Assembly: GCF_009720365.1 (NCBI RefSeq)
Contig: NZ_ML769316.1
Location: 248,001 to 312,000 of the forward strand
Length of the DNA: 64,000 nt
Direction of reading: 5' to 3'
From: Catellatospora paridis
GTDB taxonomy: Bacteria > Actinomycetota > Actinomycetes > Mycobacteriales > Micromonosporaceae
Shown here: in pieces, positions 1 to 64,000 of the stretch
How positions within the stretch are numbered: the first letter of the stretch is position 1
Layout of the letters: each line of letters begins with the position of its first letter
Made by a program: the position numbers and the translations under genes
Notes under the pieces: model-generated
The model's input: only the letters and a program-made list of their open reading frames with translations
The model's database searches: none
What the model was told of the DNA's origin: nothing

Positions 1-692
1 TACCAAAGGTGCAACAATGGCGACATATCCCTATAGGAGAAATCACATTGTTTCATCACTTCATCGCGTGCCGAGTTGACGTGCGCTGTGCAGTAGTCAA
101 TCTCTGGAAAGGTTGACAGAATCAAGGATGCACGATTCATGAACTCCGCAGAACTCCAAACAGTGAGTTGGCCGTGTATCCTCTGCACTCTCATTCGGTC
201 AGTCGCATATTGGCGTGGCGCCTGTTCACATTCAACAGATTGCCCATCGCGCGCAGTGACCGTAGTTATAGTTAAGAACACCTGAAGGGGAGGTGCGCCA
301 ATCGAATCCGTCACGCATCGTTGCAGGCTTCTAAGTGAGATCTTGAGATCATACAGACTGTCGAGGAAGTCCGTATAGACACGCCCACGTGCCTCGCGGA
401 TCTGAGCCAAGCGGTCAACTTCCGCTTGCGTGCTCACAGCCGTTATCTGTGCTTCGATGGTTGCCTGAGTCGCAGCTATAGTAAGGAGCCCACCTACGAG
501 TGCCCCGACTAATGAAGAAATAATCGACGTCACGGCAGCGGAACCGATCGGACTACGCATCCACATGACGACACGGGTCGCCCGTGTAGGCTGCGGCCCG
601 ACAGAGCCCGTACGTTGCGAGCCTGCCGCCTTTGCCGCTGCGGACTCATCGGGCGCGGCGTCGCCCACGCTCGCCGAAGAAGACCTTTCCAT
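1..692 (-). CDS. membrane protein, C-terminus cut by window edge
   Basis: The frame is open from an ATG at 692 to the left edge, giving 230 residues without a stop. An in-frame TAG lies two codons before this ATG, so the start cannot be further upstream. Residues 1-45 are Ala/Ser/Pro-rich and probably disordered. One transmembrane helix lies near residues 51-74 (core SLVGALVGGLLTIAA). A helical, charged stretch follows, then a domain containing several cysteines. No family is recognised. Base composition is clearly lower in GC than the neighbours and rare TTA leucine codons occur (for example in the membrane helix), which suggests recent acquisition. The real end lies outside the window. Confidence 0.7.
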   Translation of the reverse strand, partial: MERSSSASVGDAAPDESAAAKAAGSQRTGSVGPQPTRATRVVMWMRSPIGSAAVTSIISSLVGALVGGLLTIAATQATIEAQITAVSTQAEVDRLAQIREARGRVYTDFLDSLYDLKISLRSLQRCVTDSIGAPPLQVFLTITTVTARDGQSVECEQAPRQYATDRMRVQRIHGQLTVWSSAEFMNRASLILSTFPEIDYCTAHVNSARDEVMKQCDFSYRDMSPLLHLW

Positions 693-844
693 GGCTGGCT
701 AGAGTATCGGCCCGACGCAAGGAACCTATCCCGGCCAGCAGGCATGTGGCTCCATCCGCGTTGTCGTGTTGTCGGATCTCCGGACATGTGGATCTGTGAC
801 GGGGCAGTTTCGGTGGTCTGATGCCCCTATGCTGCTATCTCGCG

Positions 845-1023
845 TCACGGAAAGTGCTGATGCTTGATGTTTTGGAGTAGGCGGTAGAGCTTCCTGGCGA
901 TGATCCTTTTTGGGGCACCGTTCCGCTTCGCGGAGGGCCTTGCACTCGTTGATTCGGCGGGCGATGTAGGCGCGTGTGTCGGGGTCGGTTCGGCCGCGTG
1001 TCAGCACGATGGTGTGCAGGGCC
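845..1023 (-). pseudogene. IS110-family transposase, C-terminal remnant
   Basis: Reading leftward, the sequence encodes a stretch like the C-terminal end of IS110 transposases (RTDPDTRAYIARR), then after a one-base shift continues as ARKLYRLLQNIKHQHFP and a TGA at 845-847. The shift lies in a run of C and A around position 915. Only about 60 codons remain of the roughly 400 usual for the family, with no catalytic part, so it cannot be functional. It abuts the 3' end of the Mrr-like gene. Confidence 0.65.
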
Positions 1024-1025
1024 CG

Positions 1026-1943
1026 CTACGCGGCCTCGATGAGACGCCAGTTCAGCGGCCACCGCGGCCCCAGATACCGGTCGAGCAGGTCGACAAGCTG
1101 CCGGCCGTCGATCAACTCAAGCCTGTGGTCGGCGCCCAGCCTGATCGCCCCCGCCGTAAACGACGATGTCGTGATGAGTACGCCCCTGGTCGGAATCTCT
1201 GCGGCGACGACCCCCAGCAACTGGCGGACCAATTCGACGCCGACCGGTTTTCCGACCTGCTTGCACTCGATGAGCAGGCGCTCGCGCCGGCCCAGCTCGA
1301 CGGAGGTGGCAACCACGTCGCGACCGCCGTCCTTGCTCGCTTGGGTCAGTTCGACCTCGTAGCCCATCCGCGAGTACAGGCGCGACACGACGATCTCAAG
1401 AGTTCGAGGGCTGACGCTGCGTAGAGTGCGGAGGTTTTCCTCGGGGTCCTGCGGCACGCCGAGATAGCGGGCCTTGATCAGCGCGGCGGCGTCCTCGAGT
1501 GCTGCCCAGCGACCGTCGGGCAGGACCATCGCATGGGCGCAGTGGTAGGCCTCCAGGCCCTGCAGTGCAGTCTCAGCGTCCGCTGGAAGCAGGTCGAGGA
1601 TCCACGTGATGCCCTCCCAGGGCGGTGCAACACAAGAGGTGCAGTCATGGGTGGACTTGTGCTCGTAATAGACGTGCAGTCGCTGGGAGTATTCGTTGTA
1701 ACTCTTGCGGCCGTTGTACTCCGGGGAGTCCAGCCCGAGCTGCATCGTCTGCCATCGCGACTCGTCAACGCCGAGCGTGCCGGACTGGATCAGCAGCCGT
1801 CGGATGCGCGCGCGAGCCGTGGGCTCGTCCCAGTCTCCGATGTCGTTGATGCAAGCGCGCAGCGCATCCTCATCCCGGAACCCTCGTGCGTGGAACCACT
1901 GCTGGTCGTACTCGTCGTCGCTGAGCTCGGCGAACGCTGTCAT
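1026..1943 (-). CDS. Mrr-like restriction endonuclease
   Basis: This 305-residue protein ends in a restriction endonuclease Mrr-type catalytic domain (about residues 172-290). The PD-(D/E)XK core is visible: hydrophobic GYEVELT, then DGGRDVV with D209, then LLIECKQ with E226 and K228. Known Mrr-like enzymes cut foreign, often methylated DNA. The N-terminal 160 residues match no family I recognise and include a CTSC pair that could be part of a metal site; they may sense the target. No methyltransferase is adjacent, which fits a type IV (modification-dependent) role, but this is inference. The ATG at 1943 is preceded by purine-rich AGGGATTTAGG. It is followed directly by an IS110 scrap. Confidence 0.8.
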   Translation of the reverse strand: MTAFAELSDDEYDQQWFHARGFRDEDALRACINDIGDWDEPTARARIRRLLIQSGTLGVDESRWQTMQLGLDSPEYNGRKSYNEYSQRLHVYYEHKSTHDCTSCVAPPWEGITWILDLLPADAETALQGLEAYHCAHAMVLPDGRWAALEDAAALIKARYLGVPQDPEENLRTLRSVSPRTLEIVVSRLYSRMGYEVELTQASKDGGRDVVATSVELGRRERLLIECKQVGKPVGVELVRQLLGVVAAEIPTRGVLITTSSFTAGAIRLGADHRLELIDGRQLVDLLDRYLGPRWPLNWRLIEAA

Positions 1944-2144
1944 GACCTAAATCCCTGCGGCGTGGAGCGTGGTCGCAGGACTCTACGACACTGGCCGATG
2001 TCGGCACCAATGAGCGCTCCGCATTCCGGCCCCGGCCGCCTCCGGCATGACGTCAATCGGGAGCATGCCGAGCCTATGAGGCCGTGTCGTACCCACTCGT
2101 GATCGCGGCCAGTACCTCGACAACGAGGCCGAAAGCCTGACGCC

Positions 2145-3170
2145 CTACTCACAGTTGAAGACCGTCACGGCACCTACCCGCGACGGCAGCCGTACGGTAG
2201 AGGGGCTCTCTGCTTCAAGCAGCTGTCGAATGTGACGCGGTGGCTGCGCGTGCGGTGTTACCGGAGCCTCCAGAGCCGCCCGCATTGTTTCGAAGCGCTG
2301 CTCTTCTGCGTTCAGCTCCGTGGGCGGCGCGGCCCACAACCGTTCACTCAGGGACTCGTATCCCGCCCGCTCCAGCCTCTCGATGGTCCGGGCCGCCCGG
2401 TGCGCCAGACCGACTGGCACGCGGCGCCCACCGCCTGGCGTGCCTGACGGCGCCGATGGCGGGGCACACCCGGTCATCGGCCGGCCACAGTCGAACAGGC
2501 ATGACCACGGCACGCTGTACTGGGCGACCGTCGTCCAATCCACCGTTCCCACGTTGGCCAGCAACCGGGCCACACTGGCAGGCAGTAGGCTCACGCCAAA
2601 GAAGCCCGCGCTGGGTCGCAGCTTCTTGCAGTTCCACTGGACGCCGTCGACGTCGAGATCCCGACCGTTGTAGAGCACGTAGACCGCCTGCATCTGCGCC
2701 TGCCGTGCATCGGCGATGAGGGCATCGACCTGACGTGATTTGCTGCGGCCGGTGCGGTAGCCGAGGTCGTACCCGACAGTTCCGTCCTTGAGCCGCTTCA
2801 GACGTTTGGCCTGCACCCGCATGCCGAACCAGCTGCTTCCACCGAACCACCACTCCCACTGCCAATCGGCTCCGGTTCGCGCCTCCTGCCGACGGGTGAA
2901 TGATCTGACCGTGGTCATGGGCAGCGCCAGGCTGATGTCGAGGAGAAGGTCCTGGGTGATGGTCTCCTCGTGCAAGTCAAGTCGCGCCCGGCCTGCGTCG
3001 GTCACCCGCTGATGGACCCACATGGCACGGTCCAGGAACACCTCCGACAGCGCCTGCTTCAGCATCCCGGTGCGAGCCTTCTCACGGGCGGTTCTGGTCA
3101 CGCCGAATAGCATGTCACCAGACCGGCACCCCCACCTCCGACGATCGGGCAACCCCAGCTTCGCGACCAT
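2145..3170 (-). CDS. DUF6615 family protein
   Basis: The protein resembles DUF6615 proteins. Around residues 98-125 it has the family pattern GADWQWEWWFGG, then WFGMRVQAKRLKRL, YDLGYRTG, and later AVYVLYNGRD. The layout, an acidic/aromatic strand followed by a QAKR strand, is reminiscent of nuclease-like folds, and QAK could play the role of the QxK end of a PD-(D/E)XK core; that is my inference, not established function. The start is uncertain: ATG 3170 touches the divergent start at 3171, and internal Met residues (MLFGV, MLKQAL) are better aligned with the conserved part. It lies beside an Mrr-like gene, so a defence role is plausible. Confidence 0.65.
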   Translation of the reverse strand: MVAKLGLPDRRRWGCRSGDMLFGVTRTAREKARTGMLKQALSEVFLDRAMWVHQRVTDAGRARLDLHEETITQDLLLDISLALPMTTVRSFTRRQEARTGADWQWEWWFGGSSWFGMRVQAKRLKRLKDGTVGYDLGYRTGRSKSRQVDALIADARQAQMQAVYVLYNGRDLDVDGVQWNCKKLRPSAGFFGVSLLPASVARLLANVGTVDWTTVAQYSVPWSCLFDCGRPMTGCAPPSAPSGTPGGGRRVPVGLAHRAARTIERLERAGYESLSERLWAAPPTELNAEEQRFETMRAALEAPVTPHAQPPRHIRQLLEAESPSTVRLPSRVGAVTVFNCE

Positions 3171-3551
3171 GTGCCTGTCAGCATGTGGCAGAAGCTTCTG
3201 CCTTACGTCAGATCCCGCGGGCAGGAGAAGATGTTGAACCGATCGGCGATCGTCTCAGCATGGAACCAGGGCAACCACTACCCCACCGGCGCCGGCTACG
3301 GAGTCAAGCTGTCAGTCGCCGACCGTGAGCGGTTGTTCGATCGGGCGTGGAGAGACGTCATCGTTGAGTTGGACCACGGTCCCGTTGTCGTCACATTGTC
3401 GCCGTCGTTCTGGGCTACGTGCAGTGAACTGCGAAGTGCGCACATTGGCCGGTGGCTGATCAGCGCAGGGCTCGCGCCATGGCGACGCGGATCGCCACCG
3501 CGACTGCGACTCGAGTTGTTGTCCGACAATCGTTTCCGACTCAGCACGTGA
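3171..3551 (+). CDS. conserved small hypothetical protein
   Basis: A protein of up to 126 residues, divergent from the DUF6615 gene. From Met 3231 the sequence looks like a small actinobacterial family: NRSAIVSAWNQGNHYPTGAGYG, a charged middle with LSVADRERLFDRAW, then VVVTLSPSFWATCSELRSA, IGRWL and a PPRLRLELLSDNRF tail. GTG 3171 and ATG 3183 are alternative starts, but the residues before 3231 seem less conserved. I know no function for this family. It is predicted soluble, with no signal or membrane segment. Confidence 0.6.
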   Translation: MPVSMWQKLLPYVRSRGQEKMLNRSAIVSAWNQGNHYPTGAGYGVKLSVADRERLFDRAWRDVIVELDHGPVVVTLSPSFWATCSELRSAHIGRWLISAGLAPWRRGSPPRLRLELLSDNRFRLST

Positions 3552-3723
3552 GACGAGTGTGGGACCGTTCGCCAGCCCGGACGGTGTCCGCGATCTTGCG
3601 CTCCCAGTTCGCTCCCACGGTAATGAGTGTCCGACGATCCGCTACTTACCAGCGAGATCCCGGGTGCCCCTGACCTGGTACTTTCCGATCTGGATAAGGC
3701 TTCCGTTGACGGTGGCGTCCAGC

Positions 3724-3762
3724 CCCCCAGTCAGGTGCGCTACCAAGCTGCGCTACAGCCCG
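3724..3762 (-). pseudogene. 5' half of tRNA-Pro (GGG anticodon), broken
   Basis: Reading leftward from 3762 the DNA matches the 5' half of an actinobacterial tRNA-Pro: acceptor strand CGGGCTG, D-arm GCGC-AGCTTGGTA-GCGC, anticodon stem CCTGA and loop CTGGGGG with GGG anticodon. After the anticodon loop the match stops: neither the second anticodon strand TCAGG nor a T-arm (GGTTCAAATCC-like) follows. I find no 3' half elsewhere in the window. This is what remains when DNA integrates or recombines inside the anticodon loop of a tRNA gene. Confidence 0.65.
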
Positions 3763-4248
3763 TTGCCGTGTTGATCTCTCACCGCGGCAGCCCGTACAGC
3801 GTAGCGCACTCTGACCCGGGGCACGCACACGGCCCCCGCGTCCGATTCATGCCGGTTCTACTGGGCGATTTTGCCCACTTCGTCTATAGCATCCTAGGAA
3901 CCTGACTCACCTGGCGCGGCCAGGGCGCGTCGACCCGGACGCGCTGCGTAAAAGCGCCATTGACCCGCTGACAACGGTCCACAAGACCGAACGAACCATG
4001 ATCAACGCCGATCGGCGTCTGCTCAGGGAGCGGTGCTCCCACTTGCTCTTCGCTCCCCAGCAAACGGTCGACGCGGCCGGACGGTCGGCCCAACGAGCCT
4101 GCACGTGAAAGGTGAGCGTCGTCGGGCGAACTGCTGCTCAAGACGGCGTGGGAGCTGATCGAATGGGCGCAGGCGCACGCCGGCGACATCGCCGGAGCGC
4201 GCCGTCGCTACGACTCGACCGTGGGTTGACCCGCGCGGGCCGTCCTCA
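3763..4248. other. gene-free stretch with a coding-like scrap
   Basis: No complete gene is visible between the broken tRNA-Pro and the IS5-family element. A 34-codon open piece at 4128-4229 (plus strand) reads like a protein C-terminus (ELLLKTAWELIEWAQAHAG and onward) ending in TGA, but it has no start codon and a stop lies just upstream. It is probably the tail of a gene lost by rearrangement. Confidence 0.4.
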
Positions 4249-4249
4249 G

Positions 4250-5300
4250 TGCCCGTTAAATAGCGAGGTCAGCCGGTACGGAGTTGCGTGCCCGGTGGTA
4301 GCGGGCCAGCCGTCGGGTCATGACGATGACCATGGCCCACTGGACCATCGCGGCGTGGTGTTCGGGGTGGCGCTCGTAGTCGCGGACGGTGCGCCGGCAG
4401 CGGGTGATCCACGACAGAGTTCTCTCGACTACCCACCTGCGGTGCAGGACCTGGAACCCGACCTGGTCGACGAGCTCGCGGACGATCTCCACGGCCGGGC
4501 CGAGCGCCTGGGTGGCCCAGTCGACGAGCTGGCCGGCGTAGCCGGCGTCGGCCCAGACCTTGATTACGCCGGTGAAGCAGGTGCGCAGTGCCCACAGCAG
4601 GGCGCGGGCGGCGTCGCGGTCCTGCACCGCGCCGGTGGTGACCAGGACGATCAGCAGCAGGCCGGTGGTGTCCACGACGATGTGGCGCTTGCGCCCGTTG
4701 ACCTTCTTGCCCGCGTCGTAGCCGCGGCTGGTCTTGGCGACGGTCTCGGCCGCGCGCATTGACTGCGAGTCCATGATCGCCGCTGTCGGGGTGGCGTTGC
4801 GGCCCTCGGCAACACGGACCTGTTCGCGCAGGCCGTCGTGCAGGCGGGTGAGGGTGCCGTCGCGGGTCCAGGTCCGGAAGTAGTGGTAGACCGTGGGCCA
4901 GGGCGGGAAGTCGACGGGCAGTGCCCGCCATACGCAGCCGTTGTGGGCCAGGTAGCGGATGGCGTCGACGATGTCGCGTCGCGGGTAGGACACGGCGCGG
5001 CCGGTGCCACCGGCGGGTACGTACCGGGCCATGACCTGCCATTCCGCGTCGGTGGTGTCCGAGGGGTACCGGCGTGCGCGGCCGGTGGGCAGGTGCTGGA
5101 CCTGCGGTGCCGGGGGTGCGGGATCGGCCTGGCCGCAGACCAGGTAGAAAGACACTGTGGGCCTTCGGGAGGGCTTGGCGTAGACAACCAAAGCCATACC
5201 CGAAGGCCCCACCCACGTCAGCCCGCCACACCGAAACGGGCTCAGATTCGGCTGCACCTCAACCGGCGACCAACCCGCTGACCTCGCTATTTAACGGGCA
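4250..5300 (-). mobile_element. intact IS5-family insertion sequence
   Basis: About 1.05 kb bounded by perfect terminal inverted repeats: 24 bp at 4250-4273 and 5277-5300 (outer part TGCCCGTTAAATAGCGAGG). Counting one more base at each end gives 25 bp. The flanks are CTCAG on both sides (4245-4249 and 5301-5305), consistent with a short target duplication; with 25-bp repeats the duplication would be TCA, the TNA type seen for IS1031-like members. It carries one complete transposase gene reading leftward and so looks active or recently active. Confidence 0.9.
4256..5257 (-). CDS. IS5-family transposase
   Basis: The protein has the IS5-family layout: an N-terminal DUF4096-like domain (RYPSDTTDAEWQVMARYVP, WRALPVDFPPWPTVYHYF), then a DDE domain with IMDSQSMRAAE (first Asp), VWADAGYAG (second Asp) and WVVERTLSWI-RCRRT-RDYER (Glu with the family YREK-like pattern). 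Length (333 residues from the far start) is normal or slightly long. The true start is probably one of the internal starts, since the first 40 residues are not typical. The stop codon lies inside the left terminal repeat, as is common in compact insertion sequences. Confidence 0.85.
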   Translation of the reverse strand: MQPNLSPFRCGGLTWVGPSGMALVVYAKPSRRPTVSFYLVCGQADPAPPAPQVQHLPTGRARRYPSDTTDAEWQVMARYVPAGGTGRAVSYPRRDIVDAIRYLAHNGCVWRALPVDFPPWPTVYHYFRTWTRDGTLTRLHDGLREQVRVAEGRNATPTAAIMDSQSMRAAETVAKTSRGYDAGKKVNGRKRHIVVDTTGLLLIVLVTTGAVQDRDAARALLWALRTCFTGVIKVWADAGYAGQLVDWATQALGPAVEIVRELVDQVGFQVLHRRWVVERTLSWITRCRRTVRDYERHPEHHAAMVQWAMVIVMTRRLARYHRARNSVPADLAI

Positions 5301-6296
5301 CTCAGCGACGGCGGCAACAGCGCGCAGGCCCTGGCCGACACCACCGAACTCGCCCGGCACGCCGACGAGCTGGGCTACACCCGCTTCTGGGTCGCCGAAC
5401 ACCACAACATGCCCAGCATCGCCAGCACCAGCCCACCGGTCCTCATCGCCCACCTGACCGCCTCCACCCGCCGCATCCGCATCGGATCCGGCGGCGTGAT
5501 GCTGCCCAACCATCCCGCACTCGTCGTCGGCGAGCAGTTCGCCATGCTCGAAGCCCTGCACCCCGGTCGCATCGACCTCGGCGTCGGCCGGGCGCCCGGC
5601 ACCGACCAGCTCACCGCCGCGGCACTGCGCCGACCGCCGGCCGACAGCATCGAAAGCGAGTTCTCCCGACACCTGCTCGACGTCCTCGGCCTGCTCGGCG
5701 ACCCCCGCACCACCAGCGGCATCTGGCAGCGCGTGCACGCCACCCCGCGCGCCACCGGCAACCCGGCCGTGCTGCTGCTCGGCTCCAGCGAATACAGCGC
5801 CCAGCTCGCCGGCAAGCTCGGCCTGCCGTACGCCTTCGCGCACCACTTCGACGCCGGCGACGTCGAGCGGGCCCTGGACCTCTACCGCGGCAGCTTCACC
5901 GCCTCGCCCACCCTCGACCGCCCGTACGCCATCGTCACCGCGAGCGCGCTCGCCGCCGACACCGACGAGCAGGCCCGACGGCTGTCCGCGCCGGGCATCG
6001 TGATGCGGGTCCTGGCCCGCCAGGGAGTCTTCGCGCCGATGCCCCCACCGGACACCGCCGCGGCTCACCCGCAGGTCGAACCCGCCCGCCGCAGCCGCCC
6101 GAACCTGATCACCGGCGAGCCGCAAGCCGTCGCGGACCGGCTGGCGGAACTGGCCGCGCGCACCGGCGCCGACGAGATCATGCTGGACACCGAGACCCAC
6201 GGGCTGGCCGAACGCAAACGCAGCCTGGAACTGATCGCCACCGCCTGGGGCATGTCCCGGAACGCCGATCTGCCGGTCGCGGCCGGACGCGCCTGA
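5301..6296 (+). pseudogene. LLM-class flavin oxidoreductase, 5' end missing
   Basis: The open frame begins right at the IS5 right end and encodes SDGGNSAQALADTTELARHA, then GYTRFWVAEHHNMPSIAS, RIRIGSGGVMLPNHPALVV and RIDLGVGRAPGTD. These are hallmarks of the bacterial-luciferase-like (LLM) MsnO8-type subfamily. Such proteins start with about 12 more residues (a core like LSVLD-SPV). Those are not on the left side of the insertion sequence, where the frame runs into TGA without a start. Translation from Met 5409 would lose the first beta strand, so the gene is probably inactive. The C-terminus is complete. An F420- or FMN-dependent oxidoreductase would be the ancestral role. Confidence 0.75.
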
Positions 6297-6313
6297 TGCA
6301 CCGGCACGCCTCA

Positions 6314-6349
6314 GCCGGGCAGCGGCACCATGAGGTGGCGCTGCCCGGC
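6314..6349. terminator. hairpin between convergent genes
   Basis: A 16-bp stem with one mismatch (6314-6329 and 6334-6349) closes on the 4-base loop ATGA. It lies between the ends of the LLM pseudogene and the YceI gene and would terminate transcription from both sides. There is no U-tract, which is usual in actinomycetes. Confidence 0.6.
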
Positions 6350-6361
6350 CGACGCGTGCGC

Positions 6362-6937
6362 TCAGGCCTGCCGGATGGCCTCGCCCTCGATCTCGATCTT
6401 CAGTTTGTTGCCCAGCATCAGACCGCCGCCGTCGAGCGTCTTGTTCCAGGTCACATTGAAGTCCTCGCGGTCGATCTCCGTCGTGGCGGAGAACCCGATG
6501 AGCTCGCGCCCGAAACTGCGCTCGATGCCGCCGAACTCGACGGCGAGCTCCACCGTCCGGGTGACGTCCTTGATGGTCAGCTCGCCGGTGAGGGTGAACG
6601 TGTCGCCGGACACCCCGGACACGCCGGTGCTGCGGAAGCTGATCGTCGGGTACTTCTCGATCTCCAGGAAGTCACCCGAACGCAGGTGGCCGTCGCGGTC
6701 GCCGACGCCGGTGTCGATGCTGTCGGTCTTGATGACCGCGGTGACGGTCGTGTCCTGCGGCTCGTCGGCGATGACGATCTCCCCGGATACCTCCCGGAAT
6801 GCCCCGCGCACCTTGCTGACCACCAGGTGCCGCACCACGAAGCCGACCCGCGTGTGCGCCGGGTCCAGGTGGAAGGTGCCGGGCGCAGGAATGGACAGGC
6901 CCTGCCAGGTACGGTCGACCAGCTCGCCAGTGCTCAT
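6362..6937 (-). CDS. YceI family protein
   Basis: A complete 191-residue YceI-domain protein. Motifs: FHLDPAHTRVGFVVRHLVVS near the N-terminus, VKTDSIDTGVGDRDGHLRSG-like region (here IDTGVGDRDGHLRSGDF), YPTISFRST, LTIKDVTRTVELAVEF and FSATTEIDREDFNVTWNK. The family forms an extended beta-barrel that binds long polyisoprenoid or lipid-like ligands. There is no signal peptide, so this member should be cytoplasmic, as in many actinobacteria. ATG 6937 has GGAAAGG eight bases upstream. A palindromic element lies just upstream and may be its operator. Confidence 0.9.
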   Translation of the reverse strand: MSTGELVDRTWQGLSIPAPGTFHLDPAHTRVGFVVRHLVVSKVRGAFREVSGEIVIADEPQDTTVTAVIKTDSIDTGVGDRDGHLRSGDFLEIEKYPTISFRSTGVSGVSGDTFTLTGELTIKDVTRTVELAVEFGGIERSFGRELIGFSATTEIDREDFNVTWNKTLDGGGLMLGNKLKIEIEGEAIRQA

Positions 6938-6954
6938 ACTATGACCTTTCCGGA

Positions 6955-6994
6955 TATACAGGTATATGACTGTTCAACTATACGTATCCGGATC
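6955..6994 (-). promoter_or_regulatory. palindromes upstream of the YceI gene
   Basis: Three short dyads lie just before the YceI ribosome-binding site: ATATAC-AG-GTATAT (6955-6968), ATACGTAT (6981-6988) and the overlapping ATCCGGAT (6987-6994). AT-rich palindromes in this GC-rich DNA are typical of operators for MarR or similar regulators. No adjacent regulator gene is present, so the binder is unknown. Confidence 0.45.
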
Positions 6995-7074
6995 AGTGCG
7001 TCAAGTGTCCGATCAGGACACTCGGCATCGCAGAAACACCATGGCGACACTAGACCCCTGAAGGGTCGCAATTG

Positions 7075-7245
7075 CTAACAAAACATTGCAGAGCTGGCGC
7101 GCCCGTCACCTGGGCCCGAGCGCACACCGCACCGGGCCCGGCGAGTCGGCGAGTCGGCGACCAACTTCGCGGCCAGCACCCCGAGCAGCGGCGCGAACTT
7201 GAAGCCGTGACCGGAGAGCCCGGCCAGCACGGTGACGCGCCGTGC
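7075..7245 (-). pseudogene. FAD-dependent oxidase, C-terminal remnant
   Basis: The minus strand encodes ARRVTVLAGLSGHGFKFAPL followed by LGVLAAKLVAD. This is the C-terminal FAD-contact region of sarcosine oxidase/N-methyltryptophan oxidase-like enzymes, where SGHGFKFAP is highly conserved. Nothing of the N-terminal Rossmann fold is found nearby, and the sequence before it is unrelated. It is a short, non-functional piece. Confidence 0.6.
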
Positions 7246-7835
7246 CGGTCCCCTGTGCCATCCGGCGCCTGGCGATGGCCTGATCGAGACCATGATCGCC
7301 CATTACCAGCAACGGCTACGCCACCCGTGAGCTACTCGAACACCCAGGCATAACCACCCTGCTCAAGCCCATCGGGCCGCCACCCTCGGCGGGGTCCGCC
7401 AAGCGAGCGCACTCGGCAGCGAAGACATCCCCAGGCAGCTACGCGCCGAGATCGAAGCCGCACTCACTGCCGCAAATGACGTCATTACTAAACGGGCCAG
7501 ACCGGCCGACGGCGGCCATGACAGTCAATGAACTAGTTGCGTTGCCGCTGTGTTGACAGTTCAGCGTGCCTCCCGCCTCGACCGCGTCAAATGCTTTCTG
7601 CAGGTAGGCCCAGTCGGTTGCAGGAGGGCAGGATGCCAGCATGTTCAATGAACGGCATCCATAGCTGGTCGGCCAGCGATAGCCAGGCCGGGTGTGCATC
7701 TGCGCCCGTGAGGCGAGGGGCAGGACGGCCATCGGAGTACGCCACAACCGTCAGCCGCTCCGAGCACCAGCCGTGATCGGCAACCCCACCATGTGCGCCA
7801 CTCCCGGGGTACCGCTGGCGTTACCCCGGCGTCGC
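7246..7835. other. gene-free, degraded stretch
   Basis: No intact gene seen. Short coding-like pieces occur on both strands (for example RLTVVAYSDGRPAPRLTGAD read leftward near 7650-7740, and GSEDIPRQLRAEIEAALTAA read rightward near 7420-7480), broken by stops and frameshifts. I could not assign them to a family. Confidence 0.35.
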
Positions 7836-8040
7836 TGGTCGCGCAGTTTCCCTCCGACACCCGCGATGCGGAGTGGCAGGTCATGAGGCGCCAAGTTCCC
7901 GCAGGCGGTGCGCCCCGCCGAGACCGTCGCACGCGCGCAGCGCAGCTTCGACCCCGGTGGGAAGATGAACGGCCGAAAGCGGCACATCGCCCCCGGCTGG
8001 CTCAAGCAACCGCTGCCCCACCGGCTGATTTAACGGGCTC
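7836..8040 (+). mobile_element. decayed IS5-family element
   Basis: The plus strand encodes a scrap of the same transposase type as the intact element at 4.3-5.3 kb: FPSDTRDAEWQVMRRQVPAG matches its N-terminal domain. After an internal deletion and frameshift, GKMNGRKRHIA matches the KKVNGRKRHIV segment of the DDE domain. The right edge, ATTTAACGGGCTC (about 8029-8041), resembles the terminal repeat ATTTAACGGGCAC. Most of the gene is gone. Confidence 0.6.
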
Positions 8041-8562
8041 CTATTGATCCCGATGGTATTCTTCGCCGTCCGCGATGTCGACGATGCCGCCGTTGCCTTG
8101 CACCACCACACCGTTGCCGCTGGCGTGGAACCTTTCGTGCCGCTTCGTGAAGCAGTATCGTCGCGGCGCGGGCGGCTCGACTTGTCTGGTGATGCGAACC
8201 GTCTTCCCGTCACCCTGGACCACGTACTTGTTTCCGTGGGCGCCGAAGTCGGATCGGTTCGGCCCGATGGCTCCGCCCTGTCGTTTCGGGTCAGCCTCTC
8301 GCCTGTCTGCGCGATAGCCCAGTGCGGCGACGGACAGGCTGAGTGCGGCCAGGGCAAAGCTGCCGATGCTCGCGTACGCCTCCAGCTCGCCCACGGGCTT
8401 GCTCGCCAGGAGCGTTCCGGCTGCGCCGAGCACGGCCGCCAGGACGGCAAGAGCGGCCCAGCGCCTCGTCCGGGGTGCTCTCATGCCAGCTACCAGCCGC
8501 CGGTCAAGCCGTGTCCGCCGGCCGCGTTCGGCGGTTGCGGGCGCGGGTTCTGCTGTGTCCAC
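8041..8562 (-). CDS. small membrane protein with two VVQG repeats
   Basis: A 173-residue protein of unknown family. A basic N-terminus is followed by two membrane helices (WAALAVLAAVLGAAGTLLA and IGSFALAALSLSVAALGY) and then a soluble tail with two similar units: HGNKYVVQGDGKTVRITRQV and SGNGVVVQGNGGIVDIADG. The repeated GN-x-x-VVQG-x-G unit resembles short beta-hairpin or amyloid-like motifs; this is inference. The GTG start at 8562 has GGAG nine bases upstream and overlaps the preceding gene by 73 bp, so the two are probably translated together. The TAG stop sits exactly at the edge of a decayed insertion sequence, so the original C-terminus may have been longer. Confidence 0.6.
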   Translation of the reverse strand: MDTAEPAPATAERGRRTRLDRRLVAGMRAPRTRRWAALAVLAAVLGAAGTLLASKPVGELEAYASIGSFALAALSLSVAALGYRADRREADPKRQGGAIGPNRSDFGAHGNKYVVQGDGKTVRITRQVEPPAPRRYCFTKRHERFHASGNGVVVQGNGGIVDIADGEEYHRDQ

Positions 8563-10115
8563 GTGGTCATCTCCGTTCGCTCGGGTCGCAGTGGGTCGAC
8601 TGCGCGGCGCAGTTGCTTGGCATCGAAGCCGGGACGCCGGAGCCGGGTATCGTTCCGCAGCTCGTTGCCGGAACCGACGACGACCAGATCCGCGTCGCTG
8701 ACCCTGGCGGTGCTGAAGAGCTCGAACAATCGCGCGTCGCCGGCCTCGAACATTCGAGCGCCGCGGATCAGGATGTGGTCATCGGTCTGCCGCAGTACTG
8801 TCAGGGTTCGACGCAAGAACGCGGCAGTCGCCTGTCCGGGCTGGTCCTCGAGCAAGGCCTCCCTGAGCAGCCGACATAGATCAGCGTCCCGGATTAGCAG
8901 GTCGTGAAGCGGCAGGATGGAGCGTTCCAGCATGACGGTCTGGTCGATGCCCGTTCGGTTGTCGTCTCCCATATGGACGTAGCGGCACCGACGGACGTCC
9001 ACCTCATGAGTGGCCTTGATCTCACGGTTTGCCTCCGCATCACCGGGATTGCCGAGGTCCGCCGAGGAACGTAGGCTTCGTTGGAAGTATGCGACCGAAC
9101 CGCCATTGAGGAAATGCGCCATCGCGGCGCCGGCTTCGGCCACCAAGGTGTCGACCGATAGCTCGAACCTTCGGAGCCTGATAACCCTTTTCAGTTGGAT
9201 CACACCGTGGTCTCCGGCGACGACGGTGCCGGAGCGACGTATCCGGACAAGTTCCGGCGGGAACCACGCAAGGCCGGACACCCGCACGGTCCCGGCCGGA
9301 CGAGCCACGACAGTCAGCGTGGCCGAGCAAAGACCGTCCTGCTGCGGAGCATCGCTGACCTGCGCAAAGTGGGGAGCTTCCGGCTTCCCAGCCGCGGGGC
9401 ACAGTTGCGGCACGGCGAAGAAGAGGTCTGTCGTCGCGCGCGGACGGGCTTGGTCATGTGCTGGTCCGATTCCTGCCGTTGACGCAACTCGCGGTGTGGC
9501 GACCCAGAGGGTGTCGACGTCGACGAGCGTCGTGACCGGCGGGCGGCCCGACTCCGGCCGCCGCACCGGGCGGTCGGCCGGGCGGGAATCGATTGGCGAT
9601 AGCGGGTGGTTCGGGAGTCCGGATTGCGGGAATCCGAGCCCGATCTGCCTCTGACGGCTCCACGATGCCCGCCGCCATCGACCCACACGCCAGCGGACAT
9701 CGAGCCAGAGGCGCCGGTGAAGTCGGAGCCTGTGGACGCTCAAGGCCACCGCGGCGGCGGCCGCGACCGACAGCAAGGGCGTCCAGTACCGGGGGCCGCC
9801 GGTCACGGCCAGCCACAGCACGCCCGACGCCGAGGTCGCGACCGCCGCCACACCTCGTCCGATCCGTTTGCGCGGCCTGTCCCAGACGAACGCGAGGACC
9901 AGCAGATGCGTCGCGAGGGCAGCCAGCAGAAAGCCGCGCCAGGACACATCAGAGGCGATCCACGCAAGCAGGCAGAGCGCGACAAACGCAGTGGACCATC
10001 CTAGGCCCCAGGACATCGCTATCCAGACGATCAACCAGACCGTCCACAGCGTCAGCGCGGCGATCGTGAGACCATCCAGCTCTGCCATGCATCGATGGTA
10101 GTGACCGAGGGCCAC
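8490..10115 (-). CDS. polytopic membrane protein with large soluble domain
   Basis: No family recognised. From the likely start at ATG 10088 (MAELDGLT; 10115 is an upstream in-frame alternative), the first 125 residues hold four to five membrane helices. An Arg/Pro-rich linker follows, then a soluble region of about 370 residues ending in a Pro/Asn/Gly-rich tail. The soluble part contains VVAGDHGVIQLKRV and VHMGDDNRTGIDQTVMLER, both of a G-D-x-x type, and a helical segment ending in DADLVVVGSGNEL. The gene overlaps the next one, which also encodes a membrane protein with G-rich repeats, so the pair likely forms one membrane complex. No enzymatic motif is evident. Confidence 0.65.
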   Translation of the reverse strand: MALGHYHRCMAELDGLTIAALTLWTVWLIVWIAMSWGLGWSTAFVALCLLAWIASDVSWRGFLLAALATHLLVLAFVWDRPRKRIGRGVAAVATSASGVLWLAVTGGPRYWTPLLSVAAAAAVALSVHRLRLHRRLWLDVRWRVGRWRRASWSRQRQIGLGFPQSGLPNHPLSPIDSRPADRPVRRPESGRPPVTTLVDVDTLWVATPRVASTAGIGPAHDQARPRATTDLFFAVPQLCPAAGKPEAPHFAQVSDAPQQDGLCSATLTVVARPAGTVRVSGLAWFPPELVRIRRSGTVVAGDHGVIQLKRVIRLRRFELSVDTLVAEAGAAMAHFLNGGSVAYFQRSLRSSADLGNPGDAEANREIKATHEVDVRRCRYVHMGDDNRTGIDQTVMLERSILPLHDLLIRDADLCRLLREALLEDQPGQATAAFLRRTLTVLRQTDDHILIRGARMFEAGDARLFELFSTARVSDADLVVVGSGNELRNDTRLRRPGFDAKQLRRAVDPLRPERTEMTTWTQQNPRPQPPNAAGGHGLTGGW

Positions 10116-10477
10116 ACGATGATGCTCGTTAACCCGATATCACGCCCTTCGGCATCGCCGGCACCCTTGCGTCGCTAGGTCGACCGCCGTTTGACGGCGG
10201 AACATACAGACGACACTGGTTCCGAGTTGCGGGGGCCGCGTAGATGAGGCCATCGTTCACCAACGGCGCCGACGCCTGGCCGACGCGGCGCGCCTGTTCC
10301 TGCTACACGAGCGGACGATCGAAGCCTTCCTCGGCAACAACGTCCCGGTCCTAGCGGACGCGCTCTTGAGCCGCATCCTCCGCCGATCAGGAACCACAAC
10401 GGCGAGGGCTCGAAGTGACCCCCTGCGACCGGGCATAGACCCAGACAGTCACCAGCGCGAGACAACCGGAGTCGGGT
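10116..10477. other. gene-free stretch with start-less open frame
   Basis: A plus-strand frame from 10243 to 10515 is open for 91 codons and protein-like (LADAARLFLLHERTIEAFLG, then NNVPVLADALLSRIL). It has no start codon after the upstream TGA, and its end overlaps the GGDEF-EAL gene. It may be the remains of a helical protein. Nothing else is visible here. Confidence 0.3.
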
Positions 10478-13400
10478 TCATCGAGACTGCCAAACCCTGG
10501 CATCTTCGACGGTGAGTGGTTTGGAATACAGGTAGCCCTGGCCGTAGCGGCAGCCGGCGGCGCGCAGCAGGTCACGTTCCCGGGGCTGTTCGATGCCTTC
10601 GGCGACGACCTCCAGGTCCATGGTCTCGGCCAGTTTGATGATGCCGGCGACGAAGTCGGCCTGCTGGCTCGACGTGGTGATGGTGGAAATGAACACCCTG
10701 TCGAGTTTGAGGACGTCCAGTGGCATGTGGCGTAGGTAGTTCAGCGCCGAGTAGCCCGTGCCGAAGTCGTCGATGGCCATGCGCACGCCGGTCCGTCGTA
10801 GCTCGCCGAGGTCATGCCAGACCTGTTTGTCGTCGGCGAGCAGCAGGCTCTCGGTGATCTCGAGCATCAGCCGGTCCGCGGGCAGTGCCGCGTCGGCGAG
10901 CGCCTGCTGTACGACGTCGGCGAAGCCTTCGGCGTGGAACTGCCGGACGGACACGTTGACGCTGACGTAGGGTGCCGTCTGGGTGTTCGTGTGCCACGTG
11001 GCGGCGGTGTCGACGGCCTCCCGCAGCACCCACGTGCCGATCGTGAGGATGGTGTCGGACTCCTCGGCGATGTCGATGAACTCCGCTGGTCCGAGCCGTC
11101 CCCGGGTGGGGTGGTTCCACCGCACCAGTGCCTCGAACCCGACGGTGACGGCGTCGGCCAGCCGGACGATGGGCTGGTATTCCAGGAACAGTTGCCCGTC
11201 GGTTGCGGCCCGCTCCAGTTCGGAGCGCAACTGCATGCGCTCCACGGCGTGCGCGCCGAGGCTTGCGTCGTAGCGGCACCAGCGGCCCTTGCCATCGGCT
11301 TTGGCGGCGTACAGCGCCAGGTCCGCCTGGCGTAGCAGTTCCGTGGCGTTGGCGGCGTCGGCGGTGCAGGACACGCCGATGCTGGCGCGGCCCGACAGCG
11401 GCCGACTGTCGAGCGTGAACGGTCGGTCGAGCGCGGCGACGAGGTCCTGTGCGGCTGTTTCGATGCTGCTGATGTCGGGTGCGCTCTCGACGAGGACGGC
11501 GAACTCGTCGCCGCCGAGCCGGGCGGGGGTGTCCTGCGGCCGGAGTGTTGCCGACAGGCGTTTTGCCACGTCGCGCAGGAGGCGGTCGCCTGTTTCATGT
11601 CCCAGCGTATCGTTGACGATCTTGAAGTCGTCGAGGTCGACGAACAGCACCCCGGCCAGCAGGCCCGAACTGCGGGCTTGCTCGGTCGCCTCCTGCAACC
11701 GGGAGCGGAACGCCACCCTGTTGGCCAGGCCGGTCAGTGAATCGTGGTAGGCCAGGTAGGTCAGCCTGCGTTGCAACCGCCGCTGCTCGGTGACGTCGCG
11801 CAGGGTGACCACGATGCCGGCGACCGCCGGCTCCTCGCTCAGGTCCTGACATACCGCCTCGACCTGTAAGCGCGCGCCGTCGCCGGCCATGACCCAGTCC
11901 GACGGCTGCGGGGTGTCGACGGTGGCGCTGCTGAGCTGATCTCGGACGGTGTCGCGGCTCTCCGGCGCGACCAGGTCGAGCAGGGGCCGGCCGAGCGGCA
12001 TCCCGTGCCCGAACAGGCGGGCGGCGGACGGGCTGGCGTAACGCACCCGCCAGCTCGCGGGCTCGACGATGAGGATCACGTCCGCGGCGTTCTGTACCAG
12101 CGCCCGGAAGTACTGTTCGCTGTCACGTCGGGTGATCTCCGCGGTGAGGGTGAGGCGCTCCAGCGCCTGAGCTGCCGCCGAGGCCAGGGTCTGCATGGGC
12201 GCCTGGAGCACTTCGAGCTGCCGTCCGGATGATCGCAGGATCAGCATGCCCAGGTCGGCGTCGCCGAGCCCACCCTCGTCCAGGCGCAGCGAGCACAGCA
12301 ACGCGGGCATGGCGGACCCGATCAGCGGGTCGACGTCCGCCGGCAGTGCGCCGCTCGCCACGATCGGCACGTCGTGTTGGTGACGCGGGGTGAACATGTC
12401 GTGGTGGCCGCCATCGTTGATGATCACCTGGACGGTGTGCGGCGTGTGGCCCGCCGCCAGGCGCTCGACCCCGTCTTGCAGCGCGGCGCGCACCGCGGGC
12501 ACCTCGCGAGCCGAGGCCAGTCGTACGCTCGCGGCCCGCACGATCTCCGTGCGGTCGGTATGGCGGCGGTGATCGGCAAGGAGCCCGAACAGCCGTATCG
12601 CGAACAGCAGCGCGGTGAGACCGGCGGCGAAGGCGATGGCCGACGCGTGCGGCACACGGCCGCGTGCCGCCTCGAACACCAGCAGCGCCTGCGGCAGCAG
12701 GCAGGCCGCCAGCAGCGACACCTGCCGGCCGATGCACACCTCGGCGGACACCACGCGGGCCGGTCGGGTGAGGTCTGCCATCGAGGGGTGCAGCGCAGCG
12801 GCAGCCCAGCCGCCGTAACACAGCAGCCAGGCGACCCTGGCCGGCCAGCCCGCCTGGCCGTGGCCGTGCAGCTGCTCGGTCCCGTACGCGGTGTCCGCGA
12901 CGAGCAGCCCGACCGCGCCGACACACAGCAGCACCACCGCGGGGCTGAACCCGTGCACGATGACCAACCGCGCCACGATAGCCAGCACCAGCAGATCCCC
13001 GACCGGATAGGCCACGATCAGCACGCGCTGGAGCAGAGACAGCCCCGGGTCGAACAGGTGCGGAGAGATCAGGAAGACCCACGACAGCAGACCCAGCCCA
13101 CCGAGGATGACCATGGCGTCCGCCGGCAGCAGCGGCACGCGTGTTCGGGCCACGCTGCGCGAGAGCCCGAGCATCCCGGCGACCAGCGGCGGGTACATCC
13201 CGAGATAGAAGACATCCGCCACCGACGGGTACGGCCCGCCCACCTCGCCCGCATAGGTGAGGAGGTCGTATATGGCCTCCCCTGCGATCGACAGGAACAC
13301 CCCGGCGGCGATCAGCAGCCAGGGCCAGGTCCGCGCAGGACGGTTGCGCCGCACCCCGACCACGATCGCCACGACGCTGATCAGACCGATCAAGGTCCAG

Positions 13401-13504
13401 ATGACGTCGGCGACCCGGTCCGGCACCCAGAACACCGCCACCGAGCCGGCCAACCACACCAGCGTGTAGACCACCAGCGGCACGGTCAACACCCGCCTCG
13501 CCAT
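10478..13504 (-). CDS. membrane PAS-GGDEF-EAL c-di-GMP protein
   Basis: About 1008 residues. Nine or so membrane helices form an N-terminal sensor (about residues 1-320). A helical linker follows, then a PAS domain (YFRALVQNAADVILIVEP), GGDEF and EAL domains. The GGDEF site is intact (RLGGDEFAVL) and is preceded by an RPQD inhibitory site at the usual five-residue spacing, so cyclase activity with product inhibition is expected. The EAL site is also intact: FEALVRWNHP, LMLEITESLLL, IDDFGTGYS, VLKLDRVFI and VVAEGIEQP. The protein may therefore both make and degrade c-di-GMP at the membrane. The start is uncertain: ATG 13504 precedes the first helix directly, while an in-frame extension to 13606 exists without a better ribosome site. 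It stands alone, with no operon partner. Confidence 0.85.
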   Translation of the reverse strand: MARRVLTVPLVVYTLVWLAGSVAVFWVPDRVADVIWTLIGLISVVAIVVGVRRNRPARTWPWLLIAAGVFLSIAGEAIYDLLTYAGEVGGPYPSVADVFYLGMYPPLVAGMLGLSRSVARTRVPLLPADAMVILGGLGLLSWVFLISPHLFDPGLSLLQRVLIVAYPVGDLLVLAIVARLVIVHGFSPAVVLLCVGAVGLLVADTAYGTEQLHGHGQAGWPARVAWLLCYGGWAAAALHPSMADLTRPARVVSAEVCIGRQVSLLAACLLPQALLVFEAARGRVPHASAIAFAAGLTALLFAIRLFGLLADHRRHTDRTEIVRAASVRLASAREVPAVRAALQDGVERLAAGHTPHTVQVIINDGGHHDMFTPRHQHDVPIVASGALPADVDPLIGSAMPALLCSLRLDEGGLGDADLGMLILRSSGRQLEVLQAPMQTLASAAAQALERLTLTAEITRRDSEQYFRALVQNAADVILIVEPASWRVRYASPSAARLFGHGMPLGRPLLDLVAPESRDTVRDQLSSATVDTPQPSDWVMAGDGARLQVEAVCQDLSEEPAVAGIVVTLRDVTEQRRLQRRLTYLAYHDSLTGLANRVAFRSRLQEATEQARSSGLLAGVLFVDLDDFKIVNDTLGHETGDRLLRDVAKRLSATLRPQDTPARLGGDEFAVLVESAPDISSIETAAQDLVAALDRPFTLDSRPLSGRASIGVSCTADAANATELLRQADLALYAAKADGKGRWCRYDASLGAHAVERMQLRSELERAATDGQLFLEYQPIVRLADAVTVGFEALVRWNHPTRGRLGPAEFIDIAEESDTILTIGTWVLREAVDTAATWHTNTQTAPYVSVNVSVRQFHAEGFADVVQQALADAALPADRLMLEITESLLLADDKQVWHDLGELRRTGVRMAIDDFGTGYSALNYLRHMPLDVLKLDRVFISTITTSSQQADFVAGIIKLAETMDLEVVAEGIEQPRERDLLRAAGCRYGQGYLYSKPLTVEDARVWQSR

Positions 13505-13794
13505 CTGCCCAGCCGACCCGCAATCGGATAGGCACCGGCCGCTACCTCGGCAAACACTCAGATGATCATAACTTGTACCTGTCGCCTCGCGGACCACTTC
13601 CGTCACGGTCGCGCACGACCCCCGCGACCACGGCGAGCACCCCCATCACCGCGCTGCGGAACACCTGAGTCGTCCAGGTGTCGCTCCAAACTGCATAGGT
13701 TTCGGCTAAAAGGTCCGATGTCTCCCGTTTCCTGTTAGCGTGCGATCCGGGCCTCGTGACGCGAGTGTCTTGTAGGCGCGGCCACGGGGGCAGC

Positions 13795-14022
13795 ATGACC
13801 GACTTGCGCTATCGGATGATCATGGCTTTGAATGCCATCGACCTGGGCAACCCGCTGTGCGAGCAGGTGGCGTCCGTCTGCGCCGAGATCTCCGAGCAGT
13901 ACTGCGCCGAGCTGCACATCGCCTCCGAGGTCGAGCAGATCATGCTTTCCCACGATCCGCTCGCAGGCTCCGGCCGCACCCCGGGCGACGGCCCCGGCAC
14001 CACGGTCCGGATGCCGGCATGA
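13795..14022 (+). CDS. small helical protein coupled to pirin gene
   Basis: A 75-residue protein of unknown family. It is mostly helical (ALNAIDLGNPLCEQVASVCA, EQYCAELHIASEVEQIMLSH) with a flexible GP-rich tail and two or three Cys. ATG 13795 has GGGGGC seven bases upstream; the in-frame ATG at 13756 lacks this. Its stop overlaps the pirin start (ATGA), so the two are co-translated and may function together. Confidence 0.6.
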   Translation: MTDLRYRMIMALNAIDLGNPLCEQVASVCAEISEQYCAELHIASEVEQIMLSHDPLAGSGRTPGDGPGTTVRMPA

Positions 14023-14798
14023 GCGCGGCACGGGCCAGTTTGACGCCGTCGGTGGACGTGCGCCGGGCCGGGGACCGGTTCTGGACCAGGCTCGGCTGGC
14101 TGGACTCGAAGCACTCGTTCTCGTTCTCGCGCCACTACGATCCCCAGAACACCCACCACGGGCTCCTGCTGGTCAACAACGACGACGTCGTGCACGCCGG
14201 GACCGGCTTCGAGACACACCCCCACGAGGACATGGAGATCGTCACCTGGGTGCTCGCCGGGTCGCTGGTCCACCAGGACTCCACCGGCCACTCGGGGATC
14301 ATCTATCCGGGCCTGGCGCAGCGGATGAGTGCCGGCACCGGGATCCTGCACTCGGAGAAGAACGACTCATGGCGGCTGGATCACACCACGCCACACCGCG
14401 AGCCCGTGCACTTCGTCCAGATGTGGGTGGTGCCCGACGAGGACGGCGTCACCCCTGGTTACGAGCAGCAGGAGATCCCGGACGAACAACTGCGCGCCAA
14501 CCTGGTGGCGGTGGCGTCGGGCATGGACAAGCACGCCGACAGCGCCGCGATCCGCATCCGCAACCGCCATGCCGCGCTGTACGCGGCACGTCTCGCTCCC
14601 GGCGAGAGCGTCCCGTGCCCGCAGGCCCCGTTCGTGCACCTGTTCGTCGCGCGAGGAAAGATCAGCCTGGAAGGCAGCGGCGAGCTGTCCACCGGAGACG
14701 CCGTGCGGATGACCGCGACCGGCGGTCAGCAGATCACCGCCGTCGAGGACGCCGAAATCCTGATCTGGGAGATGCACGCCGCAGTGCGAATGGGCTGA
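14019..14798 (+). CDS. pirin family protein
   Basis: A 259-residue protein with the bicupin layout of pirins. The N-terminal metal site is visible: HHGLLLVNNDDVV, then THPHEDMEIVTWVLAGSLVH and HSGIIYPGLAQRMSAGTGI, supplying His, His, His and Glu. Conserved ILHSEKND and VHFVQMWVVP follow. The C-terminal cupin has no obvious metal ligands. Pirins bind iron; some are quercetinases, others redox sensors; the substrate here is unknown. Start chosen at ATG 14019, which overlaps the stop of the preceding small gene. Confidence 0.88.
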   Translation: MSAARASLTPSVDVRRAGDRFWTRLGWLDSKHSFSFSRHYDPQNTHHGLLLVNNDDVVHAGTGFETHPHEDMEIVTWVLAGSLVHQDSTGHSGIIYPGLAQRMSAGTGILHSEKNDSWRLDHTTPHREPVHFVQMWVVPDEDGVTPGYEQQEIPDEQLRANLVAVASGMDKHADSAAIRIRNRHAALYAARLAPGESVPCPQAPFVHLFVARGKISLEGSGELSTGDAVRMTATGGQQITAVEDAEILIWEMHAAVRMG

Positions 14799-14940
14799 AC
14801 CGCCCGCTCTTCCGACTGCCGTACTGCTGATCTCTTTGCTGCTCATGGTGCCGGCTCCCCCGGATGCTTGGTGCGCACCATGGGAGGTCGATTCCGGCAA
14901 GCAACCACGGGGATCCATGCCGGATCGCTAGCGTGATGGT

Positions 14941-16602
14941 GTGCGGACTGACGGGGCATCGGCCGGTCGGGTCTGGGACAGGCGGCGCACCGACAAGGCC
15001 AGGCGCCTGGCCGAGGCGGCCGGGCACGTCGACGGCAAGCTGATCCGGCCCGACGCGCTCGGCCAGGTGCTGGAGGCGGTGATCCGGCCCGGGGACCGGG
15101 TGGCGCTGGAGGGCGACAACCAGAAGCAGGCCGACTTCCTGTCCCGCACGCTGGCCTCATGCGATCCGCGCAAGCTGCACGATCTGCACATGCTCATCGG
15201 TTCGGTGTCGCGAAGCGAGCACCTGGACCTGTTCGAGCAGGGCATCGCCACCAAGCTGGACCTGGCGTACGCGGGGCCGCAGAGCGTTCGCATCGCCCAG
15301 CTCGTCGCCGACGGCACGGTGTCGATCGGCGCCATCCACACCTACGTCGAGCTGTACGCGCGCATGGTGGTCGACCTGCGGCCCGACGTCGCGCTGCTGT
15401 GCGCTTCGGCGGCAGACGAGCAGGGCAACCTTTACACCGGCCCGAACACCGAGGACACGCCGATCATCGCCGAGGCCGCGGCGTTCCATGACGGCGTGGT
15501 CGTCGTGCAGGCTGACGAGATCGTGAAGGTCGGAAGCCTGCCGCGGGTGGACATCCCCGGCGACTGGGTCGATCTGGTCGTGCAGGCCGACCGGCCGTTC
15601 TTCCTCGAGCCGCTGTTCACCCGCGATCCGAAGGCCATCGGCCCGGTGCAGATCCTGCAGGCGATGATCGCCCTGCGTGGCGTCTACGAGCGCCACCAGG
15701 TCGTGTCGCTCAACCACGGCGTCGGGTTCAGCACGGCCGCGATCGAACTGATCCTGCCCACCTACGGCGAGCAACTCGGGCTGCGTGGCAAGATCTGCCG
15801 GAACTGGACGCTCAACCCGCACCCCACGCTCATCCCGGCTATCGAGTCCGGCTGGGTGGAGACGATTCACAGTTTCGGCGGCGAGTCCGGCATGAACCGG
15901 TACGTGGCCGCGCGGCCGGACGTGTTCTTCACCGGCGCGGACGGGTCGCTGCGGTCCAACCGGGTGCTGTGCCAGCTCGCCGGCCAGTACGCGATCGACA
16001 TGTTCATCGGCTCGACGCTGCAGATGGACGCCGAGGCCAACTCGTCCACCGTGACCGAGGGCCGGCTGTCGGGCTTCGGCGGCGCGCCGAACATGGGCCA
16101 CGATCCGCACGGGCGGCGCCACTCCTCCCACGCCTGGCTGGATCTGAGTCACGGCGACGGCGCTGACCTGCGGGGCCGCAAACTGGTCGTGCAGATCGTG
16201 GAGACGTTCCAGTCCAGTGGCGTGCCCACGTTCGTGGAATCCCTCGACGCCATCGAGGTAGGACGCAGTGCGGGCATGCCCGTACCGCCAGTGATGATCT
16301 ACGGTGACGACGTCAGTCACGTCGTCACCGAGGAGGGCGTGGCATACCTGTACAAGACCGATTCGCTCGCCGACCGCAGGCAGGCGCTGGCCGCGATCGC
16401 CGGGGTCACTGCCCTGGGGCGCTCCGCGGATGCGGACGCGTTGGCGCGGATGCGCCGCGACGGGCTGGTGGCGCTGCCCGCTGATCTCAAGGTCGACCCG
16501 ACCCTGGCGACGCGGTCGCTGCTGGCCGCACACAGCATCGGTGACCTGGTGGCCTGGTCCGGTGGCCTGTACGAGCCCCCGGCCCGATTCCGGAACTGGT
16601 GA
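14941..16602 (+). CDS. mdcA: malonate decarboxylase alpha subunit
   Basis: MdcA is the acyl-carrier-protein transferase that exchanges acetyl for malonyl on the MdcC carrier in biotin-independent malonate decarboxylase. The 553-residue length and these stretches fit the family: GDNQKQADFLSRTLA, DLHMLIGSVSRSEHLDLFEQ, VSLNHGVGFSTAAIELILPT, SFGGESGMNRYVAARPD and SGFGGAPNMGHDPHGRRHSS. It begins with GTG 14941; no convincing Shine-Dalgarno precedes it, so translation may be leaderless. It is first in a six-gene operon with very short gaps, and mdcB begins five bases after its stop. Confidence 0.93.
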   Translation: MRTDGASAGRVWDRRRTDKARRLAEAAGHVDGKLIRPDALGQVLEAVIRPGDRVALEGDNQKQADFLSRTLASCDPRKLHDLHMLIGSVSRSEHLDLFEQGIATKLDLAYAGPQSVRIAQLVADGTVSIGAIHTYVELYARMVVDLRPDVALLCASAADEQGNLYTGPNTEDTPIIAEAAAFHDGVVVVQADEIVKVGSLPRVDIPGDWVDLVVQADRPFFLEPLFTRDPKAIGPVQILQAMIALRGVYERHQVVSLNHGVGFSTAAIELILPTYGEQLGLRGKICRNWTLNPHPTLIPAIESGWVETIHSFGGESGMNRYVAARPDVFFTGADGSLRSNRVLCQLAGQYAIDMFIGSTLQMDAEANSSTVTEGRLSGFGGAPNMGHDPHGRRHSSHAWLDLSHGDGADLRGRKLVVQIVETFQSSGVPTFVESLDAIEVGRSAGMPVPPVMIYGDDVSHVVTEEGVAYLYKTDSLADRRQALAAIAGVTALGRSADADALARMRRDGLVALPADLKVDPTLATRSLLAAHSIGDLVAWSGGLYEPPARFRNW

Positions 16603-16606
16603 CACC

Positions 16607-17470
16607 GTGCTCGCCGTCGGCAGCGCCCGCAGGACACCGGCCGAACTCGCCGAGCTGTTGGGCGCTCTGGCCGGGCAGGCGCTGCACGATGAGGCGACGC
16701 TGACGCCCAAACCCGGACTGGTCGACGCCCGCGGCGGCGGCGCACACCACGACATGGACCTGCCTACGCTGCTGGACTCCGCTGCGGCCCTGGTCGCACC
16801 GATCGCGGCGTGCGCCGCGGCCGCCACGTGCCTGCCGCTGGGCCGGGACCTACGCGCCGTGATCGGCGTGATCGGCCGTGACGGCGAGCAGCGGATGCTC
16901 GCCGCCACCGGTGGCGTCAACACCCACCGCGGCGCGCTGTGGGCACTGGGGCTGCTCGCCGCGGGGATCGCCGCGACGGGCACGGTCGCCGGCGCCCGTG
17001 GTTTCGCCGCACGCCTGGCTGCGGTCGCCGACCCGGCGGTCGAAGCTCGGGCGACATCGCACGGTTCACGGGTGCGCCGTGTCTTCGGTGCCACCGGGGC
17101 CAGGGGCGAGGCCCGCCGAGGCTTCCCGCACGCCGTCGATGTGGCGCTGCCGATGCTGCACGCCCGCCGCGCGGCACGACGTGATGAGCACACCGCCCGC
17201 ACCGATGCCCTGCTGGCGTCGATGAGCAGCCTTGAGGACACCTGCCTGCTGCACCGCGCCGGACGACGCGGCCTGCAGGCGGTACGTACCGGCGCGGCTG
17301 CGGTGCTGCGGGCGGGCGGCTCGGGCTCCGCCGGCGGCGGTGCGGCACTCGACCGGCTGGACCGGCTCTGCCGGCACCGGCGGCTGTCGCCCGGCGGCAG
17401 CGGCGACGCACTCGCGGCAGCGCTGTTCCTCGACGCGGCCGGCCGCCTGCTCACCGAACGGAGCAGCTGA
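16607..17470 (+). CDS. mdcB: triphosphoribosyl-dephospho-CoA synthase
   Basis: MdcB (CitG family) joins ATP and dephospho-CoA to make the precursor of the carrier protein's prosthetic group. Family motifs: EATLTPKPGLVDARGGGAHH near residue 25, then GGVNTHRGALWALGLLAAG, PHAVDVALPML, SLEDTCLLHRAGRRGLQAV and a C-terminal LSPGGSGDALAAALFLDAAG. The 287-residue length is normal. GTG 16607 is the start consistent with the conserved region and follows mdcA by four bases; the in-frame upstream extension only overlaps mdcA. Confidence 0.92.
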   Translation: MLAVGSARRTPAELAELLGALAGQALHDEATLTPKPGLVDARGGGAHHDMDLPTLLDSAAALVAPIAACAAAATCLPLGRDLRAVIGVIGRDGEQRMLAATGGVNTHRGALWALGLLAAGIAATGTVAGARGFAARLAAVADPAVEARATSHGSRVRRVFGATGARGEARRGFPHAVDVALPMLHARRAARRDEHTARTDALLASMSSLEDTCLLHRAGRRGLQAVRTGAAAVLRAGGSGSAGGGAALDRLDRLCRHRRLSPGGSGDALAAALFLDAAGRLLTERSS

Positions 17471-17471
17471 C

Positions 17472-17813
17472 ATGCGCACGCTTCAGTTCACCTTCCCGGC
17501 CGTGTCGCGGGCAGCCCACCGGGCTCATGTCGGCGTGGTCGGCTCCGGGGACCTGGAGATCCTGTTCGAACCCACCGGCGCCGCCGGGTCGGCCACGGTC
17601 AGGGTCCGCACCAGCGTCGAGGGATTCGACGAGGTCTGGCAGGCGACCCTGCAGCGGTTCTTCGCCCGTGTGCCGCTGGAGGGTTCCTGGGAGCTGAACG
17701 ACGCCGCCGCCACTCCGGCGCTGGTGACCCTGCGCCTGCAGCAGGCGGCCCAAGCTGCCGGCGGCGGCGCGAGCACGCCGTCGGCGCCCACGGGCACCCG
17801 GGAGGCGTCATGA
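17472..17813 (+). CDS. mdcC: malonate decarboxylase acyl carrier protein
   Basis: MdcC, the delta subunit, carries the 2'-(5''-phosphoribosyl)-3'-dephospho-CoA group on a serine. The attachment region VGVVGSGDLEILFEP with its Ser is visible near residue 25, followed by the family's VRVRTSVEGFDEVWQATLQR. At 113 residues it is slightly longer than usual because of a Ala/Gly/Ser-rich tail that runs into the next gene. It starts one base after mdcB ends and its stop overlaps the start of the beta/gamma gene (ATGA). Confidence 0.92.
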   Translation: MRTLQFTFPAVSRAAHRAHVGVVGSGDLEILFEPTGAAGSATVRVRTSVEGFDEVWQATLQRFFARVPLEGSWELNDAAATPALVTLRLQQAAQAAGGGASTPSAPTGTREAS

Positions 17814-19621
17814 CGGGCGACAGCGCCACGGTGCCCGCGACCGACACCGCCGCGCTGCTGCTCGGTGCCGGCGTCGACGGCGGCCCCGTCGACTGGACCC
17901 GGGTGCTGCGCCGCCGCAGCTTCCTCGAACTCGACGCGCTGGCCAGGGCCGAGGCGCTGCTCGACGGGCCCGGCAGCCGGGTGCTGTGCGGGCCGTTCGA
18001 TCGTCTGGAGTCGCCCTGGCTCGCACCGCAGGAGGTGACACCGCAGGCCGACGACGGCGTCGTCGTCGCCCGAGGGGTGATCAGCGGCACGGATGCGGTC
18101 GTACTGTCCATCGAGCAGGCTTTCCAGGGCGGCGGTGTCGGCGAGGTGTCCGGCGCGAAGATCAGCCAGGCGCTGCGACTGGCCGCCGCCGACAGCAGAG
18201 CCGGTCACCCTGTGGCCGCAGTACTACTGCTGGAAACCGGCGGAGTCCGGCTGCAGGAGGCGAACCTTGGGCTCAACGCCGTCGCCGAGATCTGCGCCGC
18301 GCTGCTGGAGTTGCGCCCGCTGGCACCGGTGATCGGTGTCGTCGCCGGGTCGGTCGGGTCATTCGGTGGCCTGAGCATCGCCACCGGCCTGTGCACCCAC
18401 GTCATCGTCACACCGGAGGCCCGGATCGGGCTCAACGGCCCAGCCGTCATCGAGCAGGAAGCCGGCGTCGCCGAGTTCGACTCCACCGACCCGGCCCTGA
18501 TCTGGGCCGTCGACGGCGGCGAGCAGCGCTACCGCACCGGGCTTGCCGACACGCTGGTCATCGACGACGCCGATGCCGTGCGTGATGCGGTCCGCGGCGC
18601 TGTGGCCGCGGGCGTGACCCCACCGGGCCGGCATCGCAGCGAGCGCCTCGACGTGCTCGACACCCGGCTGGCCACCATCGACCCAGCCGACCCTCCCGAG
18701 CCCCTGCGGCTGCGGACCCTGTGGGGCCAGGCGTACGAACCGCCGCCCGGCCCGGCCGTCACCTCGCGACGCGGCCGCGACGTGCAGCCCCACGCCGGTG
18801 CCACGCAATCGTCGATGGTGCCGGGCGAGCGCGGCCTCGCCTGGACCGTCGCGCTGGCCGGCGCGCCACCTCAGCCGGTGATCCCGTCGGTTTTGCGCGC
18901 CGACCGCGACGACACCGTCTTCCTGGCCGTGGTGCCCGATCCGGACAACCACTTCTACCGTGCGCGGCAGGGCCAGGTAGGCCTCACCGAATGCGCCGCG
19001 CTGGCCCGCACGCTGCGGGCGATCACCGCCGAGGACCGGCTGCGCGAGCAGCGCCGCCCGATCGTCGCGATCGTGGACCTGCCCAGCCAGGCATACGGGC
19101 GCATCGAGGAGATGGCCGGCCTGCACCAGGCGATCGCGGCGGCCGTCGACGCCGCCGACGCGGCCCGGGTCGCCGGGCACCCGCTGGTCACCCTCGTCGT
19201 CGGCAAGGCGTTGTCGGGCGGTTTCCTCGCGCACGGACTGCAGGCCGCGCAGATCCTGGCACTCGACGATCCGGGCGTGGAGATCCACGCCATGCACAAG
19301 GCCGCCGCCGCACGGATCACCCTGCGCACCGTCGAACAGCTCGACGAGCTCGCCAAGTCGATCCCGCCGCTGTCCTACGACGTGCGGCAATGGGCCACGC
19401 TCGGCTTCTGCGACGGCCTGCTCACCGTCGAGAACGCCGACAATCCCACCGACGCCGACGTGCGCACGGTCCTCGCCGCCATCGCCGACGCGGTGACCCG
19501 CGCCCGGCCCGGATCCGTCGACCTGTCCAACCGCCTGGACTCCGCGCAGGCGGTAAAGGTCCGGGCCGCCTCTCGCGCCGTGCGTGACGCGCTCGCGGCA
19601 CAGTGGCCGACCCCGCGATGA
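17810..19621 (+). CDS. mdcDE: malonate decarboxylase beta-gamma fusion
   Basis: One 603-residue protein in place of separate MdcD and MdcE. Residues 1-290 are MdcD-like (RSFLELDALARAEALLDGPG, EVSGAKISQALRLAAADS, GVRLQEANLGLNAVAEI, GSVGSFGGLSIATGLCTHVI), a carboxyltransferase half that decarboxylates the malonyl thioester. Residues 340-603 are MdcE-like (IPSVLRADRDDTVFLAVVPD, ALSGGFLAHGLQAAQILALD, HAMHKAAAARITLRTVEQL). The two join through a short linker near residue 310. In many bacteria they are separate subunits forming a heterodimer, so the fusion fixes their ratio. The frame is open throughout, so this is a true fusion and not a missed stop. Confidence 0.92.
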   Translation: MTGDSATVPATDTAALLLGAGVDGGPVDWTRVLRRRSFLELDALARAEALLDGPGSRVLCGPFDRLESPWLAPQEVTPQADDGVVVARGVISGTDAVVLSIEQAFQGGGVGEVSGAKISQALRLAAADSRAGHPVAAVLLLETGGVRLQEANLGLNAVAEICAALLELRPLAPVIGVVAGSVGSFGGLSIATGLCTHVIVTPEARIGLNGPAVIEQEAGVAEFDSTDPALIWAVDGGEQRYRTGLADTLVIDDADAVRDAVRGAVAAGVTPPGRHRSERLDVLDTRLATIDPADPPEPLRLRTLWGQAYEPPPGPAVTSRRGRDVQPHAGATQSSMVPGERGLAWTVALAGAPPQPVIPSVLRADRDDTVFLAVVPDPDNHFYRARQGQVGLTECAALARTLRAITAEDRLREQRRPIVAIVDLPSQAYGRIEEMAGLHQAIAAAVDAADAARVAGHPLVTLVVGKALSGGFLAHGLQAAQILALDDPGVEIHAMHKAAAARITLRTVEQLDELAKSIPPLSYDVRQWATLGFCDGLLTVENADNPTDADVRTVLAAIADAVTRARPGSVDLSNRLDSAQAVKVRAASRAVRDALAAQWPTPR

Positions 19622-20277
19622 CCGCCGTACGCCCGCACGACCTGGTCCGACTCGGCGCTCCCGAGGTCCTGCTGACCGGCGACGCACCCGGCTGGGTCGG
19701 CGACGCACTCGCCCGTGTGCCGTGGGTCGTGGTCCGCCGCGCCACAGCCACGGCGGGGCTCCTGGCTGTCGGGGTCCGCGGCACCGGCCGGCACCAGCGT
19801 CACGCCGCCGAGGCGCCGCCTGCCGCCGTCACCGGTGTCGCCGCGCCGGAGCGGTTGCGGTCCCCACCGCGCCACGGCCCGGCCTGCCGGACGCCGGCCC
19901 TGGTCGCGCTGCACGACCTCGGCCCGGCCCTCGACGCACGGAAGCTGGTCTGGGGCCCGGTCGGCAGCGCCGGCTTCGAGCTGGCCACCGGCCAGCCGGC
20001 CACCGGCACCGAAAGCGATCTCGACATCATCGTGCGGATGCATGAACTGCCCGATCCAGGCTGGGCCGCCGATCTGCTCACCGGACTCACCGACGCGGCG
20101 GCCCGGGTGGACTGCCTGCTGGAGACGCCCGCCGGTGCCGTGGCCCTGGCCGAGCTGGCCGGCGGGCCTGCCCTGCTGGTGCTGCGTACCGCCGACGGCC
20201 CCCGGCTCGTCACGCCCGAGCAGGTCCAAGCGATGTGCGCCCGGCGTACCGGCACTGTGGGCGACCACCTCCGATGA
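19618..20277 (+). CDS. mdcG: phosphoribosyl-dephospho-CoA transferase
   Basis: MdcG transfers the prosthetic group precursor made by MdcB onto MdcC, giving the holo carrier protein. The nucleotidyltransferase-like signature GTESDLDIIV with the two catalytic Asp residues lies near residue 130, preceded by WGPVGSAGFELATGQPAT. The C-terminus has the family's VDCLLETPAGAVALAELAG. Length 219 residues, normal for the family. Start at ATG 19618, overlapping the stop of the beta-gamma gene. Confidence 0.9.
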   Translation: MTAVRPHDLVRLGAPEVLLTGDAPGWVGDALARVPWVVVRRATATAGLLAVGVRGTGRHQRHAAEAPPAAVTGVAAPERLRSPPRHGPACRTPALVALHDLGPALDARKLVWGPVGSAGFELATGQPATGTESDLDIIVRMHELPDPGWAADLLTGLTDAAARVDCLLETPAGAVALAELAGGPALLVLRTADGPRLVTPEQVQAMCARRTGTVGDHLR

Positions 20278-21221
20278 GCACCGCGCTGCTGTTTCCCGGT
20301 CAAGGCTCGCAACGCCCCGGAATGCTGACGGACCTGCCGGACACCCCGGCCGGCAGGCAGACGTTGCAGCAGGCACGAGAAGTGCTGGCCACACTCGACG
20401 GTGTGCCGGAACCGGTCGATGACGCCGCGGCGCTGCAGGCGACCACCAACGCCCAGCTCGCACTACTGATCGCCGGGGTCGTCACGGCCCGCGCGCTGAT
20501 CGACGACCACGGGCTGCGCGTGGCAGCGGTGGCGGGGCATTCCGTGGGTGCGTTCGCGGCCGCGGTCACCGCCGGGGTCCTCGGCCTCGACGACGCGCTG
20601 CGCGCTGTCGCGGTCCGCGGCCGGGAGATGGAACGCGCCTGCGCGGGCGAGGACTGGGGCATGGCAGCGCTGACCGGACTGGGCGAGAGCGCCGCGCGCG
20701 CCCTCGTCGACGCGGTGGCGACCCGGGACGCGCCGCTGTGGCTGGCCAACCTCAATGCCGCCGACCAGGTCGTGGTCAGCGGCACGCGGCAGGCCTTGGA
20801 CCGGCTCGCGGTGCAGGCCCCGGCGGCCGGCGCGCGCGATCTGCGACTGTTGGCGGTGTCGGTGGCCTCGCACTGCCCGCTGCAAGCCACGACCGCACAG
20901 GCGGTCGCGCGAGCCCTGACCCGCGTCACCCCGGGCACGCAGCGATGCGTCTATTTCGCCGACACCACCGGCCGGCAGCTGGCCGCCGCGCCCGCACTGG
21001 TGCTCGACGACCTGGCCGCAGCGGTGGCGCAGCCGGTCCGCTGGTACGACATCATCCGTCTGATGCCCGAGGTCGGGGTGACCGCCACGGTCGAGGTGCC
21101 GCCGGGCCACGTGCTGTCCGCCATCAACGCCCGCCAGAACCCTGCGATGACCACCGTCGCCGTCGACGAGGTCGGCATCGCCGCGGCACTGCGCCGTATC
21201 GACCGCGCGAGCATGACGTAG
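20274..21221 (+). CDS. mdcH: malonyltransferase (epsilon subunit)
   Basis: MdcH is an FabD-like malonyl-CoA:ACP transacylase that loads malonyl onto the holo carrier to start catalysis. Motifs: LLFPGQGSQRPGML at the N-terminus, nucleophile elbow VAGHSVGAFAAAVTAGVL (Ser near residue 95), GREMERAC, ANLNAADQVVVSGT and VASHCPLQ with the catalytic His near residue 203. Length 315 residues. The start ATG overlaps the mdcG stop. It is the last gene of the operon and is followed by a strong hairpin. Unlike Klebsiella-type clusters, no mdcF transporter or mdcR regulator is adjacent. Confidence 0.92.
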   Translation: MSTALLFPGQGSQRPGMLTDLPDTPAGRQTLQQAREVLATLDGVPEPVDDAAALQATTNAQLALLIAGVVTARALIDDHGLRVAAVAGHSVGAFAAAVTAGVLGLDDALRAVAVRGREMERACAGEDWGMAALTGLGESAARALVDAVATRDAPLWLANLNAADQVVVSGTRQALDRLAVQAPAAGARDLRLLAVSVASHCPLQATTAQAVARALTRVTPGTQRCVYFADTTGRQLAAAPALVLDDLAAAVAQPVRWYDIIRLMPEVGVTATVEVPPGHVLSAINARQNPAMTTVAVDEVGIAAALRRIDRASMT

Positions 21222-21262
21222 ACGCGGCGGCGAACCGACCTGCACTGGCGGCTGCCGTTCAC

Positions 21263-21306
21263 GGCGTCCGGCGGCCCGAGTGCGGTGAGCCGGGCCGCCG
21301 GACGCC
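21263..21306. terminator. strong bidirectional hairpin after mdcH
   Basis: A perfect 16-bp GC-rich stem (21263-21278 pairs with 21291-21306) with a 12-base loop lies between the convergent ends of mdcH and the hydrolase gene. It should end both transcripts. Confidence 0.8.
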
Positions 21307-21314
21307 ACCGCTGT

Positions 21315-22214
21315 TCAGTTGCCGGCGCACACGGCCCGGGCCGCGGCGAGGATCTGGTCGGTGACCGCGTCAGGGTGGGAGATCAGCGTCAGGTGTGATC
21401 CGCCGGGAACCACTTTGACCTGCGAATTCGCGCGTTTTGCCATGGCCGTCTGCGACTCCGGTGTGATGATCTTGTCGTCGCCGCCGATGACGTACCACGA
21501 CGGGATCGTCATCCAGGCCGCCTGCGCGCTCGGGGTCGAGAATGCCGTCCTGGTCGCGGGACGCTGACTCGCCCAGAGCACCTCGACCAGCTGTTCGGGC
21601 AGGTCAGGGGCGAACGACTCCACGAAGACGTCCTCCAGCAGGTACAGGTCGGCGTCGCCCTCGGGCGCGTTCGGGTACGGGACCGCGTCGAACAGCGTGT
21701 CCGGATCGGCGTTCAGGACCGAAGTCTGCCCGCTGGTCTGCGCGCTGGTCTCGCCCACCGCAGGTGCGCTGGCGTCGACGTACACCAGCTGCTTGACGGC
21801 ATCGATGCCGGCGGCCGCGTTGCTGATCACCGATCCGCCATAGGAGTGCCCGACGAGCACGATCGGACCGGACAGAGTCTTGAGGAAGTCCGCGACCGAA
21901 GCGGCGTCACCGGTGAGTCCGCGCAACGGGTTGGCGACGGCCCGGGCCACGTACCCGGCATTCTGCAGTCTCTGCACCTCGCCGCTCCAGCTGGAGGCGT
22001 CGGCGAACGCGCCGTGGACCAGCACCACCGTCGGCTTGACGCAGTCAGCCCCGGCGGGCATCGGACCGCCGCCGTCCGAGCGTGACGGCCAGACGCGAAG
22101 GCCGGAAGCGGATGCCTGCGCCGGAGCGCCGCCCAGCCCGGTGACGGCCACCGCCACCGCAGTCAGCGCGGCAAGCCAACTGCTGCGGCTACCGCCGATC
22201 GAAACCATCTTCAT
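21315..22214 (-). CDS. secreted alpha/beta hydrolase
   Basis: A 299-residue protein with a signal peptide (WLAALTAVAVAVTGLGG then APAQASA) and an alpha/beta-hydrolase fold. It has VVLVHGAFADASSW (oxyanion strand), VLVGHSYGGSVIS with the Ser nucleophile, a late Asp in VIGGDDKIITPESQ and the catalytic His in VPGGSHLTLISHP. This type is often annotated as esterase or chloroperoxidase-like hydrolase; the substrate cannot be told. Start at ATG 22214 with GGGG eight bases upstream; the frame stays open far upstream but that part is not protein-like. Convergent with the mdc operon. Confidence 0.85.
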   Translation of the reverse strand: MKMVSIGGSRSSWLAALTAVAVAVTGLGGAPAQASASGLRVWPSRSDGGGPMPAGADCVKPTVVLVHGAFADASSWSGEVQRLQNAGYVARAVANPLRGLTGDAASVADFLKTLSGPIVLVGHSYGGSVISNAAAGIDAVKQLVYVDASAPAVGETSAQTSGQTSVLNADPDTLFDAVPYPNAPEGDADLYLLEDVFVESFAPDLPEQLVEVLWASQRPATRTAFSTPSAQAAWMTIPSWYVIGGDDKIITPESQTAMAKRANSQVKVVPGGSHLTLISHPDAVTDQILAAARAVCAGN

Positions 22215-22531
22215 CGGACCCCGTTTCGTAAGTGGCACAGCCCCGTCCGCAGCGGACCGCGACCAACCCGGACGGCTGCCATGACCGAATGGTGATTCCG
22301 AATGCAGACTAACCAGCAGCAATCGGCGCCGGATGGTTAATCGACTGCGACAGCGGAGCACCACGTCGCAGGTGCGCCGGCGGGCTGCCCCATCCGACTT
22401 CTCCGACATTTCCCCAGCTCCCCGGCATATGCTGTTTCGCGGTGGTTGCCTGCGTGTCGCCGCGGCCCTGGCCGGCGGGGTTGCCGCCAACCGCGCGACC
22501 CTGGCCCGGCCCGTCGGAAGGGGGTGCCGGG
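22215..22531. other. intergenic region, divergent promoters
   Basis: About 320 bp between divergent genes (secreted hydrolase leftward, P450 rightward). It must hold both promoters. No repeat or gene is seen. Confidence 0.5.
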
Positions 22532-24052
22532 ATGGCTGGTCGGTCAGCGGGCAGCGGTGCGGAGCCCGCAGCGCGGTCTCTAGCACAGCCGGACGCGCCC
22601 GCCACGAATGTGCCGTGTTCGGCGGCGCCTCCTGTGGGGCTCCTGCCGGCGGACTTCGAGGCCGACTACGTCGGCGGGGCTGTCGCACCGTTCCTGTTGA
22701 GCAGCGAGTTCGCCGGGGAGACGCCCATGCTCCCCATGATCGATCTCGCGTTGACCAAAGAGAACGCCCTGGCGAGCCATCTCTGGGGCCTGCTGTACGA
22801 CGGCTGGACGCCCGACTCCGACCGGGCGGGCGTCTCGGTCTTCACCCAGGGCTACGAGAAGCGCGGCCCGCACAACGCCCGCAAAAAGATCTTCATGTCG
22901 GCGACCACACCGGACCTGATCGACACCCGATACCGCGACAGACTCCGGCGCTTCCACGAGCTGCTGCTCGCCGGCGAGCAAGCCGGCGAGCCCCTGATGC
23001 GCCGCTTCCTCGACCTGTACTACGAGCTCTTCTGGGATCTGCACGTCGGCGCGACCGGCGAGCCGCTGCCCGCCGAGGTCCGCCGGTTCACCGCGGACTT
23101 CACCACGGTGCTGGGCTTCTGGTTCCCGACCTCGGAGACCGTGCACCGGGCGTACATGCGCGCACGCGCCGACCGGGCCGCACTCATGGCCTGGCTGGAC
23201 GCCCGCGTCCAGGCTCTCATCGACGGCACCGCGCCCGACCCCGAGAACACCATCGTTTACTACTGGCTGAAGAACGGCGAGCTGGGCGAGAACTTCAGCC
23301 GCGACGACCTCCTGATCGAGTGCCTGCACGATCTGATGGCATTCCCCCAGTGGGCGACGATGGTGCACCACGTGGCGAGCAGACTGGAGCCGGCGCACGG
23401 AGACGCCGACGTGCGGTCCTGGTTCGACAGGACCATGCGGGCAGGGCCGGACGAGCCCGACGGCGGCCCGTTCACTCCCCTGGACCGGCTGGTGATGGAG
23501 CTGTTTCGGACGATATCCCCGAACCCGGGGAGCCTGTCGACGCTGCGGCGCAAGCAGGCGCTGCTCGGCGGGGGTTTCACCGGTGTCGTGACGCCGCATG
23601 TCGCGGCGAACACCGATCCCCGGAACTGGGCCAACCCGGCGGAGTTCGATCCCGACCGCTACCGGACGGCCCCGACGAGTGCGGACACCGACGACGCGAG
23701 GTGCCGGCAGGCCGGGCTGGCGCGCTGCCCGTTCCCGAGGGAGGCGTTCGCCGTCCGGGACGGCCGCGCGGTGCGGTTGGTCAACTCCGGGTACGGGGCG
23801 GTCTACAGCGAGGTCGACGGGACGCCGCATCCGGTGTGCGACACGGCGGGCTATGCGGCGTTCGGGTTCGGCTACCGGCGTTGTCCCGCCGAGCATCTGT
23901 CGGTCGAGTTCGTCAAGGAGTTCCTGCGCAAGGTCTGGCAGGACGGGATCTCGTTCGTGCGCCTCGACGTCGAGGCTCCCGAGCGGGTGCCCGTGAACCC
24001 GGGGACGGTCGCCGACGACATCAGCTTCCGCCTGCCAGCCGGGCCTAGCTGA
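22532..24052 (+). CDS. atypical cytochrome P450-like protein
   Basis: A 506-residue protein. P450 signatures are confined to the C-terminal half: K-helix ExxR in MELFRTISPNPGS (near residue 322), a meander-like FDPDRYRTAP, and the heme-thiolate loop FGFGYRRCPAEHL with its Cys near residue 450. About 75 residues, including CPFPREAFAVRDGRAVRLVN, separate FDPDRY from the Cys loop, far more than in normal bacterial P450s, and the I-helix acid/Thr pair is not evident. This resembles the divergent P450s that act on fatty hydroperoxides more than monooxygenases, but that is inference. ATG 22532 is preceded by GAAGGGGG; longer in-frame extensions lack a better site. It lies just upstream of the SEFIR-CHAT-STAND gene. 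Confidence 0.7.
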   Translation: MAGRSAGSGAEPAARSLAQPDAPATNVPCSAAPPVGLLPADFEADYVGGAVAPFLLSSEFAGETPMLPMIDLALTKENALASHLWGLLYDGWTPDSDRAGVSVFTQGYEKRGPHNARKKIFMSATTPDLIDTRYRDRLRRFHELLLAGEQAGEPLMRRFLDLYYELFWDLHVGATGEPLPAEVRRFTADFTTVLGFWFPTSETVHRAYMRARADRAALMAWLDARVQALIDGTAPDPENTIVYYWLKNGELGENFSRDDLLIECLHDLMAFPQWATMVHHVASRLEPAHGDADVRSWFDRTMRAGPDEPDGGPFTPLDRLVMELFRTISPNPGSLSTLRRKQALLGGGFTGVVTPHVAANTDPRNWANPAEFDPDRYRTAPTSADTDDARCRQAGLARCPFPREAFAVRDGRAVRLVNSGYGAVYSEVDGTPHPVCDTAGYAAFGFGYRRCPAEHLSVEFVKEFLRKVWQDGISFVRLDVEAPERVPVNPGTVADDISFRLPAGPS

Positions 24053-24259
24053 CCAGCCCGCGCCACGATCGGGGGCGGCAGCGGCCGGTGCGGCCGTGGT
24101 CGCCACACTGGCCGCGGCGGCACTGTCCCATGGCGGACCTGCGGCGTGCGGGCAGTTCGACCACCGGTGGAGACCGCTTCACCTTCGGCACATACATTTC
24201 CGGCATCACCAGTTCCGGGCGGGCCCGCACCCGCACGGAGGGATATCGGGAGTTTTGTC

Positions 24260-27200
24260 ATGAGTTCCACCAGCCTGGGCGGCGGCACCATCCCGCCAAT
24301 CGTCCACGAGTCCACTGTCGACAGGGTGCAGGCCGGTCACGTCGTCGTCTCGTACGCCCCTGACGACGAGGGGCATGTCGAAGCCGTCCGGGACCTGTGG
24401 ATCCTGCTGCGAGCGGCAGGCGTCGACGCGAGGCTGGCAACCACATCGGTCGGCTCGCCCGCCGAGGTGCGGCTTGCCGCCGCCGTCGTCGTGGTCGGCT
24501 CGCCGCTCTACCGGGAGGTCGCCGCCGCGGAGCCGGTCGGAGGACACACGCAGCTGTGGCAGGCGGCCCGGTCGATCGAGGACCTGGCCGGCGGTGACGA
24601 GAAGTCCGCCGCCGCCGTACTGCCGGTGGTGCTGCCCGGCGGCACGGTGGGCCACCTGCCGGCGTTCCTGTCCGCGCACACCGCTCCCCTGTTCCGGCTG
24701 CGCACGCTGAGCCGGCGCGGCGTCGCGACCCTGGTCGCCGCACTTCACGAGCGCTGCGGCTCGGCGGATCCGACACCGCGCCACGAGCTGCGCCTGGCCG
24801 TGAGCGTGGCGGACGGCAGGGTCCGCTGCGCCACGACGCTGTCCGGGACGCTGCTGTGCGAGCGGGACGAGTTGCTGCCGTTCGGCCGGGACGAGGTCTG
24901 GTCGCTACTGGACCTGCCCGACGCGCAGACGCGGCTGGCGCGGCTGGGTCAGCGGCTGTCCGAGGCGCTGTTCGACGCCGACTGCCTCGACCAGCTCACC
25001 ACCCTGGTCACGAAGTCCGCCGAGGGCACCGTCGTCGACGTCGTCATCGAGGCCGACGGTGCGGCGCACGAGCTTCCGTTCGAGCTGATCCAGCTCACCG
25101 ACCAGCAGGTCCTGGCCACCGTCGACGGCGTACGCCTGACCCGGACCGTCACCGGCGTGCCGGCCCGGGCCCTTGCCCCGTCGCCGGGTCCACTGAAGAT
25201 CCTCGTCGCGGTCGGGGCACCGGAGGTCACCGAGAACCCGGCGCTGGACGTGGAGGCCGAGATGCAGGCCATCGTCGGCGTCGTCGGTGGACTGGGCCGG
25301 GCCGAGGTGACGATCCTGGAGACGGCAGGCCCGCAGGAGATCGCCGAGGCGTTGCGTCGCGACGCGTACCACGTGTTGCACCTGTCGGCGCACGGATCTC
25401 CATACGGGGTGGAGCTGGAGGACCGGGACGGCAACGCGGTCGACGTGCAGGCCGAGGACCTGGTGCGGGCGCTGCGCCGCGGCGGCCGGGCGCTGCCGCT
25501 GATCGTGCTGTCCAGCTGCGGGGGCGCGTCGGATGCGGACGCGGGCCTGGCGGTGACCCTGCTCCGGCACGGCGCCGAGCGGGTCATCGCGATGCAGACC
25601 ACGGTCACCGACGTGTACGCGACCGGGCTGATCACCCGCGTCTACCGTTCGCTCGCCGAGCAGAACACCTCGGTCGCCGAGGCGCTGGCCGAGGCGAGGT
25701 CGGCGCTGTTCGACGACGCGCAGGGCAACCGGACGCTGCAGCGGCCCGAGTCTGCGGTGGCGGCGCTGTTCGCGGCCGGGGACGGCCCGCTGTGGGACAC
25801 CGCGGCGGCGCCTGACCCCTTGAGCAACCCGACGGAGCTGCCTGGCGGCGTGGACGTGCGCGACCTGTCGCTGGGCGAGCTGGTCGGCCGGCGCGCACTG
25901 CTGCGCACCGTGTCGCGGGTGCTGCGCGACGAGGTCCCGTCCGGCGGCAGGTCACCGCTGGTCAACGGCGTGATGCTGACCGGCGCGGCCGGGATCGGCA
26001 AGACCGCCCTGGCCGGCCGGGTGGTCAACCGGTTGCGGGACGACGTCGACGACCCGTGGGCGATCGTCGTGCAGGAGGGCCTGTGGAATCCGGAGCAGCT
26101 CATCGCCGACCTCGCCGCAGCCGGAACCGACGTCGACGGCCACGGCGACCAGGCCCACGCCCTGGCGGCGATCACGGCCGCGCTGCGTACGCGGCGGCTG
26201 CTGATCGTGTTCGACGACTTCGAGCAGAACCTCACCACGGGCGGCGCAGGCTTCGCCGACCCCGGGTTCGAGCAGGTCTTCACGGCGCTGTGCGAGGCTG
26301 CGGAGCGCGGCAAGATCCTGGTGGCGAGCCGCTACCCGGTGCCGGTCGAGGTGCCGCTGCTGCGGGCCGAGGTGCCGCCGCTGGGCGACGCCGAGCTGCG
26401 CCGGATGCTGCTGCGGCTGCCCGCGCTGCGCGAGCTGTCCCCCGACGACCGCGAGACGGTGCTGCAGGTCGCGGGTGGGCATCCGCGGCTGCTGGAGTTC
26501 GTCGACGCGCTGCTGCGCGGCAGCGCCCGGGCCCGGCTGCCCGAGGTCACCGAACGGCTGCGCAGGCTGGCCAGGCAGGAGCGGGTGCCACTCGCCCGCT
26601 CCGCCGGCGCCGCCGAGGCGACCCGGCAGGCGGTGGCTCTGGCGGCCCGCGACATGCTCCTCGACGACCTGCTGGGCCTGCTGTCCGAGGTGGAACGGGA
26701 GACGCTGCTGCAGGCCGCGGTGTGCCGGGTGGCGCTGTCGCCGGGCGACCTCGCGTTCGCGGTGCGGGGCCGGGAGGCGTCCGATGAGGAGCACGCCGAG
26801 ACAGCGGAAGACGTCTCCCGGCTGCGGGACCTCACCCTGGTCACCGGCAGCGAAGCTGTCGCCGTGGAGCCGTGGCTGCGGGAGGCCCTGACACCGTTGC
26901 AGGGCGTTCAGCGCCTCGACCGGCATGAGCGGGCCGCGGCCACATGCCGCCGCATCGCGGCCGAGGGCCGGGCCGACTTCACGACCCTCACCGAGGCCGT
27001 ACGCCATCTCGCGTCCGCCGGCCGGTTCGACGAGCTGGCGGAGTTCGCCGATGCGACGCTGCCCAGCCTGGGCGGGCAACTCACCGTCGCGGCGTTCCTC
27101 GGCGACGTCACCCCGGCCCTGCCCGACGGCCACGCCGCATACCCGGCGCTGCTCAGCCGAGAACGGGACGCGCTGGAAGCCACCGGCGCCACCACCGCGG

Positions 27201-28480
27201 CCGCGGCCAAGGGCGAGGAACTGGTCGCACGGGCAGCCCAGGCGGTCGAGGCCGCACCGCAGGACCCGGCGGCCCTGCTCGGGCTCAGCGCGGCGCTGGA
27301 CGGGCAGGCGCGGCTCCTGCACCGGCTCGGCGACACCTCTCAGGCGCGGACCTACTACGAGCAGGCCCTCGCCATAGATCTCGGGCTGTCCCAAGCCGAG
27401 CCGGACGACGTGCCGTACCAGCGCAACCTGGCCCTGAGCTTGGAGAAGGTCGCACGGCTGGCCCTGGACAGCGCCGACACCGGTGCGGCACTGGACGCGG
27501 CTCGCCAGGCCCTGCAGATCCGGCAGCGCCTGGCCGACGCCGAACCCGGCGAGCCGGCGCTGCAGCGCGACCTCAGCGCGTCCCTGGACACCACCGCCGC
27601 AGGCCGGCGCGCCGCGGGCGACACCGCCGGAGCCCGGGGCCTGGTCGAGCAGGCCATGCAGATCCGGCGGCAGTTGGTGGAGGCCGACGAGGGCAACGCG
27701 GTCCTGCTCGACGACCTGCTCGACAGCCTCGGCGACCTCGCCGACCTCCTCGGATTCTCCGGCCCGGACACCGAACTGGCCCGGCAGCTGACCACGGAGG
27801 CCGCGTCGGTCGCGGCCGCGCTCGTCGAGGCTGACCCGAGCAGCGTCGGATTCCGGCGCAAGCTGCTCGCCTCCCACTGGCGGCTGGGTGCCATGGACGT
27901 CGCCGCCGCGGACCTGTCCTGCGCGCATGAGCATTTCGTGAGCGCACTGGCGCTGGCCCAGCAACTGGCCGACACGGACACGGACAGCATCGACGCGCAG
28001 CGCGACCTGGGCACGGCGTGGCGGCGCATGGCCGACTACGCCCTCGCGAACGGCCGGCCGGAGGAAGTCCGCGGCCACCTCGAACGGGTCCTCGAGGTCG
28101 CGCAGGGCCTGGTCCACCGGCTGCCGCGGCACCGCCGGCTACACCATGACCTGGCCGAATCCTGCCTGCGCCTGGCCGACTGGATGCGCGACATGGGCGA
28201 CGCGGTGACAGCCCGCACACTGTTCCGGCAGGCCCTGGCCAGCCGCCGGCGCCAGGCCGTGCTCGACCCCGGCGGCACCGAGGCCCTGCTGGGCCAGGCC
28301 GAGGTGCACGGGCGCCTGGCGGAGCTGGCGCAGACGGTCGGGCATCCCGGCCGGGCACGAAAGCATTGGCAAGACGCGCTCACGCTCGCCGAACAGGCCC
28401 ACCTGGTGGCGCCGACGGATGCCGGGCAGGAGCAGGTGACGCTTTATCAGGAGCGGCTCGACGCGATGCCGGTGCGTTGA
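24260..28480 (+). CDS. SEFIR-CHAT-STAND-TPR protein
   Basis: A 1406-residue signalling or defence protein. Residues 20-180 look like a SEFIR/TIR-type domain (VVVSYAPDDEGHVEAVRDLW, LLRAAGVDARL, VLPVVLPGG). Residues 240-510 form a CHAT caspase-like protease domain with catalytic His in VLHLSAHGSPYG (near 377) and Cys in IVLSSCGGASDAD (near 419). Residues 560-800 are a STAND/NB-ARC ATPase with Walker A TGAAGIGKTALA and Walker B LLIVFDDFEQN. From about 990 to the end the protein is a TPR array (AAALLGLSAALDGQARLLHR, SQARTYYEQALAIDL and similar). The expected logic is sensing by TPR, NTP-driven oligomerisation, then protease activation. ATG 24260 has GGGAG ten bases upstream. It stands alone before a terminator; no clear protease target is adjacent. 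Confidence 0.85.
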   Translation: MSSTSLGGGTIPPIVHESTVDRVQAGHVVVSYAPDDEGHVEAVRDLWILLRAAGVDARLATTSVGSPAEVRLAAAVVVVGSPLYREVAAAEPVGGHTQLWQAARSIEDLAGGDEKSAAAVLPVVLPGGTVGHLPAFLSAHTAPLFRLRTLSRRGVATLVAALHERCGSADPTPRHELRLAVSVADGRVRCATTLSGTLLCERDELLPFGRDEVWSLLDLPDAQTRLARLGQRLSEALFDADCLDQLTTLVTKSAEGTVVDVVIEADGAAHELPFELIQLTDQQVLATVDGVRLTRTVTGVPARALAPSPGPLKILVAVGAPEVTENPALDVEAEMQAIVGVVGGLGRAEVTILETAGPQEIAEALRRDAYHVLHLSAHGSPYGVELEDRDGNAVDVQAEDLVRALRRGGRALPLIVLSSCGGASDADAGLAVTLLRHGAERVIAMQTTVTDVYATGLITRVYRSLAEQNTSVAEALAEARSALFDDAQGNRTLQRPESAVAALFAAGDGPLWDTAAAPDPLSNPTELPGGVDVRDLSLGELVGRRALLRTVSRVLRDEVPSGGRSPLVNGVMLTGAAGIGKTALAGRVVNRLRDDVDDPWAIVVQEGLWNPEQLIADLAAAGTDVDGHGDQAHALAAITAALRTRRLLIVFDDFEQNLTTGGAGFADPGFEQVFTALCEAAERGKILVASRYPVPVEVPLLRAEVPPLGDAELRRMLLRLPALRELSPDDRETVLQVAGGHPRLLEFVDALLRGSARARLPEVTERLRRLARQERVPLARSAGAAEATRQAVALAARDMLLDDLLGLLSEVERETLLQAAVCRVALSPGDLAFAVRGREASDEEHAETAEDVSRLRDLTLVTGSEAVAVEPWLREALTPLQGVQRLDRHERAAATCRRIAAEGRADFTTLTEAVRHLASAGRFDELAEFADATLPSLGGQLTVAAFLGDVTPALPDGHAAYPALLSRERDALEATGATTAAAAKGEELVARAAQAVEAAPQDPAALLGLSAALDGQARLLHRLGDTSQARTYYEQALAIDLGLSQAEPDDVPYQRNLALSLEKVARLALDSADTGAALDAARQALQIRQRLADAEPGEPALQRDLSASLDTTAAGRRAAGDTAGARGLVEQAMQIRRQLVEADEGNAVLLDDLLDSLGDLADLLGFSGPDTELARQLTTEAASVAAALVEADPSSVGFRRKLLASHWRLGAMDVAAADLSCAHEHFVSALALAQQLADTDTDSIDAQRDLGTAWRRMADYALANGRPEEVRGHLERVLEVAQGLVHRLPRHRRLHHDLAESCLRLADWMRDMGDAVTARTLFRQALASRRRQAVLDPGGTEALLGQAEVHGRLAELAQTVGHPGRARKHWQDALTLAEQAHLVAPTDAGQEQVTLYQERLDAMPVR

Positions 28481-28485
28481 TCGGA

Positions 28486-28525
28486 CGGGCTGCCCGCCGG
28501 AGGCGGACCGAACGCGGGCAGCCCG
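28486..28525 (+). terminator. hairpin after SEFIR-CHAT-STAND gene
   Basis: A perfect 12-bp stem (28486-28497 with 28514-28525, CGGGCTGCCCGC arm) begins five bases after the stop codon. Likely Rho-independent-type terminator. Confidence 0.7.
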
Positions 28526-28908
28526 CACCGAGTTCGGGCCATGCGCCCGTCGGCGCAGTCCGGTCCGTTAAGGCCGATCGGCTTTCACGACGAGGACGAC
28601 AGGAACCTCCTACGAGCTGACGGGCATGGCGTAGATCGGGAAGCAGCCCCGCCGTCGGGTACCGCGACGCTGCGGCTCCTGCCAGGCACCGCCACCAAGC
28701 GCTGACGTCGGTCACCGGGAACAGCCAGCGCGGGCCTGCTGCGGTCCGGGGTGGACGCCCAGCGGCCGGGTGAAGTCGGCGACGGTGACGGGACGTATCT
28801 GTGGGTCGACGGCAAGCGCGTCCACGCGGGTGACGCCGTCGGTGAACGGCCACCTACTGCCGAACCGGTTTCTGGCCGCGACCAAGAAGATCCACGGCAA
28901 TAGTTGAG
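28526..28908. other. gene-free stretch
   Basis: No supported gene. A minus-strand frame at 28712-28900 reads VDALAVDPQIRPVTVADFTR and may be a scrap of a larger protein, but it has no recognisable family and no ribosome-binding site. Confidence 0.35.
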
Positions 28909-29230
28909 CTACAGTATTCGCTCGTCTCCCGTGTCAAAGAACGTATTGATGTACGTTTCCGCATCGGAGGAACTGTCCCTGAGCAATGAATACACTTCCT
29001 CGCCGGCGTCTGGCCTAGAATCGCCAATATGGTAGCCCTGGGCGATTTCAAGATATCGACTGATGCCTGCGGACTCGACATATTCTCGAGCTTCGTCTTC
29101 CGCGAGCTGAATGGCGGAGTCAAAGAATCTGCCGACCAGAGCGTGATCCGCTCCTCATAGAGACCCGTTTCCCACTCGAAAACGCAACGTACAGCAAACC
29201 TGTGCCCGCCGGGCCCGCTGCCCCCACCGC
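28909..29230 (-). pseudogene. DUF4288-like protein, frameshifted
   Basis: The minus strand reads RFAVRCVFEWETGLYEERITLW, then shifts by one base near 29121-29130 (GATTC/TTTGAC) and goes on as FFDSAIQLAEDEAREYVESA, SRYLEIAQGYHIGD, AGEEVYSLLRDSSSDAETYI and a TAG at 28909-28911. The two parts together match the DUF4288 layout (RCVFE... YEERITLW, A-EDEAREY, Y-AQ-YHI, EVYSLIRDS, YINTFFDTG-ER). No clear start codon is seen at the upstream end. The DNA is lower in GC than its neighbours. A sequencing error could explain the shift; otherwise it is a recently inactivated gene. Confidence 0.65.
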
Positions 29231-29277
29231 CTAAGTCCGAACTCGCCGCGATGGTCGAACCGCTTGTAAAGCGTGAC

Positions 29278-29316
29278 GGCGCCCCTTCCTCCGCATGCTG
29301 GAGAGGAAGGGGCGCC
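29278..29316 (-). terminator. hairpin after surface protein gene
   Basis: Perfect 14-bp stem (29278-29291 with 29303-29316, arm GGCGCCCCTTCCTC) and an 11-base loop, just beyond the stop of the leftward surface-protein gene. Likely its terminator. Confidence 0.8.
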
Positions 29317-29319
29317 ATT

Positions 29320-30138
29320 TCACTTGCGGCGGCGCCAGGTAAGAGAGAACCCGACGACACCGGCAGCAGCGGCCAGAACACCGCCGACCGTGGTCCAGAT
29401 CCAGCGGGCGGACAGGTCGGGCAACCAGTCCAGCGCCTCGGTCGCCTCGTCGGGCGTCGGGCTGGGGCTGGCCGAGGGATGGACCGATCCGGCTTCGGCC
29501 ATGACCTCGCCGGGCTTGACTCGCGGCACGAGTGGCGCCTTGAGCTCACCGTCGTCGGCGTTGGAGTCGCCGTGGGCGCCGAGCAGCATGTCGACCTGAA
29601 TGGGCAGGCCGAGATCCGGCTCCGGCAGGTCGGTGACCGAAAGCCGGATGTAGTACGTGCCGGGCAGCGGATCGCCCGACCACGGCTCGGCCCATGAGCG
29701 CACTCTCCGCAGGCTGCAGCCGAGACTGACGGAGGTGGCGGTGGCGGCGGCGATCGGCGTCTGCACGCCGGCCGTGCATGCCTGGCGGCGGCGGAGCCCG
29801 TCGAAGACATCCACGGTCCACGTGGACGCTCCGGTCCGCTTCCCGGCGGGCGGAAGTGAGACGGTCAGCGCGATCTCGGTGATCTGCCCGGCCGCGGCGC
29901 TGAACGACCAGTAGAGGTAGTCACCGGTGGAGGCTGCGACCTGAACCGGCTGGCCGACGCCGACCGCAGTGGCGGTGAGAAATGAGGTTCCCGACCGGTT
30001 GACGGTCGCTGATCCGGGTGACGGGCTTGGTGCCGCCGCGGCCGCGGCTGGCAGCAGGGCCGCGCAGGCTATGGCGAACGCGGCGGCCGCGAGGCGGTTA
30101 TGCAGACGGACGTGTCCCTGCTGGTGATGGATGAGCAT
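29320..30138 (-). CDS. surface-anchored protein partner of vWA protein
   Basis: A 272-residue exported protein. The N-terminal signal helix is ALAAAAFAIACAALLPAAAA-like, a Pro/Ser stretch follows, then a beta-rich region (TGDYLYWSFSAAAGQITEIA, TWTVDVFDGLRRRQACT, GTYYIRLSVTDLPEPDLGLP). A second Pro/Ser/Thr linker leads to a C-terminal membrane helix (WIWTTVGGVLAAAAGVVGF) and a WRRRK end. The topology is thus extracellular with a short basic tail. The start at 30138 overlaps the upstream vWA stop (TGATG) and has GGAGG upstream inside that gene, so the two are translationally coupled. Family not recognised; the beta part resembles bacterial pre-peptidase-type domains. Confidence 0.75.
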   Translation of the reverse strand: MLIHHQQGHVRLHNRLAAAAFAIACAALLPAAAAAAPSPSPGSATVNRSGTSFLTATAVGVGQPVQVAASTGDYLYWSFSAAAGQITEIALTVSLPPAGKRTGASTWTVDVFDGLRRRQACTAGVQTPIAAATATSVSLGCSLRRVRSWAEPWSGDPLPGTYYIRLSVTDLPEPDLGLPIQVDMLLGAHGDSNADDGELKAPLVPRVKPGEVMAEAGSVHPSASPSPTPDEATEALDWLPDLSARWIWTTVGGVLAAAAGVVGFSLTWRRRK

Positions 30139-31418
30139 CAGTTTGTCCTCCAGGTAGCGACCCACCAGCGAGTCAGCCAGCCGGCGAGCGCGCCGGTGAG
30201 CAGGCCGGCAACGGTCAGCACCAGTAGTAGGAGCCAGCCTCGTCCCAGGCCTGGCGCGTCCGGTGCGGGCGAGGTGGCGACGACGTCGATGGTCAGTTCG
30301 AAGGGCAAGCCCGGTGCGTCGCTGGCCGTCGAACTGGCGAATGAATTGCTGATCACCAGGCAGACGTGCGTCGGGGTGGTGGGGCCGTCTGTCGACGGGT
30401 CTGACTCCACGTCAGGCTCCAGGGCCGACCAGCGCAGGCCGGTGGACAGCACGTCGGTGCGCCCGCTGCCTGCGTCCGTGCCGCGGACGAGCTCTCGGCC
30501 GTCGGCGGCGGTGGCACGCAGCAGCACGCCGTAGTCCCGGTTGACCTGGCGATCCAGGGCGATGCTCACGGAGGCGCGCAGTTCCTGGTCTTCGCGGACC
30601 GGCACCCGGTACCAGCGGTGCTCGGAGATCTTCTCCCGATCGGTGTAGACGCCGGGTGACAGCAGCGGCGCTCCGGCGCATTCCTTGCCGCCCGCCACGA
30701 GCGCGGGAGTTTTGACGGTGCTGTCCTTGGCCCGGTCGACGAGCTGCTGGATCCGATGAGTCAGCTCCGCTGGTGTCTGCGCGGAGGCGTACGTCCCGCC
30801 GGTGGCTGCGGCAATGCAGAGCAGCTGTCGGCGTACCTTGTCGTCCGGTGCCAGGCCGAGCGTGTCCACCACCAGATGGGTGCCCTTGGCGGCCAGCTCG
30901 CGGGCGACGTCGCAGGGGTCCGGCGGGGCGCAGGTGTCCTCACCGTCGGTGATCAAAATGATCCGACGGGTAGCCTCGCCGGTACCCAGGTCTTGGGCCG
31001 CGCCGCGCAATGCCAGCCCGACCGGGGTGAACCCGGTTGGCCGCAGGGCGGCGATGGCGGCCTTGGCGGCGGCCCGGTCCACCGGAGCCACCGGCACGAT
31101 CTGCTGGGTGTCCGTGCAGCCCTTGGCCTTGTCCTTGCCCTGGTATGTCGCGCCGAGCACACGGATGCCGAGTTCTGTTCCGTCCGGAAGGGCGTCCACC
31201 ACCTCGTTGAACGCCTGCTGTGCGACGGAGATTCGGGTGCGACCATCGATGTCCGCGGCGCGCATCGACCCGCTGACGTCGAGGACCAGCTCCACCCTCG
31301 GTGGTGCGGCAGTCTCGACGGGTTCGTTCTCGTCGGCGTGGGCCGCTGTCGGGATGATGGTCGACAGTGCGACTGTCGGTCCTATAAGGATGGTTCGTAA
31401 CCATCTACTGGTGCTCAC
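30138..31418 (-). CDS. surface von Willebrand factor A domain protein
   Basis: A 426-residue exported protein with signal peptide (WLRTILIGPTVALSTIIPTA then AHADE). Its vWA domain (about residues 40-225) starts with MIDAS motif VLDVSGSM, the later Thr in PTGFTPVGLALR and Asp in IILITDGEDTC. A beta-rich region follows (HRWYRVPVREDQELRASVSI, DYGVLLRATAADG), then a C-terminal membrane helix (LLLLVLTVAGLLTGALAGW). vWA domains bind protein partners through a metal ion, so this may hold its coupled neighbour or a cell-wall ligand. GTG 31418 was chosen because it directly precedes the signal peptide. A rare TTA codon lies in the signal peptide, so translation may depend on the bldA-type tRNA. Confidence 0.82.
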   Translation of the reverse strand: MSTSRWLRTILIGPTVALSTIIPTAAHADENEPVETAAPPRVELVLDVSGSMRAADIDGRTRISVAQQAFNEVVDALPDGTELGIRVLGATYQGKDKAKGCTDTQQIVPVAPVDRAAAKAAIAALRPTGFTPVGLALRGAAQDLGTGEATRRIILITDGEDTCAPPDPCDVARELAAKGTHLVVDTLGLAPDDKVRRQLLCIAAATGGTYASAQTPAELTHRIQQLVDRAKDSTVKTPALVAGGKECAGAPLLSPGVYTDREKISEHRWYRVPVREDQELRASVSIALDRQVNRDYGVLLRATAADGRELVRGTDAGSGRTDVLSTGLRWSALEPDVESDPSTDGPTTPTHVCLVISNSFASSTASDAPGLPFELTIDVVATSPAPDAPGLGRGWLLLLVLTVAGLLTGALAGWLTRWWVATWRTN

Positions 31419-31770
31419 TGCGATGATCTTACTTACCGCGGCAGGCCCGCAGACAGCGCCGCACCGCATTAACGATCATCCCTACGCGACAGTCCTGTTC
31501 AGACTGCATCGCTCGCCAGCGTCGAACATCCCACGCCGGTCGCATGCTCGCCCGGTAGGTCGACACCAGAGCCTTGGCCGCCGCGCTGCACCGAGTCCGG
31601 CACCTCGCGGATCGCCATCGTGCGAACGGCGTACAGCATGAGCAGGGCGACATTGCGACCAGTGCATCCGGTGATCGCCACTTCCGGGCCCAGCTTTGCG
31701 GATCGAACCAGAAGCGCCACCCGCCGTTCCGTGCGAGAAGCATATTGCTTAATTTCAATTGATCGAACTG
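31419..31770. other. intergenic region between divergent genes
   Basis: Holds the promoters of the vWA gene and the propeller gene. A minus-strand frame (near 31510-31740, AITGCTGRNVALLMLYAVRT) is coding-like but starts and ends without recognisable family features. An AT-rich patch (about 31740-31760) precedes the rightward gene. Confidence 0.35.
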
Positions 31771-33006
31771 ATGACGGAGATGAGTGGCATCGTGTGGCGG
31801 CTTCGAGTCTTGCCGGTGATCGTTCTGGTACTGACAACGCTTATCGTTCCAGCACAAGGCGCGTTCGCGTCGGGATCGCAGGCTCCGTCGCGCACACTGC
31901 CCTGGCCTAGTCTCGGCGATCCCGATACCAACATAAACGGGATGGCCGTGCTCAACGGCGATCTGTTCGTCATCAACAACTATTCCGGCGGCGGCCGCAT
32001 ACACCGGCTGAGCACGGCTTCCGGTGCCCTGCTTTCCTCGCTGCCGGCAAGCGTCGGCTACCAACCCGCCTCAGACATCGCCAGCGACGGCACCTGGCTG
32101 TATGTGATCGAGGCGGCTCCGGTTGAAGGCCGCATCCATCGCCTCGATCCGGTCACCGGCAGCGACCTGGGCGTCATCACCCCGACCGGGATCACCATCA
32201 CCGGCGGTGCGGGCGGGCTGGCCTACACCCGCGGCCAGCTGCACATCGTCGTGGCCACGGTGGAATGCGCCGGAGTATCGATCGTGCACCTCAACATCAC
32301 CGGCGAGGCAACCGGGTGCGTCAACGTCGACACCCTGGGCATCAACCGGCGCGAGCTCGACCAAGCCGGGCAGAACCTCCTCTACGGCGCCACCTCCGGA
32401 CGCAACGGGCCCTACCTGCTGCACACCCTGGACGCCAACGACACTGTCATCGACGTGACCGAGCTGACTACCACCAGGCCAGACAGCATGTGGGGCCTGG
32501 CCTGCGGCACCGGCGAACTATTCGCATCCGACCGGGCAGCCCAGGTCATCAACGCTTACACCTTCGCGAGCTGCGCGACGTCCGCCCCGAAAGCCGACAT
32601 CGACGTCGATCTCACCGGCGCACCGCGGCTTGGCATCCTCGTGCCCTCCCTCCAGTTCACCCTCACCGCTCGCAACCTCGGGCCCGATCAGGCCACCGCC
32701 GCGACGCTGACCGCCACGATCCCGCCCGGCGTTGTCGCAACCAGCCTCTCCAGCGGCTGCACCCAATCGGGCAACACCATCGCCTGCACGTACGGCGCCA
32801 TGGCAAACGGCACCAGTCTGGACAAAACCTTCCGGCTGCCGCTTTCCGTGCTCGGCCTCGGCACCGTCAACGTCACCGCCACACGCACCACCTCAGCACC
32901 AGAGGATCCCCACGTCGCCAACGACTCTGCCACGGCCAGCTGTACTGTCGTCTCCATCCTGCTCGTCACCTGTCAGCAGTCCGAGACGGCGGCTACCCAG
33001 ATGTAG
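31771..33006 (+). CDS. secreted beta-propeller protein with DUF11-like domain
   Basis: About 411 residues. A signal peptide (VLPVIVLVLTTLIVPAQGAFA) is followed by a repeat region that looks like a beta-propeller (LNGDLFVINNYSGGGRIHRL, GTWLYVIEAAPVEGRIHRLD, GQLHIVVATVECAGVSIVHL, LLYGATSGRNGPYLLHTLDA, GTGELFASDRAAQVINAY). A C-terminal domain of DUF11/CARDB type follows (FTLTARNLGPDQATAATLTA, GVVATSLSSGCTQSG, NVTATRTTSAPEDPHVAND). It is predicted to be exported; function unknown. The start is uncertain: ATG 31771 is used, with TTG 31759 and ATG 31780 as in-frame alternatives and no strong ribosome site. Confidence 0.75.
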   Translation: MTEMSGIVWRLRVLPVIVLVLTTLIVPAQGAFASGSQAPSRTLPWPSLGDPDTNINGMAVLNGDLFVINNYSGGGRIHRLSTASGALLSSLPASVGYQPASDIASDGTWLYVIEAAPVEGRIHRLDPVTGSDLGVITPTGITITGGAGGLAYTRGQLHIVVATVECAGVSIVHLNITGEATGCVNVDTLGINRRELDQAGQNLLYGATSGRNGPYLLHTLDANDTVIDVTELTTTRPDSMWGLACGTGELFASDRAAQVINAYTFASCATSAPKADIDVDLTGAPRLGILVPSLQFTLTARNLGPDQATAATLTATIPPGVVATSLSSGCTQSGNTIACTYGAMANGTSLDKTFRLPLSVLGLGTVNVTATRTTSAPEDPHVANDSATASCTVVSILLVTCQQSETAATQM

Positions 33007-33368
33007 GGCCTTCGCCGTCGTGGCGTTCGAGCCAGAGATGGTGACTGCCCAGACTCCGTCGACCGGTTCCAGGAAGCGGGTCGTGGTGTCGGGCGGCGCT
33101 TGCGGCGGGTCGCAGCCATCCCAGGATAACGGTGTGGCGGCTACGCGAGCGCTGGCGGCCGGAGAAGATCGCGGCTGGGCGGGCGACCAGCCGCTACCAG
33201 GCCACTGTCGATCTCGTCTAGACCTTGGACTGGCTGCGCGCCGTATCGGGCGGACATGATCCGCGAGACAGAATCCAGCGCCCGCCTGATCCGCCGAGAT
33301 CCTCCACACAACCTGCACCGCTCCCGGCGACCCGCCCGCTAACTTTCTGCGTGAGAATCGACAGGGGG
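33007..33368. other. gene-free stretch
   Basis: No supported gene or repeat. Open frames exist on both strands because of high GC, but none has a ribosome site or recognisable family. Confidence 0.4.
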
Positions 33369-33770
33369 ATGGCCATGGCTGCTCTGGAACCGCCGTTTCC
33401 GGCCTGCTTCGCGTGCTGCCCGGGCGGCATGTGCTGCGGCGGAGGCGGCGATGACCTGGCCGCCTGGGCGCACCTGCCCGAGGTGGTGCTGCGGGCGGCG
33501 GCGGCGCTGTTCACGGCCGAGCCGGCCGACGGGCCGCGGCTCGGGATCTCCGCCCGGCTGGCCGAGAACCTGATTCGCGAATATCAGCGCCGGATCTCCG
33601 CGCGCACCGCCGCCCGCTGCCGGTTCAGCCCCAGTTGCAGCGCGTTCGGCTTGGAGGCGGTGCGTCGCCACGGCGCCCTGGTCGGCACCCGGATGATCTG
33701 GCAGCGCCTGTTGCGATGCCGCGCCACCGTTGCCTACGGCACCGCTGACCCAGTTCCCTCAGCAGCTTGA
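33369..33770 (+). CDS. YidD-like membrane insertion factor domain protein
   Basis: A protein of about 133 residues. Residues 60-130 match the YidD (DUF37) domain: NLIREYQRRISARTAARCRF, SPSCSAFGLEAVRRHGALVG and WQRLLRCRA, including the conserved Cys pair and R-F-x-P-S-C-S. Classical YidD assists YidC in membrane protein insertion and is encoded beside rnpA/yidC. Here the domain stands alone, with an extra N-terminal Cys/Gly-rich part (CFACCPGGMCCGGGG) that could bind metal. It is probably a paralogue rather than the housekeeping copy. ATG 33375 is an alternative start with good spacing to AGGGGG. Confidence 0.75.
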   Translation: MAMAALEPPFPACFACCPGGMCCGGGGDDLAAWAHLPEVVLRAAAALFTAEPADGPRLGISARLAENLIREYQRRISARTAARCRFSPSCSAFGLEAVRRHGALVGTRMIWQRLLRCRATVAYGTADPVPSAA

Positions 33771-34020
33771 GCGGCACACCGACCTTTGCTGTGTGGGCTG
33801 GCTTGCGTCAGGTCTTGGTCGGTTATTCAATGGGCGATCATGATGTTCGGTAGATCTTGAGTTTGGTGATGGCGTCGAGGAAGACGGGGAACCGGCCGAG
33901 TATTTCGCGGTAGCCGGTGGCCAGGATTGTTGGCCGCTTGGTACGGCTGGTCAGGTTTGTTGGCCGACTTGCTCGCGGTGGGCGCGGCAACTGAGTCCAA
34001 CCGAGGTCGCCGCGGTCGAG

Positions 34021-34503
34021 TCACGGCACGGGGTCGAACAGATCGAGCTCAGCACGCGTCGGACGCTCGCGCTGGAAGAAGTCCCACGCCTGATCGTGCT
34101 CTTCCCTCGTAATCCGAAACACGCCCGGCGCCGGCGAAGCGTTACGGCGCTCCAACCGATCGAGAATCTCCTGTCGGGACGGTTCCAGCAGGCACAGCAC
34201 CACACGCGCTCCGATCGCCTGGGCCTCCGAGCGGTAGCGATCACGCTCCTCCCTCGCCCACAGACCCCAATCCAGCACGACATTGCAGCCCAGCTGCAAG
34301 ACGCGCATGGCTGTCGCCCACTGCAGGTGTTCTACAGAGTCCCTGTGAAGGTCAAGCTCCGGCTCGGACAGTTCCGGATGCAGCTGACGGAGCCACTCAT
34401 CCGCAGTGAGCCGCAACGCGGCATGCTCCTGCTCCAGCCGCCTCGCGAGCGTTGTCTTACCACTTCCCTGCAGACCACACGTCAAGAAGAGCACAGGCAC
34501 CAC
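34021..34503 (-). CDS. small P-loop kinase (AAA family)
   Basis: A 160-residue protein with an intact Walker A (LTCGLQGSGKTTLARRLEQE), a lid-type region DWGLWAREERDRYRSEAQA and VVLCLLEPSRQEILDRLERR. This is the layout of small nucleoside- or zeta-toxin-like kinases that phosphorylate a small molecule. ADEWLRQLHPEL near residue 35 has the Asp usual after the P-loop. The substrate is unknown; antibiotic or sugar phosphorylation are possible roles. GTG 34503 is the start. No toxin-antitoxin partner is evident. Confidence 0.78.
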   Translation of the reverse strand: MVPVLFLTCGLQGSGKTTLARRLEQEHAALRLTADEWLRQLHPELSEPELDLHRDSVEHLQWATAMRVLQLGCNVVLDWGLWAREERDRYRSEAQAIGARVVLCLLEPSRQEILDRLERRNASPAPGVFRITREEHDQAWDFFQRERPTRAELDLFDPVP

Positions 34504-34676
34504 CAGACGATAGCGAACAGCGCGGCGTCATCGAACTTCGCGATCATGTGGCCAAATACGGTGACCGGTGACGAGAATTCCCTACGGCTTCTCGGATCGG
34601 CACCCCCTTCGACTGGTTGCACTGGTGGACCGACCCGAGCCGGCAGGACGTCGCGGCCGATCAGCACATTGGCGGT

Positions 34677-35051
34677 TCAGGCCTGCGCTTCGGCTTGCAG
34701 GCGTTGTTCCAGGCGCTCCTGCTCGTGCAGCGGCTGCTGCTCGGCGGCGATCAGCTCATCGCGGGCCCCGCTGGTGGCCCGGACCAGCTCGTCGAGTTTG
34801 AGCAGCACCGCTCGTGACTCCCGGCCCGCGGTGTGCTGGATGAGGAACACCATGATGAACGTGAAAACGGCGGTGACCGCGTGCAGGACGGCGAGCCACT
34901 GATGGCTGAACCCGCTCAGTACGCCGACGATCAGCCACAGCGCCGAAAGGGTCACCGCCGCGACAGCTGCCCATGCCGATCCGGCGAACTCCACGATCCA
35001 CCGCGTCGCCGCGGAGACGGTGCTACGCGCGTGTGCTTGCTCTGGTTGCAC
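34677..35051 (-). CDS. low affinity iron permease family protein
   Basis: A 124-residue protein with two membrane helices (AWAAVAAVTLSALWLIVGVL and WLAVLHAVTAVFTFIMVFLI) and the family signature QHTAGRESRAVLLKLDELVR. The C-terminus is a charged coiled coil (EQQPLHEQERLEQRLQAEAQ). Named after yeast Fet4-like permeases, but most bacterial members are short and have no proven transport activity. It is divergent from a second, longer copy 106 bp away. Confidence 0.8.
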   Translation of the reverse strand: MQPEQAHARSTVSAATRWIVEFAGSAWAAVAAVTLSALWLIVGVLSGFSHQWLAVLHAVTAVFTFIMVFLIQHTAGRESRAVLLKLDELVRATSGARDELIAAEQQPLHEQERLEQRLQAEAQA

Positions 35052-35156
35052 GGCAGGCTCCCCTCAGGCCGGTGGGAGTCACCGGTGTCCGCGTCATACC
35101 CACCCGTGCGGGCAGCCACACGTTTCGACCAGCGCCTTCGCAGGTATGCCCAGGTC

Positions 35157-35618
35157 ATGGCAGTCACTCCCGCACAGCCGCACCGCGGCCACTCCCCCGG
35201 CGACGGCAACACCAGTGGCCCACCGCCGCGTATGCCCACCGACATCACCCCAGGTCTGGGCATGTTCGACCGGTTCGCCACCCACGCGTCGAACTTCTTC
35301 TCCAAGGCCTGGTTCTTCTCCATGTGCGTCGTACTGGTCCTGGTCTGGGCACCGTCGTACTTCCTCATCGGCGAGCTGGACACCTGGCAGTTGATCATCA
35401 ACACCGCGACGACGATCGTCACGTTCCTGATGGTCGCGCTGCTGCAGAACACCCAGACTCGGGCCGACAACGCCGCCCAGCACAAACTCAATGCGATCGC
35501 CGACGCCCTGGCCGACCTGATGAGTCATGTCGCCGAAGCCGACAACCAGCCCGGTCTGCATACCGACGTCGAGCAGCTCAAGGCGGCGGTGGGCCTGGAG
35601 ACCCGCGAGGGCTCGTGA
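35157..35618 (+). CDS. low affinity iron permease family protein
   Basis: A 153-residue protein with a polar N-terminus (about 35 residues) then GMFDRFATHASNFFSKAWFF, two membrane helices (FSMCVVLVLVWAPSYFLIG, WQLIINTATTIVTFLMVALL) and the family motif QNTQTRADNAAQHKLNAIAD. This member keeps the typical N-terminal FDRFA segment that the divergent neighbour lacks. The pair may form a heteromer. ATG 35157 chosen because it precedes the conserved part; the upstream frame is not protein-like. Confidence 0.8.
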   Translation: MAVTPAQPHRGHSPGDGNTSGPPPRMPTDITPGLGMFDRFATHASNFFSKAWFFSMCVVLVLVWAPSYFLIGELDTWQLIINTATTIVTFLMVALLQNTQTRADNAAQHKLNAIADALADLMSHVAEADNQPGLHTDVEQLKAAVGLETREGS

Positions 35619-35627
35619 GCCCCCGCA

Positions 35628-35664
35628 GTGCCGGGCCTGGCCGAGGTATGGCCAGGCCCGGCAC
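35628..35664 (+). terminator. perfect hairpin after iron permease gene
   Basis: Perfect 15-bp stem (35628-35642 with 35650-35664, arm GTGCCGGGCCTGGCC) and 7-base loop, starting ten bases after the stop. Likely terminator. Confidence 0.8.
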
Positions 35665-35822
35665 CACATGCCGCTGTCGTCGGTGGCCAGGAATCGGCGC
35701 TGCGTGATGCTCGGGATGGCGCCTGCGCCCGACACGATTACTCCTCGAAGAGTTGCAGGCGGCGATGACGCGCAGCACCCGGTGATTTCGACGGCGAGAA
35801 CGGGCGCCGGACGGCGGTCAAG

Positions 35823-36600
35823 TCAAAACCACTTCCCGGATCGGGTATCGCGGATGAGGCTCCAATAGCCGACGTTCGGCTTCATCCCGGCGCGGCGGTT
35901 GGTCCGCAGGATGGCCTCGTTGGTGTCGGCGTTGTGGGTGACGAGCGCGGAGGCGCCGCCCCGATGCGCCTGCAGCAGCGCGGCGGCCTTCAGCGCCCCG
36001 GCCATGCCCCTGCCGCGGTGGCCGACCGCGACGCCCGTGTAGTTGGTGTACCAATCGGGGGTGCCCGCCTGCGGCGTGATGATGGTGATGCCCAGTGCGC
36101 GCTCGGCGGGGCGGTTCTCGGCCAGCAGCACGACCGCGTCGTCGGGGATCGTCCGCCGCGCCTGGGTGAGATCCACCTGCTGGTAGCGGTCGCCTGGCAG
36201 CGGCAGCCCGGCCATGCTGCGACCCATGCAGTCGAGGATATGGTCCTGCTCGCGGTGCAGGCGTGCGCGTCGGACGCGCACGCCTGCGGCATTGGCGGCC
36301 GATGTCGCGCGCACTGCCAGGGCGACCAGGTCGACGCCGGGAGCGGTGAAGTCGAACCGCCAGCCGACACTGTGCGCGGCGACGTTGAGGTCGTACCGCT
36401 CGGCGAAGCGCCGCCCGCGGTCGAGATCGTCGCGCAACGTGCTGGTCACCAGTAGGTCGGGCCGCAGGTGCCGGGCCGCCCAGCCGGCGAGCTCGTCGGC
36501 CAGCGCTGTTGCCGATGCCCTGCCCGCGATGCTCGGCGGCGACCGCGACGAGCGCGCCGACCGTGCCGGGGAAGGCCGGTTCGCTGGTCAGGTGCTGGTG
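35823..36600 (-). pseudogene. double GNAT acetyltransferase, frameshifted and truncated
   Basis: The C-terminal GNAT domain is well formed: VVLLAENRPAERALGITIIT, YTNYTGVAVGHRGRGMAGAL (acetyl-CoA pyrophosphate loop), ILRTNRRAGMKPNVGYW. Before it the frame continues upstream of GTG/ATG 36449 as LADELAGWAARHLRPDLLVT. One base shift near 36507-36514 then leads to HLTSEPAFPGTVGALVAVAA and EHRGQGIG, the acetyl-CoA loop of a first GNAT domain. At 36600 homology ends where a pseudogene piece on the other strand begins. The ancestor was a two-domain GNAT enzyme. The 208 residues from 36449 might still be translated as a single domain. Confidence 0.65.
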
Positions 36601-37206
36601 CGGCTGGAGGCGCTACCCGAGTCCAGCCAGCGGATCGTACGGATCGCCGCCGAGAGCGGCACCGTAGCGAGATACGCGCTGCTCAAGTCCGTGACCGGCC
36701 TCCCCGAGGACGAGCTGATCGAGGGCCTGCGCGCGGCGGTGCTCGCCCGGATCCTCGTTGCCGGCAGCCTCGTCCCGGCCGACGAGCTGACCGGCCGTCT
36801 CGCCCGGCACTGGTTCGCGGCGCACGACGCCGTGAAGGCGCTGCGGATCGGAGTCCGAGCCGCCAACGACGCCCAGCGGCGCCATGCCTATGGCGAGCAG
36901 CTTCACATGCTGGAACGCGCGCTGCAGCTCTGGGACCGCGTGTCGGATCCGGTGCGCCTGGCGCTGCCGGCGCTGTCCCTGCCGGACGGATACCCGCGCC
37001 GCGGGCACGGATCGGACGGCGTCGGACTGCGGGGCACCGATGCCGCGCCGGCGAGCATGTGGTCGCCGCTGCGTGAGCTGGTCGACGGCGCGCTGGCGAC
37101 ATTGCGGACACTCCCCGAGGACGCGCAGGTGGCCCGGGTGGGCACCATGCGCGATGCAGCCCTCGACTGCAGGCTGGACCTGTACGACATACTGACCACC
37201 CGCTGA
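36601..37206 (+). pseudogene. fragment of a LuxR-type AAA regulator
   Basis: The plus strand encodes LEALPESSQRIVRIAAESGT then LLKSVTGLPEDELIEGLRAA and VLARILV. This resembles the region after the ATPase of large LuxR-family regulators (LPESSQRLVRIAAEGG, GLSEDDLIEALRAAV). A junction follows, then RLARHWFAAHDAVKALRIGV and GEQLHMLERALQLWDRV, typical of their helical middle with about 100 residues missing. There is no P-loop and no HTH, so it is an internal piece with a deletion. It meets the broken GNAT gene head-on near 36600. Confidence 0.55.
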
Positions 37207-37575
37207 CGGCCGCACTGCGGCCACAGCCGCAGGACAAGGGCCGATGCGCACATGCCAGCCGCATGTGTACCTGTAGTGAGCCCCGAACCGCGTTCCGGGC
37301 CCACCACAGGTCGGCCTGAGCCTGGTGCCGGCACCCCTCCACCGCACAGAAGCGTCCGGTGGCGTCCGGTTTCCGGTCCACCCCACAAGGCCGCCACCAG
37401 GACATCGCCTGACATCAATCCGGAATCCGTCGGCATCCGCCACCGACGACGCCCAGCCCCAGTTGACTAAAGCCACGCGGGCAACGGATCCACGACCCGC
37501 GCCGGCCAGGGCACATCGACCCCCGGCCCGCCAACCCGGCGAGCTGCGATATCCATCGAGATTTCAGGAGGTCTC
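37207..37575. other. gene-free stretch
   Basis: No certain gene. On the minus strand (37220-37405) a short piece RFCAVEGCRHQAQADLWW with paired Cys and a later CAHRP looks like part of a small zinc-binding protein, but the frame then runs on into the opposite-strand pseudogene. The last 20 bases hold the ribosome-binding site of the secreted protein. Confidence 0.35.
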
Positions 37576-37950
37576 ATGCGTAAAGTCCTGCACAGGATCG
37601 GAGTCGGATTCGCGGCTGTCCTGCTAGCCATCGCCGGCGGTTTGATCGCCGCCTCACCTGCGTCTGCGTCAGTGACGTGCGGGCCGCCCGCGCCAGACTA
37701 CGACGCAGGGTGGACACAAGTGATCAATCCGGTCAGCGGCTATTCTGGTCCTTCGATGCGGACAGGACCAGGTCACAATTGCACTATCCTTACCCGACCG
37801 CCATGGGGTGCCTGGATCGACATGAACTGCTTCCGGTATGGCGACTCGGTCAACGGCGTCTCCACTTGGACGGCTGTCCGTTGGAACGGATACTTCGGCT
37901 GGGTCTCCGACTATCACCTCTCTGATTATGGATCCATGGAACCCTGCTGA
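37576..37950 (+). CDS. small secreted SH3-like protein
   Basis: A 124-residue exported protein. The signal peptide (VGFAAVLLAIAGGLIAASPA, cut after ASA) is followed by a single domain with an SH3b-like pattern: SGPSMRTGPGHNCTILTRPP, WGAWIDMNCFRYGDSVNGVS, WTAVRWNGYFGWVSDYHLSD. Four Cys could form two disulfides. Such domains bind cell-wall peptides. ATG 37576 has AGGAGG six bases upstream. A strong hairpin follows. Confidence 0.85.
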   Translation: MRKVLHRIGVGFAAVLLAIAGGLIAASPASASVTCGPPAPDYDAGWTQVINPVSGYSGPSMRTGPGHNCTILTRPPWGAWIDMNCFRYGDSVNGVSTWTAVRWNGYFGWVSDYHLSDYGSMEPC

Positions 37951-37959
37951 CCGTCTCAG

Positions 37960-37995
37960 ATGCGCAGCCATGGCCCGCCGGCCATGGCTGCGCAT
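37960..37995 (+). terminator. perfect hairpin after secreted protein gene
   Basis: Perfect 15-bp stem (37960-37974 with 37981-37995, arm ATGCGCAGCCATGGC) and 6-base loop, ten bases after the stop codon. Confidence 0.8.
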
Positions 37996-37996
37996 T

Positions 37997-38109
37997 GCGG
38001 CTGACTTGTGCGCGGTCAGACCGTCCCACACCAGGAGGATCGGCGCCTTCAGTTGATGATGCGCGGCGACGAGCAGGCGGGCGAAGTCGTTTTCGCGGAA
38101 GCCTTTCGG
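37997..38109 (-). pseudogene. IS630-type transposase fragment
   Basis: Reading leftward: GFRENDFARLLVAAHHQLKA then PILLVWDGLTAHKSAA. This matches the second-Asp region (VLVWDNLNTH) of IS630-type DDE transposases. Only about 37 codons remain; the sequence before it is shifted and unrecognisable. It ends against the hairpin of the secreted protein gene. Confidence 0.55.
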
Positions 38110-38206
38110 TCCGTTCGATGCGACCGCGGTGCGTCATGGTGCGGTAGATGAGCCGGCTGGTGCCTCGTGATCGCACTTGCCGGATACCTGTGGGCGCGCT
38201 CGACGT

Positions 38207-41200
38207 TCACGGAGCGAGCGTGACCTGGGCCAGCTGACTCCAGCTGGTTTCGATGCCCTCCCGAGCCGCCTCGGCGAACTTCGTGTCGCCGAGGCGGCTT
38301 CGTGCTGCGCGCTCGATCCGGGTCGTGTCCGGCAGCGCCCGATCCGGCAGCCCGCGTACGGTGTCGCTGGACGCGAGCAGCCGTACGGCCTGTTCGGGCT
38401 GGTCGCGGCGCAGTGCCAGGTCCGCGAGTCCGACAAGGACCTGCGCGACCATGGGCGCGTGCCCGGCCTCGGCCGCCGCCTGGTATGCCCCGGCGTGATA
38501 GTCACGGGCACGGTCCAGGTCGTCGGCGAGGTAGCCCAGCAGGTCGTGCGTCACGGCGCGGAGCTTGTCGGCCTCGTCTCCGAGCATGGCCGCCGCGATG
38601 TCGAGTTGCCGGTGAGCCTCGGCGGCATCCCCGCGCCAGCGGGCCAGTTCCGCCTTCGACAGGGCCAGTTCTGCCAGCGCCTCCGGCCAGGTGACCCGCT
38701 CGGCGTGCCGTTCGGCCTCGGCGGAGACCGCGTTGCTGGCGTCGGAGTCACCGAGCAGCCAGTACAGCTGAGCCTGCCGCGACCGCATCCGGATGACATC
38801 CTCGACGGCGCCGAGCTCGGTCACCGCCGTGATGGCCTGCTCGTAGTACCGGCACGCATCGGCGAACTCGCCGCGCGTGGCGATGCGGTCGGCCAGTTCG
38901 GTGAGGGCGAACGAGATCCCGAACCGTTCGCCCACCGCACGGAACTCGGTGAGCGCCGTTTCGAGGTCGGCGTCGGCGTCCGTCCCGGCGTGGCCCAGCA
39001 TGATCCTCGACTTGCCCAGGTGCAGCCGGGCGAGCGCGCGGACCCAGCGGTCGTCGTGGTCGAGCAGTGACTGCCATGCGGGAAGGATCGCCTCCGGTCC
39101 CCGCAACATGTGTTCCAGCGGGACGACCAGGGACAGCATGGGGTTGCGGGACCGGCTGCGCTGGGCTAAGCGGTACGCCTCATGGATCCACTCCGCGGCC
39201 TGCTCTGCGTCGGAGGCGCGCCCGGCGCTGGCGAACGTCACGGCGAGCGCGTACACGGTGGCTCGGATCTCGTCGCCCACCTCGCCGGGTAGCTCAACGG
39301 CAGCGGTGATCAGCTCCATGCCTTCGGCTCGGTGTCCGCTGAGCCACCAGTACCAGCCGGTGCCCGCGGCCAGCCGCATCGCCGCCTGGGCGTCGCCGGC
39401 CGCGAGCGCACTGCGCATCGCGGCGGTGATGTTGTCGTGCTCGGCGTCCAGGGTGGCCAGCCAGGTCAGCTGCCCGGCGCGGCGAAGATGCGGGTCGGCG
39501 GTCTCGGTGAGTTCGGTGAAGAATGCCAGGTGCGCCCGGCGGGCCAGGTCCGACTCGCCCGCCTCGGCGAGCCGCTGCTCGGCGTACTCCTTGATGGTGC
39601 CGAGCATCCGGTAGCGCGGCGCGCTGTCGCCCTCGGCGACCAGCAGTGATTTCTCCACCAAGGCGATCAGCAGCTCGAGCACGTCCTCGGGCTCGACGGC
39701 GTCGCCGACGCAGACCCGCTCGGCCGCTTCCAGGCCGGCCCCGCCGGAGAACACCGACATCTTGCGCAGGACCAGCCGTTCGGCGTCGGTGAGCAGCTCC
39801 CAGCTCCAGTCGATCACCGCACGCAACGTCCGATGCCGAGGCAGCGCGGTACGGCTGCCGCCGGTCAGCAGCCGGAACCGGTCGTCAAGCCGGTTGGCGA
39901 GCTGGTCAATGGACATGGTGCGCAACCGGGCCGCGGCCAGCTCGATCGCCAGCGGCATCCCGTCCAGCGCCCGGCAGACACGCGCCATCGTCGCCAGGGT
40001 CGAGGTGTCGACCACGAAATCGTTGCGAACCGCACTCGCCCGGTCTCGCAACAGCCGGACCGCCGGTGCGGACTCGATCTCGCCGGGGCCCGCGTGCTCC
40101 GCGGGCAGGACCAACGGCGCGACCGGCCACAGCGCCTCACCGGTGATGCCCAGCGGTTCCCTGCTCGTGGCCAGGATCCGCAGCCGACGGCACTCTCCCA
40201 GCAAGCGATGGGCAAGCTCGGCCGCCGACTCGATCACATGCTCGCAGTTGTCCAGGATCAGCAGCATCTCCCGCTCGCCGATCGCAGCGATGAGCCGATC
40301 GGCCGGCCCGAGGTTCGACACCTCACCGAGCAGCGCGTCACGCAGCTTCAGCGCCGCAAGCGTGGGCTGAGCCGCGTCGCGGCCGGCACCGACGGCGGCG
40401 AGCTCCACCAGCCAGACCCCATCGGGCAGGTCACCGAGCAGGTTACGCCCGGCCTCCGTGGCCAGCCTCGTCTTGCCCGACCCGCCCGGCCCGATCAGAG
40501 TGGTGAGCCGGTGCCCGGCGACGAGGCCGGCGACCGCAGCCACATCGGCGTCCTTACCGATGTAGCTGGTCAGTTCCGCGCGCAAGTTGGTGTTGCGATG
40601 CTGCTCCCGCGGCCGAGACTCCCCGCGCAGCAGCGCCACGTGCAGCGCGGACAGCTCTGGTGAGGGGTCGACGCCCAGCTCGTCGGCCAGCGCTTCTCTC
40701 GTGTGCTGGTACACCTGCAGGGCCTCGGTGTCGCGGCCGGCCGCGGTCAGGGCCCGCATGAGCGCGGCGGCGAGCCGCTCTCGCAGCGGGTGCGCGGCCA
40801 CCAGGTCGGTCAGGTCCGTGGTCAGGTCCGCGCCGTGGCCGAGGCTGATCTCCGCGTCGAACCGGTCCTCCATCGCGGTCAGGCGCAGCCTCTCCAGCCG
40901 GGTGACCGCGGCGTCGAACGCACCGCTGTCGGGCAGGGCGACGTCTTGCATGGCCGCTCCGCGCCAGAGGGCCAGGGCCTCGCGCAACCGCCGTACCCGC
41001 TGCGGGCCGTCGTCGTCGCGCGCCCGGCCCAGCAGCCGTTCGAAGCGCACGGCGTCGACGGCGTCGGGATCGACTGCCAGCCGGTAGCCGTCCGTCAGCC
41101 CTTCGATCCATCCGTCCGGCAGCGCCTTGCGCAACCGGGAGACCAGCCGGTGCAGGGCGTTGGTCGCGTCGGCGGGCGGATGTTCACCCCAGATCCAGTC

Positions 41201-41341
41201 CAGCAGCGTCGCCTTCGGCACCACCCGACCCGGTTCGAGGGCCAGCGCGGTCAACAGCCCGCGCAGCCGCGCGCCCGGCACGTCAGCGACCACGCCGTCG
41301 TCCGTGCGGACCTCGAACGGTCCGAGCATACCGATCTGCAC
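38207..41341 (-). CDS. AfsR/SARP-type regulator with ATPase and TPR
   Basis: A 1044-residue transcriptional regulator. An OmpR-type DNA-binding domain (residues 1-90, MLGPFEVRTDDGVV, LRGLLTALALEPGRVV, WGEHPPADATNALHRLVSRL) is followed by a BTAD domain (95-240, ALALWRGAAMQDVA, DTEALQVYQHTREALADELG). Next comes a STAND ATPase (260-520) with Walker A LIGPGGSGKTRLATEAG, Walker B REMLLILDNCEHVIES and the GMPLAIELAAARLR motif. The TPR-like C-terminus spans 560-1044. Such proteins activate secondary-metabolite or stress genes in response to an unknown ligand. It starts with GTG 41341, is monocistronic, and has no biosynthetic cluster beside it. Confidence 0.88.
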   Translation of the reverse strand: MQIGMLGPFEVRTDDGVVADVPGARLRGLLTALALEPGRVVPKATLLDWIWGEHPPADATNALHRLVSRLRKALPDGWIEGLTDGYRLAVDPDAVDAVRFERLLGRARDDDGPQRVRRLREALALWRGAAMQDVALPDSGAFDAAVTRLERLRLTAMEDRFDAEISLGHGADLTTDLTDLVAAHPLRERLAAALMRALTAAGRDTEALQVYQHTREALADELGVDPSPELSALHVALLRGESRPREQHRNTNLRAELTSYIGKDADVAAVAGLVAGHRLTTLIGPGGSGKTRLATEAGRNLLGDLPDGVWLVELAAVGAGRDAAQPTLAALKLRDALLGEVSNLGPADRLIAAIGEREMLLILDNCEHVIESAAELAHRLLGECRRLRILATSREPLGITGEALWPVAPLVLPAEHAGPGEIESAPAVRLLRDRASAVRNDFVVDTSTLATMARVCRALDGMPLAIELAAARLRTMSIDQLANRLDDRFRLLTGGSRTALPRHRTLRAVIDWSWELLTDAERLVLRKMSVFSGGAGLEAAERVCVGDAVEPEDVLELLIALVEKSLLVAEGDSAPRYRMLGTIKEYAEQRLAEAGESDLARRAHLAFFTELTETADPHLRRAGQLTWLATLDAEHDNITAAMRSALAAGDAQAAMRLAAGTGWYWWLSGHRAEGMELITAAVELPGEVGDEIRATVYALAVTFASAGRASDAEQAAEWIHEAYRLAQRSRSRNPMLSLVVPLEHMLRGPEAILPAWQSLLDHDDRWVRALARLHLGKSRIMLGHAGTDADADLETALTEFRAVGERFGISFALTELADRIATRGEFADACRYYEQAITAVTELGAVEDVIRMRSRQAQLYWLLGDSDASNAVSAEAERHAERVTWPEALAELALSKAELARWRGDAAEAHRQLDIAAAMLGDEADKLRAVTHDLLGYLADDLDRARDYHAGAYQAAAEAGHAPMVAQVLVGLADLALRRDQPEQAVRLLASSDTVRGLPDRALPDTTRIERAARSRLGDTKFAEAAREGIETSWSQLAQVTLAP

Positions 41342-41578
41342 CCGACCGATCTTGCCACGGATGGTGATCAGCGATTAATCGACCGACGCCTGCGCCACCC
41401 GTACTCCCGCAACCTGCTTGAGCGCCGTGTCAGCTTTCGTGTCAGGGCCGTGGCAGGCCCGCGTCAGGCGTGGCGGGAACGGTAGGTGCAGCACAGAACG
41501 CGGCGGGTCGTCTGACCAGGCACCAGTGGCGCCGCGTTTGCTCAAGCAAGGTCCACACGAGCACAAGGAGCGCACACC

Positions 41579-41983
41579 ATGTCCCTCACCCTTTCCGACC
41601 CGGACAAGACCACACTGCGGATCGCGGCGTACGGTGCCGTCACGCTGCTTTCGGCCGCAGGTGCCGCCAGCGGCTCGCCCCACAAGATCGCCACCAACGG
41701 CAGCATCGCGCTGGGCTCGGCCACCGGCTTGGTGGGGCACGTGCTCGCCAAATACCCCAAGCACAGGGACCTCAACGGCAAGTCCGTGGCCGAAATCGCC
41801 GATCGCGTGCTGCCGGCCCTGACAGAGGCCATGAGCCTGCTCAAGCAGCAGGCTCCGGAGGAGGCCGACAACTTCCGCAGCACCGTCATCACCGCGATCG
41901 AGTCCGCCACCCACCACGGCGAGCCGAGCCCGACCGTGACCGCCATGATCAACAAGATCACGAAGGCGCTCGACGCCGCCTGA
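41579..41983 (+). CDS. hypothetical helical protein
   Basis: A 134-residue protein with no recognised family. A central region of small residues (AAYGAVTLLSAAGAASGSPH, IALGSATGLVGHVLAKY) could insert weakly in a membrane; the rest is helical (VAEIADRVLPALTEAMSLLK, NFRSTVITAIESATHH). ATG 41579 has AAGGAG twelve bases upstream. It stands alone between the AfsR-like gene (divergent) and the thioredoxin-reductase fusion (convergent). Confidence 0.7.
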   Translation: MSLTLSDPDKTTLRIAAYGAVTLLSAAGAASGSPHKIATNGSIALGSATGLVGHVLAKYPKHRDLNGKSVAEIADRVLPALTEAMSLLKQQAPEEADNFRSTVITAIESATHHGEPSPTVTAMINKITKALDAA

Positions 41984-41998
41984 TCGATGCCGGCCCCG

Positions 41999-42049
41999 CC
42001 CACACCGATGCCACAAGGTCCCTTTCCGATCCCGTGGCACCGGTGTGGG
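41999..42049. terminator. hairpin between convergent genes
   Basis: A 16-bp stem with one mismatch (41999-42014 with 42034-42049, CCCACACCG/CGGTGTGGG) and a 19-base loop lies between the convergent hypothetical and redox genes. Confidence 0.55.
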
Positions 42050-42097
42050 GCGCCCCCGGCACTCATAACCCGCCGGCCGGAAACGGCGGCAGTCCCG

Positions 42098-43309
42098 TCA
42101 TGCGTTGATCGACACGCTTCGCGTCATGCCGCGTCGCTGCAGGTGCTGGCGCGCGTGGATCAGCGCGGTGATCCCCTCGCCGACCGCAGCGCCGAGCTGT
42201 TTGGTCGACCCGGCCCGCACATCCCCGGCAGCGTAGACGCCGAGCATGCTCGTAGCGAGCGTGTCGTCGGTGGTGACGAACCCCCACTGGTCCAGCTGCA
42301 ACGACTGCCGCAGGAAGCCGGTGTTGGGGTCCATGCCGATGTAGATGAACGCGGCATCCGGACGCCACGTCAGCAGTTCCCCGGTGGCACCGTCGCGGGC
42401 GCTCACCTCGTGCAGCTTCCCGGCTTTCGCGATCAACGCCGTGATCTCCGTGTTGGTGTGCACGGTGAACTCGGGATGTTCGGCGATCTTGTGCTGCACC
42501 AGCGGGGAACCCTTCAACGTCGGCGACTGCTCGACGATGCGGACCCGGTCGGCGAACTGCGAAAGGAACAGGGCCTCCTCCAGGCCGGAGTTGCCGCCAC
42601 CGACGACCAGCAGCTCGCCGGCCCCGTGGTAGAACGGCCCGTCGCAGGTCGCGCAGTAGTGCACCCCGGCGCCGATCAGCTCCTCCTCACCGGGCAGCCC
42701 GAGCCGGCGGTAGGAGGAACCCGTGGCCACGATCGCCGCACCGGCACACAACTGCTGGCCGCTGCTCAAGGAGACCGTCACGTCCTGGCCGTCGAGCGCC
42801 AGCCGCCCCACTTCGACGGCCGACAGCAGCTCGACACCGTAGCGGCGGCCCTGCGCAACGAACCGGGCGGCAAGGTCCGCGCCGCCCACTCCCTCCGGGA
42901 AGCCGGGGTAGTTGTCGATCTGCTGGGTGGCTCCGGCCTGACCACCCAGGGCCCCTTTGTCGACTACGACGGCGTCGATGCCCTCGCGGGCGGCATAGAT
43001 AGCCGCGGCCAGGCCCGCCGGCCCGCCGCCGATGATCGCCAGGTCGTAGACGTCGCGCTCGGCGTGGAGGTTCAAGCCCAGCTTTGCCGCAATCGTGCTG
43101 TTTGACGGATTCACCATCATCGCGCCGTCGTCGAACACGACCGTGGGGATGGTCTGTCCGCCGTTCTGCAGCCGCTGCACTTCGGCTCGGGCTTGGGTGT
43201 CCTGGTCGATGGCAACCCAGTCATAGCGGGCACGATGCTCGGTGAGGAACTTCTTGACGCGCCGGCAGTCCGGACACCAAGGAGCCCCGTACACCTTGAT
43301 CTTGGCCAC
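42098..43309 (-). CDS. glutaredoxin-thioredoxin reductase fusion
   Basis: A 403-residue fusion. Residues 1-80 are a glutaredoxin/NrdH-like domain with redox motif APWCPDCRRVKKFL and GGQTIPTVVFDDG. The rest is a thioredoxin reductase: FAD site IIGGGPAGLAAAIYAAREG, GGQAGATQQIDNYPGFPEG, NADPH site VVGGGNSGLEEALFLSQFAD, redox pair VHYCATCDGPFYHG and the C-terminal FAD motif LGVYAAGDVRAGSTKQ. The reductase should use NADPH to reduce its own glutaredoxin-like domain. GTG 43309 is chosen because GGAGGG lies six bases upstream; GTG 43321 is the alternative. It lies next to a haloperoxidase-type hydrolase in the same direction, 34 bp apart. Confidence 0.88.
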   Translation of the reverse strand: MAKIKVYGAPWCPDCRRVKKFLTEHRARYDWVAIDQDTQARAEVQRLQNGGQTIPTVVFDDGAMMVNPSNSTIAAKLGLNLHAERDVYDLAIIGGGPAGLAAAIYAAREGIDAVVVDKGALGGQAGATQQIDNYPGFPEGVGGADLAARFVAQGRRYGVELLSAVEVGRLALDGQDVTVSLSSGQQLCAGAAIVATGSSYRRLGLPGEEELIGAGVHYCATCDGPFYHGAGELLVVGGGNSGLEEALFLSQFADRVRIVEQSPTLKGSPLVQHKIAEHPEFTVHTNTEITALIAKAGKLHEVSARDGATGELLTWRPDAAFIYIGMDPNTGFLRQSLQLDQWGFVTTDDTLATSMLGVYAAGDVRAGSTKQLGAAVGEGITALIHARQHLQRRGMTRSVSINA

Positions 43310-43343
43310 CGCACCCTCCACCAGAGCGTTTGCCGCGTTGCGG

Positions 43344-44168
43344 TCAGGATTTCAGGAAAGCCAGCAGGTCGGCGTTGATGGTGTCGGCGTGGGTGGTCGG
43401 CATGCCGTGCGGGAAGCCCGGATAGGTCTTCAAGGTGCCGTTGCGCAGGAGTTCGGCCGACAGCGGCGCGGAATCGGCGTAGGGGACGATCTGGTCGTCG
43501 TCGCCGTGCATCACCAGCACCGGAACCGTGATCTTCTTCAGGTCCTCGGTGAAGTCGGTCTGGGAGAACGCAACGATGCCGTCGTAGTGCGCTTTGGCGC
43601 CGCCCATCATGCCCTGACGCCACCAGTTATCGATGATCGCCTCGGAAGCCTGCACGCCGGGGCGGTTGAAGCCGTAGAACGGGCCCGACGGCAGAGCACG
43701 GTAGAACTCGGACCGGTTCGCCGCCAGCTGCGCCTGCAGGTCGTCGAACACGCTCTTGGGCAGTCCCCCGGGGTTGGCTTCGGTCTGCACCATCAGCGGC
43801 GGGACCGCGGACATGATCGCCGCCTTCTGCACACGGCTCACGCCATGCTTACCGAGGTAGCGCACGACCTCACCGCCACCGGTGGAGTGGCCCACGTGTA
43901 CCGCGTTTCGCAGGTCAAGGTGGGCGGTCACCGCAGCCAGGTCGTCAGCGTAGTGATCCATGTCGTGGCCATCGCTGGTCTGCGTGGAACGCCCGTGCCC
44001 CCGGCGATCATGTGCGATGACACGGTAGCCGTGGTTGAGGAAGAACAGCATCTGGTTGTCCCAGTCGTCTGCCGACAGGGGCCAGCCGTGACTGAACACG
44101 ATCGGCTGACCAGTGCCCCAGTCCTTGAAGAAGATCTCCGTGCCGTCGTTCGTCGTGACCGTTCCCAC
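43344..44168 (-). CDS. cofactor-free haloperoxidase-type hydrolase
   Basis: A 274-residue alpha/beta hydrolase closest to non-heme chloroperoxidases/arylesterases. It has [35 protein letters not shown], the nucleophile elbow [38 protein letters not shown] with the acid and [17 protein letters not shown] with the His. These enzymes hydrolyse esters and can perhydrolyse acetate. The start is taken as GTG 44168, preceded by CGGGGGC; GTG/TTG forms further up are less likely. It precedes the glutaredoxin-reductase gene, suggesting a shared role in oxidative stress. Confidence 0.85.
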
Positions 44169-44483
44169 CCGATGCCCCCGCAACTAAAAGAACATGATTC
44201 GCTACTCAGCGTAGTCATCGGTGGGCTGCCATGTGCCGATTAGGTGCGCAGCGTGCACCAGTCGAGCAGCGCGGCCAGCACTGAGGCGCGCTTACCCACA
44301 TCACGGCATGCATCGCGACATGCCTGACGATCATCGGCATCCGCCCCACATCGCCTGGACGCTGAGCACCGACGAGCCCAACCCAGGTCAGTCAGCTGCT
44401 CGACCTGACACCCGGCGGCGTGGGACAGCTCACGCGCCGCCGGGGTCCCTGTGGGCCGCACAAGAGGCTGACCGAACCGGGAA
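44169..44483. other. gene-free stretch
   Basis: No supported gene. A minus-strand frame ending at 44240 contains ADDRQACRDACRDVGKRASV and WCTLRT, which could be the end of a small Cys-bearing protein, but nothing coding-like precedes it. Confidence 0.35.
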
Positions 44484-45275
44484 CTAGACGACCGGCAGTT
44501 CACCGCCGTCGACTGTCAGGCTTACTCCGGTGACCCACTGAGCCCGGTCCGATGCGAGGTAGGCGACGGCCTCGGCGATGTCGCGCGGATCTCCGGGACG
44601 ACCCAGAGGGACGCCCGCTGTGGTGGCGGCAAGCGGGACGTCCATCGCGTCGGCGAAGTTCTGGCGGATCGCGTCGGCGCCCAGGGTGAGCACGTTGCCG
44701 GGGATGATCGTGGTGACGCGGATTCCGGCAGGCGCGAGCTCGGAAGCGAGCGCTTTGCTGTAGGTGTTCAGGGCGGCCTTGGCGGCACCGTAGTGAGCCA
44801 ATGGCGGCGCCGGCGTGAGGGCCGCTCCCGATGAGATGTTGACGATCACGGCGCCCGGCCCGGCTTCGCGTAGCGCCGGTAGCAGCGCGTTGTTGACCCT
44901 CACGGCGGACAGGTAGTTGAGGTTGAGTGCGTCGATCCATTCCTCATCGGGGATGGATGAGATGCCCCCGATGTGGGCGCGTGCCGCTGCCGCGTTATTG
45001 ACCACGATGTCGACGCCGCCGAGTTCGTCGAGCGCTGCCTCAGTGAATGCCTGCACGCCTGCGAGCGTGCTGATGTCGCCCTGAATGAAGGTGGCGGCCT
45101 TGGGCGTCTCGTCGGTGGGGTTACGCGCCGTGGTGACGACGGTCGCGCCGCCGTCGAGCAGCCGCTGCACGATGGCCGCGCCGATCCCGCGAGAGCCTCC
45201 CGTGACGATCGCGCGCTTTCCTGCGAACTCAGTGGTGTCGGGTGAAGTGCTGGTTCTGAACATACGGCCAACCAT
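44484..45275 (-). CDS. short-chain dehydrogenase/reductase
   Basis: A classical SDR of about 260 residues. It has NAD(P)-binding AIVTGGSRGIGAAIVQRLLD, TARNP after beta-2 (Arg suggests NADPH), IVVNNAAAARAHIG, INSS-type VIVNISSGAA, catalytic YGAAKAAL, and IIPGNVLTLGAD. The C-terminus WVTGVSLTVDGG is typical. The substrate is unknown. ATG 45263 (MFRTSTS) is an alternative start. It is divergent from a TetR regulator and the shared region holds a clear palindrome, so it is very likely repressed by that regulator. Confidence 0.88.
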   Translation of the reverse strand: MVGRMFRTSTSPDTTEFAGKRAIVTGGSRGIGAAIVQRLLDGGATVVTTARNPTDETPKAATFIQGDISTLAGVQAFTEAALDELGGVDIVVNNAAAARAHIGGISSIPDEEWIDALNLNYLSAVRVNNALLPALREAGPGAVIVNISSGAALTPAPPLAHYGAAKAALNTYSKALASELAPAGIRVTTIIPGNVLTLGADAIRQNFADAMDVPLAATTAGVPLGRPGDPRDIAEAVAYLASDRAQWVTGVSLTVDGGELPVV

Positions 45276-45280
45276 AACAG

Positions 45281-45303
45281 GTTCTGGACCGATCGTTCAG
45301 AAC
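45281..45303. promoter_or_regulatory. TetR operator between SDR and regulator
   Basis: An imperfect 23-bp palindrome GTTCTGGACCGATCGTTCAG-AAC centred in the 44-bp gap, with 6-bp perfect outer arms GTTCTG/CAGAAC and a GACCGATCGTTC core typical of TetR operators. A second half-like GTTCTGAAC (45253-45261) overlaps the SDR start. Confidence 0.7.
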
Positions 45304-45319
45304 TCCGTACCATGGAGGC

Positions 45320-45904
45320 ATGGGGCGACCACGGAAGTTCAGCGAGCAAGACGTCCTGGCCACTGCGCGCCGGCAGTTCAATGAAACCGGCTACCACGGC
45401 ACCTCGGTCGACGATCTCTCCCGCGCGACGGGGCTCAGCAAGGGAAGCCTCTACGCCGCGTTCGGCGACAAGGAGGCCCTGTTCCAGCGAGTGTTCGAGG
45501 AGTACTGCGCAAACTCCGAGGAGGGCGCCGCCGCCCTGCTCGAAGGGCCGGAGGACCAGGCGCTCGACCGCCTCCGCAGATGGCTCACGGTGCCGGACAA
45601 CCACACCGGTCGGCATGGCTGTCTGCTGGCCAAGGCCACGGCCGAACTGGCGTCGGAGAACGATGCCATCGCGACCAGGTCACTCGCGGCGTACGAAACG
45701 CTGCTCGACAGCTGCCGCCAGCTTGTCGAGCAGGCACAGCGCGCCGGGCACCTGGATCCGGCCGCCGACGCCGAGGTGCTCGGCGGACTGATCCTCACCA
45801 CGCATCGCGGGCTCGAAGCGCTCGCCAAGGCAGGGGTCGACGCGAAGACCAGGAACCGAATCGCCGACGCCGCGATCGACAGCATCGCACTGCGAGTTTC
45901 TTGA
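45320..45904 (+). CDS. TetR family transcriptional regulator
   Basis: A 194-residue repressor. The N-terminal HTH is canonical (FSEQDVLATARRQFNETGYH, TSVDDLSRATGLSKGSLYAA, FGDKEALFQRVFEEY). The helical ligand-binding domain follows, with CLLAKATAELASENDAIA. It resembles the TetR_C_16/AcrR group that controls a divergent SDR gene. Start at ATG 45320; GGAGG is unusually close to it (one base), so translation may be weak or leaderless. Confidence 0.88.
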   Translation: MGRPRKFSEQDVLATARRQFNETGYHGTSVDDLSRATGLSKGSLYAAFGDKEALFQRVFEEYCANSEEGAAALLEGPEDQALDRLRRWLTVPDNHTGRHGCLLAKATAELASENDAIATRSLAAYETLLDSCRQLVEQAQRAGHLDPAADAEVLGGLILTTHRGLEALAKAGVDAKTRNRIADAAIDSIALRVS

Positions 45905-46039
45905 CCCTGGAGCCGGCAGTTCCCGTCTGCGGCGCGGCAGACCTTGGTGCTCAGTCCTCTGCGGGAGCGGCCGGTGGCCACCGTGGTTCCCGCCGATTCC
46001 TTGCTGCTGTCACCTCGGCCGCCAAGGCCCGAATAGGCT

Positions 46040-46320
46040 GGCGGCTCGGCCCGGCTGGAGGCTTCTACGACTTCGTGCAGGAGGTGGCGGGATGGTGCCG
46101 GTCTGGAGTCCGCGCATCGTCCTGAGCCGGTGAGCTGGCTGTGGTCGGCCTCGATCGGGTTGTTCACATAGCGTTCGACGTGGTGCCACGCCTGCGGGAC
46201 CAGTTCATCCAGCACAGCGGGTTACACCGCTGAGGCATCGGTCACGACCTCGGCCGGCGTGACCTTCAACGTCGACAGTCCCCGGCGGAAGAACCTGCGG
46301 GCCGCAGCGGCATCGCAGCG
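46040..46320 (-). pseudogene. IS6-family transposase, C-terminal remnant
   Basis: Reading leftward: CDAAAARRFFRRGLSTLKVT, PAEVVTDASAV, an in-frame TAA at 46222-46224 where Tyr is expected, then PAVLDELVPQAWHHVERYVN and NPIEADHSQL. This is the end of an IS6-type DDE transposase (VVTD... Y-P... W-H-E-Y-NN-IE-DH). After the DHSQL motif the sequence degenerates. It is inactive because of the nonsense codon and the missing N-terminus. Confidence 0.65.
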
Positions 46321-46324
46321 GGCG

Positions 46325-46706
46325 GACACGGGCAGGTCGCCCCAGCCCCAGTACGCGGTCGGCACGGCGGACTTGATCCCGACGGTGTCGAGCGGGTCGA
46401 TCTCTGTTCGTCGACGGTGCACAGGTGCGCCCAGTCGTCGCCGAAGTCGAAGACGTAAGCGAACTGATCCCCCGGCGCGAGGCGGTTCAGCTTCGTGGCC
46501 GAGCTGTCGAGACTGCCGTCGGGGGCGTCGCCGTCCCACTGTTCCAGAGCGGTGACGGCGGTGCCGTCGGCCAGGGTGAACATGTGCATGTGGGCCAGGT
46601 CCCAGCGCGCGAACGCCGCGTCGATGGCGTGGGCCAGCTGGGCGAAGGTGTGCGACGGCGCGGCGGCGAAGCCCCGGCCAGTAGTCGTCGCCTCGGCCCG
46701 ACACAA
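46325..46706 (-). pseudogene. pRiA4b ORF-3-like protein, frameshifted
   Basis: The minus strand encodes HTFAQLAHAIDAAFARWDLA, HMHMFTLADGTAVTALEQW and FAYVFDFGDDWAHLCTVDEQ. A one-base shift near 46405 moves to IDPLDTVGIKSAVPTAYWGW and GDLP. These match the plasmid pRiA4b Orf-3 family (F-DFGDDW-H, P-YWGWGD-P). Its last residues are replaced by an IS6 scrap. It is a broken gene of unknown function. Confidence 0.65.
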
Positions 46707-46769
46707 CTATGGCCGAGTGCCGGCGACGGCGTTGCCGTACGTCGCTGCTGCACGGCAACGGCGGGATCA

Positions 46770-46886
46770 AACCCCCAGCGAGCACCGCGATGCTGGCGAA
46801 GTTCAGGGCGCGTTCCAACGCGGGACTTACGCCGGTCATCAGCGTACGCAATCGGTTGATGGTGCGGACCCGGTCCTCGCGCACCG
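46770..46886 (-). pseudogene. IS110-family transposase, internal scrap
   Basis: About 38 codons reading REDRVRTINRLRTLMTGVSP and ALERALNFASIAVL, typical of the middle of IS110 transposases (DRVRAINRLRGLL..PALERA). It lies between the SMI1/KNR4 gene and the pRiA4b pseudogene. Confidence 0.5.
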
Positions 46887-46907
46887 GCCGCGGTTGATGA
46901 CCTCCGG

Positions 46908-47486
46908 CTAGACGTAGTCGCCCCAGAACCGCACGGTGGCCGGGGTGTCGCGGAACTCCCTGCCGACGTACTCGGCCAGGTCTGGGCCGTAGACGATGAT
47001 GTCGGTCAACCGGTGGATGGATAGCACCGGGTTCCCGCTCGACCCGTGTCCTGCGGGTAGGTATCGGTGGGCGTAGACCGGCACCATTCGGGGCACCTGG
47101 GCGAGGCGACCGCGGGCCTTGTCCAGGACAGCGGCCGGATCGGCGGGGCGCCTGCCCCAACCCTCGGGCCAGTGGCCGGCACCGATTTCTTCCAACGCGC
47201 TTTCGGTCGGCCAGGAGACCTGTTCGCGCAGCGTTTCGGACTGAAGTTCACGCCAGTTGGGCCAGCCCCAGGAAACGCGGTCCGGGTGATCGCAGTGGCC
47301 CCGCGCCCAGAGGGGCAGCCCTGCGGTGAGGAAGGCACGATGGTCGTCGGCGAACACGAACCCGAACTCGGCCTCGGCAGCGGCGAACTCGGCGTCGGAA
47401 AGTCCTGGACCGAACTCCACCGATCCCAGTTGGCGTAGGCGGCGTGCCGCCTCGCTTCCCAGTGCCGTGCCGGCTGCATCAACCAT
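46908..47486 (-). CDS. SMI1/KNR4 family protein
   Basis: A 192-residue protein with the SMI1/KNR4 (SUKH) fold pattern: [56 protein letters not shown] and a C-terminal [40 protein letters not shown] proteins often act as immunity proteins against contact-dependent toxins, but no toxin is adjacent. ATG 47486 is chosen because it precedes the conserved region. A scrap-filled region follows, so the downstream partner may have been lost. Confidence 0.8.
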
Positions 47487-47794
47487 CCGAGCAGCGTAGA
47501 TCGCTCCGCCGCGAGGGGCGAGGAGGTTTCGGCCGCTCAGCCCACGGCCTACCTCCACGCCACCAGGCGCGGCCCCAGCTCCATCAGCCCTCGTACAGTG
47601 AAAGCGGCCGCCGCGACGGCCGGGTCAGAAACCTAGGCCGTCCGTCGCACGACAGCTGGTATCGAAACGTCGCACATCTGGTGGCTAGGCACCGACGGCA
47701 TGAGGGTGTGTGCTGTCCCGGTAGATGCTTGACAGTGATCGCGTTCAAGCAGGTAGTCGCGCTTCGCGGCATGTGCGGGCGTTGCGAGGGGGAC
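47487..47794. other. gene-free stretch with repeat copy
   Basis: No gene recognised. It carries the first copy of the 29-bp repeat (47709-47737). Confidence 0.4.
47709..47737 (+). repeat. 29-bp repeat, copy 1 (IS-end-like)
   Basis: TGTGCTGTCCCGGTAGATGC continuing TTGACAGTG. It recurs at 48800-48828 with one mismatch, in the same orientation, on either side of the phosphotransferase gene. The sequence resembles the terminal repeats of IS481-type elements; no transposase is present between the copies. Confidence 0.7.
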
Positions 47795-48670
47795 TTACGC
47801 GGGGTCAAAGCCGAGCGCGGCAAGGCGCTGGCGGGCATCGTTGAGGCCCTTGTCGTTCTCGGCCGGGTCGATTCCGCCAGTGAGGTCGTTGGTGGCCAAT
47901 CGCCCGGCGAAGTACGCGCCTTGAATGGCTTCCCGAAAGCGCCGGAAGGCATCCAGGTACCGCATCTCCTGGGCGGCGAGCGGTCCCCGTGACTGGTAGG
48001 TGGACAGGAACGCCGATGCATGGCCAGGTCCGCCCAGGTACATCACGGCAGACGCGACGTCGTAAAGCACTGGACCCCGCCGTGCCCCGGCCCAATCGAT
48101 CAGCCCGGTCACGCCCGTCTTGTCATCGTGGATGAACGCTCCGGGCACGGGATCGGTGTGCAACACCGACCAGGTGACGGTCAGTGGGTCGGTCTCGTCT
48201 CGTACTGCCTTGATGGCAGCCACGAGCCAGGGATGAGCCTCGACTCCTGGCATCTGCGGAGAGAGCCGGTCCAGTGCGAACGTGGCGGTGCTCGGCCCCA
48301 TGGCCGGGTTGCCAGCGGCGTGGACACCGGCCAGCGTGCTGGCAATCCACTCCTGCTCCTCGTCGGTTTCGCCGTCCAGTTCGCGGCCGGGCACATGCTT
48401 GAGGAGAGCCAGACCATGCTCGGCCAGGACGATCCGGCCATCACGAGTGGGGACAGGGGGGCCGGTGACGAACCCGGCCTCAGCGAGCGCGGTGGCGGCC
48501 TCGGCCCCCGCCACCAGATCCGCAACCGCCGTCGACGAAACCGACTTGGCAACGAAGGTGGATCCTTTGTGCTCGACCAACCACGTCTCTGAGTTGATGC
48601 CGCCGCCCAGCGGCCTCACTTGAGCCGCCTCCATGTCCCAATGCCTTGCCAGGATCTCCGTCGGGTCCAT
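47795..48670 (-). CDS. aminoglycoside phosphotransferase-like kinase
   Basis: A 291-residue kinase-fold protein of the phosphotransferase (APH) family. It has PLGGGINSETWLVEHKGSTF (glycine-rich loop), VAKSV with the lysine, the catalytic-loop motif VLHTDPVPGAFIHDDKTGVT (H-x-D-x-x-x-x-N-like, here with Gly/Ala/Phe before Ile), and LIDWAGARRGPVLYDVASA (DFG-equivalent D-W). The usual Asn of the catalytic loop is replaced (PGAFIHD), so activity may be altered. ATG 48670 is used; GTG 48673 directly upstream has better spacing to GAGAGG. Confidence 0.82.
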   Translation of the reverse strand: MDPTEILARHWDMEAAQVRPLGGGINSETWLVEHKGSTFVAKSVSSTAVADLVAGAEAATALAEAGFVTGPPVPTRDGRIVLAEHGLALLKHVPGRELDGETDEEQEWIASTLAGVHAAGNPAMGPSTATFALDRLSPQMPGVEAHPWLVAAIKAVRDETDPLTVTWSVLHTDPVPGAFIHDDKTGVTGLIDWAGARRGPVLYDVASAVMYLGGPGHASAFLSTYQSRGPLAAQEMRYLDAFRRFREAIQGAYFAGRLATNDLTGGIDPAENDKGLNDARQRLAALGFDPA

Positions 48671-48971
48671 CACGAGTGGCAACCTCTCATGCGGCTGTCG
48701 GCCAGTCCAGTCATCGGCATGTGCGGACGGGTGGACCCTGTTCAGCGGAGGTCGGCTGGCAGAGCCCGCCGGGCAGGCCCGGCAAACCATGATCGCGAGT
48801 GTGCTGTCTCGGTAGATGCTTGACAGTGGCGTCCCCGTTGCTGCTTGACATGATCGTAGGGTCGGCTCAGGTGTCGATGCTCGGAGGTGACGGCTGGCTG
48901 AACCGGCGCAGCGGTCCGATTCGAAGGTTCCACCTCCGGTCAGTGCTGCCGCGGAACTGCCCCGCCTCGGA
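48671..48971. other. gene-free stretch with repeat copy
   Basis: No supported gene. Contains the second 29-bp repeat (48800-48828) and, 12 bases after it, a further TGCTTGACA. Confidence 0.4.
48800..48828 (+). repeat. 29-bp repeat, copy 2
   Basis: Second copy of the repeat at 47709-47737, differing by one base (TGTGCTGTCTCGG). Same orientation, about 1.09 kb apart. Confidence 0.7.
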
Positions 48972-49991
48972 TCAGCGTCCACCACTGTCACCAGCGTCGC
49001 GTAGCCGGATGATGTACGCCGCAGTCAGCGCAACGCCCCGATCCTCGTCCTGCGTCAGCTCCGCGAGGGTGCGGAAGGCGGTGCTGCCCGGGATGCCCGC
49101 GAGCGCCTGGGTCAGCCGTCGGCGCGCGGACGAGTCGGCGGCACCGGAGTCGAGGTGAGCGATGAGCCCGGTGGCGATTCGGTCGGCCAAGGCGGGGTCG
49201 CCGGCCAAGGCGCTCAGGGCGTCGGCCGCGTCGACGTCGTTGACCTCTGCGACGACCATGTCGATGAGTGTCGGGATGGTGTCTGTCACGCCGTGCGGGC
49301 CGAGCGCCAGGGCTGCGTACCTGCGGACCACGATGTCGGCGTTGGTGAGTGCGTCGTGCAGCAGTGTGTTCGCCGCATCGTTGCCGATCGCGGCGATGGC
49401 TTGCACGGCACGTTTGCGTACCTCGGCCTCTGGCGCTGCGAGGCCCTGCGCGAGCAGCGCCAGCCCGTCGTCGCCCGAACGTGCCAGTGCCCAGCGCAGG
49501 GCTCCGGCTACGTTCGGGTCGGTCTCGCTCAGCGCCGCTTCGACCAGTGCCTCGACCGGCGTGCGGTCCCCGGCTGCCGAGGCCAGTGCCGCGCGTTGGC
49601 GCTTGCCGGCGCTGTCCGACCCCAGCGCCTGCAGCAATGCGACGATCTGCAGTACGTCTTCCCAGCCGGTGGGCTCTGCGGCGCCGATCCGGCGCAGCCG
49701 GGTGAGCAGTTCCGTTTCGTCCGCGATGCGGTCAAGCGTCTGCTGGATGAGGTCGTCGACGAGGCTTGAGGGTGTGAAGTCGGGATCGTCGAGGGCGCGC
49801 CCGACTTCGCGCAGCGACAGTCCCAGTGACCGCAGGCTCTCGATGTGGAAGATCCGCCGGATGTCCTCACCGGAGTACTCCCGGTAGCCGGTGCCGCTGC
49901 GCCCCGTCGGCCGTACCAGGCCGAGGGAGTCGTAGTGGCGGAGCATGCGGGCGCTGACCCCGGACCGCCGGGCCACCTCACCGATCAACAC
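48972..49991 (-). CDS. MerR regulator with HEAT-repeat C-terminus
   Basis: A 339-residue protein. Residues 1-70 are a MerR-type winged helix (LIGEVARRSGVSARMLRHYD, GLVRPTGRSGTGYREYSGED, RRIFHIESLRSLGLSLREVG), followed by a dimerisation coil. From about 120 a HEAT/ARM repeat array follows (VEALVEAALSETDPNVAGAL, LLHDALTNADIVVRRYAALA). MerR proteins usually sense small molecules in this region; a HEAT array suggests a protein ligand instead. GTG 49991 has GGAAGGA twelve bases upstream. It follows the separate HEAT gene by six bases. Confidence 0.85.
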   Translation of the reverse strand: MLIGEVARRSGVSARMLRHYDSLGLVRPTGRSGTGYREYSGEDIRRIFHIESLRSLGLSLREVGRALDDPDFTPSSLVDDLIQQTLDRIADETELLTRLRRIGAAEPTGWEDVLQIVALLQALGSDSAGKRQRAALASAAGDRTPVEALVEAALSETDPNVAGALRWALARSGDDGLALLAQGLAAPEAEVRKRAVQAIAAIGNDAANTLLHDALTNADIVVRRYAALALGPHGVTDTIPTLIDMVVAEVNDVDAADALSALAGDPALADRIATGLIAHLDSGAADSSARRRLTQALAGIPGSTAFRTLAELTQDEDRGVALTAAYIIRLRDAGDSGGR

Positions 49992-49997
49992 GTCCGA

Positions 49998-50666
49998 TCA
50001 TCCTTCCTTACCCGCCGCGCCCAGGGCCGCGACACGTTTTGCCTGCTCGACAGCGAGCTGGAAGCCTGCCTCCGGGTCGAGCCACAACTGTTGCGTGGCG
50101 AGCGCGTGCCGGCGCACGCCAGGGTCACGGTCCGTGGTCGCGGCGTGCACGATCGGCATGATCACCTCACCGAGCGCGATCAGCGCACGGCTGAGGCTCA
50201 ACTGCGTCTCGCGCCCGCCGCGCCCGAGTTGCGTCGCCAGGACTGCTGCCAACTCGGATTGTCCCCCTTCGGGCACCAGCACCACGGCCGCTCGCCAGGC
50301 GCTCTGCGCGACCGTGTCGTCGGTGTCGGTCAGCAGCGCCTGGGTGATCGCCGGCCACGCCTGCCGGTCCCCGATCTTCGACAGCGTGTGCAGGGCCTGG
50401 CTGCGCGCCTGCGCTTGCTCCGAGTGGAGCTCATCGATGACTTTGGGGACCGTGATCGACGGCGGCTGGCGGGTGAGTGCCCAGGTGAGCATCTCGCGTA
50501 CGTAGAACTCGGGTTCGATGGCGCACCGCTCGATGAGCTTGGCGACCGATCCCGGGTCGGGCGTCGTGCCGACCGCCAGGGCCGCCCGCAGCCTGACCGA
50601 CGGGTCGCGGTGCTCCAGGCCCCGGAGGGCTTGCATCATGTTCTTGTCCTGCTCCTGCGTGGTCAT
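49998..50666 (-). CDS. HEAT repeat protein
   Basis: A 222-residue protein made of HEAT repeats (LRGLEHRDPSVRLRAALAVG, CAIEPEFYVREMLTWALTRQ, LLTDTDDTVAQSAWRAAVVL, HAATTDRDPGVRRHALATQQ). No catalytic site. ATG 50666 has GGAGGTGGCG upstream. It is the first gene of a two-gene operon with the MerR-HEAT regulator, and its array resembles the regulator's C-terminus, so it may bind the regulator or compete for the same partner. Confidence 0.82.
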   Translation of the reverse strand: MTTQEQDKNMMQALRGLEHRDPSVRLRAALAVGTTPDPGSVAKLIERCAIEPEFYVREMLTWALTRQPPSITVPKVIDELHSEQAQARSQALHTLSKIGDRQAWPAITQALLTDTDDTVAQSAWRAAVVLVPEGGQSELAAVLATQLGRGGRETQLSLSRALIALGEVIMPIVHAATTDRDPGVRRHALATQQLWLDPEAGFQLAVEQAKRVAALGAAGKEG

Positions 50667-50691
50667 CGCCACCTCCTCCGCCACAGTGAAG

Positions 50692-50712
50692 ACCTTGTCA
50701 CTGTGTCAAGGT
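50692..50712 (-). promoter_or_regulatory. MerR-type operator of the HEAT operon
   Basis: A 21-bp palindrome ACCTTG-x-CAC-x-GTG-x-CAAGGT lies 25 bp upstream of the operon start. A TTGACC -35-like hexamer overlaps its upstream edge, as in MerR-family promoters where the regulator sits between -35 and -10. Likely autoregulation. Confidence 0.75.
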
Positions 50713-51075
50713 CAAGCCTGGCGCAGGCTGGCACAGCCCGGCCGGGTCCCGGCCTTCCGGCGGCGCACTGCGAGCCAGTACGCGGCGACGCGGCGTAATC
50801 CACTGTCACGCTGTCGCCCCGCCGGGCCTGACTGTGCGGCGCTTCGTCACCAGCCGGCGCGAGCTGCCGGCGCTGGCGGCCGAACGGACCCGCCGACGAC
50901 CCTGGACTCGCCTCGGCCGGATCCTGCTCGAAGGCTGCGGTGGGCGACGCACCGAGTCCTGCGAACTCGTCGTGTACTCATGGCCAGGAGCACCACGCTC
51001 GACGCCGTCGCCAGGCCCGGTCCAAGGTACGGGGTCGCAGCTCGTGCGTTGTCGTCGGCGACGCCGTGGGGCGAG
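50713..51075. other. gene-free stretch
   Basis: No gene recognised. A plus-strand frame from GTG 50834 (LPALAAERTRRRPWTRLGRI) is open but has no ribosome site or known family. It precedes the convergent end of the YCII gene. Confidence 0.4.
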
Positions 51076-51408
51076 CTACGCCGACTCGTGCAGCGGCCAC
51101 ACCTCGACGACTCCGTGCGCGATCGCGCACGGAGTCGCGGACACGGCTTCGATCGCCTCGTCGAGCGAGGCCGCCTCGATGAGGGCGAACCCGGCAACCG
51201 GAAGCGCAGCCGACATGAACGGCCCCTTCTCGACGACCACCCCGGTGGCGTCATGATTTCTCACCTGTACGGGCGAGCCGGCGATTCCCGACTCGGCGCC
51301 GGCCTCTTGCAGCCGCGCATCATGGGCGTGCGCCTGATCGCGCAGCTCAGCGGCGGTGCGGTCGTATCCGGCCTGGTCGCCGTATCCGATCGTCAGGAAT
51401 TTCGCCAT
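51076..51408 (-). CDS. YCII-related protein
   Basis: A 110-residue protein of the YCII/DGPF family: MAKFLTIGYGDQAGYDRTAA, VVEKGPFMSAALPVAGFALI, EAASLDEAIEAVSATPCA and VVEVWPL. The usual pattern (K-F-L..YGD...; DGPF replaced by EKGPF; GF-LIEA-s-eEA-) is kept. Function in the family is mostly unknown; some are dehydrochlorinases. ATG 51408 has GGAAGGA nine bases upstream. Likely cytoplasmic. Confidence 0.82.
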   Translation of the reverse strand: MAKFLTIGYGDQAGYDRTAAELRDQAHAHDARLQEAGAESGIAGSPVQVRNHDATGVVVEKGPFMSAALPVAGFALIEAASLDEAIEAVSATPCAIAHGVVEVWPLHESA

Positions 51409-51591
51409 GACGGGGTCCTTCCGCGGCAGGGGGTCACCGAGCCTGGCCCGGCCGGTGACGGTGACATCTACCGACTCACCGATCGGGCGGGCGATGAAAC
51501 CTCCGAAGCATGCCTGCGGGTTCGGCGGGCCCCGCCGAGCTGCTGGCATCCTGCCCGGCCGAAGCGGCATCCTCGCTGGCGGGCTTTCGCG

Positions 51592-51945
51592 TCAGGCTTG
51601 CACTGCCTTCAACACGTAGATGCACGCCTCGACCGGGCCGTGCGGTGTGTGCACCTCGGCGACGACTCGCTCGTACTGCGGACCTTCGAATTCGTCGAGC
51701 CGCGGCCAGTGGGCGGGCAGGTCGCCGGATTCGAAGACTTCGACGCTTACGCCCTCGCCGCCGGGGTCGAGGGCCAGCCCGGGGAACCCGAGGGCGCTCC
51801 CCCAGCCTTCGTCGATGAGCCGGCCGTGCACGTGTCCGGGGAACCAGCGGCCGGCAAGATCGCTCAGGTGATGATGGTTCGGCTTGCCCGGCGCAAGACT
51901 GCCGTAGGTCGCCAGGCGGTGAGTCGGGCCGAGATCATCACGCAC
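51592..51945 (-). CDS. gamma-glutamylcyclotransferase family protein
   Basis: A 117-residue GGCT-fold protein: LATYGSLAPGKPNHHHLSDL (the conserved YGSL loop), GRWFPGHVHGRLIDEGWGSA, LGFPGLAL, LDEFEGPQYERVVAEVHTP with the catalytic Glu (E in DEFEG) and ACIYVL. It may remove gamma-glutamyl groups as 5-oxoproline. Starts with GTG 51945. It is 183 bp upstream (in its direction) of the YCII gene and may share its transcript. Confidence 0.82.
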   Translation of the reverse strand: MRDDLGPTHRLATYGSLAPGKPNHHHLSDLAGRWFPGHVHGRLIDEGWGSALGFPGLALDPGGEGVSVEVFESGDLPAHWPRLDEFEGPQYERVVAEVHTPHGPVEACIYVLKAVQA

Positions 51946-52117
51946 CGGACAAGATTAACGCTGTCGCTCCCGCAGGCGGCGGACGAGGCCGGTGACCCCC
52001 GACACGGACACCGGCTTGGAGGCGTGACCGCGCCGGTGACCTGCGCCCGCCGTGCGCGGGTGCATGAAAAGGGCACGTCATGGGTACTTCTGCCGTTGCC
52101 TGACCGAGGAGGCCGCG

Positions 52118-52252
52118 ATGAGCCAGACACCTGAGGAGCCGGAAATCGTCCGTGAGGACGACGAAGACGAGATTCGCAAGCAGCGGGGACGCACCCCGCA
52201 CCCCATCGAGCCCGCGGAAGGGCCCGACGATCCGGAGTACACCGGCGGCTGA
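52118..52252 (+). CDS. small acidic protein (44 aa)
   Basis: A 44-residue, highly acidic protein: MSQTPEEPEIVREDDEDEIR followed by KQRGRTPHPIEPAEGPDDPE and YTGG. ATG 52118 has GAGGAGG at good spacing. No known family; probably disordered. Confidence 0.55.
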   Translation: MSQTPEEPEIVREDDEDEIRKQRGRTPHPIEPAEGPDDPEYTGG

Positions 52253-52617
52253 ACACGCCGGCGCCCCTACGCACGACATCCGACGCTACCGATGCGGCCT
52301 GACCAGGCGAAACGAAGCGATCACGGTCGATCATAAGCCCGGGTTGTCCAGTTTCCGACGAGCCCACGGCGGCGTACACGCGAAACAGCAGGTCGCCGGG
52401 CGGGCGTATCGCTGCGCCGCGATTCGGCAGACGCAACTGCGACAAGCGGATCACCTCCTTTGTCGACCGTCTGTGACAGAGAGTCGCGATGACGTCGCAC
52501 CCTGCCGTGCCAACGAGTCCAGCGGGCCGGGGTCACCCAGATCGACCCATCTCGAAAGTGAAAGGATTCGGGCGCAAGTCCGGCGCCACGCCGGACCACG
52601 ACCCCGAAGGAGTGGCC
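52253..52617. other. gene-free stretch with anti-SD hairpin
   Basis: No gene is certain. It contains a 14-base match to the 3' end of 16S rRNA (GGATCACCTCCTTT, 52448-52461) inside a small dyad (see findings). On the other strand this is a perfect Shine-Dalgarno followed by a GTG/TTG frame (RLPNRGAAIRPPGDLLFRVY), which would overlap the 44-aa gene. Confidence 0.4.
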
Positions 52618-52839
52618 ATGCCGGTTTCCGCTGACCTCGCCAAGCTGCTGGACAAGGACTACCAGGACAAGAGCCTTGAGGAGCTCGCCAACGCGCCCGT
52701 CGCCGCGCTCGCCGGTGTGAGCGAGCGTGCCGCCGAGCACCTCAAGGACGCCCTGGGCATCAAGACGATCGGCGAGCTGGGCCGCAGCCCGTACTTCCGC
52801 GCCGCGCGCGCCATCGCCGACCTGGCCGACGCCAAGTAG
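52618..52839 (+). CDS. small helix-hairpin-helix-like protein
   Basis: A 73-residue protein: LLDKDYQDKSLEELANAPVA, ALAGVSERAAEHLKDALGIK, TIGELGRSPYFRAARAIADL. The pattern resembles a helix-hairpin-helix unit (ALAGVSERAAEHLKDALGI) as seen in DUF4332/DNA-binding proteins, so nucleic-acid binding is possible. ATG 52618 has GAAGGAG nine bases upstream and a strong hairpin follows. Confidence 0.75.
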   Translation: MPVSADLAKLLDKDYQDKSLEELANAPVAALAGVSERAAEHLKDALGIKTIGELGRSPYFRAARAIADLADAK

Positions 52840-52847
52840 TTCGATTC

Positions 52848-52877
52848 GCGGGCCGGCTGCCGTAGCAGCCGGCCCGC
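52848..52877 (+). terminator. hairpin after HhH-like gene
   Basis: Perfect 13-bp stem (52848-52860 with 52865-52877, arm GCGGGCCGGCTGC) and 4-base loop CGTA, nine bases after the stop. Confidence 0.8.
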
Positions 52878-53064
52878 TGCGGTCGCTGTAGCCCGGCCGC
52901 GCGGCCCGATCGGCGGGTCTGCGGCGCTCGACACCGTGGTCTGCACGCGGAAGGTGCGGTTCCTGCTGCGGTTGCGGACCATCGACAGGTCCTACCGCTC
53001 CAGCTCGAAGGCACATTCGCCTCCATGTTCCACTGTGCCGCGACGCCTTCACTCCAGAGCGATG

Positions 53065-53649
53065 CTAGGCGCCGCAGGCCGTGTCGAAGTCGGCCTCACT
53101 GGCGCGATGCAGTTCGAAGCGGACCGTTACGGTGTCCGACGTGGTCCTGCCCGTCCTGGTGTCGGTCGAGGTCGTCGAGCGGACCACGCCGTCCGGATCG
53201 ACCCGGATCAGTGCGGTGGAGATGGTGAGGCCGTCGCCGCCGTCCCACTCGCCGTCAAGCTGGCCCAGGTAGAGGCCGGCCGCGTCGCCGGCACGTCTGG
53301 CGTGCAGCGAGTAGCGGGTGCCCCGATAGTTCAGCGTGTCGCCGTAGATCTCGTACGTCGCCACCTGCCCGGCGGCGCAGACCTTGGCGCTGCCGTCGAT
53401 CTCCGGCCCTCCGTCACCGCTGCCGACCTGGTCGGTCAGCCGCAGGACCATCGTGCGGCCGTCGCCGGCACCGTAGGTGACCTCGCCCTGCCAGTAGCCG
53501 ACCAGGCCGGGTCTGCCTGGCATGGCCCACGGACTCAACAGCCAATGCGACCCGTAGATGAGGCCGAACCCGGCCGTGATCACGCCGCAGACCAGAACGA
53601 GACGCCATCCGTTCTTCAGCAGCCGCTGCGAGCGCTGCCCGATAGCCAT
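53065..53649 (-). CDS. membrane-anchored hypothetical protein
   Basis: A 194-residue protein with a short cytoplasmic N-terminus, one membrane helix (LVLVCGVITAGFGLIYGSHW) and an extracellular beta-rich domain (GYWQGEVTYGAGDGRTMVLR, IDGSAKVCAAGQVATYEIYG, GLYLGQLDGEWDGGDGLTIS, TVRFELHRASEADFDTACGA). Two or three Cys may pair. Family not recognised. ATG 53649 has GGAGG nine bases upstream. Monocistronic as far as can be seen. Confidence 0.7.
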   Translation of the reverse strand: MAIGQRSQRLLKNGWRLVLVCGVITAGFGLIYGSHWLLSPWAMPGRPGLVGYWQGEVTYGAGDGRTMVLRLTDQVGSGDGGPEIDGSAKVCAAGQVATYEIYGDTLNYRGTRYSLHARRAGDAAGLYLGQLDGEWDGGDGLTISTALIRVDPDGVVRSTTSTDTRTGRTTSDTVTVRFELHRASEADFDTACGA

Positions 53650-53808
53650 CGCCCCTCCTCCAAGTCGCCTCACGCTATCCGTACGCCGAAAGCGCGATGA
53701 TGAACTTCCGGGCGGGATTGCGAGAAGTGACGGTGCAACTTCCGTGTTGATCTGGTGTGGACCGTTCACCGCCGGCAGCCTGACCAGCCGGATTGGGCGT
53801 TTGACCGC

Positions 53809-54015
53809 TCATCCGAGACGGCCGTAGGTGACGTCGATGTCGTCGTGCGGCCCATGGTGGACGGTTGTCGCGAGCTCTACCGCGGGCAGGTCGACGACCC
53901 CGATCCGGCCGGCCGTGCGCGGCTCGCGGACCGGGCGGAAGACGGTCACGGCGCCGGCGCCGTCGGTGAAGAACTCGTTGGCGTAGTGCCCACCGGGTGG
54001 ACCGGTTCGCTCGCC
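53809..54015 (-). pseudogene. GyrI-like effector-binding domain remnant
   Basis: About 68 codons reading GGHYANEFFTDGAGAVTVFR, VVDLPAVELATTVHHGPHDD and IDVTYGRLG, ended by TGA. This is the GyrI-like/effector-binding domain that forms the C-terminus of many MerR regulators. No start or HTH precedes it. It is a fragment. Confidence 0.55.
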
Positions 54016-54205
54016 CGGTCGGACCGGTTGTCCTGATTCACTCGTTCAGATACAGCCGCCGACAGCCGCCACGCAGTGCAGGCATCGACCGTTGTACGTG
54101 TGTGGCACCCCGGGTGGCCCCTCGCCACCACCACCGACCGGCCCGGACGCCGCGGCTTGCCGACCTGCCGCTGCCGACGCCGCCGAGAAGGAGGCGCACT
54201 CCTCG

Positions 54206-54895
54206 ATGTCGAACACGCTGACCACGCTGACGTTGGTGACGCTGGCCGTAGGAACCGCGCTGATCATCTGTCGGCTCACCGGCTCACGCCTGCGACGGCG
54301 GTTGATGGCCCGACTGTGGCACGCGGTGCACGTCGACGCGCTCACCGGCCTGCCGAACCGGGCCGGTGCACTGGAGGAACTGGGCCGCTGGCATGCAGAC
54401 CACCGGCCGCTGAGCTTGGGCTTCGCCGACCTCGACCAGTTCAAGGCACTCAACGACACCCACGGCCACGAGGTCGGCGACCGGGCGCTGCAGCACATCG
54501 CGCTCGTGCTGCGCACGCACCTGCCGGACACGTTCGCCGCCCGTATCCACGGCGACGAGTTCGTGTTCGCCTGGCACGCACTACTGACCGACGCCCTGGC
54601 CCACGCCTGGCATGTACGGCACCTGATCAGCGCACACCCGCTGCGCCTGCCCGACGGCGAGCTGATCGAACTGCGCATGTCCATCGGCGTCGCCGAGCGC
54701 AGCCTGACCAGCGACCTGCGGCTGCTGATGCATCACGCCGACCTGGCCATGCACGACGCGAAGACCAGCGGCAGCGGCTGCGCCCCCTACAACCCGCAAC
54801 ATCGCGCCACCGCGGTGACACCCCGGCCGGCGTTGCGCGCTCGCGAACGCCGCCACACCCCCGCCCCGGCCCCCGGCAGCTCGCCGAACCTGTAG
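54206..54895 (+). CDS. diguanylate cyclase-like protein, altered GGDEF
   Basis: A 229-residue protein. One N-terminal membrane helix (TLTLVTLAVGTALIICRLTG) is followed by a GGDEF domain: VDALTGLPNRAGALEELGRW, LGFADLDQFKALNDTHGHEV, RIHGDEFVFAW and a C-terminal LMHHADLAMHDAKTSG. The signature reads HGDEF rather than GGDEF, so the first glycine that contacts GTP is His. No RxxD inhibitory site precedes it (HLPDTFAARIHGDEF). It may be an inactive c-di-GMP or GTP sensor. ATG 54206 follows AAGGAGG at about 12 bases. Confidence 0.82.
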   Translation: MSNTLTTLTLVTLAVGTALIICRLTGSRLRRRLMARLWHAVHVDALTGLPNRAGALEELGRWHADHRPLSLGFADLDQFKALNDTHGHEVGDRALQHIALVLRTHLPDTFAARIHGDEFVFAWHALLTDALAHAWHVRHLISAHPLRLPDGELIELRMSIGVAERSLTSDLRLLMHHADLAMHDAKTSGSGCAPYNPQHRATAVTPRPALRARERRHTPAPAPGSSPNL

Positions 54896-54904
54896 GCAGG
54901 GCGG

Positions 54905-54925
54905 ATACCTCTGCCGCAGAGGTAT
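54905..54925 (+). terminator. short hairpin after GGDEF gene
   Basis: Perfect 9-bp stem (ATACCTCTG with CAGAGGTAT) and 3-base loop, ten bases beyond the stop and between convergent genes. Confidence 0.6.
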
Positions 54926-54956
54926 TCTGGTCCACACCGCATCCTCGTAGACGGCA

Positions 54957-55340
54957 TCAGGCGACGCAGAACTCGTTACCCTCGGGATCCTGCATGACAA
55001 CGTGTCCCAGGGCGTCGTCGTACCGCTCCTCGCGGATCACCATCGCGCCGGCGGCCACCAGCTCGGGCACCCTCTGCCGGATCAGTCGTGCGCGCTCAGC
55101 CATGTCCCAAGGACCTGAACCCGCCACCCGGACGTCGATATGCATCCGATTCTTGGCGGACTTGCCCTCGGGCACTTTCAGGAAACCAATGGCCGGTCCC
55201 CTGCCATCCGGGTCGACGATGGACGCGTTGTCGGGCTCGTCGAAACCGGGCTCCCTGACATATCCCAGGGCAAGCGCCCAGAAGGCAGCGAGCCGCTGGG
55301 GATCGTCGGCATCGCACCCCAAAGTCCACAAAGTCGCCAT
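54957..55340 (-). CDS. VOC (glyoxalase-like) family protein
   Basis: A 127-residue VOC-fold protein of the glyoxalase-like domain group: LGCDADDPQRLAAFWALALG, DPDGRGPAIGFLKVPEGKSA, KNRMHIDVRVAG and VVMQDPEGNEFCVA. These are the two beta-alpha-beta-beta-beta units; the His/Glu metal ligands (HID, EGNEFC) are present. Substrate unknown. ATG 55340. Convergent with the GGDEF gene. Confidence 0.85.
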   Translation of the reverse strand: MATLWTLGCDADDPQRLAAFWALALGYVREPGFDEPDNASIVDPDGRGPAIGFLKVPEGKSAKNRMHIDVRVAGSGPWDMAERARLIRQRVPELVAAGAMVIREERYDDALGHVVMQDPEGNEFCVA

Positions 55341-55378
55341 GACGCCAACGTACGCGGGCTAGAACGCGCTGTCAGGGG

Positions 55379-55654
55379 CTATATCCGGACCCGCTGGCAC
55401 TCGTCGGTGACGAACCCGAGCGAGCGGTCACCGACAGTAACTGCCGCCTGCCGCGCGACCGGCATGGCCGGGGCCACCACTCGTTCCCGATCGGAGCCGT
55501 CAGTGATCGGCATGTGGGGCCGGGATCCCAGGTGGAGCCGTAACTCGCCCCCCTCGAAGCCAGCCGAGGTTCGCGCGACACGACGGTCGGCCAGGTCGGC
55601 CGTCTGTGCGTAAACCTGCGGTGTGCCGGCGGGCGGGTCATGGCGCAGGGTCAT
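55379..55654 (-). CDS. 91-aa protein in PadR operon
   Basis: A 91-residue protein of unknown family: MTLRHDPPAGTPQVYAQTAD, FEGGELRLHLGSRPHMPITD, ERVVAPAMPVARQAAVTVGD and LGFVTDECQRVRI. Its ATG overlaps the stop of the HAAS protein (ATGA), so it is the third gene of a PadR-HAAS operon. It is beta-rich with no membrane segment. Confidence 0.6.
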   Translation of the reverse strand: MTLRHDPPAGTPQVYAQTADLADRRVARTSAGFEGGELRLHLGSRPHMPITDGSDRERVVAPAMPVARQAAVTVGDRSLGFVTDECQRVRI

Positions 55655-56613
55655 GCCTGCAGCAGGGGCGGTCGTATCGAAGCTGAGGTGCGGCGCAGGG
55701 TGACGACGAAGTCGATGATGACGAGCGGGACGACCAGCAGCAGGCCGAATTTGGCTGCCTCGTCGGCGGCGTCGGTGGTGAAGATTCGGCCGGTGAGCCA
55801 CCAGGTCAGCAGCGCGAGCCACGCCAGGTCGAGGGCCAGGCTGATGATGCGGGTGCGCCTGTCCCAGCGTCCGGTGAGCAGCACGGCCGCGTGGACGGCG
55901 AAGCCGGCGGCCCACAGCGGCACCGCCCAGACTGCCCTGGCGTGAAGGAACCGGGGATCGATGGCGAATGCGTCCAGCAGCGGCTGTGGCAGGCCGGGGG
56001 CCCAGACGGCGAGCCAGGGCAACGCGATCATGATGGTGGCGCCGGCCGCGCCGAAGGCCAGCCCGGCCACGGTCGCCGGCCGGTTGACGTGGTCACGGTC
56101 CACGGTGCGGCGTGGCGTCCAGGGCTTTGCCTCGCCGTGGCAGCGGCCGAGCGCGGCGCTGATCAGGGTGAGGGTGATCAGGAACCCGGGCCACCAGAAC
56201 GAGCCCAGCCCCCAGCTCAGCCACCAGGTGGTCAGTCGCCCCCACCAGCTGTCGGCGTAGATCCATCCGTCGGCTTGTGCCGGGCTGGTGAAGGCGGCGG
56301 GCAAGGTGATCGCCCACTGCAGGGCCAGGCCGCCCAGCGCGAGCCGGGCGAACCGTGGGGCGTCCGCGGGGCGGATGACGGTGAAGCCGGCCGGCCGGTA
56401 GCGGTCGGCGACCTCTTGCGGACGGCCGAAGGCGGTCAGCAGTTCCAGGGCCATGGCCGCGTCGGCGGGCCGGCCGCTGTCGGCGGCGCGCCCGTCGAGA
56501 TCCTCGTTGAGCAGCGATCTGAGTTCGAAGCCGACATCGTGGCGTTGGCGGCGTGGCAGGCGGCTTATGACGTCGCTGACGTAGGTCTCGATGATGGCCC
56601 TGGGGTTGTCCAT
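55651..56613 (-). CDS. HAAS-domain membrane protein
   Basis: A 320-residue protein. The N-terminus is a HAAS (DUF1700/DUF1129-like) signalling domain: IETYVSDVISRLPRRQRHDV, GFELRSLLNEDLDG, MALELLTAFGRPQEVADRYR. Six or more membrane helices follow (LALGGLALQWAITLPAAF, WLSWGLGSFWWPGFLITLTL, VAGLAFGAAGATIMIALPWL, GLLLVVPLVIIDFVV). HAAS proteins are regularly encoded after PadR regulators. ATG 56613 has GAGGAAGG upstream; ATG 56628 inside padR is an alternative. Confidence 0.85.
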   Translation of the reverse strand: MDNPRAIIETYVSDVISRLPRRQRHDVGFELRSLLNEDLDGRAADSGRPADAAMALELLTAFGRPQEVADRYRPAGFTVIRPADAPRFARLALGGLALQWAITLPAAFTSPAQADGWIYADSWWGRLTTWWLSWGLGSFWWPGFLITLTLISAALGRCHGEAKPWTPRRTVDRDHVNRPATVAGLAFGAAGATIMIALPWLAVWAPGLPQPLLDAFAIDPRFLHARAVWAVPLWAAGFAVHAAVLLTGRWDRRTRIISLALDLAWLALLTWWLTGRIFTTDAADEAAKFGLLLVVPLVIIDFVVTLRRTSASIRPPLLQA

Positions 56614-56614
56614 C

Positions 56615-56959
56615 TCAGCCTTCCTCATGTACTAGGCGGTCCATCACCGAGGTCAGCGACCGCCAGGCCCCGGTCAGTTCGCGGTAGGTCTGGGCGCCGT
56701 GAGCACTCAGCGTGTAGTAGCGGCGCGGCGGGCCGTCGTCGACCTGCCATTCGGAGGCGAGAAGCCCCTGGCTTTCCAGGCGCCGCAGTAGCGGGTAGAG
56801 AGTGCCCTCCTCGATCGGCATGCCGCGCTCGGCGAGTGCCTGGCGTAGCGAGTAGCCGTACTGCTGGGTTCTGAGCTGTGACAGCACCGCGAGGACCAGC
56901 ACGCCTTTGCGCAGGTCCTGCTCCAGCTTCAGCGACTGCCCGACAGGGCTATCTACCAT
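56615..56959 (-). CDS. PadR family transcriptional regulator
   Basis: A 114-residue PadR repressor: LEQDLRKGVLVLAVLSQLRT, QQYGYSLRQALAERGMPIEE, GTLYPLLRRLESQGLLASEW, RRYYTLSAHGAQTYRELTGA. The winged-helix motif is complete. It heads the operon padR-HAAS-91aa. ATG 56959 chosen because it precedes the conserved part; the GTAGTGTAG-type motif 12-25 bases upstream (CTACACTACATAG on the plus strand, 56972-56984) resembles PadR operators, suggesting autoregulation. Confidence 0.9.
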   Translation of the reverse strand: MVDSPVGQSLKLEQDLRKGVLVLAVLSQLRTQQYGYSLRQALAERGMPIEEGTLYPLLRRLESQGLLASEWQVDDGPPRRYYTLSAHGAQTYRELTGAWRSLTSVMDRLVHEEG

Positions 56960-57223
56960 GCGGGCTACACTACATAGCGCCGCACAGTATGGCAATGACG
57001 CAGTGCAGGACCGCGCGCCGACCGCGTGCCGCTGTGGTCTTGCACCCGTTTCACCGGTCAGGGCCTGGAGCGACGTCGGGTACGCAGGCCGGCTCGTTGA
57101 TACGCTGGTGTGGCGAATCTGCACTTTTCAGACATCGACAGAGGCGTTGCAGAGCTGGCCGGCGGCCAGGTGTCGTTAGCGGCCACGGGTTCGCCCACCT
57201 CGATGAGCCATCTGGAGGGAATC

Positions 57224-58096
57224 ATGGTTCCCGTACGCCACCTGACCGCGACCATCGACGGTCAGCAGCTCTTCTACCGCGAGGCCGGCCCGGCCGACGC
57301 ACCGACGCTGGTGCTCCTGCACGGATTCCCGACCAGCTCGCACATGTTCCGCAATCTGATTCCCGCACTCGCGGACCGCTACCACGTCATCGCACCCGAC
57401 CACCTCGGCTACGGCCAGTCCGCACAGCCCTCGGTCACCGAGTTCGACTACACCTTCGACGCCCTCGGCAGCCTCACCGCCGGCCTGCTCGACCACATCG
57501 GCGTCGACACGTTCGCCATATACGTGCACGACTACGGCGCGCCCATCGGCTGGCGCCTGGCGATGCGCACACCCGACAAGGTGACCGCGATCATCACCCA
57601 GAGCGGCAACGCCTACATGGAAGGGTTCGTCGAGCCCTTCTGGAAAGACCTGTTCGCCTACGCCACGAAGCCCAGCGCCGAAACCGAGCCGGGCGCGCGC
57701 AAAGTGCTGACCCTGGACGCCACCCGCTGGCAATACCTCAACGGAGCAGCCGACCCCAGCCTCGTCAGCCCCGACAACTGGCTGCACGACCAGACGCTAC
57801 TCGACCGCCCCGGCAACGACCTGATCCAGCTCAAGCTCTTCCACGACTACCCGACCAACATCGACGGATACCCGAAGCTGCAGGAATACTTCCGCACCAG
57901 CCAAGTGCCCCTGCTGGCCGTCTGGGGCGCGGGCGACGAGATCTTCGGCCCCGACGGAGCCCGCGCGTTCCAGCGCGACCTGCCCCACGCCGACATCCAC
58001 CTGCTCGACGCCGGACACTTCGCACTCGAGACCCACCTCGACGCCATCACCGGCTACATCCGCGGCTTCCTCGGCACGCTGCCGGCCAAGGGCTGA
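57224..58096 (+). CDS. epoxide hydrolase-like alpha/beta hydrolase
   Basis: A 290-residue protein. HGFPTSSHMFRNLIPALADR (oxyanion), VIAPDHLGYGQSAQP, the nucleophile region IYVHDYGAPIGWRLAMRTPD with Asp in place of Ser, and LLDAGHFALETHLDAITGYI with the His. An Asp nucleophile and HDYGAPIG are the marks of epoxide hydrolases and haloalkane dehalogenases. Substrate unknown. ATG 57224 has GGAGGG six bases upstream. Convergent with the PPOX gene, only ten bases apart. Confidence 0.87.
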   Translation: MVPVRHLTATIDGQQLFYREAGPADAPTLVLLHGFPTSSHMFRNLIPALADRYHVIAPDHLGYGQSAQPSVTEFDYTFDALGSLTAGLLDHIGVDTFAIYVHDYGAPIGWRLAMRTPDKVTAIITQSGNAYMEGFVEPFWKDLFAYATKPSAETEPGARKVLTLDATRWQYLNGAADPSLVSPDNWLHDQTLLDRPGNDLIQLKLFHDYPTNIDGYPKLQEYFRTSQVPLLAVWGAGDEIFGPDGARAFQRDLPHADIHLLDAGHFALETHLDAITGYIRGFLGTLPAKG

Positions 58097-58106
58097 GAAC
58101 TCTTCG

Positions 58107-58739
58107 TCAGGCCGCTGCGCCGCCGCGGACCTGGGACCGCAGACGCTCCAGCTCCTCCTGCATCGGCGCCAGGACCTCCCGCAGTTCCTCAGCCGAGTAC
58201 CGAGGAGTGATGTGCTGCTGGCAGTTCCAGTCGAACGCCACCACCGTGACTATCACCGCCCGTTCCACCTTCGCCCGGTAGCCGGCGACCGTCAGGGTTG
58301 GCGCCACCGACGGGTCCTCACGAACGTCGACGACGCTCGCGCGGCCGAACACCTTCAACCGCAGCTGCCGCGGATAGTCCATGAAGAACACGCTCACCCG
58401 ATCGTCACCGGCGATGTTGCCTGCGCTGATGTACTGACGGTTGCCGCGGAAGTCCGCCCAACCGAAGGTGTGCTCGTCGAGGACCTTGACGAACCCCGGC
58501 GGCCCGCCCCGGAACTGCACATAGGGCCAGCCGGTGTCCGACGTGCTCGCCAGGTAGAAACCGTCGCGCAGCCCGATGAACTCCGCCTCGAAATCAGTGA
58601 GCGGATCCCGGGGCTCGGCACCACCGGGCAGCCCCGGTGCATCGGTGCCGAGCCGTTCGACAGCCGCCCGGCTGCCGTAGCGTTCCTGCGCGTCACGAAC
58701 ATGCCGCGTGAACGCGATCGAGGAGTAACTCTCGCTCAT
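58107..58739 (-). CDS. pyridoxamine 5'-phosphate oxidase-like flavoprotein
   Basis: A 210-residue FMN-binding split-barrel protein: DFEAEFIGLRDGFYLASTSD, GWPYVQFRGGPPGFVKVLDE, FADFRGNRQYISAGNIAGDD-type motif (WADFRGNRQYISAGNIAGDD) and VSVFFMDYPRQLRLKVFGRA. This is the PPOX class often annotated as flavin-nucleotide-binding protein; the substrate is not predicted. ATG 58739. A charged coil forms the C-terminus (LREVLAPMQEELERLRSQVR). Confidence 0.87.
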   Translation of the reverse strand: MSESYSSIAFTRHVRDAQERYGSRAAVERLGTDAPGLPGGAEPRDPLTDFEAEFIGLRDGFYLASTSDTGWPYVQFRGGPPGFVKVLDEHTFGWADFRGNRQYISAGNIAGDDRVSVFFMDYPRQLRLKVFGRASVVDVREDPSVAPTLTVAGYRAKVERAVIVTVVAFDWNCQQHITPRYSAEELREVLAPMQEELERLRSQVRGGAAA

Positions 58740-58824
58740 TCCTCACTGTGACATGCGATGGGCGGGCCGCTTGTCCAGATTCAGCCGAGCACCGTGGCCT
58801 GCTCGCCGCACTGCGGGCGTTTGG

Positions 58825-59116
58825 CGTGCGGACGAATACCTCCGCAAGATCCAGCTGGAGAGCATGGCCATCGCGTTCGCGGTGGTCCTCGTGGCACTGC
58901 AGCCGGCTACGCGAACTGCGAGCAGCCCGCCGGTGGAGCCAGGCCGACCTCGCCGACCGGTGCCAGGTCTCCCGACAGGCCATCAACGCCATCGAGACCG
59001 AGCGGTACGACCCCAGCCTGCCCCTGGCGTTCACCATCGCCGACATCTTCGACCTGACCATCGAAGAGATCTTCCTGCCCGACCGGGACACGACGAACGA
59101 CCCGGGACGACCCTGA
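58825..59116 (+). pseudogene. fused remains of a membrane protein and an XRE regulator
   Basis: A typical gene pair has collapsed here. Frame one encodes RADEYLRKIQLESMAIAFAV and VLVALQ, the middle and part of a helix of a small DUF2178-like membrane protein. In a second frame SRLRELRAARRWSQADLADR, QVSRQAINAIETERYDPSLP and LAFTIADIFDLTIEEIFLPD follows, a nearly complete XRE HTH regulator lacking its start codon. A deletion of the rest of the membrane protein, the spacer and the regulator start is the simplest explanation. A fusion protein from GTG 58748 is possible in the HTH frame but its first 50 residues are not protein-like. Confidence 0.6.
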
Positions 59117-59172
59117 GTGGGCGGTGCGACAAATGGGGTCCGTTCGTCGAGGCCGCGCCGTCAAAGCCCTGC

Positions 59173-60054
59173 TCAGAGTCCGCGGTGCAGGGCCATCTGG
59201 AGAAAGCGTCGGGCGACGGGGCTGAGCGGCCGCTCGGCGGCGGCCAGTGCGATCTCGTAGGTCGGCTTGTTCCGCCGTACCGGAAGGAACCGCAGGTCGG
59301 CGGAGTCGTCGGCGAGTGAGTTCGGGACGAAGGCGACCCCGAGCCCGAGCCGGACGAGGTCCAGGATCGTGGACAGGTCGTTCATCTGCACGGTGATCCG
59401 TCGGCGCAGGCCCGCCGCCTTGAACGCGTGGTCCACGGCCCAGCGCATGCCCCAGCCGGGCGGGAAGTCGATGAAGGGCTCCTCGGTGAGTTCGGCCAGG
59501 TCGACGCCGTCCCGGTCGGCCAGGGCATGATCGGGGGTGCAGGCCAGCACCACCTCGTCGGTGGCCAGCACGTGGCGCTGGATCCCGGGCTCCGTATCGG
59601 CGATCACGACGGCCAGTTCCAGCGAGCCGTCGTGCAGCCGCGCGAGGTGGTCGAGGGAACCGCCCGTTCCTGGTGCGGTCAGCACGAGTTCGACCAGCGG
59701 ATGCTCGGCGTGGAAGGCGGCCAGCGCCGCTCGCAGCGGGGCGGGCGTGAGGTCGCCGTACAGGATGCCCAGGCGCAGGCTGCCGCGCAGGCCCTGCTCG
59801 GCCTGGGTGACCACGGTCCGGGCTGATGCGACGGCCGCGAGGATGCGTGCCGCCTCGGGCAGCAGCGCGCGTCCGGACTCGGTCAGCTCGACCCGCTGGG
59901 TGGTCCGGTCCAGCAGCGTCGCGCCGAGGTCGCGTTCCAGGGCGCGGACGGCGGTGGAGACTCCGGACTGCGCCAGGCGCAGCCGCTCGGCGGCCCTCGT
60001 GAAGCTGCGCTCGGTGGCAACGGTCACGAAGACTTCGAGTTTGCGGAGGTCCAT
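59173..60054 (-). CDS. LysR family transcriptional regulator
   Basis: A 293-residue LysR regulator: MDLRKLEVFVTVATERSFTR, AAERLRLAQSGVSTAVRALE, RDLGATLLDRTTQRVELTES (HTH), then a substrate-binding domain (GSLRLGILYGDLTPAPLRAA, FIDFPPGWGMRWAVDHAFKA, LGLGVAFVPNSLADD). ATG 60054 is the start that matches the family; longer in-frame extension upstream is not protein-like. Divergent from an MFS transporter gene, with a clear T-N11-A-type palindrome between them, so it probably controls that transporter and itself. Confidence 0.9.
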   Translation of the reverse strand: MDLRKLEVFVTVATERSFTRAAERLRLAQSGVSTAVRALERDLGATLLDRTTQRVELTESGRALLPEAARILAAVASARTVVTQAEQGLRGSLRLGILYGDLTPAPLRAALAAFHAEHPLVELVLTAPGTGGSLDHLARLHDGSLELAVVIADTEPGIQRHVLATDEVVLACTPDHALADRDGVDLAELTEEPFIDFPPGWGMRWAVDHAFKAAGLRRRITVQMNDLSTILDLVRLGLGVAFVPNSLADDSADLRFLPVRRNKPTYEIALAAAERPLSPVARRFLQMALHRGL

Positions 60055-60061
60055 CCAGGCA

Positions 60062-60087
60062 TTATCGCAAGATCTGATAACGCTATC
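60062..60087. promoter_or_regulatory. LysR-type operator between regulator and MFS gene
   Basis: The inverted repeat TTATC-N9-GATAA (60062-60080) has the T-N11-A form bound by LysR proteins; GATAACGCTATC (60076-60087) adds a second, imperfect dyad. It lies 8 bp from the LysR start. Confidence 0.75.
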
Positions 60088-60135
60088 CAAGTTTGATGTT
60101 GGACACGGATAAAGCGTGCGTACAGACTGCCCGTC

Positions 60136-61332
60136 ATGCCCCGAACCACCCACCGGACCGGGTTCGCCCTGGTCGCGCTCGCGTACGCCGCCACCACCAC
60201 AGCCGGTTCCGTGCCGACACCGCTCTACGTCCTGTTCCAACACCGAGATCATTTCGGTACGGCGATGGTCAGCGTCGTCTTCGCCGTCTACGTCATCGGC
60301 GTCATCGCCGGCCTGCTCGTCGCCGCAGCCCACGCCGACCGCCTCGGCCGCCGCCCGGCGCTCACCGCCGCGATAGCCGTCCAACTGCTGGCCTGCGCCG
60401 TCTTCGTGGCCTGGCCCGCGCTGCCCGGCCTGCTGCTCGGCCGGGTGCTGTCCGGCCTGTCGGTCGGGCTGATCTCCGGCCCGGCCACCACCTACCTGCT
60501 CGAACTGCACCGCCACGCCCGCCCCGACGCAGACCGCGGGCACGCCGAGGTCGTCAGCACCGCCGCCAACCTCGGCGGCATCGCACTCGGCCCGCTGCTG
60601 TCGGGCGTGCTCGCCGAGTGGGCCCCGGCACCACTGCGACTGCCGTTCCTGGCAACCGGAGCCGTGCTGGTGGCCGGCGTACTACTGCTCGGCCTCGCCC
60701 CGGAGACCGCGACCGCCACCGACCGACCGTCGCGGGCACCCGCCCCGGCACCCGAGCACCGGCGGACCTTCGCCGCCTCCTACCTCGGCGCCCTCGTCGC
60801 CTTCGCGATCTTCGGGCTGTTCGCCGCGCTCAGCCCGTCGTTCCTCGCCGACACGCTCGGATACCACTCGCACGCCCTCGCCGGCGTCGTCGCGTGCGTG
60901 GGGCTCGGCGCGGCAGCCGGCGGACAGCTCGGCCTACGGCGGCTCCCGCCACGTCGAGCGCTGGCGACCGCCGCCATCACGATGCCGTTCGGCCTCGCCC
61001 TCGTGGTCGCCGGCGTGTCGACGAGCAGCCTGGGCCTGTTCGTCCTCGGCGGCGCGCTGGCCGGAGCCGCCGCCGGCCTGCTGCTGCGCGCATCGCTGAC
61101 CACAGTCGTCCAGCTCAGCCCCGTGAACCAGCGCGCCCGTACGCTGGCGGCCCTGTTCATCACCGGATACAGCGGCCTGGCCATCCCGGTCATCGGGCTG
61201 GGCGCCGCCACCCAGCTCGCCGGCCCAGACGGCGCCCTCACCGGCTTCGCGACCCTGATCGTGGCCGCTCTCGCGGCGATCACCGCCGTGCGCCTGCGCC
61301 ACGACCCACGCCCGTACACCATGGCGATGTAG
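60136..61332 (+). CDS. MFS transporter
   Basis: A 398-residue major facilitator protein with about twelve membrane helices. The loop-2 signature AHADRLGRRPALTAAIAV and PLYVLFQHRDHFGTAMVSVV near the N-terminus fit drug/sugar efflux MFS members; the second half contains ALSPSFLADTLGYHSHALAG and LVLSPVNQRARTLAALFITG-like sequence. Substrate unknown. It is divergent from and probably controlled by the LysR regulator. ATG 60136. Confidence 0.88.
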   Translation: MPRTTHRTGFALVALAYAATTTAGSVPTPLYVLFQHRDHFGTAMVSVVFAVYVIGVIAGLLVAAAHADRLGRRPALTAAIAVQLLACAVFVAWPALPGLLLGRVLSGLSVGLISGPATTYLLELHRHARPDADRGHAEVVSTAANLGGIALGPLLSGVLAEWAPAPLRLPFLATGAVLVAGVLLLGLAPETATATDRPSRAPAPAPEHRRTFAASYLGALVAFAIFGLFAALSPSFLADTLGYHSHALAGVVACVGLGAAAGGQLGLRRLPPRRALATAAITMPFGLALVVAGVSTSSLGLFVLGGALAGAAAGLLLRASLTTVVQLSPVNQRARTLAALFITGYSGLAIPVIGLGAATQLAGPDGALTGFATLIVAALAAITAVRLRHDPRPYTMAM

Positions 61333-61463
61333 CCGGGCCGTACCCGAATGCGCAGGCCACCGCCACTGCCACGGCCTACGCTCATGATGACCGCCGTCCC
61401 GGGGCAGCGGTCGCGGCACTTCCGCCCTCGGGACACCGTGGTGTCGGTGGAGGGGACGATGCG

Positions 61464-61859
61464 ATGGATACCGACGTTCGGATCAGGGGCGCCATCGAGG
61501 AACACTGGCGGGCCTCAGAGTCCGGTGAGGCCGAGCCGGAGCACGCCATCTACGCCGAAGACGCGATCCTCCACTATCCCCAGTCGGGAGAACGATTCCG
61601 AGGCCGTGCCACGATCCAGGCACAACGCGGCGGGCACCCCGCTGATCGGCACTTCACCGTTGTCCGGATAACCGGCAGCCGGAATCTATGGGTGAGCGAA
61701 TGCGTCATCACCTACGACGGCTCGCCCACCTACTCGGTGAGCATCATGGAATTCGACGGCGAGCGCGTGGTGCGCGAAACACAGTATTTCGCAGATCCCT
61801 TCGCAGCTCCTGCTTGGCGCGCAGCGCTCGCAGAGCCGGAGCCGGAGCCGGGCCGGTGA
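61464..61859 (+). CDS. NTF2-like (SnoaL) family protein
   Basis: A 131-residue protein of the NTF2-like superfamily: IRGAIEEHWRASESGEAEPE, HAIYAEDAILHYPQSGERFR, GRATIQAQRGGHPADRHFTV and VSIMEFDGERVVRETQYFAD, FAAPAWRAALAEP. Such proteins act as cyclases, isomerases or ligand-binding modules. ATG 61464 has GGAGG fourteen bases upstream. It is 130 bp downstream of the MFS gene, separate transcript likely. Confidence 0.85.
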   Translation: MDTDVRIRGAIEEHWRASESGEAEPEHAIYAEDAILHYPQSGERFRGRATIQAQRGGHPADRHFTVVRITGSRNLWVSECVITYDGSPTYSVSIMEFDGERVVRETQYFADPFAAPAWRAALAEPEPEPGR

Positions 61860-62031
61860 CGGTGCCGGCCACGCTCTGCCGCGAGCAACGCAAGCGACAG
61901 AACAGGCCGCCCGCTCAGGAGCACCACGGCAGATACACGACGCACCTGATGACTCCTGATCCTGCCGGCGACACGACACCGCCGTCATCACCGGGCCTGC
62001 ATCACCATCGGCCCGGACGGGCGCGTACCGC

Positions 62032-63021
62032 GTGGGGCTGAACCGCACGCCACCGAGCTTCTTCGCCGCGCCCTTCGGCATCACCGGGCTGGCCCGCACC
62101 TGGCAGGCACTCACCGACACCGCCAACGCGCCACGGGCGGTGTCCGTCGTGCTGTACCTGATCGCGGCAGTACTGTGGACGGTGCTGATGGTCGGCTACC
62201 TGGCCCGCGCCATCACCACCCGCGGCCGACTGTCCGCCGACCTGCAAGACCCCGTACTCAACCCATTCGTCAGCCTCATCGCGATCGTCGCGATGCAACT
62301 CGGCGTCGGCCTGCACCCCCACGCCCCACAGACGGCGACGATAATCGTCGACATCGCACTCGCCGCGGTCATCGGACTCGGCTGCTGGCTCACCGGGCAA
62401 TGGATGACGGGTCGCCTCGACCAGGACAAGTTCCACCCCGGCTACCTGCTTCCGACCGGCGCCGGCGGCCTGCTCGCCTCGACCGACGCGACCACGGTCG
62501 GCCAACCCGGCCTGGGCATGGTGTGCTTCGGCATCGGGCTCGTGTGCTCGCTCATGATCAGCACGCTGCTGCTGCAGCGGCTGTCCTTCCGCCCTCCGTT
62601 ACCGGCCCCGCTCATCCCGACCCTGGCCATCCTGGTCGCACCCGGCCCGGTCGCCGGCCTGGCCTGGTTCGCACTCACCCCGACGCCCGACACCCTTGCC
62701 TACATCCTCGCCGGGTACGCCATCCTGATGACACTGGCGCAGATCCCCCTGCTCCGCTTCTACCTTCGCATCCCGTTCTCACCGACCTTCTGGTCGTTCA
62801 CGTTCTCCGCCGCGGCAGTGGCCACCCTGTCGATACGCTGGCTGGCAAGCCAGGGGCCCTCCGCACAGCACGCACTGAGCTGGCTGATCACGCTCCTGGT
62901 GAGCGCGTTCATCGGCGCCATCGCCGTCAGGTCCATCATTTCGCTCTCGCGTGGCCAGTACTTCCCTCCGGCGTCCACAGCGACGCCAACACGAGATGGC
63001 CGTCGTCCGGGGTCGCGGTGA
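62032..63021 (+). CDS. TDT family (TehA/SLAC1) transporter
   Basis: A 329-residue protein with ten membrane helices of the tellurite-resistance/dicarboxylate transporter family: FFAAPFGITGLARTWQALTD, VLYLIAAVLWTVLMVGYLAR, LPTGAGGLLASTDATTVGQP, GMVCFGIGLVCSLMISTLLL and FSPTFWSFTFSAAAVATLSI. The conserved Phe that gates SLAC1-like channels lies in FWSFTF. Likely an anion or C4-dicarboxylate/sulfite carrier. GTG 62032 precedes the first helix; no clear ribosome site. Confidence 0.85.
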   Translation: MGLNRTPPSFFAAPFGITGLARTWQALTDTANAPRAVSVVLYLIAAVLWTVLMVGYLARAITTRGRLSADLQDPVLNPFVSLIAIVAMQLGVGLHPHAPQTATIIVDIALAAVIGLGCWLTGQWMTGRLDQDKFHPGYLLPTGAGGLLASTDATTVGQPGLGMVCFGIGLVCSLMISTLLLQRLSFRPPLPAPLIPTLAILVAPGPVAGLAWFALTPTPDTLAYILAGYAILMTLAQIPLLRFYLRIPFSPTFWSFTFSAAAVATLSIRWLASQGPSAQHALSWLITLLVSAFIGAIAVRSIISLSRGQYFPPASTATPTRDGRRPGSR

Positions 63022-63169
63022 AACCAGACGCCCGGACGTGGCGATGACAACCCCTCCGGGCTACGCCGCGACCGACACGCATTCGAATAGCCCATCTCGG
63101 AGTTGGGTCCGAGCACCACGGCCCCCCAGTTTCCGGACCGCGCTGACCCTCGCATGGGAAATCGCCGCC

Positions 63170-64000
63170 TCAGACCGCAGGAGGCAACTCGGGGTCGGGC
63201 GGGCCGAGGTAGGGGAATTGCCACGTCAGGTCGTTGTGAGGATGGAGACCGGTCGGGGGGACCTTGCCGTAGGTCAACCATGCGAAGCGGTAGCTGTAGA
63301 CGTCGTCGATGAGTTTGCGGCCGTTGGGGTAGGAGACCGGCTTGGTGCGGTCGTAGCGGAGGATGTCGGGCAGGCACTGCAGGGCGGCCCGTCTGGCCTC
63401 CTCGGGCGGGTAGCCTGCCTTTTCCAGCACCTGCGACCAGGGACCAAGGTAGTTGGCCACATCGTCGGCGGGCTGCCGAGAGTTGTAGGGGTTCTGCTCG
63501 GCGCTGGGATTGATGAATGCGTTGAGGGTCGGATGCCCGCCGCGGTCCAGCTGCTCGAGCACGCCGTTGCTGCGCCGGCTGACCGTGGCCCACACTCCGA
63601 TCACCGGGCCGGGGCCGAGCAGGTCGCTGGGCACCTCCAGCACGATGGCGTCGACGTTGTTGTCGGCGAAGTCGTCGTGCCCGGTCCATTTCAACCCGTG
63701 CAGGGCGCCCTCGGCGTCGGAGAAGAACGGGTCGCTGCGCAGCCCGGCGAACAGGCGGATCTCCCCCGGCTCGGCGACCATGACTGGCTGGGTCGCGCTC
63801 CCGAAGCTGACCGGGATGGTCTCGGTGAGAAGCATGCCGACCGGTTCGGTCTGGCGGGCGTCGGCTCCGGTGGCGTAGCGGGCGGTGCCGGTCTGGCTGC
63901 CGTTCTCGTACTCGGAGAACGTGAACGCGAACGCGATGTCGGCGAGCGCGTCGCCGTCGGTGTCGACGTTGATCCGGTAGACCGCGCCGGGGTAGAACTC
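63170..64000 (-). CDS. DUF4331 family protein, N-terminus cut by window edge
   Basis: 277 codons are open from the right edge to TGA 63170. DUF4331 features: YRINVDTDGDALADIAFAFT, GEIRLFAGLRSDPFFSDAEG, VDAIVLEVPSDLLGPGPVIG, VWATVSRRSNGVLEQLDRGG and NPSAEQNPYNSRQPADDV, then SYRFAWLTYGKVPP. The family is annotated as secreted, metal-associated proteins of unknown role, so a signal peptide is expected beyond the window. The C-terminus ends in a Pro-rich PYLGPPDPELPPAV. Confidence 0.85.
   Translation of the reverse strand, partial: EFYPGAVYRINVDTDGDALADIAFAFTFSEYENGSQTGTARYATGADARQTEPVGMLLTETIPVSFGSATQPVMVAEPGEIRLFAGLRSDPFFSDAEGALHGLKWTGHDDFADNNVDAIVLEVPSDLLGPGPVIGVWATVSRRSNGVLEQLDRGGHPTLNAFINPSAEQNPYNSRQPADDVANYLGPWSQVLEKAGYPPEEARRAALQCLPDILRYDRTKPVSYPNGRKLIDDVYSYRFAWLTYGKVPPTGLHPHNDLTWQFPYLGPPDPELPPAV

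Follow-up and report, generated by a model that had tools for sequence, protein, structure and literature searches.

The open reading frame 24260-28480 of the window (the whole 64,000-nucleotide stretch of DNA that was analysed) is a real gene in the Catellatospora genome, and its 1406 aa product has the layout of immune receptors from animals or plants, with a repeat sensor, an ATPase switch and a protease. The reading that we favour, and hold to be reasonably probable, is that the protein is a single-gene NLR-like proteolytic switch, with a SEFIR at the N-terminus that is the decayed remainder of a second signalling or effector domain kept by most relatives. The computed basis of this reading comprises the domains, the intact CHAT and ATPase residues, the fold, the ancestry and decay of the SEFIR domain, the patchy presence of the gene and the lack of a recurrent neighbour at the loci compared. 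In a single bacterial chain the gene unites a caspase-like protease with an ATPase of the apoptosome type and with what is left of a relative of the IL-17-receptor signalling domain.

Domain architecture and predicted mechanism

The features of the gene are as follows.

24260..28480, + strand: coding sequence, 1406 aa, degenerate SEFIR - CHAT protease - STAND ATPase - TPR
24338..24751, + strand: degenerate SEFIR domain, residues 27-164; fold preserved, without the DWxxWM tryptophans and the conserved Glu
24776..25798, + strand: CHAT caspase/separase-like protease fold, residues 173-513 (Pfam stretch 228-489)
25391..25393, + strand: His378 (HLSAHG), predicted catalytic; H in 89/90 rows
25517..25519, + strand: Cys420 (LSSCGG), predicted catalytic; C in 86/90 rows
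25850..26836, + strand: STAND (NB-ARC/CED-4-like) ATPase, residues 531-859
25982..26005, + strand: Walker A GAAGIGKT, residues 575-582; Lys581 in 130/130 tree rows
26198..26224, + strand: Walker B LLIVFDDFE, residues 647-655; first Asp in 130/130 tree rows, Asn in place of the second Asp in 15
27278..28279, + strand: TPR array, about residues 1007-1340, period of about 48 residues, repeats diverged

The CHAT region was matched over cut-off by the Pfam profile PF12770 (residues 228-489, E 7.7e-26), and in the predicted model of residues 1-859 (pLDDT 88.1, pTM 0.85) the protease part matches SAVED-CHAT, Csx29 and separase. It is predicted to be a protease with His378 and Cys420 as the catalytic pair, both of which are intact, as the preliminary description had claimed. 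In the tree the pair is intact in 125 of 130 rows, and in the clade that holds the window protein (the window clade) in every one of the 31; this retention is partly built into the sample, as tree rows were required to have CHAT and STAND. The claim of intact Walker A and B motifs was likewise confirmed, with Lys581 and Asp652 both present. The STAND region scored below the Pfam cut-offs (NB-ARC 21.5 versus 23.5 bits; NACHT 17.5 versus 26.7), so that its assignment rests on these motifs and on the fold; the ATPase part of the model matches CED-4 and resistosomes, tied with archaeal ATPases. The TPR family profile matches kinesin-light-chain TPRs.

By analogy with families of the same layout, from which trigger binding, oligomerisation, proteolysis and the death or defence outcome are taken, the protein is probably a switch for death or defence that works on its own. 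A trigger would be bound by the C-terminal TPR array, the CED-4-like STAND ATPase would exchange nucleotide and oligomerise, and the clustering would yield an active CHAT cysteine protease, which may cut at least one protein of the cell or of a phage and so bring about growth stop or cell death. The self-contained switch proposed earlier agrees with the NLR-like layout, the intact CHAT pair and P-loop, and the finding of no recurrent neighbour. The SEFIR relic would here be at most a structural cap, neither adaptor nor NADase.

Decay of the N-terminal SEFIR domain

Structure comparison of the predicted model placed residues 27-164 in the SEFIR/TIR fold, and specifically in the SEFIR fold, with ACT1 and a prokaryotic SEFIR as top matches and TIRs close behind. 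The domain also scores 88 bits against a profile built from sister SEFIRs, among whose building sequences were the intact rows with quoted scores themselves. The SEFIR-CHAT-STAND-TPR chain described earlier therefore stands for CHAT, STAND, TPR and the SEFIR fold, but the SEFIR is degenerate: Pfam TIR does not match the window protein, nor does Pfam SEFIR (PF08357) at E <= 1. The domain is a decayed form of a second signalling domain that is intact in many relatives. The DWxxWM tryptophans are present in 48/50 and 49/50 intact rows versus 0/16 window-clade rows. The conserved Glu is present in 66/67 intact relatives versus 0/22 decayed window-clade rows (6 of the 22 gapped), in a column that depends on the alignment; one residue earlier the clade has Gln, His or Arg where ungapped, never Glu. 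Divergence of the domain in the window clade is about twice that of CHAT. At matched CHAT divergence the ratio of the two is 1.65-2.65 in the window clade versus 0.89-1.01 in the intact relatives; the STAND/CHAT ratio is also higher in one bin (1.52 versus 1.08), and so part of the N-terminal ratio may reflect slow change of CHAT.

The preliminary description had proposed adaptor-driven assembly as the activator of CHAT. A working adaptor, in which SEFIR-SEFIR contacts would assemble the protein and activate the protease, is in our view highly improbable. It would fit the SEFIR fold, the homology to sister SEFIRs and the omega of 0.33 (0.21-0.53) for the domain in the pair L007/L008, which is near that of CHAT (0.28) and indicates that the decayed domain is still under some constraint there. 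It is opposed by the loss of the tryptophans and Glu across the window clade, and by 13 Dactylosporangium proteins in which the SEFIR is undetected (8) or reduced to a 19-40-bit remnant (5) with the CHAT pair intact in all. A further point against it is that no Pfam SEFIR match was found anywhere in the window genome, although the decayed SEFIR of the window protein is itself missed by this profile and a decayed partner would escape it; Pfam SEFIR matches were found in all four searched relatives with intact members. One TIR_2 protein is encoded elsewhere in the window genome (G000:C6:101882), so a TIR partner for the window protein is possible. As the SEFIR is degenerate, fast-diverging and reduced or gone in Dactylosporangium, adaptor-driven assembly is not supported here, and it is more likely that sensing falls to the TPRs and oligomerisation to STAND, with CHAT as the only acting effector. 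A domain call that would have hinted at SEFIR-driven assembly is corrected here.

It is also unlikely that the motif-less domain was repurposed as a lid that holds CHAT off until STAND opens. Such a role would suit both the constraint in L007/L008 and the high confidence with which the decayed domain folds in the model, the alignment for which included intact SEFIRs and favoured that fold. On the other hand, Nocardia-type members and several Dactylosporangium members are entirely without this domain and retain the CHAT pair, and in the closest pair, both from Catellatospora, omega is 0.90 for the domain (CI 0.42-2.95) versus 0.12 for CHAT (0.04-0.29), values derived from few changes.

Family distribution, repeat sensor and effector loss

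The homologue search scored the 8000 candidates with the most shared words, and trees were obtained with FastTree and a quick IQ-TREE search. Of the 90 homologous proteins, 89 qualified for the tree by having strong CHAT and STAND matches in one frame; the ninetieth and sole protein left out, P0086, also carries CHAT, together with SEFIR and a short STAND. Among the other rows left out, locus L032 has STAND but no CHAT in its frame, and the rest are divided between frames or interrupted at contig ends. The placing of SEFIR ahead of CHAT had been called uncommon, but SEFIR-CHAT-STAND-TPR proved to be the commonest order of the family (67 of 105 ingroup rows). The intact relatives, mostly P0030-P0082, come from Frankia, Actinomadura, Herbidospora and other Actinobacteria. 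Any match was given by 22 of 150 genomes of the taxonomic family, many of the matches being remote. A literature search, with subscription papers outside its reach, recognised among the records listed no paper on a SEFIR-CHAT-STAND family.

Near-identical repeats (70% or more alike across 100 aa) were found in 39/45 intact relatives versus 0/29 window-clade rows, and in 0/4 Nocardia-type and 8/13 outgroup rows, where rows inside one clade are not independent and those with a C-tail below 250 aa were excluded (22/67 intact, 2/31 window clade, 1/4 Nocardia-type and 11/24 outgroup). Within the intact clade, all three rows in which the SEFIR is replaced by trypsin or missing have near-identical TPRs, and P0073 among them has no replacement domain. 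Coupling of SEFIR loss with diverged TPRs thus has two events for it and one against it, which is no proof.

The SEFIR state changed at least four times across the 105 ingroup rows. By the family profile 63 tree rows are without an intact SEFIR. Of these, 23 belong to the outgroup and carry TIR or different domains at the N-terminus, and the question of effector loss is therefore informed by the ingroup alone. All five rows with a broken CHAT pair retain the SEFIR Glu (about three events, as P0065, P0067 and P0076 are close in the tree), and the pair is retained in all ingroup rows that lack an intact SEFIR; the overlap to be expected is too low to be tested, and that loss of one effector excludes loss of the other is suggestive only. 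A tentative and rather doubtful extension is that the parent family is a two-effector bacterial NLR that can lose either effector but not both, of which the window protein would be a single-effector, fixed-sensor end state. In the manner of fungal allorecognition receptors, the parent chain would combine a Glu-bearing SEFIR (a possible NADase or signalling enzyme) with CHAT, STAND and a rapidly re-amplified TPR sensor, and SEFIR loss and sensor freezing would go together, as in two lineages but not in P0073. Living intermediates of SEFIR loss are available, and it becomes testable which fused effector works, and whether the fast-changing repeat sensor goes with the two-effector state.

We regard it as quite unlikely that the protein is a non-defence STAND regulator with MalT-like logic, in which CHAT would process a cellular protein in development or stress. 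A diverged, constant TPR array, such as that of the window clade, is expected for a fixed ligand, and the five window neighbours scanned with PADLOC gave no match, a result that also counts against the favoured reading. Against this stand the accessory distribution of the gene, which is present in 2 of 11 Catellatospora genomes, and a Pfam scan in which no DNA-binding domain was found in the window protein. Moreover, the N-terminal SEFIRs of the sisters P0030 (3.8e-33) and P0037 (5.3e-28) match the PADLOC model of the bSEFIR antiphage system (PDLC03957), that of P0030 also having a Pfam match; no PADLOC model, PDLC03957 included, matches the window protein itself at E <= 1.

Gene neighbourhood and known systems

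The absence of an obvious target gene beside the gene, as noted before, held in that no gasdermin-like neighbour was recognised in the window, judged without a gasdermin profile. Comparison by tblastn of 35 window ORFs (chosen by a codon-GC rule that may miss genes) with 145 loci revealed no conserved partner; apart from hits to the gene and its copies within the genus, the matches were scattered and unrelated. All-against-all comparison of the flanking ORFs (>=90 aa) of 49 related loci, which six places retrieved in duplicate entered a single time each, found no recurrent neighbour, the clusters spanning at most five loci at varied distances and many consisting of three close Nocardia loci only.

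In one further Catellatospora genome, the malonate decarboxylase genes and the gene at 22442-24052 lie in a block together with the SEFIR-CHAT-STAND-TPR gene. The shared block corresponds to window positions 10466-28574, in two pieces (92.6% and 94.6%), an extent that is a lower bound as L114 begins about at the upstream end of the block. A functional link in an operon with these genes was rejected, as they are absent near the relatives in other genera.

The actinobacterial SEFIR-CHAT-STAND-TPR relatives share with the window protein the order of domains, the CHAT pair (with five exceptions) and the P-loop, are 37-49% identical to its first 800 residues, and differ from it in their intact SEFIR and mostly near-identical TPR repeats. 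In Csx29 (TPR-CHAT), the TPRs precede CHAT and there is no STAND ATPase. SAVED-CHAT (PDB 8tl0) is switched via a SAVED sensor and a filament. The window protein has STAND-TPR in place of this switch, and it also differs from Csx29 of the type III-E CRISPR Craspase in control, which there is reported to lie with the Cas7-11/gRAMP complex. Borvo, listed as a phage-defence system with a CHAT protease domain (PMC10952713), has that domain in common with the window protein, by description only. Fungal NLRs, as described in two reports (PMC4986451, PMC12881547), combine STAND with TPR, WD or ANK repeats that are highly conserved internally, some with CHAT effectors; repeat amplification in the fungal allorecognition NLRs is like that in the sister clade, whereas the repeats of the window protein have diverged. 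From the CED-4 apoptosome and the plant NLR resistosomes, the window protein differs in having the protease in the same chain, together with a TPR sensor.

Gene, genome and neighbourhood

The sequence at 24260-28480 (+) proved to be a genuine coding sequence for the 1406-aa chain of the preliminary description, and relatives of similar length, 1403-1410 aa in Catellatospora and 1360-1455 aa in Micromonospora, were found. Among 89 relatives listed, from 8000 candidates scored, P0002 of Catellatospora chokoriensis was 96% identical to the window protein over its first 800 residues. The gene was present in 2 of 11 Catellatospora genomes, the source genome (8.97 Mb, 35 contigs) included; any match at 1e-20 was seen in 22 of 150 Micromonosporaceae genomes, many of them remote. 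The source genome carries three further CHAT genes and one TIR_2 gene. A Pfam SEFIR search of it gave no match, with a profile that also misses the decayed domain of the window protein itself, and all four relatives added as a control were matched. Another CHAT protein of this genome is fused to RCC1 repeats (L001, 400-2556, minus strand).

The match with G002, another Catellatospora genome, spans 10466-28574 of the window and ends 94 bases past the stop codon. About 2 kb further along, G002 matches again over a 129-base piece (window 28724-28850), and the vWA genes downstream of the window gene are located elsewhere in G002. For 20000-28575, the matches listed in the other nine Catellatospora genomes reached at most 444 bases, at 70%. 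Window neighbours were not shared by the loci of relatives in other genera, and no neighbour recurred across many genera. Upstream features were as follows.

4256-5257, minus strand: transposase-like ORF, judged from its sequence
14941-21221: malonate decarboxylase genes (alpha subunit PF16957, MdcE/carboxyltransferase fusion, acyltransferase), which in one other genome of Catellatospora share a block with the CHAT gene
22442-24052: 536-aa protein with no Pfam match, a C-terminal stretch resembling the P450 haem-binding motif, and a 58% relative elsewhere in the source genome (L128)

In three Nocardia loci (L052, L055, L065), an ORF resembling an HTH regulator ends 24 bases ahead of a SEFIR-less CHAT-STAND frame.

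Decay of the SEFIR domain

The N-terminal domain, noted earlier as SEFIR/TIR-like, has to be qualified as degenerate, the DWxxWM Trp residues and the GVxWEA glutamate having been lost in the window clade. The Trp residues were present in 48/50 and 49/50 intact rows and were gapped or replaced in 16 window-clade rows (P0001-P0016). Of 67 intact rows, 66 have the glutamate, which we read from its position as a putative TIR-type NADase residue. None of the 23 decayed rows has it: the window clade contributes 22 of these (12 Ala, 3 Val, 1 Thr and 6 gaps), and the remaining one is a gapped outgroup row.

At matched CHAT divergence, the N-domain/CHAT divergence ratio was 1.65-2.65 in the window clade and 0.89-1.01 in intact relatives. 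Slow CHAT change may account for part of this high ratio, because STAND too outpaces CHAT in the window clade (middle bin, 1.52 versus 1.08 in intact relatives). For the closest pair, window versus G002, the omega values by region were: N-domain 0.90 (0.42-2.95), CHAT 0.12 (0.04-0.29), STAND 0.51 and C-terminus 0.35. N-domain and CHAT values were alike in the L007/L008 pair (0.33 and 0.28), placed in Micromonospora by tree neighbours; the intact pairs L046/L047 (Herbidospora) and L044/L027 gave 0.19 and 0.16, and 0.38 and 0.26, respectively. Relaxation of the N-domain thus appears clearest in Catellatospora, though based on few changes there.

Trees took in only rows bearing both CHAT and STAND. 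With FastTree (130 rows), the window clade was nested among actinobacterial intact-SEFIR proteins, adjoining L011 with support of 0.85 (0.99 for the wider group); in a quick IQ-TREE run (128 rows) the clade of 30 rows had an SH-aLRT of 100, and the SEFIR state changed at least four times among the 105 ingroup rows.

Table. SEFIR state changes in the ingroup
Window clade: decay
Nocardia-type clade, 4 rows: absence
P0074, P0079, L045: Trypsin_2 ahead of CHAT where SEFIR would stand
P0073: SEFIR absent, no replacement domain

P0074, P0079 and L045 have two proteases per NLR-like chain, Trypsin_2 and CHAT. Among 13 Dactylosporangium proteins, the SEFIR profile found no match in 8 and a remnant of 19-40 bits in 5. 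The CHAT pair was intact in 125/130 rows; the five with a broken pair (P0041, P0065, P0067, P0076, L062) all keep an intact SEFIR and its glutamate, and may be SEFIR-only effectors. Among remoter relatives, P0087 has TIR ahead of CHAT, and most N-termini of a CHAT-STAND group in Micromonosporaceae (L018-L025) contain GMSGAPV or a similar string, presumably a trypsin-like serine motif; some of this group have alike repeats.

TPR sensor repeats

Of the 45 intact members whose C-tail is 250 aa or longer, 39 carry repeats with a likeness of 70% or more across 100 aa, and 25 reach 85%, the cut-off applied to fungal NLRs (PMC4986451). At the 70% level there were none in the window clade (0/29) or the Nocardia-type clade (0/4); alike repeats were kept in all three trypsin-replaced or SEFIR-less rows within the intact clade and in 8 of 13 outgroup rows. 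This suggests a receptor that is fast-changing in the sister clade and settled in the window protein.

Most intact-SEFIR sister proteins (P0031-P0082, L011-L017, L044-L048) carry near-identical 48-aa TPR repeats, a recent amplification, and are possibly a bacterial counterpart of fungal allorecognition NLRs. Repeat units, 182 in all, were taken from 49 intact proteins, of which 22 had at least four units; within-array variation in these 22 peaked at unit positions 7, 17, 18, 24, 39 and 43; the pattern used to pick units fixes positions 9-16, so that variation there could not show freely. Some of the variable positions we take to be sites lining TPR grooves.

Proposed switch and known systems

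The window protein is best read as a single-chain NLR-like switch with CHAT as its sole intact effector. By analogy with CED-4, plant NLRs and CHAT proteases, the TPRs would bind a trigger, with ATP-driven assembly and proteolysis as the further steps. In fungi, NLR sensors that carry CHAT or serine proteases control gasdermins (PMC12881547), and Craspase has Csx30 as a cleavage target. In the literature searched we did not meet a SEFIR-CHAT fusion, SEFIR decay in the window protein or its link with the sensor repeats, and the word SEFIR is absent from the texts of PMC8195603 and PMC7159879. In multicellular bacteria, a DGR target containing CHAT and TIR was reported (PMC10907252). Conflict systems described in bacteria include STAND proteins that bear caspase or TIR effectors and, in some cases, TPRs (PMC8195603, PMC7159879), and actinobacterial NACHT-bearing caspase homologues were already listed in 2012 (PMC3501461); therefore, this kind of protein is already known.
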